Assembly (NCBI GenBank): GCA_902728285.1
Contig: CACVBU010000681.1
Location: 2,300,260-2,364,259 of the forward strand
Direction: 5' to 3'
Origin: Clytia hemisphaerica
Taxonomy: Eukaryota; Cnidaria; Hydrozoa; Leptothecata; Clytiidae
DNA: 64,000 nt
A program made the translations under genes and the position numbers. Numbering within the stretch: the first letter of the stretch is position 1; the number at the start of each line of letters is the position of its first letter. The notes below the pieces were generated by a model. It made no database searches. It was not told the DNA's origin and saw nothing but the letters and a program-made list of their open reading frames with translations. This document shows positions 1 through 64,000 of this stretch, in pieces.

Positions 1-1056
1 TTTCTTCGTGATAGGATTGAAGAAAATTTAAATAAAACACTAAAGTCGTAACGTTTAACCAATTTATCTACCTGTCGAATTCTTCATTTGTGCATCATCG
101 GATGTGGGTTGACTTGGAAATTGTTTGCTTTGGCGAGTCTGCGGTGAGTCTGTAAACGTGAACCGATAGATTTTTAAGAATGAAATTTTGATAACCTCGT
201 TTCTTCGTGATGGGATTGAAGAAAATTTAAATAAAACACTAAAGTCGTAACGTTTAACCAATTTATCTACCTGTAGAATTCTTCATTTGTGCATCATCGG
301 ATGTGGGTTGACTTGGAAATTGTTTGCTTTGGCGAGTCTGCGGTGAGTCTGTAAACGTGAACCGATAGATTTTTAAGAATGAAATTTTGATAACCTCGTT
401 TCTTCGTGATGGGATTGAAGAAAATTTAAATAAAACACTATAGTCGTAACGTTTAACCAATTTATCTACCTGTAGAATTCTTCATTTGTGCATCATCGGA
501 TGTGGGTTGACTTGGAAATTGTTTGCTTTGGCGAGTCTGCGGTGAGTCTGTAAACGTGAACCGATAGATTTTTAAGAATGAAATTTTGATAACCTCGTTT
601 CTTCGTGATGGGATTGAAGAAAATTTAAATAAAATACTAAAGTCGTAACGTTTAACCAATTTATCTACCTGTCGAATTCTTCATTTGTGCATCATTGGAT
701 GTGGGTTGACTTGGAAATTGTTTGCTTTGGCGAGTCTGCGGTGAGTCTGTAAACGTGAACCAATAGATTTTTAAGAATGAAATGTTGATAACGTCGTTTC
801 TTCGTGATAGGATTGAACAAAATTTAAATAAAACACTAAAGTCGTAACGTTTAACCAATTTATCTACCTGTCGAATTCTTCATTTGTGCATCATCGGATG
901 TGGGTTGACTTGGAAATTGTTTGCTTTGGCGAGTCTGCGGTGAGTCTGTAAACGTGAACCGATAGATTTTTAAGAATGAAATGTTGATAACGTCGTTTCT
1001 TCGTGATGGGATTGAAGAAAATTTAAATAAAACACTAAAGTCGTAACGTTTAACCT
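1..1056. repeat. 199-bp tandem repeat array (about 5.3 copies)
   Basis: A unit of 199 bp repeats head to tail from the window edge to about 1056. The landmark aatttatctacctgt recurs at about 60, 259, 458, 657 and 856. Copies differ by only a few substitutions. Short ORFs of 65 codons recur at the same spacing and are by-products of the repeat, not genes. The array lies about 100 bp beyond the stop codon of the transposase gene, so it could be a subterminal repeat of that element. The outer end is outside the window, so this cannot be settled. Confidence 0.9.
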
Positions 1057-1159
1057 AGCTGTTATTCTTCAAAATCATTCACTCTTTTTCAATTAATATA
1101 TATCATTGCTCTCTGAATCTTCCGGAATATATAGGAAAGTTAGCTAAGAGATATCAATG

Positions 1160-4100
1160 CTAACCTTGTAAATAATACGACTTACTTTTTTTCGTAGAAT
1201 CTTTTTTGTCGAGCAGTTTCATCAAGGAACCAAACGAAATTTCAGCTACAGGTATATTGCCGTGTTGGTGATCATGCCAGTTCCTTGGTTCTTTGTATTT
1301 CGGTATATCTTCACGCGCATCCTCAACTTTTGCACATTGAGAAGCTATCCAACGTCTTAAAAGCGGCGATGGTATTTTGGTTGCAGATTCTTTTCTTTTG
1401 CATAAATCCCACGCCATAGCAAGAACTAGATATCCACAATCGACGAGGTTCTGTTGTTTTCTACCTTTCAATTGAAGCCATTCCAATGGTTGGGATTTGT
1501 AGCGAAGAGTTTCGTTATTGACTACTTTGATGCCTTCCCAGTTAACACGTGGTTGAATCAGAGGGTCATAAACTACAGCAATGTCGTCTTTTATGAAAAT
1601 TAAGAGCCAGTGGTCGTGCTCATGTACAGGGATCAATACAACATCTTTGTATAGTGCCAATTTGTGACCAAAACGTCTTCGCAAGTCTGATAACCGGTTT
1701 CCATAGACATCTTGATACCAAAGACTGGAGATAACTGTTATTTCATCAGGTAGGCGATTCTTCATAAACGATAAAAAGCCATTGATAATTTCATCATTAG
1801 CTTTGTCCACCAAACACCTCTTTATATCAGCATTGGAGATAGAAGACGATAAGGGATTTAACGTTGAAAGGAGTATTTGATTCATTGAACTCCAATCAGA
1901 CTCATCTAAGAGAAATTCTTCTTCTGTTGCTTTGGTATTTTTGACGTAACACAAAACGTGAGTAGTTGACTGGAAAGTGGGATCCTTCAGAACAATTGAC
2001 TTTTCCAAAACCTGGAAACTATTGTCGTCTATCTTCAGCATATTTCTTTTTTCAACAAGATAGGTGATGTAATGACCATGCTTCAAATCTTTGCCAATGA
2101 AATTTATTGAACCAACTAGGTTATACTGGATTCTCTCCTTGAAGCCAGCAATCTTCGAGATGTCAATATGTTCTTCTACCTTGACTTGTTTCCGAACAAC
2201 CATCTGAGCATTGTCTGAGCGATTTGTCATTATCAACAAGAAAGGAGGGGTATTTCCAAGGTATCTACCAATCAACGGGTTAGCATTGTCACAACATTCA
2301 TTTGGATAAAGGTCACGGCTGCGACCTTCCAGAGGTTGATGAAAGAAAGTCTTTTGCAAAAGACAAGTTAACGTTTCTTGGTGTTTATTGTGATCAACTT
2401 TTACACGCAAAGCTTGCAGGGTTGTGAGCGAATGGAGAATGTGATTACAAGACAGACATCGTGTAAACTCGACAAAGATGTTGTGGAAAGGACTTTGCTC
2501 GTCATGGAATAATTTGTTTAGAAGCACCATCATAAATTCTTCTGCGTCTACATATCTAGCAGTTCTGTAATCGTGTTTGCATACCACATTGATTATTTCA
2601 CCGATAGCAGATTCTCCGTCCAATCCATTACCAAAAGGGAACGGCGAATTAGATTCATTCGATAATTCATCCCTAATATAGCGTAAATACCTAGTAAGCT
2701 TGTTGTTGCAAATTTCATCATCAATAGGAAGTGCCTTGTTCACACATGTTCCTAGAAGCAACTGTAACGAAGAGCTGGCAAAACAGTTAGCATAAAGATT
2801 GGTAATTCCTTTGTTAGTTATCGGAGGTGCTTGCCTAAACTCTGGATGGTTTGATGCTTTACAATACTGCAGAGTGAGTATCACGGATGAATGGTAGTTT
2901 GTTTTCTCGTTTTCTGAAAGTTCGTTGAAAGATAGTAACACTTGGGTGAAAAGGTCATCATCGGTGACAGGTTTTGTAAAGGATTGAACCATTGCATAAT
3001 TAAGAATATCCTGGAAAACGTCAGTTATGCAATCATTACAATAATATAGCGGTGATGTCGGGCGATCTTCTGGACGTATTTCAAACTCTGGTAGCTCTCT
3101 TTCATACGCTTTATGGCAAATCTGGCACCTACACTTTTCCGTCTTCTTGATGACACCACGTTTTGAGAATCGGATAGGGGTAGCTGGTGACGCAAGAAAT
3201 GATTTTCTGTCTCTTCGCTTCTCCGTTCTGGTTCTTTTCGGCATCCAGCGCTCCTCTAACATTTGTTGAAATTCATCTTGTTCGTCGCAGTTTCCCAACA
3301 GACTTTTCTTCAAACTAACTGCGGTTGCCTTCGGGTACATATCCTTTGCCATTTTATCAATGAATTGACGTTTCAAAGCCAAGGAGAATTTCTTGTTGGC
3401 TTCAACAAATTCCACCAGAGGCAGGTTTTTCTTTGACGAATCCGCCTTCTTTAAATGAAAGAACAATTCGGCGTAAGCGTTCGTGATTTCGTCATTTGAT
3501 AATGTTCTTCCGGCGGTCAAACTTTTCTTGTATTGATTGGAAAAGCGATCCAAATCACCACAAAGCAAATTTGACCAAAGGGGGACTTGATCTAATAGTC
3601 CCCGAAGATAAAAAAAGAATTTAGGTGTGTAGTACTTGTTGTTTTGAGCCGTTGACGTTGAAGTTGACTTTTTGGAAGTTACATTGGCTTTGATGGTGCG
3701 ATTCCAATGCTCATGCCAGCTCCCAGAATGGCCTGTTTCAATACAGTCAAAAACAAGATTGTCGCTGTTTCGCTTGGTGTTTTCCAATGCGATTCTATCT
3801 TGTTGACTGTATTGAAAGTTGTTGATCTTGATTTCCATTCTGGTCAGCGCAGCATCAACGTCATCCGAAACCAATCTTGAGCAAATGACCTTAGCAAGGT
3901 CGTTTACGAATTCAGTCATTTCCTCTAAGTCTTCGAAGCAGATCAGCCTTCCAATTGCTCTTAGCGCAAAATGTTGTTGACTTTCACTGTATGGCTTAAG
4001 GTTTCGTCTACACATTTGCAGGAAATGGTAAGCACAAATTCTAATGAAAGTTTTTTCGAGGTCACTCTTATCCGCCTTACCATGGATAATACGGTAGGTT

Positions 4101-5335
4101 CTTTCTAGATATTCCTCGAGTGTGCTTCCAGTAAATTCCTGCAGAACAGCCTGCACCATAGCAGCACTGTAATCGATGATGATTAGTTTTGGAGATACAG
4201 CATTTCCACTGCCATATATTCTGTTTTCGACTTCCCTTAGTCTTGAAAAGGCTTGTCGGATAGAAAATACATTGTTCTCTGAAGAAATGTATTCCAACAA
4301 GGGTAACGGTGGACATTTTCCTGAAGGCAAACGAGCCATTAAAGCATAAAGCAAAATTCTTTTTTTCTTGTTTTTTTTGTTTTTTAGCCAAGGGACTCCA
4401 GATACAAATGAGCCACTTGCATCAAAGAAAAGAACATCCAACGGGGCAACTTTATGATAGTATCGAACCAAGCCTTCGTCTGTCATAGTCAAAGATATCC
4501 CAGAGTCAGACAAAGAAGGGTAATGGATGTAGCCATAAACTTTCTTCTTTTTGAGGACATCTCTCTCTTTGTCTTCGTCAACAAACCTCTTCTGTAAGGC
4601 GCAAATATTGTTGTTCATGTTGTTTAACTCATCCCGTTCTTTGTGCACTTTCGAAGCAATGTTTTGAAAAGACTTCAAGCCGACTCCTAAGCCATCTCTG
4701 TTGCCACTCGCAAACTGAAGAGGGTCCATTGACGCAAGTTTGTCTCGATAGGCGATCGATGGTTTAGATTTTGATTGTTTAAAGTAGTCTTCGAGTTCGC
4801 TTTTCTTCTTATGACTCAGCTTTCTTGCTTTTAAATCACCTCGTCGATGTTTAATGTCACCACTGAACCTCACCTTCAAAAATTCATCCGGCCCTTTGCT
4901 GTTCTCGTATCGCTGAATTGTTACTTTGACCGGGCAGCCCTCCATAGCACATTTCGCTTTGACAGTGAACAAAGGCGAAATCTTTTTCCTACTGTCCTTT
5001 TTCTTGACGAAGTTGTACACAAATTTGAATGAGCAACAATTATTCAGTTTCAACAAAACATCGGCAAAATAATTGGTATATCCTGCGGCAAATTTATTTT
5101 CTTTGCTTCCTCTGTTGATTTTCAGTGTATTCAGTCCATCAGGAATGTCTATCTTGAGATTCTTGGGGGAAATTTTTCGGTAAAAATCTTTTGGTGTGAT
5201 GTCCTCGCTTTCAGCAAGCTCTTTCAACAGCCTATCGTCGTTGTTGTTTGAATTCTTGTTTAAGAGTTTTGGAATTGATAAATTTTGAGGAGTTTGACCA
5301 TGTTGACCAACAGCACATTTTGCATATGAGAACAT
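1160..5335 (-). CDS. MULE-type transposase fused to USP and Ulp1 protease domains
   Basis: Uninterrupted 1391-codon ORF. Residues about 100-166 form a WRKY/GCM1-like zinc finger (Cys129, Cys134, His163). Residues about 265-600 are a Mutator-like DDE core: LFFDASG with Asp305, PKLIIIDYS with Asp388, then CAYHF (Cys434, His437) and GHSGSWHEHWN near 535, where Glu542 may be the third acid. A CRCQIC...CNDC zinc ribbon spans 735-769. A USP (C19) domain follows: GITNLYANCF (Cys851), YVDAEEF (928), CLSC (960), HGHYITYL (His1088) and Asp1103/1104. A Ulp1 (C48) domain ends the protein: ANDEIINGFL (1179), HDHWLLIF (His1242), Asp1257, QQNLVDCG (Gln1295, Cys1300). All three enzyme signatures look complete. 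Mutator-like elements with WRKY/GCM1 fingers or Ulp1 domains are known; I know of none that adds a USP domain. The chosen Met is internal to the ancestral protein, because the original N-terminus was split off by a tandem duplication. Function is inferred from motifs. Confidence 0.8.
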   Translation of the reverse strand: MFSYAKCAVGQHGQTPQNLSIPKLLNKNSNNNDDRLLKELAESEDITPKDFYRKISPKNLKIDIPDGLNTLKINRGSKENKFAAGYTNYFADVLLKLNNCCSFKFVYNFVKKKDSRKKISPLFTVKAKCAMEGCPVKVTIQRYENSKGPDEFLKVRFSGDIKHRRGDLKARKLSHKKKSELEDYFKQSKSKPSIAYRDKLASMDPLQFASGNRDGLGVGLKSFQNIASKVHKERDELNNMNNNICALQKRFVDEDKERDVLKKKKVYGYIHYPSLSDSGISLTMTDEGLVRYYHKVAPLDVLFFDASGSFVSGVPWLKNKKNKKKRILLYALMARLPSGKCPPLPLLEYISSENNVFSIRQAFSRLREVENRIYGSGNAVSPKLIIIDYSAAMVQAVLQEFTGSTLEEYLERTYRIIHGKADKSDLEKTFIRICAYHFLQMCRRNLKPYSESQQHFALRAIGRLICFEDLEEMTEFVNDLAKVICSRLVSDDVDAALTRMEIKINNFQYSQQDRIALENTKRNSDNLVFDCIETGHSGSWHEHWNRTIKANVTSKKSTSTSTAQNNKYYTPKFFFYLRGLLDQVPLWSNLLCGDLDRFSNQYKKSLTAGRTLSNDEITNAYAELFFHLKKADSSKKNLPLVEFVEANKKFSLALKRQFIDKMAKDMYPKATAVSLKKSLLGNCDEQDEFQQMLEERWMPKRTRTEKRRDRKSFLASPATPIRFSKRGVIKKTEKCRCQICHKAYERELPEFEIRPEDRPTSPLYYCNDCITDVFQDILNYAMVQSFTKPVTDDDLFTQVLLSFNELSENEKTNYHSSVILTLQYCKASNHPEFRQAPPITNKGITNLYANCFASSSLQLLLGTCVNKALPIDDEICNNKLTRYLRYIRDELSNESNSPFPFGNGLDGESAIGEIINVVCKHDYRTARYVDAEEFMMVLLNKLFHDEQSPFHNIFVEFTRCLSCNHILHSLTTLQALRVKVDHNKHQETLTCLLQKTFFHQPLEGRSRDLYPNECCDNANPLIGRYLGNTPPFLLIMTNRSDNAQMVVRKQVKVEEHIDISKIAGFKERIQYNLVGSINFIGKDLKHGHYITYLVEKRNMLKIDDNSFQVLEKSIVLKDPTFQSTTHVLCYVKNTKATEEEFLLDESDWSSMNQILLSTLNPLSSSISNADIKRCLVDKANDEIINGFLSFMKNRLPDEITVISSLWYQDVYGNRLSDLRRRFGHKLALYKDVVLIPVHEHDHWLLIFIKDDIAVVYDPLIQPRVNWEGIKVVNNETLRYKSQPLEWLQLKGRKQQNLVDCGYLVLAMAWDLCKRKESATKIPSPLLRRWIASQCAKVEDAREDIPKYKEPRNWHDHQHGNIPVAEISFGSLMKLLDKKDSTKKSKSYYLQG

Positions 5336-6780
5336 AACTTTGCCAAGAAAATCAGCATATGCATTTTCTTCGTTTAAATTAACCGATGTTAAACTCCTTT
5401 CACCACTACGATCTTCCTTTTTTCCACATTACCATGGATAATACGGTAGGTTCTTTCTAGATATTCCTCGAGTGTGCTTCCAGTAAATTCCTGCAGAACA
5501 GCCTGCACCATAGCAGCACTGTAATCGATGATGATTAGTTTTGGAGATACAGCATTTCCACTGCCATATATTCTGTTTTCGACTTCCCTTAGTCTTGAAA
5601 AGGCTTGTCGGATAGAAAATACATTGTGCTCTGAAGAAATGTATTCCAACAAGGGTAACGGTGGACATTTTCCTGAAGGCAAACGAGCCATTAAAGCATA
5701 AAGCAAAATTCTTTTTTTCTTGTTTTTTTTGTTTTTTAGCCAAGGGACTCCAGATACAAATGAGCCACTTGCATCAAAGAAAAGAACATCCAACGGGGCA
5801 ACTTTATGATAGTATCGAACCAAGCCTTCGTCTGTCATAGTCAAAGATATCCCAGAGTCAGACAAAGAAGGGTAATGGATGTAGCCATAAACTTTCTTCT
5901 TTTTGAGGACATCTCTCTCTTTGTCTTCGTCAACAAACCTCTTCTGTAAGGCGCAAATATTGTTGTTCATGTTGTTTAACTCATCCCGTTCTTTGTGCAC
6001 TTTCGAAGCAATGTTTTGAAAGACTTCAAGCCGACTCCTAAGCCATCTCTGTTGCCACTCGCAAACTGAAGAGGGTCCATTGACGCAAGTTTGTCTCGAT
6101 AGGCGATCGATGGTTTAGATTTTGATTGTTTAAAGTAGTCTTCGAGTTCGCTTTTCTTCTTATGACTCAGCTTTCTTGCTTTTAAATCACCTCGTCGATG
6201 TTTAATGTCACCACTGAACCTCACCTTCAAAAATTCATCCGGCCCTTTGCTGTTCTCGTATCGCTGAATTGTTACTTTGACCGGGCAGCCCTCCATAGCA
6301 CATTTCGCTTTGACAGTGAACAAAGGCGAAATCTTTTTCCTACTGTCCTTTTTCTTGACGAAGTTGTACACAAATTTGAATGAGCAACAATTATTCAGTT
6401 TCAACAAAACATCGGCAAAATAATTGGTATATCCTGCGGCAAATTTATTTTCTTTGCTTCCTCTGTTGATTTTCAGTGTATTCAGTCCATCAGGAATGTC
6501 TATCTTGAGATTCTTGGGGGAAATTTTTCGGTAAAAATCTTTTGGTGTGATGTCCTCGCTTTCAGCAAGCTCTTTCAACAGCCTATCGTCGTTGTTGTTT
6601 GAATTCTTGTTTAAGAGTTTTGGAATTGATAAATTTTGAGGAGTTTGACCATGTTGACCAACAGCACATTTTGCATATGAGAACATAACTTTGCCAAGAA
6701 AATCAGCATATGCATTTTCTTCGTTTAAATTAACCGATGTTAAACTCCTTTCACCACTACGATCTTCCTTTTTTCCACAT
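4078..6780. repeat. 1.35-kb tandem segmental duplication inside the transposase gene
   Basis: The block 4078-5429 is repeated as 5430-6780 at over 99% identity by eye. The sequence ttaccatggataatacggt occurs at 4077 and 5429, and the stretch ending ttttttccacat ends at 5429 and 6780. The second copy is one base shorter (gaaaag at 4662 versus gaaag at 6019) and has rare substitutions, such as attgttctc versus attgtgctc near 4283 and 5635. The join at 5429/5430 puts upstream coding sequence out of frame. It is either a recent duplication or an assembly artefact. Confidence 0.92.
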
Positions 6781-8165
6781 TCATCATCACTTGTTTGTTC
6801 TTCATCCTCAAATCTTTCACCATTCTTTCTCTGTTCGCTTTCGTCCAATCTGCCACCGTCGACACTCATTCGTTCTCCATCCTCAAATCTTTCGTCATCA
6901 CTACGATCTTCCTTTTTTCCACATTCATCATCACTCGTTTGTTCTTCATCCTCAAATCTTTCGCCATTCTTTCTCTGTTTGTTTTCGTCCAATCTGCCAC
7001 CGTCGTCACTTGTTTGTTCTCCATCCTCAAATCTTTCGCCATTCTTTCTCTGTTTGTTTTCGTCCAATCTGCCACCGTCGTCACTTGTTTGTTCTCCATC
7101 CTCAAATCTTTCGTCGTCACTACAATCTCCCTTCTTTCTCTGTTCATCATCACTCGTTTGTTCTCCATCCTCAAATCTTTCGCCATTCTTTCTCTGTTTG
7201 TTTTCGTCCAATCTGCCACCGTCGTCACTTGTTTGTTCTCCATCCTCAAATCTTTCGCCATTCTTTCTCTGTTTGTTTTCGTCCAATCTGCCACCGTCGT
7301 CACTTGTTTGTTCTCCATCCTCAAATCTTTCGTCGTCACTACAATCTCCCTTCTTTCTCTGCTCATCGTCACTCGTTTGTTCTCCATCCTCAAATCTTTC
7401 GCCATTCTTTCTCTGTTTGTTTTCGTCCAATCTGCCAACGTCGTCACTTGTTTGTTCTCCATCCTCAAATCTTTCGCCATTCTTTCTCTGTTTGTTTTTG
7501 TCCACTCTGCCACCGTCGTCACTTGTTTGTTCTCCATCCTCAAATCTTTCGCCATTCTTTCTCTGTTTGTTTTTGTCCACTCTGCCACCGTCGTCACTTG
7601 TTTGTTCTCCATCCTCAAATCTTTCGTCATCACTACAATCTCCCTTCTTTCTCTGCTCATCATCACTTGTTTGTTCTTCATCCTCAAATCTTTCGTCATC
7701 ACTACAATCTCCCTTCTTTCTCTGTTCATCATCACTCGTTTGTTCTTCATCCTCAAATCTTTCGTCATTCTTTCTCTGTTTGTTTTCGTCCAATCTGCCA
7801 CCGTCGTCACTTGTTTGTTCTCCATCCTCAAATCTTTCGTCATCACTACAATCTCCCTTCTTTCTCTGCTCATCGTCACTCGTTTGTTCTTCATCCTCAA
7901 ATCTTTCGCCATTCTTTCTCTGTTTGTTTTCGTCCAACTTGCCACCGTCGTCATTAGTTTCAAATATTTTAGCTTCGGTAGCTGACCACTTTTTGTACTT
8001 GTAATACAGACATTTGACTTTCGTTGGATTGATTTTGGAAATGTTGAAGTACCTTTTGCTTATTTCGGTCCATAATTTTCTATCGAAGCTACTCCCAGCG
8101 TAGTTTTTAGGAAGTAATTTTTGTAAACGTCTCCCATCCAATTCAAATCTTTTCTTCTTCTTCAT
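5389..8165 (-). pseudogene. 5' half of the transposase gene, frameshifted copy
   Basis: This is the upstream half of the same transposase gene. From the Met at 8165 the first 70 residues are basic and contain a possible helix-turn-helix (WTEISKRYF to YYKYKKW). An acidic repeat region follows, then the zinc-finger part duplicated in the 1391-codon ORF. Near 6020 a 1-bp deletion shifts the frame and the ORF ends at 5976. The next frame (5389-6000) continues through the first DDE aspartate motif to RTYRIIHG, then runs out of frame across the duplication junction. An in-frame extension to 8300 encodes a very hydrophobic stretch and is probably untranslated leader. The intact ancestor would read from 8165 straight into the catalytic half. 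As assembled, this copy cannot make the full protein. Confidence 0.75.
6785..7965. repeat. Coding minisatellite of acidic 25- and 23-residue units
   Basis: About sixteen units alternate between a 75-bp form (minus-strand peptide ERFEDGEQTSDDGGRLDENK plus a short basic tail) and a 69-bp form (ERFEDGEQTSDDEQRKKGD plus CSDD). Both keep the transposase frame open, and the opposite strand is also open, which produces long spurious plus-strand ORFs. The peptide is highly charged and presumably disordered. Repeat number is probably variable. Confidence 0.9.
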
Positions 8166-8303
8166 TATATTGCGTATTATTTTGAAAACTTGGTTGATAT
8201 AAATGGATCGAAGTGAGTAAGTGTCATTTAAGAAATAAAATATTACCAGAATCAGCAGAATTTTTAATAAGAAAGAGATTAGTTCGATTAATTTAAGCAT
8301 GAA

Positions 8304-8552
8304 TTAATTTTCGTCATTCAAATTAATAGCCCAGGCAAGCGATAAATCTGAAAGCCACTGATCGTGATAATCAGCCAAGCGCAGCTTTTGTAGATTTTGG
8401 ATGATGAAGGTGAAGATTTTATGAAAATAAAAATTCATTAAAGATTTGCTTTTTATTCCGTCAAGATGTTCAGATCTTTTAATATTCGTCAAGCGTAAAA
8501 TACCTTTGCTGTGCAAAACCTCGCAATGATCCTTTTTGCGCAATAAATTCAA
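8304..8552 (-). other. Small ORF upstream of transposase, uncertain
   Basis: An 82-codon ORF lies 139 bp upstream of the chosen transposase start on the same strand. Its C-terminal half (LRLADYHDQWLSDLSLAW) looks somewhat protein-like, and no known family is recognised. It could be part of the element's 5' region, a short upstream ORF, or chance. Confidence 0.2.
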
Positions 8553-9553
8553 TCGAAAATTGCAATAAAAAAGATTGCGCGATCGGCAAAGTAGCTCTAC
8601 GCGATGATTAAAAAAAATTCCAATCGAAAATTAATTCACTTTAGGTACAGCGCTACACCTTTAAAGGATAAACACCATGTATTAATTGATATTGATTTTT
8701 CAACAGTATAATAGTTTAGATTTACATAGTTTACTCCTAGGTCAGCCCCCCCCCCCCCAGAAATTTTATACTACCTACACTTAGCTATTAAAATGTAGCT
8801 TCAACTTAGCTATCAATTAAGTGAAAAGCAGAATCATCAAAGTATCCATTTGCCTAGTAAAAAATGAATTTAGGATAATTTGGGATAAGATTGAAAGTTT
8901 AAGTTTAAGACATTTGGACATATGGACAATTGGAAAAATAAATGAATAACTTCAAAAGAAAAGTGAGTTTTCGTTTTGGGTTTAGAACATTAGGTTTATT
9001 GTTTGATAAAATAATACGGGGGAATGTAGTAATCAAATTTCTCAGGTGTCTTGACCCAATGGAAGACTACACTGCCTCCCTCCCTCTACAGCTACAAGCT
9101 TTCATTCGGGGAAACAATATTATTTCCAACCAACCCAACCTGGGTTTCATCAAAATCAAAGACCCCTTAAATATAGGGGGTGGAAACTATGGATAACTAT
9201 TTGCCCTGTGTGCTTTCGAAACGTAATCAGAATTTCCAAAATCTTGGAGGAATATCCTGTTGCTCTTAAAAAAGTTACTTACTTACTTGATCACTTCAGT
9301 ATATTTAATGTATTTTACTATCGTATACAACATCATTGCAATGGCTAATTATACACATCATTCAATGTGCCTAAAAAAGTTTGTACAGGCTTTGGCTTTA
9401 TATGAGAAACTTATGAAAGGTTAAAAAGAGTTGAGTTGAGATAGAGTTTAATTAAACAGCTCCTATATAAATTATTCATAAATAAAAAACAAACTTTTTG
9501 GTTTCATTGTATACGAAGCAGCAAATCAATATCTATATCAATCTAAATCAATA
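8553..9553. other. AT-rich spacer, no gene seen
   Basis: No convincing coding sequence or tandem repeat. A run of 14 C lies near 8745. An 84-codon plus-strand ORF at 8942-9196 has no recognisable composition or motif. Confidence 0.6.
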
Positions 9554-12372
9554 TCTGCTATCAATCAAGTTGTCCAGAAAGCTCTAACAACAAAGTCATC
9601 ATTTTGAGTGAATTATTTCTCGAGGGAATTTCCCTCTAGCCTGAAATAACCACACCCATTTTGAAAATTATTTTTATCCACAATTGTTATATTGGATGCC
9701 AGGTAGCATCTAAATTACTTTTAAAGAATATCTGCTATCAATCAAATTGTCCAGAATACTCTAACAACCAAGTCATCATTTTACGTGAATTATTTCTCGA
9801 GGGAATTTCCCTCTAGCCTGAGATAACCACACCCATTTTGAAAATTATTTTTATCCACAATTGTTAAATTGGATGCCAGGTAGCATCTAAATTACTTTTA
9901 AAGAATATCTGTCATCAATCAGGTTGTCTAGAAAGCTCTAACAACAAAGTCATCATTTTACGTGAATTATTTCTCAAGGGAATTTCCCTCTAGCCTGAGA
10001 TAACCACACCCATTTTGAAAATTATTTTTATGCAGAACTGTTTCATTAGATACCAGGTAGCATCTAAAGTACTTTTAAAGAATATCTGCCATCAATCAAG
10101 TTGTCCAGAAAGCTCTAACAACAAAGTTAACATTTTACGTGAATTATTTCTCGAGGGAATTTCCCTCTAGCCTGAGCTAACACACCCATTTTGAAAATTA
10201 TTTTTATCCACAATTGTTATATTGGATGCCAGGTAGCATCTAAATTACTTTTAAAGAATATCTGCTATCAATCAAATTGTCCAGAATACTCTAACAACAA
10301 AGTCATCATTTTACGTGAATTATTTCTCGAGGGAATTTCCCTCTAGCCTGAGATAACCACACCCATTTTGAAAATTATTTTTATCCAAAATTGTTAAATT
10401 GGATGCCAGGTAGCATCTAAATTACTTTTAAAGAATATCTGTCATCAATCAGGTTGTCCAGAAAGCTCTAACAACAAAGTCATCATTTTACGTGAATTAT
10501 TTCTCAAGGGAATTTCCCTCTAGCCTGAGATAACCACACCCATTTTGAAAATTATTTTTATGCAGAACTGTTTCATTAGATACCAGGTAGCATCTAAAGT
10601 ACTTTTAAAGAATATCTGCCATCAATCAAGTTGTCCAGAAAGCTCTAACAACAAAGTTATCATTTTACGTGAATTATTTCTCGAGGGAATTTCCCTCTAG
10701 CCTGAGCTAACCACACCCATTTTGAAAATTATTTTTATCCACAATTGTTATATTGGATGCCAGGTAGCATCTAAATTACTTTTAAAGAATATCTGCTATC
10801 AATCAAGTTGTCCAGAATACTCTAACAACAAAGTCATCAATTTACGTGAATTATTTCTCAAGGGAATTTCCCTCTAGCCTGAGATAACCACACCAATTTT
10901 GAAAATTATTTTTATCCACAATTGTTATATTGGATGCCAGGTAGCATCTAAATTACTTTTAAAGAATATCTGCTATCAATCAAATTGTCCAGAATACTCT
11001 AACAACAAAGTCATCATTTTACGTGAATTATTTCTCGAGGGAATTTCCCTCTAGCCTGAGATAACCACACCCATTTTGAAAATTATTTTTATCCACAATT
11101 GTTATATTGGATGCCAGGTAGCATCTAAATTACTTTTAAAGAATATCTGCTATCAATCAAGTTGTCCAGAACACTCTAACAACAAAGTCATCATTTTACG
11201 TGAATTATTTCTCGAGGGAATTTCCCTCTAGCCTGAGATAACCACACCCATTTTGAAAATTATTTTTATCCACAATTGTTATATTGGATGCCAGGTAGCA
11301 TCTAAATTACTTTTAAAGAATATCTGCTATCAATCAAGTTGTCCAGAATACTCTAACAACAAAGTCATCAATTTACGTGAATTATTTCTCAAGGGAATTT
11401 CCCTCTAGCCTGAAATAACCACACCCATTTTGAAAATTATTTTTATCCACAATTGTTATATTGGATGCCAGGTAGCATCTAAATTACTTTTAAAGAATAT
11501 CTGCTATCAATCAAGTTGTCCAGAAAGCTCTAACAACAAAGTCATCATTATACGTGAATTATTTCTCGAGGGAATTTCCCTCTAGCCTGAAATAACCACA
11601 CCCATTTTGAAAATTATTTTTATCCACAATTGTTATATTGGATGCCAGGTAGCATCTAAATTACTTTTAAAGAATATCTGCTATCAATCAAGTTGTCCAG
11701 AATACTCTAACAACAAAGTCATCATTTTACGTGAATTATTTCTCGAGGGAATTTCCCTCTAGCCTGAGATAACCACACCCATTTTGAAAATTATTTTTAT
11801 CCACAATTGTTATATTGGATGCCAGGTAGCATCTAAATTACTTTTAAAGAATATCTGCTATCAATCAAGTTGTCCAGAAAGCTCTAACAACAAAGTCATC
11901 ATTATACGTGAATTATTTCTCGAGGGAATTTCCCTCTAGCCTGAAATAACCACACCCATTTTGAAAATTATTTTTATCCACAATTGTTATATTGGATGCC
12001 AGGTAGCATCTAAATTACTTTTAAAGAATATCTGCTATCAATCAAGTTGTCCAGAATACTCTAACAACAAAGTCATCATTTTACGTGAATTATTTCCCGA
12101 GGGAATTTCCCTCTAGCCTGAGATAACCACACCCATTTTGAAAATTATTTTTATCCACAATTGTTATATTGGATGCCAGGTAGCATCTAAATTACTTTTA
12201 AAGAATATCTGCTATCAATCAAGTTGTCCAGAAAGCTCTAACAACAAAGTCATCATTATACGTGAATTATTTCTCGAGGGAATTTCCCTCTAGCCTGAAA
12301 TAACCACACCCATTTTGAAAATTATTTTTATCCACAATTGTTGTATTGGATGCCAGGTAGCATCTAAATTAA
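9554..12372. repeat. 177-bp satellite, about 16 copies
   Basis: The phrase tctgctatcaatcaa starts units at 9554, 9731, 9908, 10085, 10261, 10438, 10615, 10792, 10969, 11146, 11323, 11500, 11677, 11854, 12031 and 12208, a near-constant period of 177 bp (one unit is 176). Each unit contains the near-palindrome gagggaatttccctc. Copies are about 90-99% identical. Variant units recur in a regular order, indicating higher-order repeats. No coding potential. Confidence 0.95.
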
Positions 12373-12540
12373 TTTTTGAACCTTATGGATCATACCCACT
12401 GCCGGAGGCCAAGCTTAGAAATACATAGACTGAATACTTTAAACGTTAAAAATTCGTCAATTGAATGACTATTTCCCTCTCTCATGTCATAAACAACTTT
12501 GTTTAGGAAATGATACCTGTAAATTGTTCAAGTTGAATGA

Positions 12541-12549
12541 ATATTCTTG
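12541..12549. repeat. 9-bp target site duplication, left copy (ATATTCTTG)
   Basis: atattcttg directly precedes the left terminus of the foldback element and is repeated exactly after its right terminus. Confidence 0.85.
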
Positions 12550-13990
12550 ACCAAAATGAACTTAGCATCGGATCAACATTGGATTCAACATTGGATTCGC
12601 CATTCTAGCATTGGATTCACTTTACCGGACAGTATCTTTTTCGGACAGCATTTTTAGGTCATCAAAACTATAATGGACGGTACCTGTGTCTATTAGCTAT
12701 CACCTAGTGAAAAAGTTAAGTTCATACCTCCTTTCCCCTAGGAGGAGTTAAGCGGAAACCACTGCTGATTGTCAGCATTGGATTCAAATTTCCAGCATTG
12801 GATTCACTTTATCGGACAACCTTATTCTCGGACAGCATTTTTAGGTATTCAAAACTATAATGGACGGTACCTGTATATATTAGCTATCATTTAGTGAAAA
12901 AATTAAGTTCATACCTCATTTCCCCTAAGAGGAGTTTTAGCGGAAACCACTGCTGATTGAAAACAAGAAATTCCAATTTCAACCTTTTGCTCGCTAATTA
13001 TCGGACAACCTTATTGGCGGACAGCATTTTTAGGTGTTTAAAACTATAATGGACGGTACCTGTATCTATTAGCTATCATTTAGTAAAAAAATTAAGTTCA
13101 TACCTCATTTTCCCTAGGAGGAGTTAAGCGGAAACCACTGCTGATTGAAAACAAGAAATTCCAATTTCAACCTTTTGCTCGCTAATTATCGGACAACCTT
13201 ATTGGCGGACAGCATTTTTAGGTGTTTAAAACTATAATGGACGGTACCTGTATCTATTAGCTATCATTTATTGAAAAAATTAAGTTCATACCTCATTTTC
13301 CCTAGGAGGAGTTAAGCGGAAACCACTGCTAGTTGACAACAAAAAATTCCAATTTCAACCTTTTGCTCGCTAATTATCGGACAACCTTATTCGCGGACAG
13401 CATTTTTAGGTGTTCAAAACTATAATGGACGGTACCTGTATCTATTAGCTATCATTTAGGGAAAAAATTAAGTCCATACCTCATTTTCCCTAGGAGGAGT
13501 TTAGCGGAAACCACTGGTGATTGACAACAAGAAATTCAAATTTCGACCTTATGCTCGCTAATTATCGGACAACCTTATTCGCGGACAGCCTTTTTAAGTA
13601 TTCAAAACTATAATGGACGGTACCTGTATCTATTAGCTATCATTTAGTGAAAAAATTAAGTTCATACCTCATTTCCCCTAAGAGGAGTTTTAGCGGAAAC
13701 CACTGGTGCGTGATTGACAGCATTGGATTCAAATTTCCATCTTAGGCTCGCTTATTATCGGACAACCTTAATCTCGGACAGCATTCTATGATAGTCAAAA
13801 CTACAATGGGAGGTATCTATGTCTATTGGCTATCATTTAGTAAACAAACATTAAGATCATTCCTCATTTTCTCAAGGAGGAGTTTACCGGAAACCACTGG
13901 TGATTGACAGCACCGGTTTCAAATTATTACTTGATTTTGACCTTAGGGTCGCTAATTATCGGACAATCATTTTCAGACAGCATGCTTGTG
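12550..13990 (+). repeat. Left inverted arm, about 7 tandem units of ~188 bp
   Basis: The landmark gcggaaaccactg recurs near 12752, 12940, 13130, 13318, 13505, 13693 and 13880. The outermost part contains several cattggattc repeats not present in inner units; the same outer block occurs inverted at the right end. Confidence 0.88.
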
Positions 13991-14189
13991 GTATCATAAA
14001 AGATATGGGAAGATATGAGAATACTAATTAATATCCCCCATCGAGTTTCAGTCTGTTATTTTTACCTCAACTAGCTGAAAGGGGGGGGGGTAATTAAGGG
14101 CCAGCTCAAAAGAGGTCGGTATTATAGGATATGAATAAATTCCGTGAAACTGAAAATCTTCAAAATTTGAAATCCCACTTGAATATTAA

Positions 14190-14228
14190 CAGGTTAGGGT
14201 TAGAGTTAGGGTTAGGGTTTGAGTTAGA
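14190..14228. repeat. Short telomere-like TTAGGG stretch
   Basis: ttagggttagagttagggtt and a following agggtttgagttag give about five imperfect TTAGGG units inside the foldback element. It is too short for a telomere relic, and chance or a slipped microsatellite is possible. Confidence 0.5.
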
Positions 14229-14813
14229 TATTCACTAGATGATATGACCCAAACCGGACTTATTCCACATACCTTAAGTGGATGAACTTTCGCGTGTACT
14301 AATTTTCTTGAATCAAGGGTCTTTAAAATTTTCGCGTGGATTAGATTTCGTGAAAATAGCCTTCTTTATTTAATTTTGCGACTATATAAATTGCAACTAG
14401 AAAAGAGATGTGTTTTTTTTAATCGAACAAAGGCAGACAAAGTCACTCAAAAGCTTTTTAAAAAATTCAAAGAAAGTACTTTTAGGAGGTTACTAGAGTT
14501 TGTAATTGAAATGAAGAGTTGAACTCGTAATATGTTATGATTGTAGCATGTTATCTAGATTTCGCGAACTTTTATTGACAAGTTAGAGAATCTTAATTCT
14601 AATTTGAAATAGAATATAGTAGGGGCGTAAGGGGTTTGCAATTTCCAAAATACCGATTAATATTGTCAAAATTTCCGAAATTCCGTAAAAAAATACTTGC
14701 AATTCCGATACCGATGTTTTTGAGTATTTTTCCTCGTTTTGACTAATTATTTTATTATTAAAATGAATATTACAGGTTGTAGGCACTCAGTGGGCCTCTA
14801 AACCGATCTCAAT

Positions 14814-15422
14814 TTACAAATTTTGTGTAACGAATTTCTTTGGATGGCTTTTCCATGCTTCTTTCAACTTTTCACTGAAGCCTTTTATGGAAACAGCAGC
14901 TACCACCTCAGACGGCAATTTATTCCACGTAGGGATGGTTCTGTAGTAGAACGACTTTGTTTGCGGGCCGCGGAATCCATTACTTGCAAGGTTCGGCTGG
15001 AGTTCATCTTTGTGTTGTCGATTCGGACGTGGTCGATGGGTAGTAGCTTTATCGTAGAAGTGAAGATGCTTATAGACCTGCACCATATCACAAAAAGTTC
15101 TACGAAACTCTAGTGTTGGTAATTGTAAGCTTCGTAGTCTATCCTCATAAGAGAGATTTTTGTAAAGTTTGACAAGTCTTGTCGCACGTCTCTGCACTCC
15201 TTCCAATAGGTTGACATGTTTCCTTAGTTTCGGTGACCAGACTGATTGTGCATATTCAAGATGCGTTCGAACGAAAGTACAGTACAGAGTAAGAAAAATC
15301 TGTGGGCTAAGGTTTTGGAAGTCACGGTTAATAACTCCAAGCATCAAATTGGCCTTGTTGACTTGCTTAGAGATATGTTCCTCGAAACTCAACTCTATTT
15401 TTTCATCAAATATTTTTTTCAC
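14814..15422 (-). pseudogene. LINE (CR1/L2-like) reverse transcriptase C-terminal fragment
   Basis: A 202-codon ORF matches the region after the polymerase core of CR1/L2/Rex-type non-LTR retrotransposons: FVRTHLEYAQSVWSP, VQRRATRLV, LSYEDRLRSLQLPTLEFRR, TIPTWNKLP. The start is inside the protein, so the copy is 5'-truncated, as is usual for LINE insertions. The reading frame is still open over the retained part. It sits in the centre of the foldback element, flanked by degenerate blocks rich in attccgaaat (14640-14730 and 15440-15600). Confidence 0.8.
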
Positions 15423-15991
15423 GTATGAATTCCGAAAAAGGGGGATAAAAACTTTATGATATCGAAATTTCGAAACAAAAATTCATGGATTTCCGATACC
15501 GAAACAACTTCGGAATTCCAAAATACCGAAGAAATTATGCCCGATTTCCGAAATTCTGAAGAAAATAGCTCGATTTCCGCAATTCCGAAATACCCCACAC
15601 AATGTAGAAGATTTATGGCGCTTTTTAGCCTGTTTAAGCCTTGATTTGGGAAAATTTATGCTTGCGAAAAACATTTCTTCGTCAAATTCGAGAAAGTAAA
15701 TGTCGTAAATTTCGAGATTTTTTGACCTCACGAAAATTTGTACGCCTAAAGTATTCTGGTCACGATAGTATATTCTTTTTTATCTGAAATAGTCAATCAG
15801 AGAAAAGAAAAACATTCAATTTTTGTGTTTCTTTTTTAAATATAATCGATATTGAATTGGGCGCATGGCGTTCTAAAATACAGGCCTAGTAAACATGTAT
15901 CCGCGGCGATTTTACGAAGGCCATGGAATTTTCATAATTTTCAAAAAAAGTGCGTTATCAAAAGGCTGTCGAACCATAAACAGTCTTAGTA

Positions 15992-16349
15992 ATGAAGAGA
16001 AGAAATTTGGAACCATCAGAGGAACATTATGAAAACCTACAGCTTTCCGAAAAAAGCGAAGCATGCAAGTGTATCAAATCAATTCCGTTTTGGGAGGAAG
16101 ATGAAATCGAAGCGATGGTAGTTCATGTTCTACGAAAAACACTGGCCCGTTGGTTTCTTCGAAAAGAAAGGGGAACGTGAAAAATTGCGACCCGTCCAAC
16201 CTCCGTCAGTAGAGAAATGCTCGATCCCAACTCCTCCTACAAAAGAAAGACCGACAAAGAAATCATCGTTTGAGACTAAGACGCACAAAGAAGATCAACT
16301 TGACAAGTTCAAATTGATGGACGCAGTCAATTGTAAATCCTTTCTTTAA
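15992..16349 (+). pseudogene. Possible captured gene fragment, frameshifted
   Basis: Two overlapping frames look coding in succession: 15992-16177 (ends HVLRKTLARWF) and 16125-16349 (starts MFYEKHWPVGFFEKKGE, then proline- and lysine-rich). A small indel near 16130 would join them. CG-containing codons are more frequent than in the surrounding AT-rich DNA. No family recognised. It could be host sequence carried by the foldback element. Confidence 0.3.
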
Positions 16350-16719
16350 GAGTCCAATCTATGTAATAAAATGGAGTTCCAAAAAGCCATTTGATGGAAT
16401 GCGGCCTTCAAACGTTCCTTCTGTATGATCAATGCCTTCACGGGACATTTGTAGTAAACTGACAGTTAAGCCAGTGAGTACCAGGGCTATATATCATAAA
16501 ATAACATCCAGATAAAAACATCGGTGAATTGAATGTGGTTGTGAAAGTATTTGGATTAAAAAATCCGACGAAATAAGCAACATTCATATCTAGAGCATTT
16601 TTTATTGCTTTCAATTTTAAATCTCGCGGCATTAAAGTTCAGGGTATTGTTACATTAAAAAGCAACGGATTTCTGCCATATTTTTCATTATTTTTTTCTA
16701 AATACTGTAATAGCAAATA

Positions 16720-17761
16720 GACATAAGTATCGTCCGTTGTCCGATAAATAGCGAGCCTATGGTCGAAATTTGGATTTCTTGTTGTCAACTACCTGTGGTT
16801 TCCGCTTAACTCCTCCTAAGGAAAATGAGGTATGAACTTAATTTTTTCACTAGGTGATAGCTAATAGGTAAAGGTACCGCCCATTGTAGTTTTGAACACC
16901 TAAGAATGCTGTCCGAGATTAAGGTTGTCCGATAATTAGCGAGCATAAGGTCGAAATTTGAATTTCTTGTTGTCAATCACCAGTGGTTTCCGCTTAACTC
17001 CTCCTAGGGAAAATGAGGTATGAACTTAATTTTTTTACTAAATGATAGTTGATATATACAAGTACCGTCCATTATAGTTTTGATGACCTAAAAATGCTGT
17101 CCGAAAAAGATACTGTCCGGCAAAGTGAATCCAATGCTGGAAATTTGAATCCAATGCTGTCAATCAGCAGTGGTTTCCGCTTAACTCCTCCTAGGGAAAA
17201 GGAGGTATGAACTTAATTTTTTCACTGAATGATAGCTAATAGGTACAGGTACCGTCCATTATAGTTTTGAATACCTAAAAATGCTGTCCGCGTATAAGGT
17301 TGTCCGATAATTAGCGAGCATAACGTCAAAATTTATATTTCTTGTTGTCAATCAGCAGTGGTTTCCGATTAACTCCTCCTAGGAAAAAGGAGGTATTAAC
17401 TTATTTTTTTCACTAGGTGATAGCTAATAGGTAAAGGTACCGTCCATTATAGTTTTGAACACCTAAGAATGCTGTCCGAGAATAAGGTTGTCCGATAATT
17501 AGCGAGCATAAGGTCGAAATTTGAATTTCTTGTTGTCAATCAGCAGTGGTTTCCGCTTAACTCCTCCTAGGGAAAATGAGGTATGAACTTAATTTTTTCA
17601 CTAAATGATAGCTAATAGATACAAGTACCGTCCATTATAGTTTTGATGACCTATAAAAATGCTGTCCGAAAAAGATACTGTCCGGTAAAGTGAATCCAAT
17701 GCTAGAATGGCGAATCCAATGTTGAATCCAAGGTTGAATCCGATGCTAAGTTCATTTTGGT
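16720..17761 (-). repeat. Right inverted arm, about 5 tandem units of ~188 bp
   Basis: The landmark gtggtttccg recurs at 16795, 16983, 17170, 17358 and 17546 (spacing 187-188), in reverse orientation to the left arm. Confidence 0.88.
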
Positions 17762-17770
17762 ATATTCTTG
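17762..17770. repeat. 9-bp target site duplication, right copy (ATATTCTTG)
   Basis: Exact copy of the left flank, immediately after the right terminus. Confidence 0.85.
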
Positions 17771-18738
17771 CATCTAAATTTGGTCTTGAGTTGTCACCAT
17801 TACTGTTTATTGCACTGTACATCGTTGTTTTCGAATCCCGAATTTGAATCCCGAATCCCGAATTCCGAATACCTAACTGTAGCGAATCTGCCAAACAAAA
17901 CATGAGATTAGGCTAAAATGGAACAATCTCGAAAGACTTAAGATTGTTATATCTTGAAATTGTAGATAAGATAAAATTGCCTATGGAATTCGCCAATAAT
18001 AGCTCAATGTCCGCTTAATGCTAAATACGCGTTTAGCAGATGTGATTAATATTTAGCTTGCAAGTCCCTCTACATTTTAAATCGTGTTTTTTAAAGTCTA
18101 GTGTGAGTGAAAGTGAGTGAAATCCGAGAGATTTATCAGAAAAACATGATGGTAGAAAGAAAAGAACACTATTATTTTTATATATACCATGCTGAGCAGC
18201 ATTGTCATTGATTGTATGACAGGTTTGGTACGTATAGCAACACAAATTTTGCCATGAATTATGTTTGCAGCAGGGGGGGGGGGGTCTTGCAGTTACTCCT
18301 ACCTTGACACTATTATGTGGAGTAACCGCAATTTTGGACATTTTCTACAGACACCACCACCCTTGCAGTTATTCCATAGTGTACTAACTGATTTTACCCT
18401 CAAAATTGGTGTATACCACCCCCAAAAATGCCAAATTTGGCAATTTTTTCACTGAATTCCTCATTTTTGACACCATTTTACTGACTGGGTACGTCTTATT
18501 AACGACCGTTCAAGAGTTAAATATCTCAATCATTTTCCAAGTTTGTTAAAATATCTTTCATGCCTTGATTGAAGAAAAATTTTGTGATTTTTTTTGACTT
18601 TTGAAAAAAATGTTTTGAATTTTTTTGCTTCCGGAATTTTTAAAAACCTATAAAATTTTAAGAGTGAAAAATTGAAAAATGTGCTCACTTATACACCATA
18701 TCCTACCAAAATCGACAATCTTGGGCTTTGGTGGAGTA
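17771..18738. other. Non-coding spacer
   Basis: Contains a short run of cgaatccc-type repeats at 17838-17870, a G run near 18275, and nothing that looks like a gene. Confidence 0.6.
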
Positions 18739-19043
18739 ACTGCTTTCCCAAATGTCATAGGCGGTCATCGAAAAAATGTTCTGTTTGCGTCGCAACGCAA
18801 CGGGTGTTATAAATGCATGCGGGCAGACGGGCGGTCAAAAACATTCCCGGGGCGGGTGGTAACGCGAGCAAGACAATTTTTCGATGGTTGTCAGAAAAAG
18901 CCATATTTTAAAAGAACAAATTGCTTTTCCCAGATTTTTTTCCACATCTCCACACCGGAAAATCAGCGGAAAATCTGATGCGGGCGGGTGACGCAAATAG
19001 AACAATTTTTCGATGACCGCCATAGTGTTTATATAATAACTGC
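18739..19043. mobile_element. Hairpin MITE, about 305 bp
   Basis: The left arm ggcggtcatcgaaaaaatg (around 18761) pairs with caatttttcgatgaccgcc (around 19004). The match extends into tgcgtc/gacgca inside and taactg/cagtta outside. A third partial copy of the motif (caatttttcgatggttgtc) lies between the arms. Confidence 0.6.
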
Positions 19044-19111
19044 ATGACCCCCCTCCCTGTTTGCAGATGCTCCTTCTTGTGATTAGAACGGTTTTTGACT
19101 TTTTTTTACTA

Positions 19112-19711
19112 ATAGTCCGGCGGCGATCCAGGATCACCCTTACAATTAGTAAATATGGGTTTTTATTTTATTTTCCCATCATATGGTCCCTTGGGCCCCC
19201 AAAACCAGTTTTTGCCAAGCTGGCAAAGCCGGGGAAAATTTTTTATGGGGGCTTGAAGGGGGTAGGGTCATTTTAGCCTGGGGGTCCTTAGAAAGTCGAT
19301 TTTTGAAGTTCTTATTTAGCTAAAACTGATTGTGCCATCAGATAGAGCTTGAAGAGTAGATCTCCAGAATGGGGTCATTTGTCTCATTTGGCAGACTTAG
19401 TCCCCCGGAATTGGCTGATACGTCTTCAAAAATGCAATATTTTATGCTGACGTCAGCATTTTTGAGAGAATCTGATGGCACAATCAGTTTTAGCTAAATG
19501 AGAACTTCAAAAATCGACTTTCTAAGGACCCCCAGGCTAAAATGACCCTACCCCCTTCAAGCCCCCATAAAAAATTTTCCCCACCTTTGCCAGCTTGGCA
19601 AAAACCGGTTTTGGGGTCCCAAGGGACCATATAATGAGAAAATAAAATAAAAACCCATATTTACTACTTGTAAGGGTTGATGCAAAAAAACCCTTTTCGC
19701 CGCCGGACTAT
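19112..19711. mobile_element. Long-armed hairpin MITE, about 600 bp
   Basis: Two arms of about 240 bp (19112-19350 and 19460-19711) are near-perfect reverse complements. The termini are atagtccggcggcg and cgccgccggactat. The loop of about 100 bp contains a TGACGTCA octamer at 19448. ORFs in either arm are mirror images of each other and not genes. Confidence 0.85.
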
Positions 19712-20208
19712 AAGGGCAGTAGGGCCGCCAGACAGACTCCCCCACGTGTGACAATGAATCACATTGGGTGGTTCAAGTTATAGTCTTTTACCCTTCTGTG
19801 GAAGACATGCATGCATTTCCTGTAATAGTTTACTTTTGAAAAACTTCAGGATTTCCATAACATTCAAGATTTTTTAAGGAAAAGATGAGCCAAACATCTC
19901 AACAACCTTTGCAACCTCATCAAGCAGTGTAGACCTAACTCTTCATACAAAAATAACGGGAAACACATATTTGAACTTTGTACCCTATGCTGCACGCCAG
20001 CACTTAAGAGCATGAATCTGGTAATGTCACCCAAATACTCGGAAGTGCGCAGTTGTCACTTGAGCCTTCTGCGCCATTGACCCTAGACAGTTCTAGTTCA
20101 CAAATTTTATACGAACTGGAAGTGCGTGGTGAGCCTTAGGGGCCATTGTATGGGAGTTCCTGGGCGTTCTGCGAGCGTTCTCGGCTCAATTCTCAGACCG
20201 TGTTAAAA

Positions 20209-20983
20209 ATGGTAGACTCAGCTGTGACAGATCATTTCGATGGAAGTTGTTGGAATGTTTACAATACTCTTGACAGAAAATCTTTTGTTTTATTGTCAAT
20301 GATGACAGTGCCGCTATTAATTTTGTTAGATCTGATACTGTATATTGATGTTTGTAAGTGCACTTTATAGTTTTGATTCCCATTGAAGAATCATATTCTG
20401 GTTTTCATGTACTGTATTAGATGCTGTTTTAGAGCTTTTTTACTGTCACGAAACACCCGAAGCCCTGTCAAGCTCAAATGATAATTCAACTCTTCTAAAC
20501 AATAACAATGCATATGATCAACCACAACAAACACCTCAAAATTCTTCAATTAGTATTTCTTCAGATATATCAACAGAACCACTACTCACTCCTTGTTACC
20601 GCCGCAATATCCCTGTCAAACCAAGGCGTTCATGGTTAAATACCAGTGTCCAAAGTACCAAAGTTGAAGCTCCAGATACTGTTTTGGTCTATGATAGAGA
20701 TGGAAATGAAGTCTCAATAAAAAATCAAAAGAAAGAAGGCGCAAAACAAAGGGGTGAAAAATTTGCTGAAGTTTTAAAAGAAAGAACTGGTGCCAGACGT
20801 AACTATACCAATTCGTTTATCTCAAAACTCATTCAATACCAGTCAGGACCTCATTTCACTTTATCGATATTACGCAAACGGCAGTGTGTGCTAAATAATC
20901 TTGGTTTGCGCTTTCGATTTCAAGCAAAGGTCTTAGCAACAGGGCGCGCGGACATAGCAACAGGGCTGGGTAGAAAAATCTAA
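20209..20983 (+). CDS. Candidate two-exon gene fragment upstream of PHD ORF
   Basis: Exon 1 (20209-20353) begins MVDSAVTDHFDGSCW and ends at the donor t|gtaagt. After a 67-bp intron with acceptor gtattag (20414-20420), exon 2 starts at 20421 and the codon phase is preserved. Exon 2 encodes an S/N/Q-rich linker, then VYDRDGNEVSIKN, a lysine-rich helix and RNYTNSFISKL before stopping at 20983. The last residues, after about 20925, look non-coding, so a further donor or a disabling mutation is possible. No family recognised. It probably belongs with the downstream PHD-finger sequence, as one gene or one decayed transposon protein. Confidence 0.4.
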
Positions 20984-21483
20984 ACATAGAATTCAAAAAG
21001 AATACCGATCATCGTATAGATCACTAAACTTCTATGTTTAGTTTGTTCTACCTTGGATTATAACTGATAATATCTTCAAAAAACCTTCGTCCACTATCAG
21101 CCCGCGCGGTAATCTTTGCCCGCAATCACGCCCACGGGAAAGTTCCAATTTTTAATTATCGGGAAATCGGGGAAACCGGTTCACCACGTGGATAAAAAAC
21201 GTACGGAATGAAACCTGACAAAAGGTTTTCAACCAGATTTATTCAGATAAAGCTATAAGAGGTTCATTACTTGTGGATTTCAAAACCTACATAAGCAAAA
21301 ACGAAAGTTGTTGGGAAGAAAAGAGTAAACGCAAGACAGAAGGTTTGGTTGTGTTGATTAGGTATGCTTTTATTCTATCCGAACTAATGTTAAAAAAGAC
21401 CAAAGAGGTCCTGACTGTTCAATACAAAACTAGAACTAGTGATGACGCATTTTTGTGCTTCATGACAAAGATCGTGAGGAAGA

Positions 21484-21867
21484 TACTTTTATACAACCAA
21501 TCTGGAGACTTTAGCATATGATTCAAATCAACAGATACCAGCTCCCATTCAAAGTCCTAATTCTCTTCTGCAAAGCCCACCACCTGTCTCGTCATTTGCT
21601 GTTTTAGCACAGTCAAGCCCCTCTAAGCGATTGAAGATTGAAAACAAACATTTAGTCCTGGATAACTCATGCAGAATCTGTAAGATTAAACACCAATCTA
21701 AAGCTGATATTGAGTCTGACAGTCCTTGGATAGGGTGCACTAAGGATGAGTGTGATTATTGGGTACATTCTGTGTGTAAGGGATTTGCAGATGCCGATGA
21801 AGACAAGACTGAAGGACTAAACTTCTACTGCCCTGAACATAACGTACAAGAGCTAAAACATGCTTAA
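21484..21867 (+). CDS. PHD-finger coding segment (partial gene or relic)
   Basis: An open frame gives a proline/serine-rich stretch, a basic SSPSKRLKIEN motif and then a PHD-like zinc finger: CRIC, WIGCTKDEC, YWVHSVC and FYCPEH. The ligand pattern is Cys4-His-Cys2-His, with His replacing the usual last Cys. PHD fingers bind histone tails and occur in chromatin proteins and some DNA transposon proteins. The 5' side lacks a clear start; an acceptor ttag at about 21514 is possible. A 57-codon ORF overlaps the stop (atgcttaaa at 21859) and continues the lysine-rich character, which suggests a frameshift. The piece is a fragment of an active or decayed gene. Confidence 0.5.
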   Translation, partial: YFYTTNLETLAYDSNQQIPAPIQSPNSLLQSPPPVSSFAVLAQSSPSKRLKIENKHLVLDNSCRICKIKHQSKADIESDSPWIGCTKDECDYWVHSVCKGFADADEDKTEGLNFYCPEHNVQELKHA

Positions 21868-22034
21868 ATTGAAAGGTCGGAAGCAGAAAGTTGGTCGCAC
21901 TAAGGAGAATATCTCTCCACATCCAAAGAAAAATACAGCAGCTACAAGTTCTTCCAATTCTGGTACAAGGTCTTCCAATTCTGGAACAAAAGAAAAAGAA
22001 ATACAACTGTCAGGACCAGAGGAGGCCTTCAAGT

Positions 22035-22112
22035 AACAGGAGTGAAGACAAGAGGAGGGGTGAAGACAAGAGGAGGTGTGAAGACAAGAGGAGGAGTGAA
22101 GACAATGAGGAG
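22035..22112. repeat. Short minisatellite (GAAGACAAGAGGAGG-type, ~18 bp)
   Basis: Four to five copies of agtgaagacaagaggagg with small changes. In one frame it encodes repeated EDKRR. Confidence 0.75.
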
Positions 22113-22139
22113 GTTGTGGAAAAAAATAAAAGTAAGTTT

Positions 22140-23220
22140 TATATCCTATATTTTATTTCTATAGGGAGACATTATTAAAAGAATGTTTGCTTTATTTTGG
22201 ACATCTTGATTTCTGTCATGAGGAGGTTTCTTTGATTGAAGGTAGGAAAATACGTACGTTGAGTTTGAGTTTGGAGAAAATCCTGAAAATGCGGGAGATT
22301 TGGCTGAATTTTTTTCCCCACGAGAGAAAATGTTGGCATGCGGGAGTGTCCCGCCCAATGCGGAAGAGTTGACAGCTATGTTGTTTGTTACTCTGAGAAC
22401 AAAACACTTTGTCAGGGTGAAATCAATTGGTAAAAGTTTAGGTGATTGTAAAAAAAAATTGTAGGGACTCCTAGTGGAGAATTGTTGATTTCTTAGATTC
22501 CTTAGTTTGGGGTTAGCTGTCAGACAAAATATGACTCATCAAAGATCGTGGGACTGTTTTCGGACAAAAAAGCAGTCGTAGTAGACAAACTCCTGCGCTG
22601 ATTCTATTTTGTCTAGACTCAAGCTGTTTTGTTGTGCAGGAATAGAAAGTGTTGGACTAGAAAGTGAGATGCACCCGGACCTATTACCAACTTTGACAAA
22701 AAACAAACAATTGGATAACCCATTGCATTAATCTTATTACAATGGGGGCGCCGAGTCTCCGCTTGATACCATGCCCACAGAAGTCGCTTTTTTCCTTTGG
22801 TTTTTTCGATTGGTTAGTTTTGGAAAATCTTCATTGGCAGTAAAGTGTTCAATGTGGAAAGTTGTATGAATTTTTCGATGTCAGTGTTATTTTGTTGGTT
22901 GATTGCTTGTTGAATCTGACAAGAAAAAAGTAAACAAGTATTTTTTCAAACAGGTATTTCTTTTTCTAACCAAGGATATGAAGGATTCAAGCCACACAGC
23001 CCATTGACTCTTCTCTAAATTTGCCGACCTAAAAACTCTTATTGCTATTTCAATGAAGAGAATTTTTTCCTTCAAAAATTACAAAATGTAGACAAAAATT
23101 CCATGAATGACCGAAATAAAAAGACTTTCTGACTGACATGCCCACCTCTGAAATCTAGGATCAGGTGACAGCAAACCAAGAATTCCAGCCTCATTAGATT
23201 CAATTGGCAGTAATGTGTGG
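22140..23220. other. Non-coding spacer
   Basis: No supported gene. Short ORFs only. Confidence 0.5.
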
Positions 23221-23270
23221 CTATTAGCCTTGACTTTGGTGCAGGAGGTTGAGGTTCGATTCCCACTCAG
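23221..23270 (+). other. Pol III B-box-like motif, possible SINE
   Basis: gaggttcgattcccactc at 23251 is an excellent match to the tRNA B box (GGTTCRANNCC). No clear A box or folded tRNA is seen upstream, so this is at best a SINE remnant. Confidence 0.3.
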
Positions 23271-26200
23271 TGCTGTGATTTGCTTGGTAAGTGAATGCAC
23301 CTTCCCAATGTAGGGATAATGGGTCCTAGGACCTCTTAGTACGAAATATATAGATATAGCTATTATACACAAGCAGATCTGTGTTTTGAATAAGTTTAGT
23401 TTTAAAATCACTAGAAAGTTGTGGGCAGGGATGTTTAAGGACAGCTAGTGAGAGAAAAGAGATCTTATCAACCTGAAATATTGGTGATGATGTTAATGAT
23501 AATCATGTTATTTCTTGGTAAATTTGTTGACAATATTACTGCTTGAACCTACTTGAACATTTTGAAAGTGAAAGTAGGTTGTTTACTACCTTTATGTAGT
23601 AGACCCACGCCCCCCTACCATTGAATCCTGAGAGTTTTTCCAAGAAGATGATGTTATGAATTTATTTTTGCTGATATTAGTATGTTGAAGGGTAACTTCT
23701 GGAGTGAATGATCTGTCCTTGGAGACTCAGGAGACTAAGTATATCAAATTTTGCGTTTTGAAAAACAGGTGAATAATTCATGTTTATAACTGATTAAAGG
23801 AAGAGTGTACTGCATACTTTAAAAAGTTTACCTGCCTTAAAAGTTTCTTAAAATGAACAAAATGTTTACACCTTGGAAGTTTCCAAAGTAGACACCCATC
23901 TATTATGCTCAATGGTTGATAGACTATTCCAGAAATTTAGCTAGACTTCTTACACATGACATATTTATTTTTGACCAAATTTGTCCGATGTTTTATGAAC
24001 ATGTCTTATTTGTTAATAATTTTGGGTTGTTGAGTAATAATTTCAAGACAGGTGACTTTTATATTCAAGCTTCCAATTCAATTTTTGAATTCTAGGTTGG
24101 GGTGTGCATTTGCAATTGGTTTTCTATATATGTTCATTTTAAATGTGACAAATTGGTTACAAAATACAATTCCATAGGCAGCCACAGGGTTCTTACACCA
24201 CTTCCATTTCTACCAACTGCTTTGAATTACCCTGTGTGCAATAGCAAGGATATGCTTACTGATTGGTTAAAAATACTTTGACCAATAGAGATATCTGGCA
24301 ATATTGAATCTGTATTGAATCTCTTTGTTCACCCAGTACCCCCTCCCCTTTGGGGTGGGTGAAAAAAAGTCAAGTCTGAGTGCAAGAAAAATATGCTTAT
24401 AGGACAATGTTTGCAGGGAAACACCAGAATTGCTAGTTGTGTTTAATTTTGAATGATTTTAACATCCCTGATCTCGTGGTACTTGCTAAAATATTTGCTA
24501 TTTTTTAGTAAAGACGCTACAAATCAGCAATTTCTCCCTTTCTTTACATCCTTGCAAGTTTTTTACATGTTTTTGCTAATTGAAAACGTTTAGCAAGGCT
24601 TTTAATTACATTCTTCTCACCTTGACTTAAGCTCACTCAGCATAAAGTTATCACTTCCTGTTCAAAAACGTGTATGATTTATTGACAAGTATTGTCTTCT
24701 TAAAGTATTTTTTAATGAGTGTAGTGGTAACAAATAGAAACTGCTTAACATTGCTATAATTTTGTCAATCAATGGCAATGATGTTGCTTTATTTCTAATA
24801 TTTTGTTAGTTTTTTTACAAGGGTCTATGTGAGGAGAGCAGTTTGCTTTGTGACCTTACCTCAGTCTGTGCATCTATTACTTGATATTTTTATTTTCTTC
24901 TGTTTCAAACTGTGATCAATCACATCAAGTTATACCGTCATGTTTTATTTTGTTTTCAATAGAAGGAAATCAAAAAATGCAACCATAGGATATCAATATT
25001 GGCTGTTTGATGAACTCCTTTTAGATATCTCAATACCTGACGTATGAATGCTTCCTACAATACATGTTTTTTATATAAGATTGTCCAAAATTTTTGAAAA
25101 CTTCCAATGTTGCCTAAACTTTCTCTTAAAACGGTTTTATTTTCATCATTTTGTGTGTATTTTGGTGAAATTTCTTAAGAAATCGGGTCTTTTATAGTAT
25201 CTAATGCCTTAAAATTTCTTAATTTGTACTTAATATTAGGCCATTGAAGCCTTGTTCTTATAAAGCTTTTACTGAATATGTACATTTAGTTGTAAGACAG
25301 GCAAGAATAGTTTTGCTTTTTTACTTCTTTCCTTAAGGAGTGTACAAATTTGATAAGGATTTTATACTAAATTGTGGCAATGCTTTTTTTAAACAAGAAA
25401 GATTTTCGATAATTTAAGAGTACTTATAGAAAAATTTTCATAATAACTTCCTATAACCTCCAGCATTTAAAGAAGATCAAACTGTTTGATAACAGTCATA
25501 TTAAATTGTAATCTTTTTTTAAGATGTTGATTTCATAACATGATTGCTTGTATTATGAATGGGGAATATTGTTGAATTATGCTACATTAATACTATGTGC
25601 CACTATGATTTTTTTTTCATATAAAAATAATCTGTTATTAAAATTCAGGTCTATTTTTAGAATTCAGCATGAGAAAGTCACATTCATATTTCCTTTGATG
25701 GAATTACATATAATGTTTGATCTATGGTTTTCCATCAAGAAACTTTCGTTATGAGATACGTTGAAGTTGACATTTTTAATTTCCTCTTGGTACTGACCTG
25801 CATCGTTAATGATTAATGAGTTTAATGAGGATGTAATTAAAACATCTCAAATAGTCATTTTTTTCACTGCTTAGTAGACTTATAGCATTTAGACAATGTC
25901 TGTTTTAATTGATATGGTTTTAGTCCGAAACCTGACTGACAGTTTATCGAAAAATCTGTTTCATGTGTGTTTTGCAACTGAATTTTTGCAGAACAACTCG
26001 GGTAAAATGTTAAATTGGCAAAACTGTATTTTTTTATTCTGGAGAGATTTCGAGAATTAACTTTGTCTACCAATGTTCAAGGTGTCTATGGGATTGATCA
26101 TAATCACTCAAAAATAAATTGTGTCACCAATATATGTTTGGGAGGGGCGTAATGGATAAATTATAAAATTTCTCTCGTTATACAACCGTTGTTTTTAATT

Positions 26201-26720
26201 ACTTCATATCTGAAGTCTGAATTAGAATAAAAGTACAATTAGAGTAGAAAAAGTACAACATCTTTTAAAATATTCTGTCAACACATCAAGTACTCTTTGC
26301 ATCACATTTGTTTATATATGGTTTTAAAACTGTTGTTGAGTAGTAGGAGAAAATTTGTGTGTTGTACTCTTGTGGTCCCTTGTAATAACAGGATATGTCT
26401 GTTTGAATAAGGAACGATTTGTATATGTAACAGTTGATCAAAGTTGCAGTCGTTCAAGAGTAACCTTTTATAGCAGTTCTTATGTGTTTATACTTTTCAG
26501 TTCATTCTTTGTTGAATTTTTCAATATATTATAATTATTGATGTTTGGGGAATATATTTTGATATATTTGTCTGTCTACTGTAGTTATGGTTTAAGGAAT
26601 ATTTTGAAAATTTACATGTTTGAGGCCAACAGTAAAAGAATTGAAACATGAGGCTAAAGTCAGGCCTTAGATATTAGTACTAAATCATGTGCTTTGTATA
26701 TTCGTTATTAGTTTAGTATT
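23271..26720. other. AT-rich intergenic region upstream of the USP-like gene
   Basis: About 3.4 kb without supported coding sequence. Any promoter or 5' untranslated exon of the USP-like gene may lie here or at 27.2-27.36 kb, but no signal can be assigned. Confidence 0.5.
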
Positions 26721-27043
26721 GGGCTATTCCAGAAAAGATTTGTACCCCCTATGTTGAGGAGGTCTTTTATAGGAACTAGGTAACCCCCTTGATTTTTTTT
26801 CAATTTTCCAGGAACACTCTGGATTTCTGACCTCATTTTACTGACTTCCCTGAATTTTTAACTTCGTTTTTACTGACCTTGGATTGCCCATCTTATTTTA
26901 CTGACTACCCTGGATTGCCCATCTTATTTTACTGACTACCCTCGATTTTTACACTCAAAAAACCTGGATTTCCTATTTTCCAGACCACCGTGGACGTCAC
27001 ACTTCCTCGACATAGGGGGTACAGACTATTTCTGGAATAGCCC
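26721..27043. mobile_element. MITE, 323 bp, GGGCTATTCCAGAAA termini
   Basis: gggctattccagaaa at 26721 pairs with tttctggaatagccc ending at 27043. The pairing continues through gtaccccctatgt/acatagggggtac. ATT flanks both sides and may be the target duplication. Inside are about three 31-33 bp direct repeats of the form tttactgactaccctggattgcccatc. Confidence 0.85.
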
Positions 27044-27080
27044 ATTTACAGCAAATGTGGGATTGAACAATATTCTTCTC

Positions 27081-27216
27081 AAGTCCATTTGCTTTAAGCG
27101 TGCACTCTTCTTGCTACCATATAGAAACCATGTCAGCGTTGTTAAGAGTGATTCCCTTGAGAGTGGTTTCCATATGGTAAAACAGAATAGAGTGCACACT
27201 CACAGCAAATGGACTT
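27081..27216. mobile_element. MITE, 136 bp hairpin
   Basis: aagtccatttgct pairs with agcaaatggactt. The arms continue with gcgtgcactct/agagtgcac and accatatagaaacca/tggtttccatatggt. Confidence 0.8.
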
Positions 27217-27356
27217 TAGTTTTCTCTATTTTTCCCTAATTTAGATGTTATAAAGACAATTATACAAAAATGAAACGAGAAAAATATTAAATAAAAAATG
27301 CTTATAGCAATAAAATTTGACACATCACCCTAAAAGAATTCCACCCTCTCTATCCA

Positions 27357-27551
27357 ATGGAGACAGCAGCTTATCAAGATGAACTGGAAGATCAACTGGG
27401 AAGTTTCCCGAAATCCTTTTCATTTGAGAATGACTTGAAATCTCACGTATCAAGACCACGGTTGGAAAGTCGAATGTCAATATGTTTACCCAGTAAAGGA
27501 TTTGTCAACGGACCAGGAGAAAATAACTGTTTCCTAAATGCAGCTATTCAG
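27357..27551 (+). CDS. USP53/54-like exon 1 (start, catalytic Cys box)
   Basis: 65 codons from METAAYQDEL to NAAIQ, followed by the donor gtatga. Contains Cys58 in GPGENNCFLN. Confidence 0.88.
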
Positions 27552-30500
27552 GTATGAACGTCTTTATTAATTTAGTACACTTACATGAATTTTGACAATA
27601 TTTAACAATGAAACAGGCCCAGTGGAATCAGGGAGACTGGGGAGACTTGAGATTTTTTTCTCAAGTTCCTAGCGAATTTTATCTCATTTTGAGCCTTTAG
27701 TCTCCCCTTTCTTACGATCGTCGTTCCGCCATACCTGTGAAATGCTGCACAAGGGTACATGATCTTTTTAAAATGGATAAAAAATTGATTGGTTTAGTAA
27801 AGAATAGTCAAAAATGTAATAGTTTCGTAGTTACTCCTTCTGTTCTAGGATTTTATGGTGGACCTTTTTTATTTTCTTTCAAGTTCTTGATTCATACTTT
27901 AGCTATATATCTTGCTTCTGTTTAACTACTGATATATATTTACCTTACTGGATCCTTTTTAATGATGTCAACAAACTTTCTATTTCTTTTTGGTACATAC
28001 AATCCTGGTTATTTGTCCGGCTGCTTATCTCCCCTTCCCTCATGTTCAAATTTGATTTGGAGTCAGTCATAAAACCACAGTGCAGTTTGACGCTCTCAAA
28101 TTCGATTTTCAAGGAAATTTGATTTACATCGAATAAGGAGAGCGTATCGCATGGAAGGGCGTCATTTACAAGAGTTTCTTGTTGACGGTGACTTTCAATA
28201 TTATCGAATAACGGAGTAGATTAAATAGTAGAACGTCGAATTAGAGCGTATCAACTGTATAATTAAGCGACATAAATTCAATTTTTTTGTTTTTATAGCT
28301 TTTGTGGCATGTGAATGTATTTCGGAGAAGTTTTCGACTACTTGATGGTCATGTTTGTGTGGAAAACGCTTGCATCTTCTGTTCACTCAAGGTAAGTTTT
28401 CTGTTTTAAGCGGTCTTAGCGTGAAGATAAAGCATTCAGATACGGTGTACAAGGTCTTGATGAGTTCAATCACCGGCCGGGTCATGCTAAAAAGACTTCG
28501 TGCTTAGTACAAAATAGTACTTGATGCCTCTATGCTTGATACTCAGTGATTCAGGGAAAAATTAAGAGTAAGTTTCAGGTTACACTGACCTAGGGAGAGC
28601 TGAATTTAAACACAATGGCAGTCGTGTCACACTCTGTCTCAGTATTGAGAAAAATCGATTTCAAGTAACCTCCAAGTAAGTCAGTGGAGAAATCAAGTGA
28701 AAGGAGTGGCGCACTCGACTGCGGTCGCAAACTGGCTCACCTTAAGTTTTGTTGGAAAAATCCGATGCGTCCATGTGGCTAATCGGTAGAGCATTCGATT
28801 TACAATCTAAGAGTGTACTGGTACGGTTTAGTTGGGTCACCAAAACTCAGTGTATGAGTTTCTTAGATCTGATCCGATTCTGATATCAAAGCGGTGAGAA
28901 CTTGGGACGAGCTGATAGTATGCGCAACATCTAAATATTCAATCTCCTACGTCTAGCGCAAATAGAAAAGGGGATCGAATCCCTCACTCTCGGGTCTGCT
29001 GATTGCTTTATTTTTCTTTTAGATTTTATTACAATACTTTAGTGGCCAGTTTTTCCGGAATTATGATGGATATTTACTTCTATTTTCTAACGTCAAGCTA
29101 ATACTCATACAGTTGACGCTCTTTAATCCGACGTTCAACTATTCGATACGCTCCTTTTTTCCATAATATTGAGAGTCACCGTCAACAAATAACTCCCATA
29201 AGCAACAAAAACAAGGCTATTCGATATGCTCCCTTATTCGATGAAATCTAATTCCTCTTGAAGTGAATTACAGAACCTCAACTGTATCAATGATATCAAT
29301 CGATTGGTTATGCACTTTTTTTCATTTTCAATTTTCACAGAAAGTGTTCAAGCAATTGGAAGGTTCAGACGAATCCGTTATCGCAGCAGATGACATGCGA
29401 CTTGCCATGGCTAATGCTTTTGTGGTACGTGTGTTTTGATTTATTCTGGCATTGTTTGTTATCAGACTGTTTCTACTGAACAAAGATTCTTCTAGCTCAA
29501 AATGAGGTGGAATTTCCATAATCATCCGTAAAAAGGGCACTCTTTCGTTATTTAGGAATGTTTTTTATCTTTAACATGGTCTCTGATTTATATCAACTGT
29601 ATCAACTGTTTCTGTAAGACAAAAAATTAACAACGATAAACTGCCATGATGATAGAAGGAGGACACCTTCATTTCCAATGTTTCAAACGTCTATCAGTGT
29701 ACAAAAAATAAGTATATAGTACAAAGCTCTTCTGTCCGTCTCAGGCGGATGTCCGTCTAAGCGAGGTATTAAAAGAGCTGAAAAGAGACTTTTTTCGTCT
29801 CCAAATCCAACAAAGAACTGCAAACTTAAAAGAAACTCGCCTGATTTTTTGTTTAAAGTCTATTAACGTCTGAGGCCAAAAACTTTGCTTTGGTCTGCTC
29901 TATAGTTTTCTTTTCTTTTTCGTGTTTAGGATGAACGCAGATTTCAATTAGGACGAATGGATGATGCAGCCGAATGCTTTGTAAGATTTCATCTAGTCTA
30001 GATTTTGCTCTTTGTATTCTAATGTGTTTAAAACAACACTTATTTATAGTTTGTCTTCTTTACTTATATCTTTTGCCAAAACATTCTAAACTTATCTCAG
30101 AAATTACAAGATGCGTGAAAATTAAGGGTAGCGCGAATATCCTATTTTATGTGGTGCGCGAAAATTAAACGCGCGAAATTAAAAGTCGGGAGGAAATTTA
30201 TCGAACGTACGTTGTAATCAGGTTCAATCTCATCAAAGCCTTTTCTGATCAACTATTTCATTCCTCTTTTGCAGGAGAACATTTTAACGAGACTTCATTT
30301 CCACACGGCACGTAACGAAGCAGAAGAGTCGTGCTCAGTCCCCCATTGTATTCCTCATCAGAAGTTTGCCAATCATATTCTCGAACAGGTATATCTCAAT
30401 ATAACTTCATTACACAAAATTAACATGTTTTGTTTAAACGTGAATTGACCTGTGTCGTGTTAAATATAATCGTCTGACAAAATTTGAGCCATGGTAATTT

Positions 30501-33500
30501 TTAAAAGCCACGCCTATCGCGTTAATAAAGTCCAAGCTTACGTGTTGACTTTTTACAAATGGGCTTAGGAGGGATGCAAAAGAAACTAAAGTTGTACCAG
30601 TGCAGTTAGCTTATTCGACAGTGGGCCATTAAACAAAATTCTAATAGCTCGGTTTCATTTTGAGTATCGCAAATCTTAATTTCAGACATTTTGCAAGTGC
30701 AAGGCGACCAGTGAACCGAAGCCATATTATCAATTTGTTTATTACGTTGCTGCCTCCGCTCTTGTGTAAGTGTAGAATCGATTTTTTACATCCCCCTATA
30801 TCACATATGGCTTTCACTGCAGGCGGTTCTCCCACCACCACCATAACTCGGACGTTTTACTCGTTTCCTGCAGTTCCCTGAAATAATTTTATAGCTTATA
30901 CCGTACGTCACGGCTTTTTTCTACGTAGTAACGTTTATTCCACTTTCCGACTTTTTCGAATGTTTGGAGCCCAGATTTTTTTACGTCACTTTATAGTTTT
31001 GAAGCTTATGCTTGTCGAATTTGCATCAAAACACTTGAAAAGGCTTCTTTTTTAAGAAAACCATCAAAGTGTCCCCGAAAAATGGGATGAAATAATCCTG
31101 GTTTTTGGTGAGGTACACGCTCCAAAAAATTTAATTTGTTCGATACTTGAGAATCGAGCTCCAAACACTCGAAAAAAAGTCACAGTTGAATAGACGTTCC
31201 TGTCGTGATGTGTAGTATCAGTTAAGTATTTTGAGGCTAATTTTAACGTTTTCACCAACTTTTTTTGTTCCTTCTTCTTCACAGACAGCAAGCGAAGATA
31301 TGTCAACACGAGAAAAGACCTTTGGTTTTGGGTGACTTGCTTAAGAGAACATCGCAATATGGTGACATAAGACCGTGTCCGGTGAGTTGAAGAAATTTTT
31401 TGGAACAATCACTTTAAAAGAGGTTGTATCAAAATTAATCTGGTTTTGGTTGTTGTTGACAAGCTTTTTCAGATTGTTGCAAACAAATGGAATTTAGTGA
31501 TTGCTTTGTAATTCAGAGAAATTCTAAGGAAATCGGAGCTCCCATCCGAACTTAAATATTACCGTAAGTTGGTCTAATGTCAACATCCCTCTTCTAATTT
31601 CGTCCTTCTTTAGAGATAGGAATAATACCAGGAAGGTCAGAAACACTGATGGACTCCTCAACTGATTGCTAAGCAAAGAAAATTAGTTTCAATCAGCGAT
31701 TCCGACCTTCCTATTAGTCATATCTCCTGCAAAGAAGAAATTAGAAGAGGGATGTCGACAACTCTCGGTAATGACATGTCTAGGATATTTTTTAAGATCA
31801 TATTTTTCCTTTATTCGTAGATTGCATAATTATTTTAATGCTTCGATTTTCTTTTTTAAGGATGAAAAACGTTGCAAGTATAAAGGCCATCCAGAGAATT
31901 TGACCCGAATTGAAAATACACTTTTAAATCGACCAGATGTGGGTAAGGCAGAAATTTAATATTAACTTCTTCATTATTTGTGCATTGCGACATATAGCAA
32001 GTTTGAGCTTTCTCACCTTTGGCCTTGGGTACCATTTTTAATTTTATCATGAAATTTCCATAGATTTATAAAGCCCGAACTAAAGGCTAGAAGTAAAGCT
32101 TTTGCTGAAAAGTGTGCTGTTGTTAGGTAGGAAATCTTGCCCGAATCACGTGACATTACAATAGAATTTCAGCGATTGACCACTCAGAAGCTTCGCGGGT
32201 TTTCGAAAACAGTAGCAACAATATTTTTTCCGATATTCACTTTGTTTTGCCTGCGATGGCTGAAAGCTCGACATCTAGCCCTTCGGGATTTATAAATCTA
32301 TGGAGATTTCTTTCATGCATTATTTCACTTTTTAAACCATCTCAGTATTAGCTTTGTCATTGACATCAATCTTGAGTCTTGAGCAAATAATTCTTTTTAC
32401 CCTTCGTGAATCCTTCTAGTTTTTTAGTTAGGGTATAGGCCCTCTCTCCCATCAAGATGCGCGGAGGCTTAAGATCAATTTATATACTACAGAAGATTTA
32501 ACTGTGTCTTGATTTCTTCCATAACGATCAAGACCTCGCTTTCTGCACTGCCAATCTGACTTTAAGCTCATTCTTAAAATTCTTAAAGACGTTTGTTTTG
32601 TTCCCTCTCTTAGTGACAGTCGGTATAATTTGGGACACAGATTCACCGAGTTCATCCTACATTGTAGACGTGATGGATTGTATCTCTGAAAGACTTTTTA
32701 TGGTCGATGTAAGTTCAAAATTTCTTGACCAGCATCTTGCTTATCAATAGGGGTTAAACTTTGAGTCTAATGACATCTTCATACAGTGCATAGTGTCAGC
32801 CCCCTGCTAGTTGGGGGGGGGGCGCTACACCCTCCAAAAAGCCAAAAAAAGGGTGGGGGCTAAAGATGCTTCAAAGATTCGGGGGACCTAATGTACTTGG
32901 CTTGGGGGAGCTTAAACCTCATCATTTAATGTGGGGGCTGAATACTTCATCTTAATGGTAGGCTTCAATTACTCAAATTAAAGCTCATGAAGCTGAAAAT
33001 CTTTCTAGCTGACGCTATGACATATTTTTATAAGAACATAAAACTGAGCAATGATCAAAATACCTTAAGTGTATTAATTTTGGCGTGTACTTAATTTGGC
33101 GGTTGAGCGACAGGCTAATTTTGGCGGGTATTTAATTTGGCGGTTGATCAATTTTGGAAATTTTGGCGAGGATTTAATTTGGCGAATTGGAAATTTTGTC
33201 ACACTGAAATGGGTGAAAATTACTCAAAAATATACTAAAAAGTTGTGATTCTTCACATAATTCTATTTTTGTTAATTTTGGCGGGTATTTAATTTGGCGG
33301 TTGACCGATTTTGAAAATTTTGGCGGGTATTTAATTTGGCGGATTTCGCCTAAAACCGCCAAATCCGCCAAATCCGCCAAATTTAATCCCCGCCAAAATT
33401 AATACACTTAAGGTATTAAGAACAACATTTTAAGGCACTTATTTTCTTAGGAAAATGGACAAAAATAGTCTCAAAATGGTGGAAATAAGAACATGTTAAG

Positions 33501-36500
33501 TTAACCCAAAGGCTTCAAAAATTTCGGATGCTCTTATAAAAAGAAAGTGTAGTGTATTACATCTTTCTGAAAGCCTTCTAAAAAATCAAGAAAGGGGAAG
33601 GGTGTTCGAGAAAAATATCTTTTAAACGGAAGGGTTGTTACAAGGCATAATTTTAAGGCGGCGAATATTAATCAAAGCAGGCGAACTCCCTCAAAATAGT
33701 TCTCGCCATACGCTTTACACTAGCTAGAATCTCACTTAGTGTTACTTTAATTAGTTTTGAATCTTCACATTGCAATTGTGAAAAGAAAATTCTCACAAAT
33801 AAAAAAAAAACGATTATAAGTTAAGCAACTCCTAAAGAGATTTTTTCCACACTTTCAACTTTTCCGATATCTTGTAAAACGTGCGCATTTTTACATTGTT
33901 TTTTTATCTCCAGTTGTTTGACCACGTTTTGGACGAGGATTACAAACGGGTGGAGATGAAACTGACGGGCGTGGTCACGTACTATGGGCGCCATTACACC
34001 TCTTTCTTTTACAACATTCGTGAAAAACAATGGCTTTTCTTTGACGATGCACAAGTGTCTAAGGTGAGTTCTGCTTCTATTTTAATTAGGGTGAAGCAGT
34101 TTCCCTTCTTCGAAGTTTCCTTTACGCTTATGTTATAAGCTAGCTGAACAAAGTAATAGGGATTATACGATTTTTTTTATAAGAACAAACTATAAAAGAA
34201 CATAATGCTTTATCTGTGGATTTTAAAACACCCAATTTCTTAGGAAGTTGCACAAAACACTCACAAAATAGTGAAATTAAGAACATTGGATAGGTAATAT
34301 TAATGTCCATTCGCTTTATATAAATAGTCCAGTGGCTTATCACAATAATACTTCAGTTTGTGAAAAAAGCATGAAACTTGGCACAGATATGCACAATTGT
34401 ATTCTGAACAAAAAAATTGACAGAGACACGTCTGAAAACCACGCGACTGCTGACGTCAGCACTTTTTTGCTGACGTCATGAAAATTTTTTGAAGGTATTC
34501 AAACCATCAAGTATTATATACCATTGAAAAGAAAATTCAATTCTGAACAACTTTTTTGCTTACAATTTTTTCTGAAAACGAAGCCAATAAAAGTTAGAAG
34601 CCTCTGAAGTTGACCTGTGACGTCATCAAAGATTTTCAAAAAATTTATAGTTACATACCACCATGTATTATATACCGTTGGAAAGGAAATTTCATCCTGA
34701 ACAACTTTTTTGCTTACAGTTTTTCATGAAAATAATGTCAATAACAGTTAAAGAAGACTTATGACGTCATCAAAAATCTTCTCATGTATTACAGTATATA
34801 AAGTTGGAAAGGATAATTCATGCTGAATGCATTTTTGCTTACATTTTATTATGAAAACTATTCAATAAAAACTAGACGTCAAAGTGGACGATTGTGACAT
34901 AATTTCAAAAATAGTCAGTATCTTTCTACCAATTAAAATATTTACGTTAAGAAACCTTACCTTTTCGCCATTATTTTTCCTTAAAAACTGAAACAACGGA
35001 CGAAAACCTAATACTAATAGGCTAATCACTAACACTATATACTCTAACCAAGGTATTAAAGATCCTCTGACGCAATGTAAAGTAAAGAGATAGAAAATAA
35101 TTTCAGGCTAGGTAACAAAATGGCTTACGTTAATAATTATTTCACGATCATAAAATATCTTGGTTGGAGTAGCAACTGAAGGTGGTCGATGTCTTAACTG
35201 GAGCGTTTATATTCACAAATGCTGGTCCATCGATAACTTTTATGTAGAATTGAGGTTCCTCCGTGTCTGGTTCGCCAACATCTTTCTTGAGACAAGTTAC
35301 AAAATCGGAATTGGCAGTGCACTTTCCTCAGTCTGCCATATTCTGAGATGGCGATAGGGTTACCCATGATTCTCGTGCGAAAAGAAGCTTTGAAGATCTC
35401 CTTTTTCATAGCGATAAAGATAAATCACCTGTCTGCAGTTAAGCTTTAAGTTCCTTCTTTGGATTTGGCTCACATGGACAGATTGGACTGCTTGAAAATT
35501 AGGAGCTTGTTCTTTGAAATCACGTCATACAGGGACTTCTTCTCGCTTTGATGTCGATCTTTGATGAAGGTTTAAAATTGATTTTTACCAGTCTTCTTGG
35601 CCTTCTTTACATGGTTTGTAGCCTCTGACGGTAGAACAGTTTTGGATGAGATTTGAACGAGGTTTGTTTCCTTTTCTATGAACGGATTACCTATTTATTC
35701 AACGGCGACTGCAAGTGAATTGACATCCTTACGAAGCTGCTTCTCGAATGATGGAGTATCTTCATGATGTTTCAAGTTAGTTTCATCTTCACCAGACGCG
35801 ATACAATCCCTTCCGCACATCTCAGCGATGATGGGGTTGCTGACTGACCATCTAAGTAGGGCTTTGGGGTTGTCAAGCAAACCAACTGTGCCTTTACAAA
35901 TTTTGACAAGCTTGTTGTTTTGTTCATGGGTCTGATCTTTTCCGATGTTTAAAAACGGTCGGTTACTACGTTTGATGGTGAAGTATCCCTTTTCGAATTT
36001 GCTTCGCGGTTAGGTGTCAAGTTTTTCCAAATCATTGATGAAGACTGAAAGCCAAGGGGCATAATGCGTATGATCCATTGAAAACATTTATTGACATATA
36101 CGATTCCAACTGTTTAGGAATGAAGTGAAGTCCGCATTGCGTAAGCTAATCGAATGACAGAACTTGCATATCGATCAGGCCAAACCATAAACGAGCGTTA
36201 GCATTTTCTGACAAGCAAGATGCTTTCCAACTTTCAAAATCAGAAGCTGTAGTTTGTTGATCAAATGCCTTTCTTGCAAGTCTCACCCAATCAGGCAGCA
36301 GGTGATATTTGATGTGCGTACCGCGTTCTTTTCACTTTTGATCCGGATAGGAAACTTTCGATATGACCTGGTGCGGACACGTTTGCCTTTTTTAGTGCTT
36401 CTAACCACCCTGAGCCATCAATCTAGTTGCCTATTGCACCCATGTAGATCATTTCGATGTGCAGAGGACCTATCATCTAGATGACATCATTGTATCTGTC

Positions 36501-39500
36501 GTTGTACATTCACTGCACCTGCTTCCCCAATGCGTTAACTGGTTGATCCGCCGTGATGATAACCTTTTGACCAGGGCCAGAGAGTAAGTGATACTTTGGA
36601 CAAGTTCGATGCAATGACGAACCATGGCTGTCGAGTTGATTGATTTGTCTATTCGTGTATTCGAGCGGTATCTTTTGTCAAATGATGCAATTCACGTACA
36701 AAAGAGATTAACGCAAAGGTTGATGGGATTAGAAATCGTACAAACACATCGATAGTAATGATTATATCAAAAATAAAATCAATTTTTTAGATTCAGCGCG
36801 GTGCGCTATTTCAGGATCATCCGAATCGACTTTTGGTTCCACTAGCTCAAATTGGCTCATTTGATATCTTATACCTTCTGCATTATTTTCTACCATTTCA
36901 AAAAGCTAAATGAATAGCAGAAATAAAAGTTAACGCTAAAGAATTTATACGCAGCTGCTAGCAAGATTACATTCTAATACTATAATACTTCACGTGTGCA
37001 AATTGGTTCCTTCCAAACAACAGCAAACACTAACCGGATGCTTCAGAGGAACATCCAGAGAAAAAATCTACCTTGAGCTAGGATTTGAAAGCCTGGCAAA
37101 CAGGCGGTTAACTAGAAGACTCGTATTTTTTTATAAAATAATAAAAAGCTTTGCTCCTGTTTATCTTACGAATATTCTTCCTCCCCAGAGAGGAGAGGAA
37201 GAATGCAATGCAGGGCGAAGGATAAAAGCACCACTCGAGGCACCTTTCTGTAGAACCGGGCGCTATCGTGCCTCTTTCTTTTCCTTTTTGCATAAATGAA
37301 TGGAATAACCTCGGAGATCATATATGGAATCTTCCAACTATTAAGTCATTTAAGAAAGCAATTCTCCAATTCCTCAGACCCAGTGCTAACTCAGTTTTCA
37401 AAGCTAGTGACAACAAGGGCGTGGTTAACCGATTAAGGGTTGGTTTCAGTCATCTTCGTGAGCATAAGTTCAGGCACAATTTTGCTGACACAGTCGACCC
37501 TTTTTGCAACTGTCGACCAAATTCAGTCGAAACAACACAGCATTTTTTTGGTGCATTGCTCTGATTACTCTAACGACAGACTTGTTATGTTTGACAGCCT
37601 TCTTCAACTTGACATAACTTTGTTTCAATTTAATCCCAGAACCTTGTGTAGAATACTTCTTTATGGTGACCCCGAATTTAGCGTTGTCCAAAATCATGAT
37701 ATATTGAGCATAACGATAAAATTCATCTGCGATACTGGACGTTTTGGGGGACCGTTATTCTAGTCTTATGATCCAAGTTCTCTCCTAGCTCTTTTTGTTT
37801 GTTTTTCTTTTTGTTATCAATTATTATTTTCTGTAGTTAGTTTTTGTTGTTTTTTTCTTTTTATATATATTTTCATTTCTTAGTCATTATTGCTTTTTTT
37901 GTAAGCTCATTTGGGGTTCCTTCCTCCTGGCGGTATGATCTGGTGGTCCTTGTGCGGGAGGATAGGAACCTTTAGATTTGTTCGTGTTACTCTACTATAG
38001 ATATAAAAGCATCCTCTTTCATCTTTAGACGTCTATCAGTTTTGTACCCTAAATATTTGCGATTTTAGCCATGTTACAAAACACACTCAATAGCTTTTAT
38101 TGACATTATTTTCGTGACAAACTGTAAGCAAAAAAGTTGTTCAGGACAAAATTTCCTTTGTAATGGTATATAATACTTGGTGGTTTGTAACTATAAATTT
38201 TTTGAAAAATTTTGATGACGTCACAAGTCAACTTCAGAGGCTTCTAACTTTTATTGGCTTCGTTTTCAGCAAAAACTGTAAACAAAAAAGTTGTTCAGAA
38301 TCGAGTTTTCTTTCCAATGGTATATAATACTTGATGGTTTGGATACCTTCAAATAATTTTCATGACGTCAGCAAAAAAGTGCTGACGTCAGCAGTCACGT
38401 GGTTTTCAGACATGTCTCTGTCAATTTTTTTGTTCAGAATACAATTGTGCATGTCTGTGCCAAGTTTCATGCTTTTTTCACAAACTGAAGTATTGTTATG
38501 ATATTTTGGTCTAACAGACTAAACTATAAGTGCAAAATCTCTTTTTCTACCATATGGTAACCACACACTCAAGGGATTACACATTTTTTTATAAGAACAA
38601 ACCATAAAAGAACATGGTGCTTCAATGGCCAAAATGTTTAGAACAAGTTAAGGCTTTAATCGGCTTTAAAACACGCAATTTTTTAAATGGATTGACAAAA
38701 AATACTCTCAAAATTGTGAAAATAAGAATGATTTAGAATTTTTTTAGTCAAGAACAATTGAAGGCTTGAAAGATTTCGGGTGTTGTTATAAGAAAAACAG
38801 GTATTGAATTACCGTCAGAGCGATAGATGCCGGATAACTCTTTGAGAGAGGATGGGGAGATGAATCTAACCTGGGAGAAACCTATTTTAGAAAAACTATT
38901 TGAAGATGCCGACCAGTTAGGTCTCTATTGGAACAAGTAATGGCCGATGAAAAAATTGAATATTGATAGCTTTTGCAACGATGCATTGAAAAGGAAATGA
39001 TAAATATTTCTTTTTTTGATGAGACTGGGTTATCCAGATTTTTAAATTGACGAGAATTTGATGCTAGTCTATTTTGATACCAACACGGACTTGCATCCTA
39101 TTCAACCTAGGGATAGGGAATAGTGAAATATTATATTAATTGATCCGAAAAATGGATCATTGATTTCTTTGAGATACAAACTCAATTTCCACAATAAAAC
39201 TGAAAAAAATATCATGACATTTGCATCGTACAAACTAACTCTGTACTTTGTTCAAGTCCCGACTTTTTGCCGACCGTGTCTGTCGTTTTATATAACGAAA
39301 TGGTGTATTCCCTATTCGGAGAAGGTCGACAGACTGTAGAACGACTTCTTAATTGTCGTTGCGTAATCTCGTCGATCGATTTTTTACGATTTTTGTTCAA
39401 ATTTAACGAAGATGTTCGTGCCCTTATTTCGTCGGTTTCAGGTTCTTGTTTCTCTCGATTAGCATTGTTCGATACAGTCGTTTTTCTCGTTACGACTCGC

Positions 39501-42500
39501 GTCTCTTGAATCGAATATCGCGTTCTTGACTGTATGTCATCGGGGTTGGCATTCGATAGTTTTCGATTTTCATCTTTCGATTTTACTCGATTTTTTTGTA
39601 ATGACAGTCTTGGTTTAGGTTGTATTTCATCGTTTTTACTACTTGAAGATTGTTGAGGGGACTCGATATTATGTAAATCGATACTATCGACTCTCCTAAA
39701 TGACTTTTCGTGTGTTGATTCGTGAAGGTTGTAATGATATCGATCTGCTGTATTCGAACATAATTTATCGATACATCCAGGGTACGATACTCTATTCGAT
39801 TGTTTTCGAGCTTCTCGAGTTTTGTCACTTGCACAGTGTTGTTTGATTTCAACACTTCCCCTCCGACTTTTTCTCGATTCTTTCGAATCCCTTCGATTTT
39901 GACGCTCTCTACCATTATTGGAGTAATGTATATCGAAGACCTTCGAATCTTTTCGATTCAACTGTGTCGTTGAATCGGGTGATTGTCCTTGTGGCGAAGG
40001 TTCGCCCTCTTTCTCGAAGAAAAACATTTCATCATCGAAGGGTGTTGAGGGTGGTGATTTTAAAGGCGGTTCTCTAAAGGGTGGTTCATCTAGATACATA
40101 TCGAGAATCTCATTTAAGTATTGGATGACAGATTCTTCAGTGATCACTTCCAGATCTTTGGATGTTCCTTGCACACCATAATTGTTTTTCTTCATTTTAA
40201 CAGTGTTGGTTGATCCAGTATCCTTCTTCTTGTTTTACTTTCTATTTATGATTTTTTTTACGTCTGAGAGAGGTTAAACACATTATAATAAAATTTATAA
40301 TAAAATAGAATTTTAAAAGATTACACGTTTTTTTATAAGAACAAACTATATAAGAACATAAGGTTTCGATGGCTTGAATATTAAGAACAAATTAAGAACA
40401 TCCCAATCCCATCCCATTATGGATGTCAAGGCTTTAAAAATTGTGGATATTCTTATAAAAAAACGTGTATCCATGACTCATGGTGGATCTGATAGAGACG
40501 AAATTTCGTACAAGTCTTTGAACGCTCTCTACCCAAAGTACTTTGTCTAGATTAAGATTTTCAACAATTAACTGAACAAACCCACATCTCGAATTGTGTA
40601 TATTTGTCTGCCTTTCTGTTTCCTTTTTACTCCATTTTTCATTAATTTATAATATTTTCAAACGCTGTCCTATCTTTTTCATTTAATTATGATTACACGC
40701 TTTTTTTTTATAAGAGTACACTTTATAAGAATGTCCATGATGAAAATGGTCAAAAAACTAAGAATATGCTAAGAATATCACCATCATGGAATTTGGTAAC
40801 TGAAGCTAAGAATGCCATTTTAAGAGCATTTTCAAATATAAATTATAAAATTATCCTCAAGTACGGCTCACTCCTTTTACAAAAGTGCCATTTTATGCTT
40901 GAGACGTATGTACTAAATGTTAAATCTAGTATGAATTAGGATCCTAACCTAAGAATGTACTGTAAGAATATTTTAGGATGATTTTCCCAAAAATTTTTCC
41001 AAAAAAGTTAAGAATATCCATGATGAAATGGATTTACACCATTCTTATAAAAAAAAAGCGTGTAATCATCTACGAAAATCAATTTCACATAAATTTGCCA
41101 TCTTTAATTACCACAGATACGTAATATTCTATTCAGTGTGCACCCCCCCTCTATTTCTTACCTCGATTCTTTTTTATAATTACAGTTATTCAAGTTTCAA
41201 TGACTGAGTGAATATCTTGAATCTTTGACTATCCGAACATTTCGCTAATTCCATAAATGTTCATTACACGTCTTTTTTTATAAGAACAAACTATATAAGA
41301 ACAAAAGGCATCGCTGGCTGAAATGTTAAGAACAAGTTAAGAACATTTTAAGGCTTTGTGGACTCAAAAACACTATTTCTTAGGAAATTGGTCAAAAATA
41401 TCCAAAAAATGGCGAATTTAAGAACATGTTAAGAACATTTTTAGGCTTAAAATTCATCAAATTGAGAACATCCGAAGGCTTTGAAAATTTTGAAAGTTAT
41501 TAGTTGGAAATTTGCATCCTATACAATGATATATATTCTAACCAGTATTCTAACAGAGTTCCCAAAATCTTTACTACATAATCGTCTATGCTTTCAAACT
41601 CTTGACCCTTCCCCAGAAGCAAAAAGATCTCAAAGCCAAACCAAACACATTTTCATTCAAAGCTTTTTGACAAATTGAATACTACACGTTGACCTCGTCT
41701 TCTTCTGCACTTTCCACGCGACACACGCACACCATCGAATAACCAATAATGTATATTAAATCTGTCAGTTAATCTCTCATATCAGTCATAGACACCCATA
41801 TGAAATGCAAAACGCAGCATAATATGGCAAGAGGAGCAGAGCGTTGATATTATTAATTTTTCTTTAATTGACTTATCTGCTCCCCCTTCTTTTTAACTAT
41901 ATTCGCTCCTTATGTATTTTTCTTTAAGAAAAGCTCTTATTTCGATGACGAAAAAATGTTATGAAAGGATGAGTAATCACAGACTAAGAAACCTCAACGG
42001 GGGAGAAATATTAATCAACACAGGACACCGAGTTACTCTCGATTTGCACTTCTCCGTATTGCTCTCACAGCTTCCTACTTCTCATTTTAATTAATTTGTG
42101 AGTAATCACACTTTTAATAAAAGCCAGCCTTTTCAGCTTGAAGTTTCATAAAAATAAACTCGACAACTGTCTCAGAAAAAAAAACACAAAAACTGCCTCA
42201 CAAAGGAGAAATGTTTTTGCTGAATTTTCTTAATTAATCATTAATGCATCGGGCATTATGAAATTTTAAACAAACATCCCTTCCTCAACAAAACAGGCAT
42301 CAAGCTGAGAAATGCGCTTTTTTACATAAACAAAGAACGCCCGACCAATACGTACCCTGGTGTTAGGTATTCAAAAAAAATCCATTGACAAGATATATAA
42401 AAAACTCTGACATCTCTTTAATTTCGTTTGGCTTTAATTCTAATTATTCCTCGCGAGCTTCGTTTTGATAATTTTCAAATGATTGTCCTCTATCTTTACA

Positions 42501-45500
42501 TAATAACGCTCTTTTTTATCTCTACGGAATTTCGATTGTTAATTTCCTTGGTGATAATGACTCATTTTAACGTCACTCGTCAGTGAGATAAAAATGAGCA
42601 AGGTCTTTCCTTTCGAGCACAAGATCTTTCCTTGAAAATAAGGTCATTTCTAAGGGAGCTGATCAAGATCGCCGTTTTGACTTTTGCCGACGAATTTGTT
42701 TACCAAAAATGTACTGCTTTATAGTCGTAACAATTTAAGAGCGCCGCGACTGAAGAAATACGGTTGGCTCAAAAAATGTCAAAAATTCAAGAATCTCTTT
42801 AAAGAACTACATTTCTTGATTTTGTGATTTGTAACTTGTAATTATATGAGCTCAAAGCCTCCCATTGGGGGCTGAGTCATACATTCGAAGGAATGGAAGA
42901 AAATTATGCTTCCCGATTGTGCTTACACTTGCGTTTATTAATGGTCGTTACTTGTAAATTGTCGATTAAACTTTCTGTACATGCACGTGAATGTATTTTT
43001 AGTACACGTTTTTTATAAGAACAAACTATATAAGAACATAAGGCTTCGATAGCCAAAATGTTAAGAACAAGCTAAGAACATTTCATAGATTTCATAAGAA
43101 AATTGACAAAAATACTCTGAAAATGGCGAAAATAAGAACATGTTAAGAACATTTTTAGGCTTAAAACTCAAAAAGCTAAGAACAACCCAAGGCTTCAAAA
43201 AAATTTAATGTTCTTATAAAAAAACGTGTATAGCACGTGAAATTAGAATCATATATGTTAGAATGCAACTTTTTTATTTATTTACTTTCTTATATCTTCA
43301 CGTCTCATTTCAATACAAAAATATAATAGTTTCATAGTTCTTATAGGGCCATCGCGGGATATTGTCAGCCACGACTGGGGAGGGTATGCCTGGTTAAACC
43401 TCCTCAATGGATGTTATCAAATGTAGCATGGGGGGTAGCGCCTCTAGGTCCTTACTGGCGGTATCCAGTCAAAAAGGACCGTTAACTTAGCTTTAACGTA
43501 CCCCATCCTCTGGTATGACCGTAAAGTCCTATCGGGCTATGGTTTAAGTCATCACAGTAAAATTGTTGCCGATATTTCAACTGACATTCAAATTCAAATT
43601 TTCAATATATTTTCCATTACACCCACCATCAATGAGGCACGATACCTTATATTTAAGGACGTCCCTTGGAAAACACAGATATCTATATTTCTCCTTACTA
43701 GATCGGTTTTTTTTCCGATCTATTAGATTAAATGAAGACCAGTGGGTCCTAGAATATAGGGTATCATGTCGTACTGATCATAAAGTTGAACATGTTTTTT
43801 TATTCACCAGATTGGTCCGTCATGGTCGAACGTCAAACACAAATGCGAACGAACTCGTTTCCAGCCTCTTCTTATCGTTTTTACAAATGGTACCGGCTCT
43901 CTGGTCAATACGGAACAAGCTCTTCCTATAACAGAAATTGTGTCCAAAGAAGTCCTTCTCAAAGTCCATCCAATTGTAAAGCCGCCACACCGCTCGAAAC
44001 ACAAAAACCGTAAACACAAGAAACACCGACATACGTCGAACCGCTCCTCCCCGTTACCGTCGCCTGACAAAACAAGCGAGCGGACCTCGTCTCGGAGTTC
44101 CAATGGCTCTCCAGCGCCAAGTCCACGTCTTAATTTAACTGACACTTTTGACCACAAGTACGTGACTAAACTAAATGATGATCCATCGTATAGTCGTCCA
44201 CCTAAAGCTCTCTTAAACATGAAAGGTAGTGCTTCTGCCGATTCAATAGTTGACATGGCGAACGGCGATTACGATTTCGTGGATTCGTCACATCGCAAAC
44301 GATCAGGATCGATGAAGAAACGAGTGGGAAACGTTTTCAAGTCGATGAAAAATCCTAAGTCCTCGAAGACGAAAACACAAAGCGCCAGTACCCCTTCTCC
44401 CGACATTGAAGCGCCCATGGTAGCGGCCGATGTAGGATTCACCTCACCATACAATAAGCGAAGCCATACAAAGGAAACGCCGCAACAACCGCCTCCTCGC
44501 AGTCCAAAATCACCGCACAGATCCCGGCAACCACCGCGAAGTCCCAAAATGCATCACACTATGCTCTCAAACAGCGAACCTGAAGATTCACCCAAAATGC
44601 AACGGAAGAACGTCAAAAATCTATCTTCAAAGCCATCTGAAGATTCGCCAAAAACGCAAATCAAAAATTTAGAAGCGCACAAAGACAATTTAGGAAAATC
44701 AAGCCACGGACACAAAACACATAGACATCAAAATGGTCACACGTCGAAATCGTCACGCAGTAGTCCTGTAATTGAAGATCGTTTTAGTGAGAGTGACCAC
44801 TCACCGCAGCACAGTCAACCACCTCCCAGGAATGATTTGATTCATTTCAATAGTAGGCCTGTTGTTGTTGATGACTATAAACAAAATGCTGAAGCATTGG
44901 GTAATTTTCCTTTTTTTATTTTTCTCCCTTGAAGGCCCTCTCGTCGTTCATAAAGTTTTTCAGTTGATCCTCAAGGTTTTATTGTATTTGCTACTATAAG
45001 AGTAACTTGGAGCCTGACCGCTTGATAATTTGAAGTTTCTTTTGTACCTACAATGACTGTTGGTTTTTATCCTTCCTTAAAGTGCCAAAAGGAAAGTTTT
45101 CTCTGGAATGGAAAAGTTTATTTCCCTCATTAGAATTCCTGATTCTCAATTTGTTTAGTTCTTGATTCAATTCTTCTCATTTCTGCTGTTATAGCACTTT
45201 TCCAAGATTTATTGAGTCGTGGTGAGATGCATATGCAAAATGCTGAAGTGTGTGAACGAAAAGGAGACCTTCTTTACGCTCTACGATGGTGCACTGAGGC
45301 TACACGTAAGTCTCTTAGCTTGCTTTCTTAAAGGGATAATCAGATAGAGTTATTTTGCATTTGGATTCCTTCTTTCGCCCTGACCAAAACCTCAAAATAC
45401 TTTTGCCTAACTATTTTCCAAAGTTTCAAGTTTTTGACCTTTAGTAAGAAAACAATAATAGAAATTCAACGTAAGAACTGTTTAAAACCCATCCATATTT

Positions 45501-48500
45501 AGAAATTTCGAATTGTGACATCTCGACTTTGGAAAATAATTATTCAAAAATATTTGAAGGTTTTACTTGAGATCACCGAAGGTTTCTGCAGGCAAAATAT
45601 CTCAAACCTTTAGACTTTACACAATGAAGATTTTTATTGTTCTTGTTGGATGACAGGGTTAGGTAGTCAGATAGTATAATTGGGTGTTACTGTTGAAAAA
45701 TCAAGAACTAGACCCTAAAAGTTGATATGTGCCAAATTTCAACCTTTTATCATTCTGCTGCCCTGAAGTATTTTTGTGGTGATAAACGAAACTAGTTACG
45801 GCAAGTTCACTAAAACATGTATGTTTTTCTATCTAGTTGCTTTCCGTGATGCTTCAAGAGTACCAGGAATCAGTCCCGATCTCCAACAATACGTCGATTC
45901 CAAACGAAACCAAAGCTTTGTCAAAAGCCAACAATTACAACACGAAGTCGATGCCTTCCTAAGAGACGAAGTCCCTTCTCCATATAATCACGCCGAGCTT
46001 GCACGTGCGAACTCCACCTCAGGATACAGTAGCATGTCGGACGGGACAATAATCAGCGAATATTCGACAACGTCGTCTAAACCGTCTACTTCGTCGCGTC
46101 AAATGCCGTACGCTATAACCCGTCTTTATTTTTATGTTAATTTTGATAAATTCCTAACTCAAGTGAAGCCAAAAAATTTGTCGCTCTTCTCGTGTAGAAA
46201 TGTCAACCTTTTTTGGTGAAAGGTAAAATTAGTGTCGTATTACTTCGAATAAACGCCCGGGGCGTTTATTAAATTTTTTCTATCTTAGGAGGGGCGTTTA
46301 TTCGAGGGAGGCGTTTAAAAGCAGGGGGGGCTTTTATTCGAAGTAATACGGTATTCGATAGTAAGAATGCCAATTTGTAATGAAAGCTCTCCAAGATGTC
46401 CTCCTACCTTAGGCAGAGTTGTTAGATTTCTAAATTTTCACACGATCCCTCTTCTAATAAACACTAATTATTCTTTTAGACCGCCAAACTATTACGATCG
46501 AGAAGAAGAACGCCACAACCCGCCACCACCGCCCATCCCTGCACGCCAACAGCAACAACAGAACATACATGACATTCATGACATGATTAACCAGCAAAAC
46601 ATTAGTGCACGACACCAAGTAAAGAATGTTTATGTTCATGCTCTATTCAAATCAGTAGCAGAAAATGTTCTTTTGACTATCCTCATATTTTGAAATTTAT
46701 TTTTCAAAAAGTGACAAATTGGTCAGAAAAGAAATTATAAACGGCTTTTTCAATGTTGAAAATATTACATTTTAAACTTCTTTTTTAACCCAGATAAACC
46801 CGAGGGAAATGACCAGTGGTGTTTCCGTTTTAACACCTCGAACTCTTGCCTAAGTCTCAAACACCTTAAAAAGAAGAATTGTTTTGAATTGTTTTGAAAC
46901 TTATTCCCTATTACACTATTATTTTCGTCATTCAAGGCACTCCAACGTGTTCGTCAAAACCACCAGCCACCATCGCATCTCCCATCACCTTCATCACCAC
47001 AACGTCAATGGACGACATCCAGTGTTGACAGCATCCGTCGCGCAAGCTTCGGGATTCTTCCTCAACAGCAAGCACGCCAACGGGGCGCTTTCCCTCCACC
47101 CCAAGGAGCGGGTGGCTCAAACACGGGTGGTTACAGACAACCTCCACCCTACGGCTCTCAAACCTTACCGAATCCACATCGTGGCGGTGGTCCATCAATT
47201 AAATGGGTCGTCGATAAACCGAACAACGAGCATCAGCCGGAAGACTCTTATTTTGACGACTATCATTCAAAAACGTCTGAGAACAGATTGGATGATGATA
47301 CCGACAGGCTATTGAAAGAAGTCCCACAAAATCTTCAAAAGCCAGAAATACCGACTGGAGGGCGATCCCCCACCCACGACTATTCACCGACAACCATTTA
47401 CGACAACGACCTCGCGCATTCGCAAAAATCCCTGACAGTCGGTAGATACAACAGTTCGGACTATTCCGATTCAACTAGAAATCGGGGTAACTTTGGAGAT
47501 AAGACTTACGATGACCCACCTTCTCAAACGCACAAATCTGTGACCGTTGGTAGATACCCCGATTCGGAACATCCTAGAAATCGGGCTGGCTCTGATATCC
47601 CGACACGCCCTGACCATCTGGAGTTGGACTCTACACGAAACAGGGATTACTCTTCAGACTATGAAACAAAACCTCAAAACTACATTACGTCTTCAAATCC
47701 CGAAGCTCGAGAACAAAATTCCCTTCGACCAGACTCAATTAGGAGGCTAGGACAGGGATCGTCTCCCCCTACAAGCTCTTATCACGTTTCTAACACGGAC
47801 CGTAAAACATTTAGCAGGACGTCCAGTGATGCGTCAGAATCTAGACTACCTGCAAACCGAAAGACAATCGAGGAATCTAGATCTTCTGTCGGCACAACCT
47901 CGTTTAATGATACTTTACCCGAGCCTCGAAAACCTTTTGACAGGACTAAAGATGATGTTAGAAACACGCGTTCAGAATCTTTTAACAGTGTATCAAGTCA
48001 CGGTTCGAGCTCCTCAAAACCTTTATATATAGAACATCCACGGAAACCTTTTGATCCGACCTTGAACGATACCAAGACTACCCGCTCCGGTTCTGTCAAT
48101 AGTGTATCGAGTAATTTGTCTGATTCCACACCTAAAGAAATACCCAGAATGCTCGAGGAACCGAAAGATCGACGACAAGAGGCGAGAAGTATTTACGACA
48201 ACATCGAGTATAACGATAAAGACTTATTCAAAGAACGTCTCGGTGGGAAATTTGATTCACATAAAAACGACATAAATAAAACGACTGTCAACTCAACAAA
48301 TAAGGAAACTGTCGGTATTACCGATAAAATCCCGACTATTGTAAATACACCGCAAACAATTTACGATGATACGAGTAACACCGACGAAGTAACGAATAAA
48401 GAAACACGCACACCGAGTGCAAGCGAACTTATTAAACGTCTGAATAATCAAAACAAAACTGAAAACAATAATTGCGCAAAGATCGCAACTGCTGGATCTC

Positions 48501-48976
48501 TTACGGTGAAAACGAACCAAGTTGCACCTAAAATGATTTTGAATACTGAAACAGTACAAATGGAAATTAAATCAAACACTCCTTCAACTAATCTAGTAGA
48601 AATAACGACTAAAGATATTGTCAACCGTTTTAACCATTCCCTACACCTTCAACCGAACTCATCCGCCACAGATCACAAAGCGGACGCTAATACACTCCAA
48701 CGTCTAACCAAAGAAGGTCGAATAAGTGCTCGTTGTAGACAATGCAAATGGCGTAAAGTTGAAAACGAAGGTGATTTTTGTAAAGAATGTAGAACAGAGT
48801 ATTTATCTACTTTAAAAAAACGAGTCACTGGCCCTGAGACTGGCGCTCCGCCGTCGGATACACTTGAAAAATTGCGACGTGGTAACACCAAGAAGTATAA
48901 ATGTATACAGTGTGGATGGAGGCAAGTTGAGTACGAGGATGGTTATTGCGAAAACTGCCAGTCAGAATATTTGTGA
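27357..48976 (+). CDS. USP53/USP54-like ubiquitin carboxyl-terminal hydrolase, 15 exons
   Basis: Exons: 27357-27551, 28299-28391, 29341-29424, 29930-29980, 30275-30388, 30686-30765, 31285-31381, 31861-31942, 32614-32708, 33914-34063, 43811-44900, 45195-45305, 45837-46107, 46480-46618, 46937-48976. All junctions are GT-AG and phase-consistent; the sum is 4692 bp, 1563 residues. Residues about 45-380 form the USP domain and align throughout with animal USP53/USP54: GPGENNCFLNAAIQ (Cys58), VFRRSF, FQLGRMDDAAECF, CKCKATSEP (zinc strand), VTVGIIWDTD, YYGRHYTSFF (His324), WLFFDDA (Asp341/342) and IGPSW. The Cys, His and Asp boxes are intact. Later exons encode a basic, proline- and serine-rich tail, a helix (CERKGDLLYALRWCTEAT) shared with vertebrate family members, and two C-terminal C-x2-C-x11-C-x2-C motifs. 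The family cleaves or binds K63-linked ubiquitin, some members at cell junctions; activity here is inferred. The ATG at 27357 is the only upstream Met in frame in exon 1; a 5' non-coding exon may exist. Confidence 0.92.
28083..28260. mobile_element. MITE family B copy (GTTGACGCTCT termini), intron 1
   Basis: cagtttgacgctct at the left pairs with agagcgtatcaactg at the right. Related to copies at 29108 and 49130. Confidence 0.65.
28299..28391 (+). CDS. USP53/54-like exon 2
   Basis: 31 codons, LLWHVNVFRRSF to IFCSLK, between acceptor ttttatag and donor gtaagt. Phase 0 at both ends. Confidence 0.9.
28769..28838 (+). other. Degenerate tRNA-Val(UAC)-like sequence, probable SINE head
   Basis: gtggctaatcggtagagca fits a tRNA D arm/A box. 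The following ttcga-tttacaa-tctaa can form an anticodon arm with loop TTTACAA (UAC), with one mismatch. The T arm (actggtacggtttagttgg) is degenerate, and a B-box-like ggatcgaatcc lies 130 bp further on. It is not a functional tRNA. Confidence 0.4.
29108..29286. mobile_element. MITE family B copy (TACAGTTGACGCTCT termini), intron 2
   Basis: tacagttgacgctcttta at the left and cctcaactgta at the right; 179 bp. Ends 54 bp before the exon 3 start. Confidence 0.75.
29341..29424 (+). CDS. USP53/54-like exon 3
   Basis: 28 codons ending RLAMANAFV before gtacgt; acceptor ttttcacag. Confidence 0.85.
29930..29980 (+). CDS. USP53/54-like exon 4
   Basis: 17 codons, DERRFQLGRMDDAAECF, which is the family's equivalent of the QQD box. 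Acceptor gtgtttag, donor gtaaga. Confidence 0.9.
30275..30388 (+). CDS. USP53/54-like exon 5
   Basis: 38 codons, ENILTRLHFHTA to FANHILEQ; acceptor tttgcag, donor gtatat. Confidence 0.9.
30686..30765 (+). CDS. USP53/54-like exon 6
   Basis: 80 bp encoding TFCKCKATSEPKPYYQF to ASAL, then donor gtaagt, phase 2. The CKC pair is part of the zinc-binding finger in this family. Confidence 0.85.
31285..31381 (+). CDS. USP53/54-like exon 7
   Basis: 97 bp encoding QQAKICQHEK to YGDIRPCP; acceptor cttcacag, donor gtgagt. Confidence 0.85.
31861..31942 (+). CDS. USP53/54-like exon 8
   Basis: 82 bp encoding DEKRCKYKGH to LLNRPDV; acceptor tttttaag, donor gtaagg, phase 1. Confidence 0.85.
32051..32310. 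mobile_element. MITE family C copy (CCATAGATTTATAAAGCCCG termini), intron 8
   Basis: ccatagatttataaagcccg at the left is inverted as cgggatttataaatctatgg at the right; 245-260 bp. A second copy lies at 57967-58197. Confidence 0.85.
32614..32708 (+). CDS. USP53/54-like exon 9
   Basis: 95 bp encoding VTVGIIWDTDSPSSS to RLFMVD; acceptor ctctcttag, donor gtaagt. Confidence 0.9.
33061..33415. mobile_element. MITE family D, 355 bp (TACCTTAAGTGTATTAATTT termini), intron 9
   Basis: taccttaagtgtattaattt at 33061 pairs with aaattaatacacttaaggta ending at 33415. The interior is made of short attttggcgggtatttaatt/aatttggcgg repeats, giving extended self-complementarity. Confidence 0.88.
33418..33551. 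mobile_element. MITE family A, partial copy
   Basis: Contains ttaagaacaacattttaagg and ends with cttataaaaagaaagtgta. The left terminus is missing where it abuts the family D MITE. Confidence 0.55.
33914..34063 (+). CDS. USP53/54-like exon 10 (His/Asp boxes)
   Basis: 50 codons with TYYGRHYTSFFY and WLFFDDAQVSK; acceptor atctccag, donor gtgagt. Followed by the 9.7 kb intron 10. Confidence 0.92.
34164..34335. mobile_element. MITE family A, partial copy, intron 10
   Basis: tatacgattttttttataag and aacaaactataaaagaacat mark the left terminus. The right terminus is absent next to the following inverted-repeat element. Confidence 0.6.
35100..36560 (-). pseudogene. Decayed ORF of an uncharacterised repeat-associated family
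   Basis: Reading the minus strand across several frames gives FESWKASCLSENANARLWFG, then HYAPWLSVFINDLEKLDT, FEKGYFTIKRSNRPFLNIGK, DQTHEQNNKLVKICKGTVG and LLDNPKALLRWSVSNPIIAE. I recall similar predicted proteins being common and repetitive in cnidarian and mollusc genomes, with no known function. At least three stops or frameshifts are present. The only clean ORF is 35695-35880. Clearly dead. Confidence 0.5.
36994..37770 (+). pseudogene. LINE reverse transcriptase C-terminal relic
   Basis: Three successive frames continue one protein: FRGTSREKIYLELGFESLAN and LTRRLVFFYKIIKSFAPVYL; then EWNNLGDHIWNLPTIKSFKK, RLRVGFSHLREHKFRHNFAD and DPFCNCRPNSVETTQHF; then HCSDYSNDRLVMF. This is the C-terminal region of a CR1/Jockey-like non-LTR retrotransposon, including its Cys/His motif. 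At least two frameshifts make it non-functional. It lies within the inverted-repeat element. Confidence 0.7.
38578..38804. mobile_element. MITE family A copy, intron 10
   Basis: tacacatttttttataagaa at the left, a diverged gttataagaaaaacaggta at the right, and internal aagaacatggtgcttcaatg. Confidence 0.7.
39212..40195 (-). CDS. Intronless antisense ORF (327 aa) nested in intron 10, unknown
   Basis: Single ORF starting ATG at 40195 (MKKNNYGVQGTSKD) inside the USP-like gene's large intron, on the opposite strand. After a short helix-prone segment (ESVIQYLNEILDMYL) the protein is proline-rich (PPFREPPLKSPPSTP) and then strongly basic and serine-rich. It has many basophilic kinase-type sites: RKDS, RRDS, RRGS, RRVDS. 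No cysteine-rich, enzymatic or membrane motif is visible. Dense use of cga/tcg codons resembles the neighbouring host genes rather than the AT-rich intron, which supports real coding. No family recognised. It could be a retroposed or orphan gene, or one exon of an antisense gene. Confidence 0.6.
   Translation of the reverse strand: MKKNNYGVQGTSKDLEVITEESVIQYLNEILDMYLDEPPFREPPLKSPPSTPFDDEMFFFEKEGEPSPQGQSPDSTTQLNRKDSKVFDIHYSNNGRERQNRRDSKESRKSRRGSVEIKQHCASDKTREARKQSNRVSYPGCIDKLCSNTADRYHYNLHESTHEKSFRRVDSIDLHNIESPQQSSSSKNDEIQPKPRLSLQKNRVKSKDENRKLSNANPDDIQSRTRYSIQETRVVTRKTTVSNNANREKQEPETDEIRARTSSLNLNKNRKKSIDEITQRQLRSRSTVCRPSPNREYTISLYKTTDTVGKKSGLEQSTELVCTMQMS
40322..40469. mobile_element. MITE family A copy, 148 bp, intron 10
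   Basis: tacacgtttttttataagaa at the left and ttcttataaaaaaacgtgta at the right, an exact inverted pair. Confidence 0.88.
40694..41064. mobile_element. MITE family A relative, 371 bp, intron 10
   Basis: tacacgcttttttttttataag-type left end and cttataaaaaaaaagcgtgta-type right end, with interior aagaatatgctaagaatatc repeats. The flanks gat and atc extend the inverted repeat. Confidence 0.85.
41265..41500. mobile_element. MITE family A copy, right end missing
   Basis: tacacgtctttttttataag and aacaaactatataagaacaa at the left, with the typical internal ttaagaacattttaagg. No inverted right terminus. Confidence 0.7.
41501..43002. other. Intronic sequence without recognised features
   Basis: Part of intron 10. 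No supported coding sequence or obvious repeat. Confidence 0.5.
43003..43230. mobile_element. MITE family A copy, 228 bp, complete
   Basis: tacacgttttttataagaac at the left and gttcttataaaaaaacgtgta-type right end; tag on both sides may be the target duplication. The interior is several aagaacatgttaagaacatt repeats. Confidence 0.9.
43345..43555. other. Unidentified GC-richer island in intron 10
   Basis: About 210 bp are distinctly richer in G and C than their surroundings (ggccatcgcgggatattgtc, gtagcgcctctaggtccttac). No ORF, tRNA fold or terminal repeat is recognised. Confidence 0.3.
43811..44900 (+). CDS. USP53/54-like exon 11
   Basis: 1090 bp beginning IGPSWSNVKHKCERTRFQP, the end of the USP fold, and continuing into a serine-, proline- and lysine-rich disordered region with PPPRSPKSPHRSRQPPRSP. 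Acceptor tattcaccag, donor gtaatt, phase 1. Confidence 0.9.
45195..45305 (+). CDS. USP53/54-like exon 12 (helical motif)
   Basis: 111 bp encoding ALFQDLLSRGEMHMQ and CERKGDLLYALRWCTEAT, a MIT/TPR-like helical hairpin seen in vertebrate USP53/54. Acceptor gttatag, donor gtaagt. Confidence 0.88.
45837..46107 (+). CDS. USP53/54-like exon 13
   Basis: 271 bp encoding RDASRVPGISPDLQQYVD to SSRQMP; acceptor ctatctag, donor gtacgc, phase 2. Confidence 0.82.
46236..46350. mobile_element. MITE, 115 bp (CGTATTACTTCGAATAAACG termini), intron 13
   Basis: cgtattacttcgaataaacg at 46236 is inverted as tattcgaagtaatacg ending at 46350. The interior has ggcgtttattcgagg repeats. Confidence 0.85.
46480..46618 (+). 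CDS. USP53/54-like exon 14
   Basis: 139 bp encoding PNYYDREEERHNPPPPPIPA and a glutamine tract; acceptor ttcttttag, donor gtaaag. Confidence 0.82.
46937..48976 (+). CDS. USP53/54-like exon 15 (tail with two zinc motifs, stop)
   Basis: 680 codons including stop TGA at 48974. Starts ALQRVRQNHQPP after acceptor ttcaag. Mostly polar and disordered, with repeated SLTVGRY/SVTVGRY phrases. Ends with CRQC...CKEC (residues 1484-1502) and CIQC...CENC (1540-1558). Confidence 0.88.
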   Translation, partial: ALQRVRQNHQPPSHLPSPSSPQRQWTTSSVDSIRRASFGILPQQQARQRGAFPPPQGAGGSNTGGYRQPPPYGSQTLPNPHRGGGPSIKWVVDKPNNEHQPEDSYFDDYHSKTSENRLDDDTDRLLKEVPQNLQKPEIPTGGRSPTHDYSPTTIYDNDLAHSQKSLTVGRYNSSDYSDSTRNRGNFGDKTYDDPPSQTHKSVTVGRYPDSEHPRNRAGSDIPTRPDHLELDSTRNRDYSSDYETKPQNYITSSNPEAREQNSLRPDSIRRLGQGSSPPTSSYHVSNTDRKTFSRTSSDASESRLPANRKTIEESRSSVGTTSFNDTLPEPRKPFDRTKDDVRNTRSESFNSVSSHGSSSSKPLYIEHPRKPFDPTLNDTKTTRSGSVNSVSSNLSDSTPKEIPRMLEEPKDRRQEARSIYDNIEYNDKDLFKERLGGKFDSHKNDINKTTVNSTNKETVGITDKIPTIVNTPQTIYDDTSNTDEVTNKETRTPSASELIKRLNNQNKTENNNCAKIATAGSLTVKTNQVAPKMILNTETVQMEIKSNTPSTNLVEITTKDIVNRFNHSLHLQPNSSATDHKADANTLQRLTKEGRISARCRQCKWRKVENEGDFCKECRTEYLSTLKKRVTGPETGAPPSDTLEKLRRGNTKKYKCIQCGWRQVEYEDGYCENCQSEYL

Positions 48977-49065
48977 TGACGTAGGATAGTTTAGATTGAT
49001 AAATTTGTTCAGCACCTCTTTTATTGGGTCAACGCAATTTTCCTAAACAATTTTTTTAAAACGAA

Positions 49066-49071
49066 AATAAA
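49066..49071 (+). terminator. Candidate polyadenylation signal AATAAA of the USP-like gene
   Basis: AATAAA occurs 90 bp after the stop codon, with a second at about 49100. Confidence 0.55.
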
Positions 49072-49129
49072 ATTTTATATACATGCTTTTATTGTTGTAA
49101 ATAAACCATGTTTGACTGTAGTAAACTTC

Positions 49130-49212
49130 TGCAGTTGACGCTCTTTAATTCGACGTTCCCTTATTGGATGAAATCTAATTTTCCTTGAAAATTGAGAGAG
49201 CGTCAACTGTAG
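49130..49212. mobile_element. MITE family B short copy, 83 bp
   Basis: gcagttgacgctctttaatt at the left and agagagcgtcaactgt at the right, just downstream of the USP-like gene. Confidence 0.75.
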
Positions 49213-50535
49213 TTGTAGTGTTGAAGTGCACTTTTTGATATGTTTCTTTTATGAGGATTCTATTTCCAGCGATCCCAGGGACTATTCTTAAACAATTTTA
49301 TCGACTAAAATGCAACTCGAAGAATGGCGTCTTACTAATAAATTTATCTACCACAGGAATTTCTCTACTTCGACAGAAATCTTATCGGTTCCTTTTTCAT
49401 TTGAGCTGTTCCATGAATTCTTATACTAGCTAAATTTTTTGGTCACTTGTGAGCGTCGCTTTTTTCTGGACTTAATGTATGTAGGGTAATATAGGTCACG
49501 GGATATCTACAAAAAGTAAACGATGAAACAGTTCGAAAAACGGGGGGGGGGTGTAGAATGTGTATCTCTAAGTACCCCAAAATAAATTTCCTTATAGACT
49601 AAACCCATTTAGGGCAAAATAAGGGGCTTTTCTTTAGAATTCTGAAAATATTTTCAAAAATCATTAAACAGGAGTGTCCTAATAAGTTCCGTGGGATTGG
49701 AAAAAAAATCATAAAGTTAACCAACGGGGAGGTATTTACTAGGAACCTAAAGGTAGGTCCGAAAAGTCTACTTGGAATTTTTCCCTTGTGAAGTTTTGTG
49801 AAGTGGGTCTTGGGTGGGATTGTTTGTAAATAATACAAGTAAAAAACACAATTTTTAATGATTATTTTTTCCGTTCACTTAAATTTATATACATTTCTAC
49901 GAATTTTGATTAAAATAATTAGTTTTGATAATAATATTTTGTTAACAGTTTTATTTATTTTAGTTCTCAATTATTTTGCGGTTGTTTTTTTTCTCGGTAA
50001 TTAATTATTTTTCAGAAAGAAGGTTCCGATTTTTCCAATTTTTATGAGTTAAATAATTCCAGTGTCTGAGATATTTAAACATCCCCAGAGGGTTCTGTAT
50101 CCCAGAGAATTGATAAATCGGACTTAAATCTTGTAAAATTTAAGATCTAACAAAAGAAAAACTAGAAAAACTTACATACAATGAGCTCTTTCAGAAAATT
50201 TTTGTACATGGGGGGTGGAGGATTGGATATTTTATCCGGTGGGTGGGGGTAGCGAAATTTTGCCTTGTTTTGGGCGCAAATTTGCTCTATTGATAGGTAA
50301 TTTTGCGAATGTCCGGTGGGTCAACTGATGCTTGTCCGGATGGTAAAATCCGTTGTCCGGGGGGGGGGTCAAAATTCACTATGTCCGGTAGTAAATTTCC
50401 AAAAAAACGTTATCCTCCAACCCCCGTATTGAAAATTTTATGGAAAAGCCCAATAATTCTAAATAAAATCAAGAAAAGCTCTTCGAATGAAATCCCTTAT
50501 TCGACAATTTTAATCATTGATAAAGCGTTCGACAT
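49213..50535. other. Intergenic spacer between convergent genes
   Basis: Lies between the USP-like gene (plus) and the first sulfotransferase gene (minus). Contains several G homopolymer runs (49543, 50360) and no supported ORF. Confidence 0.5.
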
Positions 50536-50621
50536 TTGATGTATATTGATTGAATTTCCTTGTGATTCATAGCGTTTTCTTGTTTTCCCGTGCATTTTGA
50601 AACCATCCCTTCTCTGTTTCT
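50536..50621. repeat. Degenerate duplicate of the sulfotransferase 3' end
   Basis: About 86 bp match 50718-50801, the last codons of the neighbouring gene, including DGFKMHGKTR and YES. The stop is replaced by a CAA codon. Confidence 0.75.
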
Positions 50622-50740
50622 CCAATAAAACTTCTTCGCATGAAATATTTGTTTCATTTTTTCGCATCCGTTATCCTATGATTCCCATAAATCTAAAAAA
50701 ACACGACACTCAATAATTGATGTCTATCGGCTGAATTTCC

Positions 50741-52555
50741 TTATGATTCATAACGTTCTCTTGTTTTCCCGTGCATTTTGAAACCATCCCTACTCTGTTT
50801 CTCACCAAGAATCATGGTATAATCGATCTCTGATCTCGTCAACCTCTTACAAAGTTCATAATAATCAGTACCGCGTGCTTCTTCTCGAATCTTGTATCCT
50901 TCAATTTCAAACCAAGATTGTGTTTCATCAACATGGTCTCCTTTATCCAAACATTTTTCTTCCAAATCTTGAATCATATCTTTCAATTTTTCTAAATCTC
51001 GCTGGAAACTTTCACCTTTTTGTTCAATCTTACGCCAAAATGTTCGATTAAAGTGATCGTACATCGCATAATCGATTCGACTCCAATGTCGCACGGTCTC
51101 ACGTTTAGGTCCGACATCTTTGCGAAATTTATTCGGTCGTTTATTCAACGTAAAATAGACAACATCCTGTAAGTCCCAACATAGTTCGTCTTTCAACAAA
51201 ACCATCGATTCTAACATGTATTCAGATATCATAACAAGACTAAAATCTTGATCCATTGTTTTAATCACGTGACTCACATTGGCAGGATACTCAGACCATT
51301 GATCAAAGCCAAGATCAAAAGTACTTGGATTTTTCAATAAATGTTTAACGACCCCAGCTTTCATTGTTTTTAAATTTCGGACAAGTTGTGTCCGGTCAGA
51401 TTCAGTTGTACTAAAAAACTCCCATAATCCATTTTCCTCGCTTGTTTTCAACGGTTTATGAAATTTAAAATAAGAGAACATAGACTCTAATTGAAACAAC
51501 GGCTCACGGAGAATGGTAACGAATTTAGTAAGACTGGGTCGAGTCATCATTGCTGCCATGTTTTCTTTATGAAAACGAGCATGATTGGCTAAGAGATTGA
51601 ATCTATCACCATCTTTATATTCAAACACAAAACTATGATTAAACTTATTAGGCCATTTAAATAAATGAGTCGGTAATTTTGGTAAAACCATCTCAAGGTT
51701 ATGGTGATCGCTATATCGTTGAAAGACATTAATCACAGTGCTTGAGCCTGTCTTGTGAGTCTTCAAGAACACGACATTCCGTTCAGCTTTACAAGTCTTA
51801 GGTTCTGGTTTTTCGCCGCGTATTTCAATACCACCTTGGTTATTGAGGCGTAATTCTCCTTTTAGAAGCGGCGCTACAACCACTTCTTGTGGTTGTTGGT
51901 CATCAATTATATTACCATCTTCTTTGGCAATCTTCTTTTCAACTTCATTGAGTTCCTGCAAAATCTCTAAATGTCGTAAATCCTCCTCATGCAACTTTGG
52001 ATCCCTGTGATAAAGAAAGCAATGATGATTGTTCAGTATAGATCCTTTACAGCTCTTTAGCACTCACCACAAAGGTTCCTACTGCTTGACCGCTCTAACC
52101 ATAAAACTTGTATGACGCTTATAAGCATCATCAGAGCCAGAAATGAAATTTAAGCTTTTGAAAAAGATAGATTTATTGTTATAAAGCCTCTGAAACCCCT
52201 CCCTCTACATATCAAGTCGAATAAGGATCAATGGTGTCATCATCGTCTGAAATCAAAAGTCAAGTTCGAACCCCTGCTTGCTTCAATGTTCTGTTCAGTT
52301 CAAGGATAACCGCTTCGGCTAGTAGTAAGTAACCCCGTGAAAACATTCAAAAGACTGTTTAAAAGTCCTAGTTTTTACTGGGGTATCTATCTTAGATATC
52401 GACTCGGTCAAAATGGTGAAAAACTTACGATAAAACCAATCTCCGACTGCTCAACAAAATCTCGATATCATTTCTCTTCAACATAGCCGTCAACGTTAAT
52501 ACATAAATGACAACAAAAGTCGCCAACACGATGTATAATATCTTGACTTTCATCT
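50741..52555 (-). CDS. Galactose-3-O-sulfotransferase-like, gene A (frame-disrupted anchor exon)
   Basis: Catalytic exon 50741-52004 (420 codons plus stop) follows acceptor ttatcacag. Exon 1 is 52429-52555 with donor gtaagt. The catalytic part shows the Gal3ST signatures: FLKTHKTGSSTVIN (PAPS 5'-phosphosulfate loop), ANHARFH, TILREPLFQLESMFSYF (3'-phosphate motif), FTLNKRP and a conserved C-terminal GYKIREEARGTDYYELC. Such enzymes are Golgi type II membrane proteins that transfer sulfate from PAPS to galactose 3-OH on glycolipids or glycans. Exon 1 starts MKVKILYIVLATFVVIY, an ideal signal anchor, but then meets a stop. The frame that fits the phase-2 splice is 2 bp out because of gtatatt. 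Either a 2-bp insertion disables this allele, the assembly is wrong, or translation starts at a later in-frame Met (MLKRND) without an anchor. Acceptor specificity is not predictable. Confidence 0.82.
52429..52555 (-). CDS. Gene A exon 1: signal-anchor exon with 2-bp disruption
   Basis: Encodes MKVKILYIVLATFVVIY and then taa in frame. The last 60 bp (MLKRNDIEILLSSRRLVL) are in the frame required by the catalytic exon. Confidence 0.6.
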
Positions 52556-54970
52556 TTTATGATCGCTTTGGGTTTTTCGTCAACCCTCTGACTGATTGTG
52601 ATTGGTTATTTGGTGGAGATAAGAGCATCTGATTGGCTGACGTGTGTCCTCGTTTGTTTTTGTTTTTAAACGTTCTTCTTTTACACTCCTCTGGTTCTTT
52701 TACTAGATGATTGAAATATATCTTTCCAGGAGCAAATCTGAAAGCGAAAATATCAAATAAGTTGTCTCTTGTTTGTACGATAGTTTATTTTCGCCAGCAA
52801 GGGTTATGCTCTAGATATTCTGCTTCTTTATGCAGTATAATATGCATGCTTTAACTCTCTCAGATAAACTTGATGACGGGTTCACATATGGTACACCCGA
52901 GAGCTAGCAAAACTGATCCCTCCCTTTGAATCCATACCATTAAACAACAAACTCGACTCGTCTATTCATAGAAATGAAATGATTCAAAACTACACCAAAT
53001 TCGAAACATGCAAGTTAAAAATGTTAAGCCGTGTTATTATTTTCTGAGCCTAATCGGAAATTTCCTATCCTTTGAAATGGTAATTTTTATGAATACCTGT
53101 TTCCCTTTTTCAAAGCAAGGAGATTAATTTTTGCGATAATATAGCTAGTAATAAGATCCGGAGAAATTAAAGATGGAGAATAATTTAAGAATAATTTCCG
53201 GACAAGCAAACTCGAAAAGGGAATGTACATGGCGTATAAAATGTGTATCAACCTTAAAATGCCAATTATCAGTGATTGACCGGAATTTTATTATGAAAAT
53301 GGCCACCAAAATAACGGACAGATAACATGCTGACACAATCAAGTCTATAGAACATTTAATGAAAAATTCGTTCAATGTTCTAGAGACTTGATGTGGTCAA
53401 CATAAATGCTAGTCGAATAATACAATGAGCGGCGCAATGGAGGTCCACTATGAGTTCAAAACTTTTGGAATAGAAAAAAACCTATTCAAACTTGAGCGTG
53501 ATCTTAAAATAACAAAAAGGTTCAAATCTTTGTTTAACGGGACACCTTTTTTTCACTAGCCAAAGTGATGCCGGAGACTTTTCTTTTGTAAACAATTTTA
53601 TACCTTCACGAGTCGTTGACCCAAAACTAAAATCTTGGTTCTCTACGTATCCTGTGCACCGAGAATTATGAAATGAGGTTTCAGCACATACACCACCAAC
53701 TCCAAGTCCAACTCCAGTGACTGATCCTGAAAGAAAGTATCTCTAAACTGACACTGACTTATCAGAAGAAAAATATCAGCATCAGTAATTACAAAACAAC
53801 AAAGAAGTGGCACGAGGATGCAATAGTTTGGATCAACATTAAAAAACAATGCGCCCGGCTTTACCGTCTTTCCTCCAAGGGAATGATGTTTTTCAACTTC
53901 TTACGTTTCTTTATTTCGCTCACGTTTGTTCTTCTTTATATTTCCGTTTCTACGTCACTGCGTTCAGTGATGCATTATGGGTGCGTAATTTGCAAAGGGT
54001 TGTTAAAACCCCGGTTTTCCGGAAAATTGACGCGACAGACATCTAATGATAATTATTTTTGGTCAGCAATTAATTGTTGGTATCAAATCATCAAATCAAC
54101 TGGGCATGTTATCTATAAATAAATCTAGTCATAAAGACGTTACATGTTGTCCGACAAAAGCTTTTAAGACCACCTCCCAAACTATAATGGCACTTTTAAG
54201 ATAAGTAAGTCTGCGAGCATCGAAGGCTTCTCTTTCGATAGCTGTCCACCCAAAGGTAGGGGAGGGTCTCATTTTCCCTTATTACTCCACTTACTCTTTA
54301 TCCTACCTTTAATTATTGCGCTGTGTACTAAGTACGACCCGGCCAGGGATTGAACCCACGGTGACAGTAGAACCGATGTAGTGATGGGATTCTTTGACAT
54401 TCAACGTCGTTCCTGCATTTTTGTTGAACACTCAACGCGCATTGTCGGTTGGTATTCAAATTTGAAAACCCCTTGCAAATCTTTTGGTAATGTCCTATGT
54501 AAATGTTAATTTTTGAAATGACACCTCTGTCTCACAGATTCGGTTGGACCCACACTGGTAAATTTGTCAAACATTTCAACATTTCGTACCAGGTGGCAGA
54601 AATACTCGACAATTTCAGTCCCAATGAGAAAATTTTTCATCCCCAATTGGAATTCAATGGAAAAGATTGCACTCTAAAACCATCCCACTTGTTTTTTTTA
54701 ACCTGGGAAAAGAATATTTCTTATGCAATTGCGTTTTATTTCGAGAGAAATTTTTATCCTACTGTGGAAAAATGTTCCACCGGGGTTGTGAGAGTTCGTA
54801 CGGTTTTGGCCAGAGATTTTTCGACTCAAAAGATATGTAATATTGGCAAGGTTATTATCATTAATTGCCATACAAAGTTTTGTTTACTTCTTGTCAATTA
54901 ATCAATTATAATGTCACGTTGTTTTGATGTTGATTGTTGTCGGCATTCTTTCAAAGCTTTATATGACACT
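52556..54970. other. Intergenic, mostly featureless
   Basis: Upstream of gene A. No supported gene. On the minus strand at 54341-54360 a B-box-like gggttcaatccctggcc marks a possible SINE remnant. A 132-codon plus-strand ORF at 54503-54901 has no motif and unconvincing composition. Confidence 0.5.
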
Positions 54971-54975
54971 TGAAC

Positions 54976-55320
54976 TACACGTTTATTTATTTTGTAAGAA
55001 CAAACTATATAAGAACATAAGGCTTCCGGTGGCCAAGATATTAAGAACAAGTTAAGAACATTTTAAGGCTTTATGGACATTAAAACGCTCAGTTTCTTAG
55101 GAAATTGCATAAGAATACTCCCAAAATTGCGAAATTTAAAAGATTTTAAGAACCCTTTTAAGCTAAAACAAGTGATACTTTTATGAACCTACCTGGTGGT
55201 TATGCATTTAACACATTTATAATTGATATCTAGGTGACGTGACCATTAAACAATCATTCAGAACACAAATAGTGACGATCTATTAAAATTAGTCGTTTGT
55301 TTCTTATAAAAAAACCTTTA
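54976..55320. mobile_element. MITE family A copy, diverged
   Basis: Left end tacacgtttatttattttgt followed by aagaacaaactatataagaa; diverged right end gtttcttataaaaaaacc. Confidence 0.65.
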
Positions 55321-55410
55321 GAAACCAAAATTTTATGCTCTTGAAATATTCTTTCATATTCAAGACTTCGTGAGCAAAAACAAACATCTATCTCATCAAA
55401 AAGTTGAGTA

Positions 55411-55815
55411 ATACACCGTTTAGGAGTCTCAGCATTTCACGGTACTCCATTGCAGAGGCCCGGTAAAAATGGTAGGTAAAAATGCGCACTTTAGTACTGT
55501 GAAAGGTTAGAGGATTGTAAACATTGTGAATTTTTGTCTCTCCTTTAAAGAGAATGATTTAGATATTTGAACATGATTTCAATGATAATTTTATAAGTCT
55601 CTCCTGAAAATTTCACAAAAATTCATCAAGAGGAAAAGAAGTTATGATTAAAAGGAGTTCTTTACCTACCGTTTTTCTGTTATGTTTCCTTATGAGAACC
55701 AGATGTTTACCTACCGTTTTTTTACGGAGGAGAGTGAATTTTCCGTGATCGCTAAAATCAAAACAATGGAAAATTGGATTGACGCGTGCGCAGTCGACAC
55801 TCCTAAACGGTGTAT
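55411..55815. mobile_element. MITE, about 405 bp (ACACCGTTTAGGAGT termini)
   Basis: acaccgtttaggagt is inverted as actcctaaacggtgt. It interrupts a repeat whose related copy near 56282 (ttgagtaatttgactaagaac) shows the uninterrupted site. Confidence 0.8.
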
Positions 55816-56545
55816 TTGGCTAAGAACATTGATGTATGCTTATTAATAGTGATTCTTATAGATAAAAATGCATTTTTTGAGCTGAAAAGTTATTTTTTTA
55901 CAAAAATCTGCTTGAGCCATCTTTTACCTACTTTCATGCAAAAAGTCAGAAAAAACAATGATCCAATATTTCACAAAGTCCAAAAAACCCTTTTTTAGCC
56001 GTTTAGCTGAAATTTGCCCCCAAATTTGTTTGCTCGAAAATCGGGCTCCGTCACATTCGAGGGTTTATAGTTATGCATCTTTGCTCAAAAGATCATAAAG
56101 AATGAAAATGCCAATCACGAGAAAAGCTAATACCTAAGTAATTGCTTATAATAAAAGAATATCGAATTTGGCCAGTTTTTTTAATGAAAACACGCCAAGC
56201 AACCAAAATTTCATGTCTAAACACACATGCTTCAAAAGTAAGCCCTCATGAGCAAAAAAAACTTCTATCTCATAAAGAAATTGAGTAATTTGACTAAGAA
56301 CATTAATGTATGCTTATTAATAGTGATTCTTATAGATAAGCATGCGTTTTTTGAGCAAAAAAATTTATTTTTTTTCAAAAGTCTGCTCGAGCCATCTTTT
56401 ACCTATGATGGTACCTTACTTTCATGCAAAAAAACTGAAAAAATTAATGATCCAATTTTTCACAAAGTCCAAAAAAACCGTTTTTCAGCCGTTTTTTGGC
56501 CTAAATTTTCCCCAAAAATTTTTCGAAAATCGGGCTCCGTCACAT
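55816..56545. repeat. Direct repeat pair of about 250 bp
   Basis: 55816-56060 and 56295-56545 share ctaagaacatt, gtatgcttattaatagtgat, gagccatcttttacctac and aaaatcgggctccgtcac, with about 80-85% identity by eye. Confidence 0.7.
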
Positions 56546-56824
56546 ATTCTCCACCACCATTTTGCACCTTTATACCAAAAATCAAAAGATTCCTATGATT
56601 CAATCCTGAGAAAAGTTGGTATCAGACGAACGGACGGACGAACACAGGTTAATTTATAGGACCTCCAGGTAGGTCCAAAAACTAGGATCGTAAATCTTGT
56701 GGAAATGAGCAGCGAAAGCAAGATCAATTTTACAACCCTGTTTCATTGACCTAGTTAGAATTTTAGCCAAAAGGGATAAAATCTAATAGCTTAATGCCAA
56801 TGGGAATGGAAAATTTACTATTTT

Positions 56825-57085
56825 TAGTGAGTGGGGTTTTTTAACTGGAAAAAATGGCCAAAATATCGTCCCACCAGTGGAAAATTTTTGTCCCCGCTGA
56901 AAATAATCATATAAGCAAATCCTCACCGCAAAGTATTGTGCTATTTTTTCTAACTTTTATTTTCTGGCTCACAAACCATCAAATTCAAATGCCCAGCCAT
57001 AAACACATAGGAATATCAATTCCCATTAAGTTTTTTCGTCCGTTATTTTTACCCCCACTAACTGAAAGAATCCTGGGTCTGTAAG
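56825..57085. repeat. Dispersed repeat copy 1
   Basis: Shares ccaaaatatcgtccc, cgctgaaaataatcat, gtccgttatttttaccccca and gggtctgtaagaag with 58205-58490. A fragment of the same family (cagtctgttatttttacctc) lies at about 14050. Confidence 0.65.
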
Positions 57086-57966
57086 AAGATTTAAGGTAGG
57101 TAAGCACATCAAAACTGAAGATAAAAAAATTTAGACGAAAATTGTGTTGTTCTTCCTTTTCCTAAAATCTCCTCCTTCAGAGATTTGGGTACCTAATACC
57201 GCTAATTAATTTTTTGACAATTTTCCACCCAGGACATTCTTATTCCAACCCACCTCCCCCCCCGCTTATTAATTTTTGGGAAAATGTTTTTGAAAGTTCC
57301 CTCTTTTGTCATACCGTATTATCCTCTTTTTTAAAAGTTTTCCAACCAGGACATTTTTATTCCAACCCCCCCCCCTTATTAAGTTTTGTGATTTTTTTCC
57401 AACCCCCCTGCTTATTCCAACCCCCCGGCTATTAGATACCCGAGAGTAAGCAGAAAGAAGAAACATATGTGCAACCACAGTCGGTGGCTCCTCTTGCAAT
57501 AGCTATCTACCCAAGGTAGGTAGGGGAGAGTGCCACGATGACATTGCTGCGTCAGTCACTCATATTTCGTGCGTAAAAATCTTTCTTTCTTGTAAAAATA
57601 TATATCATCTAATTAGAAAAATATTCTAAATTTAATGTCTCCTGACCAAATAAATATAAATTTTATGATAGTAAATAGATATAATATATTTAAAAAAATT
57701 ATATGCAAAATCAAAATTTGCATGATTCACAAATCAAATTTTCCAAACAGTTTGTCCAGTAAGAAAAAAACTCGATAATCAAGAAAGGGAGAACAGGTAC
57801 ACAACAAAGTAAATGTCTACAGTGCTTCAGAAAAAAAGCAGCTTATACAACCCGCATTCTTATTTCAAATATTCTTGAATTGAAATTGAAATTATAAAAC
57901 CTCTTGGTCCTTCCAAAACAATCTTCCAGGCATGATTCAGTTCCCCTTTTTCTGACACTTTGAATA

Positions 57967-58197
57967 CAACCCACAGATTTATAAAGCCCGAAGGGCTTGG
58001 TGTCGTGCAAAAAAAGCGAATATCACCAAAAATATTGCTGCTATCTTTATTGAAAACCCGCAAAGCTTCTGCTTGGTCAAGCGCGCTGAAACTCTTTTGA
58101 AATGTCACATGACCTAGGTAGGATTTCCTACCTAACTACGGCAAACTTTTCAGCCAAAACACGACATCTAGCCCTTCGAGCTTTATAAATCTGTGTT
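57967..58197. mobile_element. MITE family C copy, about 230 bp
   Basis: cacagatttataaagcccga at the left is inverted as gagctttataaatctgtg at the right. The interior includes ggtaggatttcctacc. Confidence 0.78.
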
Positions 58198-58204
58198 ACA
58201 CCCC

Positions 58205-58490
58205 CTTCTCACATAACCACCGGGAACCCTTCCCACTGGAAAAATTAGCCAAAATATTGTCCCGGTGGAAAATTTTCCTTCAATTTTTGCCCCTGCTGAA
58301 AATAATCAAATAAAGCAATTCTCACTGCAAAATATATTAACTATTTTTCTCATCCCCATCTATTGACTATACTTAAAAAAAGAATTGAAATCCGATTCAT
58401 AAAAATTTTGATAATATCAATCCCCATCCAGTTTCAGTCCGTTATTTTCTATCCCCATTGGCTGAAACAAACCTACCGGGTCTGTGAGAA
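58205..58490. repeat. Dispersed repeat copy 2
   Basis: Counterpart of 56825-57085, beginning cttctcacataaccaccggg and ending accgggtctgtgagaagg. The ends are mutually complementary (cttctcaca/tgtgagaag), so this is probably a MITE. Confidence 0.65.
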
Positions 58491-59104
58491 GGGGGTGTTT
58501 GTCTAACCGTAACTGCTTCATGCATACATAAATATAAAAACACAAGCCTCAAACTCGAACGGTATTCATCATATTTATGACGTAGTGTCCTATATAGGAG
58601 CACTTTAAAAAAGACCGGGCGCTTTGCCACTAATTTAGAAATAAACAATAAAATTAGTGCCAAACGCCCGGGAAGTTTTTAAACATCAACCAGAAATGAC
58701 GACCAAGACCAGCGACCACGACTGGCGACCAGATAAATTTTGGCTATTGAGTTCTTACCGGTCGTGGTCACCATTTCTGATCGATGTTTAGAAACTCCCA
58801 ACGCACGGTGCACTTTGGCTACTTTCGTATAAAACTTTAAAGGGACATTAAAGTAGTAAAATGTAAACATTGCGCGAACCACGTGTCATTAAAGAGAACA
58901 ATTAAAATCACGTGTCCAAAAGAATTGAACAATCAAAATTAGCCATATTTGATTTGATCTTTTATTTTGACATGTGACATTTGTTTTGATTTTGTATCCG
59001 CTGCATACAGTATGTTTACAAATTTCGCAAGTACTGTTATGTCCCTTTAAGTCATGAATTTCATGCATCATAACAAAACAACAATAATAGAAACAACAAC
59101 ATGC
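58491..59104. other. 3' flank of sulfotransferase gene B
   Basis: No supported gene. An imperfect inverted motif aacatcaaccagaaatgac/ggtcaccatttctgatcga lies around 58681-58790. Confidence 0.5.
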
Positions 59105-61382
59105 TTAGCTTTTAATGACCACCTTTTTCGGCGGTGGTTTCGGCTTGCGAGCTTTCTTTGGCGGTGGTGTCCACCCGTGCTCGCTTTGTTTTTGTCGTAA
59201 GAAATTATTAAATTCAATCTCTGGTTTGATCATTTGTTGACACAAATTGTAATAATCAGTACCCTTTGCTTCATCGCGTATCTTATAACCAAGGATAGGA
59301 AACCACGGTTGAGATTTATCAAAATAAGTTCCACGATCAATACATTTCTCTTCTAATTCTTTATTCAATAGTTTTAATCTCTCAACATCTTTCTGAAAAC
59401 GTTCACCACCTTTTCGAACGCGTTCCCAAAATGTCTGATTAAAATGTTCGAATAATTTATAGTCGATATTATTCCAACGCCGTACTTTATTACGTCGAAT
59501 AGAATCGTCTTGAATTTTTTGTCGGTATTTCTTAGGTCTTTTATTAAGGGTGAAATAGACAATATCTTCTAAATTCCAACACAATTCGTCTTTAAGTAAT
59601 ACTAATGATTCGATCATGTAATCAGAGATCATTACTAAATTGTAATCTTTTTCTACAGTATCGAGAATCGCGTCAACTTTCTCTTCATCTTCCAGCCACG
59701 TTGGAAAACCTAAATCAAAAGCGTTCGGATTTTTAACCAAATACATATTCCCTCTTGGTTTGCGGGTCATGTTCCAAATCATATTTCTATCTTCTTCAAC
59801 TTTTTCCAAAAAATGATCGACTAAATTTTCTTTCGGTATCTTAAACATGCGCTCAAAATGAAAATAAACGGCGCTTGACTCAAGCTGACGTAACGGGTCA
59901 CGTAAAATAGTCACGAATTTAGTTTTCTGTGGTTCTTTCATTACACTTAACATCTTTTTACGGTTATAACGTGCATGGTTAGCTAACATGTTATACCGCT
60001 GATTTTTCTTATGTTCAAAAACCCAACCGCTTGAGAAACTGTACGGCCAGCCAAGTCGATGATTGGTTTCAGGTAACCTTGGCAAAACCATAGAAAGTTG
60101 TTTTCGATCTACATAACGTTGAAATATATTCAATATGGTACTCGATCCTGTTTTATGGGTTTTTAAAAAAACAACACTTTCAGCTGGCTTGCAGTTTTGG
60201 TCCGGAGTCTCCAATGTATCTGTATTTAGATTTTCAGATGTCTCATCTTTAGGGCTGTCAGATTCTTGTGTGGTGGATGGATAAAAGGTAGGAGATAGGT
60301 AACTGTTCTGTGGAGCTTTAGACAATTTTCTTTTAGTTTCGTGCAACTTAGTAACTAGAAAAGATTTATTTGATTCATCTTCATTGTTGCCATCTTTGGT
60401 CATTTTTGCTCCCAAACTTTCCTCTTCTATATTGTCACCTGGTGATCTTTCTGGTGTACTGTCAGTTGGTGTTTTTCTCGTTTTTATTGAACGATGCTGT
60501 GTAGATTTGGGTGGATCTGAATTGAATTGTGCTTTCTTTTGAATCTCACCATCATTGTTATCAGGTATAAAATGTCGAATCGAATCTGTGTTCTCATCAA
60601 CATCTTTTAAAGATCCTTTGTCTAAGTTTCCTACAACTTCATTCGAACCGAGATGCTTTTCGAGCTCTTTGTCCATATCTAAAGTATTCTTGACAGTATT
60701 TCGAGAGTCTGTCCCTTCTTCAGTTTTTGTTTCACTTTTAGCATTTTCTGATTCTTCAAATTCATTATCTTCAGTTTCGTTATTCATGTTACGAGAACGA
60801 TCTTCTGTCGTTTCAACGTGTATATTCGTTGTCGTTTCAACCTCGTGTCTCGGTTTTCGTCGTTTTTCGGTCGCATCGTGAATCTCTAAATTGTCGGTGG
60901 TGCTGACTCCTTGGTTTTCGTTTCGAACATCAGCCGGATCTGTTGTCTCATTGTCGGGCTCTAAAGCGTTTTTATTCGTAGGTTTTTGTAATCCTTTTAT
61001 ATCAGCAACTTCTGATGATTGTTTATTGGTCGATGGTAAGTGTTTTGTAATCTGAGGCTCGATAGTAGGCCATCCGTCCTCTAGACCTGACTGTCGTTCA
61101 CCGACGACTTTTGTCGGTTGCTTTTCGCTATGTAACGGTTTTACGCCGAAATTGAACTCGTGATCTCTGATGGAAGGTCGTTCAAATCCAAATTCAAATT
61201 CATTTTTATCCTCTGTATAGGATTCTGTAGTCGTAGGATTATTTTTCAACTTCTTGAGTCCTAGGACGACGACATCCCGATCGTGGTTTTCGGTTTTTGA
61301 ATCTTCGGGAAATAGTCGGTTTCTTTTTTTACCATTTTCGTTTATGACGTTGAATGAATCCCGATGAATGTGTCGTGAATTA
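59105..61382 (-). CDS. Gene B exon 2: stem and catalytic domain
   Basis: 758 codons plus stop, open throughout from NSRHIHRDSFN to the C-terminal VVIKS. Confidence 0.9.
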
Positions 61383-62437
61383 CTGAAGAAAAATGAAAAT
61401 ATTAATGAGTTTAGCTAAGCATAATTTGTAGCGAACACCTCACAGTTTGGGAACTCGTTGCTTTTGGGTTTTTGCTGAATCCATCCCAATAATACAGTAA
61501 ATTTATTAAGGGGAACTTTTTGAAAATATCTGTTGAATTGAGATACACTTTTTCCTTTTATAAGAACAATGAGGCTCAAAATCGCCAAAAAATAAGAATA
61601 TTTTCAGAACATGAGCCTGAAATTACTGAGCCAGAATAGTAAAAATTGGTTATAACGCCTAAAATACCTCAATTACACCCTATAACTAAGAACAGGATAA
61701 GAACAATCTGTGACTTTGAAAGTGCCAAAAAAATTAGAACAGCCGAGCCTCAAAAAAAATCCAGACTGCAATTTACTGGTTCTTATAAAAAAAGTGTAGC
61801 GCTGTTTTAACGTACACCTAACGCTTACAAGGACGTTATGAACATTAAAGAAACGTGATCTGGACGTTCTGTGCGTGCGTGCTGCCGGAGGGGATTCAAC
61901 ATGTAGACATGTATTAAGTAAAGATAGACTTGTCAAGCCTGAGTTAGCTTTATTTTGCTATTTTTAATATGTGTGTTCTGAGTGTCCTGTGGTTTTTTCT
62001 AACGATTTATTTGACTTCCTTTTTCCAAATGACCTTTTTGTCAATACACGCGACATGATAAAACAAACACGTTAAAAGAAAGTAAAAAATTGTTGAATTG
62101 TTGAAAAAATAAACCTCTGTGCGATGAAGCTCTTTTTACAAAAACACTGACAAAAGTTAAGGTTTTTCTCATGCTAAGGTTTATGAGTTTTCAAGACTTT
62201 AATGAAAACTTATACCAAAATACACAAGTGCTTCGGCAATGAACATCTATATCCATCTAGAGCAAAGTAAGAGAAAATCCAACAAATTATTACTTACTGA
62301 TAAACTGTTGATGTGTAAAAATAGCTTAAATTTCCATTCGATTTCATCTGCGTGGTGAGAAAGAGCAAAACAATGGCGAACACCAAACCAAGTGTGCACA
62401 GGGCCGAACGGAGTTTTCGCAATCGTACGTTAAACAT
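59105..62437 (-). CDS. Galactose-3-O-sulfotransferase-like, gene B, with long acidic stem
   Basis: Exon 1 is 62298-62437 (start ATG 62437, donor gtaagt, phase 2). Exon 2 is 59105-61382 (acceptor ttcttcag). Total 805 residues. Exon 1 encodes a basic N-terminus (MFNVRLRKLRS) and a 20-residue hydrophobic anchor (LCTLGLVFAIVLLFL), the classic Golgi type II arrangement. Residues about 48-400 are a polar stem rich in Glu, Asp, Thr, Asn and Ser. The catalytic domain follows: VVFLKTHKTGSSTILN (PAPS loop), ANHARYNRKKM, TILRDPLRQLESSAVYF, CWNLEDIVYFTLNKRP and GYKIRDEAKGTDYYNLC. A basic, proline-rich tail (PPPKKARKPKPPPKK) ends it. Clear paralogue of gene A, same strand, with the same intron position and phase. 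Usual Gal3ST proteins are about 400-480 residues, so the stem is an unusual addition. Expected role: sulfation of galactose 3-OH on Golgi glycans or glycolipids, inferred from motifs. Confidence 0.9.
61545..61798. mobile_element. MITE family A copy, 254 bp, in gene B intron
   Basis: tacactttttccttttataa at the left and gttcttataaaaaaagtgta at the right. Divergent interior with aagaacaggataagaacaat. Confidence 0.85.
61799..62297. other. Remainder of gene B intron
   Basis: No features recognised. Confidence 0.5.
62298..62437 (-). CDS. Gene B exon 1: signal anchor
   Basis: 46 codons plus 2 bases; the splice joins ca|t to give His before NSRHIHRD. Intact frame. Confidence 0.85.
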
Positions 62438-63008
62438 GTTGTCCCTTTAAAGCTTCGTCAAACTTAACTCACAATCTTCCTGTACATCAATGAAATCAGA
62501 TCATCCATATTTCTATCATTAGTGTCCAGTAATGTAGTAAACCACTTTCTTTATGATCTATTATCACTGATATATTGACTTGATAAGTTAGTATAATTTT
62601 CTATATAAAAAAAAAGGTTAAGGTTATATTATGAAGATGAAAATAGTGGGAAAAATAGTAAGAGGGCCTATTCCAGGAAAAAAGCCCTTTACACACAGAA
62701 GAGTATCGAACTAACTATAACTCGAACCTCTATAACTCGACCCTCTCTTTAACTCTAAAAATTTTGTTAGTTCCCTGTGCGTATTCGAGTTGTGGAGACC
62801 TTGACAGGAGACTCAACTGTAGATGAAATTGTTTTCACCGACGCACCTGATATCAAAAGTCTAATTTCTCGCTTTCCATATTTATTGATAACATTTTTCA
62901 GAAACGACCAGCTACTCTGAACTATATTTCCAACTGTAAAACGGAGATAAGACTGAGATGTTAATAAAAAGAGCTTCACACTTCTCGTGTCCCCCAGGTT
63001 TTATTCGC
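62438..63008. other. Upstream region of gene B
   Basis: Immediate 5' flank of the ATG at 62437. No promoter motif can be assigned. A repeat-like stretch of aactcgaacctctataactc occurs at about 62720. Confidence 0.4.
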
Positions 63009-63206
63009 GTTGGTGCAATGCAACATGCTCCATCCCACCAACCAGAAACGCTTTCTCGTGTCTCCACCTCATTTTCCTTTCTACCAATAAAAGTGAATTT
63101 GGATATTTCGCTCACTTTTTGTCCCATGAAACAAAAAAAGAAACCATGGGACACGCACTTTTTTTCTTGTGTTGGTGGGATAGAAGCATGTTGCATTGTA
63201 TCAACG
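63009..63206. repeat. Imperfect hairpin repeat, about 200 bp
   Basis: gttggtgcaatgcaacatgc...ccaccaac pairs with gttggtggga...gcatgttgcattgtatcaac. An inner pair gtcccatg/catgggac is also present. Confidence 0.7.
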
Positions 63207-63416
63207 TGAAAAATACTTTTTGTGTCCCCAAGCCTTAACAATCTTATTCGATGTACAGTATAATAGCTTCCAAGTCTTATGTCAACTCATTTCACGATAC
63301 ACCAAAAAAATTAAAAACAAAACTGAATCATTTTCATCGCTCTTTAACTACCTCAAGGATCAAGATAATAAAAGTCGATTAAATGTTCAGTACACCATAC
63401 ATGTTTTGTAAACTAT

Positions 63417-63940
63417 GGCTGCGTTTAGACCAGCCTGGCATTTGTAATTGCTTGCAGTATTCTTTTGAATTCTATTGTTCCACGCAATTGTTCGGTTTGT
63501 CAAATGCCTAATGATGCCAGCGTGTTGGCATTTCGTTGGCATTTGAAATGCCATTTTGAGCAAAGGAATCCCCTTTTCTGGCATTTCAAATCAAACAAAG
63601 GAACCAAAAGAAAGAGAAAAAATTACATTTTTGATTTTTTAAAGTATTTGCACGTTTTTTATTCAGTTCTTTCTTTAGATTGTAAAATTTGCAAGATTTG
63701 CCATAGCCTAGCCCTACGGCAAAAAGTTTCAGTCTTAATGACTGCAGTTTTTGAGAAATTCCATGCTTTTCATTGTTTGATCTGTCAAAGTTGAACTTGA
63801 GGGAATCACCTTTTCAGTAATGACTCTAAAAAGACGATTCCTTAAATGCCATGACAGAAAACACAATGGAAAAGCTATTAAAATCGAATCCCTCATGAGC
63901 AAATGCCAAATTACAAATGCCAGTTGGTCTAAACGCAGCC
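63417..63940. mobile_element. MITE, 524 bp (GGCTGCGTTTAGACCA termini, TAT target duplication)
   Basis: ggctgcgtttagacca at the left is inverted exactly as tggtctaaacgcagcc at the right. The inner arms continue with ctggcatttgtaatt/aattacaaatgccag. tat flanks both ends. A 3-bp target duplication fits PIF/Harbinger-type elements, but this assignment is tentative. A 109-codon ORF inside has no motif. Confidence 0.88.
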
Positions 63941-64000
63941 TATCTCATCAAAAAGTTCATTTGAATAGAATTCAATAGACGATATCGGATTTAGATAAAT

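Follow-up and report, generated by a model that had tools for sequence, protein, structure and literature searches.

The locus described here raises the question of whether one transposon protein combines a DDE transposase with a deubiquitinase-like (USP) and a SUMO-protease-like (Ulp1/SENP) domain, and what such a combination may do for the element that encodes it. The locus lies in a 64,000-nucleotide stretch of Clytia hemisphaerica DNA, hereafter the window.

The gene and its element

As the first-pass annotation had proposed, the transposase and both protease-like domains share a single frame: the minus strand is open from position 5335 to 1160 and encodes 1391 aa. What that annotation missed is that the ATG at 5335 is an internal position of a longer family protein. 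An upstream ORF holds the remaining N-terminal part in an order that matches the single 1731-aa ORF of a relative in the same genome (L011). A 1.35-kb tandem duplication splits this part from the 1391-aa ORF, and the window copy is thus rearranged. The features of the gene are as follows.

1160..5335, minus strand: 1391-aa ORF with finger, DDE, PHD-like cluster, USP and Ulp1 (ORF and domain searches)
1322..1900, minus strand: Ulp1/SENP domain with H1242-W1243, D1257, Q1294 and C1300 (family profiles, phmmer, alignment)
1949..2809, minus strand: USP domain with C851, H1088 and D1103/D1104; C960, C963 and C1014 invariant (Pfam, profiles, alignment)
3020..3139, minus strand: degenerate PHD-like cysteine cluster, residues 733-772 (weak matches of relatives, family profile)
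3350..4540, minus strand: DDE transposase domain, residues 266-662, with D305, D388, C434xxH437 and E623 (family HMM, alignment, profile)
4814..5047, minus strand: zinc-finger-like region, residues 97-174, with C101, C129, C134 and H163 (family HMM, invariant residues)
4065..6781, minus strand: tandem duplication, copies 4065-5430 and 5417-6781, 99.6% identical
5976..8300, minus strand: upstream ORF with the family N-terminal part, followed by the acidic repeats and by a first finger-region copy (comparison with L011)
6787..7960, minus strand: in-frame acidic repeat array of 75/69-bp units (repeat and ORF analysis)
7986..8165, minus strand: N-terminal segment with no Pfam match, conserved in L011 and L012 as judged by eye, without a statistic

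Both ends of the transposon were recovered by a genome-wide pattern search. The whole element measures 23,951 bp, from window coordinate -6058 (C472:2294201) to 17892 (C472:2318151), and is bounded by terminal inverted repeats (TIRs) of 61 bp that are identical at 59 of 61 positions. The target-site duplication (TSD) is a perfect 9-bp match on both flanks of the one element examined.

1..17892, minus strand: part of the transposon inside the window (TIRs and TSD)
1..1055, no strand: 199-bp tandem array directly 3' of the stop codon, extending left outside the window to -256; also present in the C759 copy
9550..12376, no strand: 177-bp array, 16 units; its inverted partner at -5944..-4365, about 77% identical, adjoins the left TIR and is common to the C759 copy
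12642..13909, no strand: 188-bp array, inverted partner of the next
16736..17669, no strand: 188-bp array, inverted partner of the preceding one
14814..15422: presumably a non-LTR tail, as labelled here
17832..17892, minus strand: TIR at the 5' end of the gene, starting GGCAGATTCGCTACAGTTAGG; inverted copy at -6058..-5998, beyond the window
17893..17901, no strand: TSD, AAACAAAAC; second copy immediately left of -6058

With its 61-bp TIRs, 9-bp TSD and inverted tandem-repeat arrays, the element agrees with the published description of Rehavkus, which is related to Mutator elements, and it is best explained as a low-copy DNA transposon of the Mutator group that resembles Rehavkus. The criteria given in that description (Kapitonov and Jurka, Repbase; Dupeyron et al. 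2019, PMC6446971) are a 9-bp TSD, TIRs of 26-400 bp, a minisatellite before the 3' TIR, a PHD finger and one ORF, and the DDE domain is related to MULEs, as in the window family. The window element has the same TSD length, TIRs within the size range, and the 177-bp array beside its left TIR. The 1731-aa ORF of L011 corresponds to the single ORF, while the window copy is split by the duplication, and the PHD finger is matched weakly by relatives and is degenerate in the window copy. In size the window element differs (24 kb vs 9.5 kb for Rehavkus-1_TC). The 2019 paper uses the terms 'ubiquitin', 'ulp1' and 'protease' 0 times, whereas the window family has both USP and Ulp1.

Transposase and protease domains

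Within the DDE domain, D305, D388, C434, H437 and E623 were invariant when the window protein was aligned with three divergent relatives. The MULE-type motifs claimed earlier stood in that the second Asp and a CxxH motif align with MULE transposases, but the motif is CxxH and not CxxxH. A profile of the DDE region matched the MULE transposases of the same genome with E=1.5e-5 and probability 79.6 (controls 0.12-0.89, reversed control 0.12), in an alignment to a profile built from 9 of 91 MULE matches that spans only the second Asp and the CxxH and leaves the first Asp and the Glu outside. The match to one MULE subgroup was weak (E=0.024, probability 2.0), and the MULE model PF10551 matched neither the two window proteins nor any of the 17 relative ORFs scanned. 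The acidic residues are separated by 82 (D-D) and 234 (D-E) residues, the second of which exceeds the published range for arthropod MULEs (D-D 60-76, once 84; D-E 120-214; values from the portion of PMC13359780 consulted). By its DDE profile the protein is related to MULEs, but Rehavkus suits the element better than the ordinary MULEs do.

WRKY and GCM fingers have an HxH pattern. The N-terminal finger had been called WRKY/GCM1-like, an assignment that was not borne out, as the invariant residues (C101, C129, C134 and H163) include a single His and lack the second His of HxH, and Pfam finger models matched neither the window proteins nor the relative ORFs. The PHD-like cluster of the window copy had no Pfam match. 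PHD (PF00628) was matched in 4 of 17 relative ORFs (L012, L014, L015 and L016) at 8.6e-5 to 4.7e-4, which is under the cut-off, and in none of the remaining ones; the family profile matched the PHD structure 1wev in the PDB with E=0.001.

The USP segment matched Pfam UCH (PF00443, peptidase C19) over residues 843-1129 with E=1.2e-15, above the curated cut-off, and its family profile matched USP12/46/8, with a best value of 3.2e-13. The Ulp1 domain is clear as a family profile: a 4-sequence profile matched SENP2 (3.2e-18) and the yeast enzyme Ulp1 (1.3e-17), the Ulp1 family profile reached 2.4e-22 against SENP2/Ulp1, and relatives scored PF02902 (C48) at up to 3.8e-11. The window protein alone had no Pfam match to C48, and phmmer aligned it with SENP5 at E=4.5e-4. 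The residues that we take to be catalytic in USPs and SENPs were compared as aligned columns with the enzymes. The Cys, His and Asp boxes of the USP domain fell into these columns, as did the His, Gln and Cys of the Ulp1 domain, and all six were invariant in 6 of 6 aligned sequences (alignments A2 and A3, six sequences each) at a median identity of about 22%. The window copy has the Ulp1 His, Asp, Gln and Cys that had been predicted; the Asp is replaced by Ser in L016 and by Asn in L014/L015.

Relatives and inheritance of the fusion

Family HMMs found both protease domains in 10 of 17 other loci of the genome, in five lineages and three deep branches, a count that is partly circular because the HMMs were built from ORFs that they then scanned. 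In the independent Pfam count, UCH and C48 were both above cut-off in 5 of the 17 loci (L011, L012, L013, L015 and L019), and within one ORF in all of these except L013. One of the two proteases fell under the cut-off in L014 and L018, and Pfam saw a single protease in L016 (C48), L017 (UCH) and L020 (C48). In five relatives (L022, L023 and L026-L028) the similarity is limited to the N-terminal/DDE part. The 17 loci are those taken from the genome; contigs C509, C138 and C941 also have matches and stand outside the count.

Because both proteases recur in other loci of the genome, the fusion is no accident, and the concern that the USP part is a lone chance fusion was rejected. Together with the significant C19 match, this means that neither of the annotation's two refuting conditions held. 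The DDE, USP and Ulp1 trees gave a single topology with supports of 92-100, for 6 taxa (DDE and USP) or 7 (Ulp1), in trees that exclude L013, L018, L019, L021 and fragments, to which L012 contributes only part of Ulp1 and in which row L014_15 is L014. Ancestry is shared across the five lineages, and since the three trees agree, one old acquisition of the protease domains is likely. No relatives outside the genome were found among viral contigs (protein and alignment A1), phages and genome contigs (A1), and a viral origin was set aside, no viral relative having appeared in the viral contig or phage searches. The collections searched are viral and prokaryotic, so this absence says little about animals.

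Between L011 and L012, dN/dS was 0.10 for DDE and 0.20 for USP, with dS of 1.2-2.0, near saturation; for Ulp1, dN was 0.21 and dS saturated. Saturated dS left no ratio for window protein/L017, window protein/L020, L017/L020 and L016/L014-L015. In close pairs, the protease dN/dS was 0.13, 1.24 (L013/L017) and 0.73 (L014/L015), each from few changes.

Proposed function and known systems

The reading that we lean towards is of a transposase that carries two functional isopeptidases, which would target its own complex or host silencing and repair proteins; that both proteases are active we infer from the sequence. The DNA-binding part would carry the USP and Ulp1 domains to the repeat-rich ends of the element, where they would take ubiquitin and SUMO off the transposase or off silencing or repair proteins gathered there. 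Removal of these marks would allow the element to be expressed, the transposition complex to persist and the break to be handled in the element's favour. SUMO and ubiquitin act in transposon silencing and DNA repair, ubiquitin having a general role in the latter. In the parts of the literature drawn on here, Piwi-mediated silencing in the fly needs the SUMO pathway (PMC8733420), plant MULEs have conserved VANC genes that carry Ulp1 and are part of an anti-silencing system (PMC13317346), and a role of ubiquitin and SUMO in transposition was proposed in 2010 by Bao, Kapitonov and Jurka (PMC2836005). A USP and a SENP-type protease kept over deep divergence make a defined, testable case for that proposal of ubiquitin/SUMO removal in transposition. 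Tentatively, the family may be a transposon lineage with two long-fixed erasers, for ubiquitin and SUMO, and a PHD-type reader, which would amount to a dual-modifier system for counter-silencing or repair steering at the repeat-rich ends; the literature searched yielded no account of such a system in any DNA transposon.

It is rather doubtful that the proteases are mainly self-directed, stripping ubiquitin and SUMO from the transposase to protect it from degradation, with no special anti-silencing role. In keeping with such a role, the two proteases sit on the same polypeptide as the DDE domain and share its inheritance, but nothing in the sequence favours this over a role in chromatin, and the PHD-like cluster of the relatives weakly suggests a chromatin setting. 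That the two domains are captured host domains, which bind ubiquitin and SUMO without cutting, appears improbable: the Ulp1 Asp is replaced in two lineages and the protease dN/dS is not low in 2 of 3 close comparisons, but the USP Cys/His/Asp and Ulp1 His/Gln/Cys are invariant at the low identity given above. A polyprotein cut into pieces by the Ulp1 or USP domain, the self-processing suggested earlier, would suit the great length of the protein, its repeat linkers and its several domains, but is most improbable, as Gly-Gly is absent from the window protein and L011, occurs once in L012 and five times in L016 with none shared, and Pfam found no ubiquitin-like domain in the window proteins or relative ORFs. 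The view that decay or a scrambled assembly produced the 1391-aa ORF and that the fusion is meaningless has the detached N-terminal part and the stops or frameshifts of several other copies on its side, but is hardly credible beside L011, which at about 26% identity keeps the order in a single frame; the copy in the window may nevertheless be dead.

Each protease is already known in transposases. The annotation's remark that it knew of no MULE with an added USP domain is weakened by Trichomonas XP_001314237.1, in which a transposase_11 domain (pfam01609) is joined to peptidase C19, a DNA transposase/USP-type fusion like the window protein (PMC2836005). A USP in a transposase is thus not new in itself; the Trichomonas transposase domain is of a different kind and not a MULE, and no Ulp1 is mentioned in the relevant part of that paper. 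Ginger1 resembles the window protein in joining a transposase to a C-terminal ubiquitin/SUMO-type protease (OTU or Ulp1), in one case Ulp1 with PHD, but its integrase is of Gypsy type and not MULE, and the table in the same part of the paper lists OTU or Ulp1 but in no case the two together, and has no USP entry (PMC2836005). Ulp1-carrying Mutator-like elements (KIU/Kaonashi in plants; Mutators of Hydra and lancelet) are, like the window family, Mutator-group elements with a Ulp1 protease, but the passages describing them mention no USP (PMC2836005, PMC13317346), and plant KIU has three coding genes, of which the VANC-type one carries Ulp1 and is separate from the transposase (PMC13317346). 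The foldback-type Tm1 of root-knot nematodes has composite inverted repeats, a 9-bp TSD and a MULE-group transposase like the window element, but its transposase is a 496-aa Phantom-type protein, and 'protease' appears 0 times in the paper on it (PMC3169594). A transposase with both USP and Ulp1 was not found described in the literature searched, with Repbase outside the comparison. According to Dupeyron et al. 2019 (PMC6446971), very few Rehavkus elements are known and these are described in Repbase only, and the window family fills in the domain make-up of this poorly described group.

Protease domains in the window protein and its relatives

The first-pass annotation had described an open reading frame containing a USP domain. 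This frame is present on the minus strand (window positions 5335 to 1160, 1391 aa), and residues 843-1129 matched the Pfam UCH model (USP, peptidase C19) with E=1.2e-15; the Pfam scan of the protein found no other domain up to E=1. When the Ulp1 part was used by itself in a phmmer search against PDB, it matched SENP5 (E=4.5e-4).

The genome to which the window belongs (417 Mb, 951 contigs) was searched for relatives, and the protein matched at least 40 stretches on at least 19 contigs, with its own window counted in. Twenty stretches were fetched, which cover the window, the flank to its left and a further 17 loci; contigs C509, C138 and C941 were left out. With the family HMMs, both protease domains, complete or partial, were detected in 10 of the 17 other loci (L011 to L020), and tblastn revealed decayed remnants of both in L021. 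Of the USP domain, the L009/L010 stretches contain just the beginning, followed by a low-complexity block, and in L022, L023 and L026 to L028 the similarity is confined to the N-terminal and DDE parts. Because the family HMMs were built from the very ORFs scanned, Pfam was taken as the independent test. UCH and C48 were both above cut-off in L011, L012, L013, L015 and L019, one of the two fell below it in L014 and L018, and a single protease was found in L016 (C48), L017 (UCH) and L020 (C48). This independent count of both proteases in 5/17 loci slightly raises the probability that the 1391-aa ORF is a decayed or assembly-scrambled copy whose fusion is meaningless, which we still regard as very improbable. 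A single frame joins the two proteases to the DDE part in L011 (1731 aa) and L012 (1523 aa).

At L010 1319-9016, directly after the USP start of the C597 relative, lies a block of ~7.5 kb with several frames open on both strands. L018 (from 6784) and L019 (from 5655) are close element copies whose similarity to the window sequence stops at window 3889 in both; from that point they have a different sequence in common, ~98% alike.

Catalytic residues and descent

In an alignment of six sequences from five lineages (pairwise identity median ~22%, range ~18-57%), USP residues Cys851, His1088 and Asp1104 were invariant, as were Cys960, Cys963 and Cys1014, and position 1103 was Asp or Asn. Ulp1 residues His1242, Trp1243, Gln1294 and Cys1300 were likewise invariant. 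Were invariant columns placed at random, the chance of hitting all three of the columns singled out would be ~2e-4 for USP and ~1e-4 for Ulp1; these values are only a rough guide because aligners favor such columns. The family profiles placed the USP residues on those of USP12 and the Ulp1 residues on those of SENP2/Ulp1. The Asp of Ulp1 (window residue 1257) is present in the window copy, L011, L012, L013, L017, L018, L019 and L020, and is replaced by Ser in L016 and by Asn in L014/L015.

Within the DDE domain, D305, D388, C434, H437 and E623 show no variation among the window protein and three divergent relatives. Nine family sequences were combined into a profile and compared with a profile of nine MULE transposases of this genome; the resulting match, E=1.5e-5 (probability 79.6), sets D388 on the second MULE Asp and superimposes the two CxxH motifs, whereas neither the first Asp nor the Glu falls inside the aligned stretch. 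The controls gave 0.12 (reversed), 0.42 (USP), 0.89 (Ulp1) and 0.47 (finger), and two MULE subgroups compared with each other gave 3.2e-8. Against the separate subgroups, the family profile scored 1.8e-5 to one and just 0.024 to the other. The catalytic spacing is D-82-D-234-E, in which the D-D distance is inside the arthropod MULE range and the D-E distance exceeds it. The MULE model PF10551 had no match in the window proteins or relative ORFs scanned with Pfam.

The DDE, USP and Ulp1 trees showed a single topology that pairs the window with L017, L011 with L012, and L016 with L014/L015, and identity between these three deep branches is ~19-26%. The simplest reading of the sequences is that the proteases were probably acquired once, before the three branches split. 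For L011 versus L012, dN/dS was 0.10 in the DDE part, 0.20 in both USP and finger, and 0.25 in both the N-terminal and PHD parts (dS 1.2-2.0); for Ulp1, dN was 0.21 and dS was saturated, as it was for the remaining distant pairs. The close pairs, which have few changes, gave 0.13 (half of USP) and 1.24 (Ulp1) for L013/L017 and 0.73 (USP-Ulp1) for L014/L015, and these values do not demonstrate constraint on Ulp1.

Precedents and proposed function

Published precedents exist for Ulp1 in MULEs and, in a Trichomonas transposase, for a C19 domain (PMC2836005, in excerpt). Our literature search, mostly of titles and abstract starts, found no paper on a transposase with USP and Ulp1 together; the combination may already be in Repbase protein records.

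The domains, their residues, their joint inheritance and the signs of mobility are seen in the sequences themselves, and we infer protease activity, its targets and a benefit to the element. The first-pass annotation had suggested possible self-processing. That the protein would be a polyprotein cut by its own Ulp1 or USP domain is most unlikely, because Gly-Gly is absent from both the window protein and L011. According to excerpts of the respective papers, Piwi-mediated silencing in the fly requires the SUMO pathway (PMC8733420), plant MULEs with Ulp1-bearing VANC genes are part of an anti-silencing system in which Ulp1's own part is unassigned (PMC13317346), and Bao et al. 2010 suggested a part for ubiquitin and SUMO proteases in transposition or the repair that follows it (PMC2836005). 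Given these precedents and the improbability of self-cleavage, we favor a mechanism in which USP and Ulp1, at the ends of the element, would free either the transposase or proteins involved in silencing or repair from ubiquitin and SUMO.

The element and the state of the window copy

The C759 copy (96%) starts at the very base where the window copy does, GGCAGATTCG. An inverted copy of the 61-bp element end is located at window 17832-17892, and AAACAAAAC flanks the element at both ends. The element is 23,951 bp long, its 3′ side reaching 6 kb beyond the left edge of the window, and it contains the following arrays:

Close to the left end: 177-bp array, with its inverted partner at 9550-12376
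Inside the element: 188-bp arrays, an inverted pair
After the stop codon: 199-bp array

These ends, flanking repeat and arrays are the marks listed for Rehavkus by Dupeyron et al. 2019 (PMC6446971, in excerpt), and the element resembles Rehavkus-1_TC, whose inverted ends hold satellite repeats (PMC10218199, in excerpt).

With up to 2 mismatches, the 24-bp element end occurs at five sites genome-wide, two of which are the window element's own ends. Among the other sites are G000:C359:437675-437698 and C654:154220-154243, on contigs without a protein match. The C597 and C742 stretches, which belong to two relatives, carry a related end, GGTAGATTCGCTGG; none was found in the fetched stretches of other lineages.

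In the family protein, a conserved N-terminal segment comes first and is followed by acidic repeats, all in one frame in L011. In the window, an ORF of their own (5976-8300) carries these parts, and it is set apart from the 1391-aa ORF by a 1.35-kb tandem duplication (99.6%). This rearrangement may be an assembly error.

Six telomere-like GGTTAG-like units were observed within the element at window 14192-14227. The two inverted 188-bp arrays flank a 202-aa ORF (14814-15422, minus strand) that had no match in a Pfam scan and resembles the tail of a non-LTR retrotransposon. Outside the element are two galactose-3-O-sulfotransferase genes (PF06990), both on the minus strand, at window 50741-52063 (2.5e-72) and 59105-61249 (7.2e-72).
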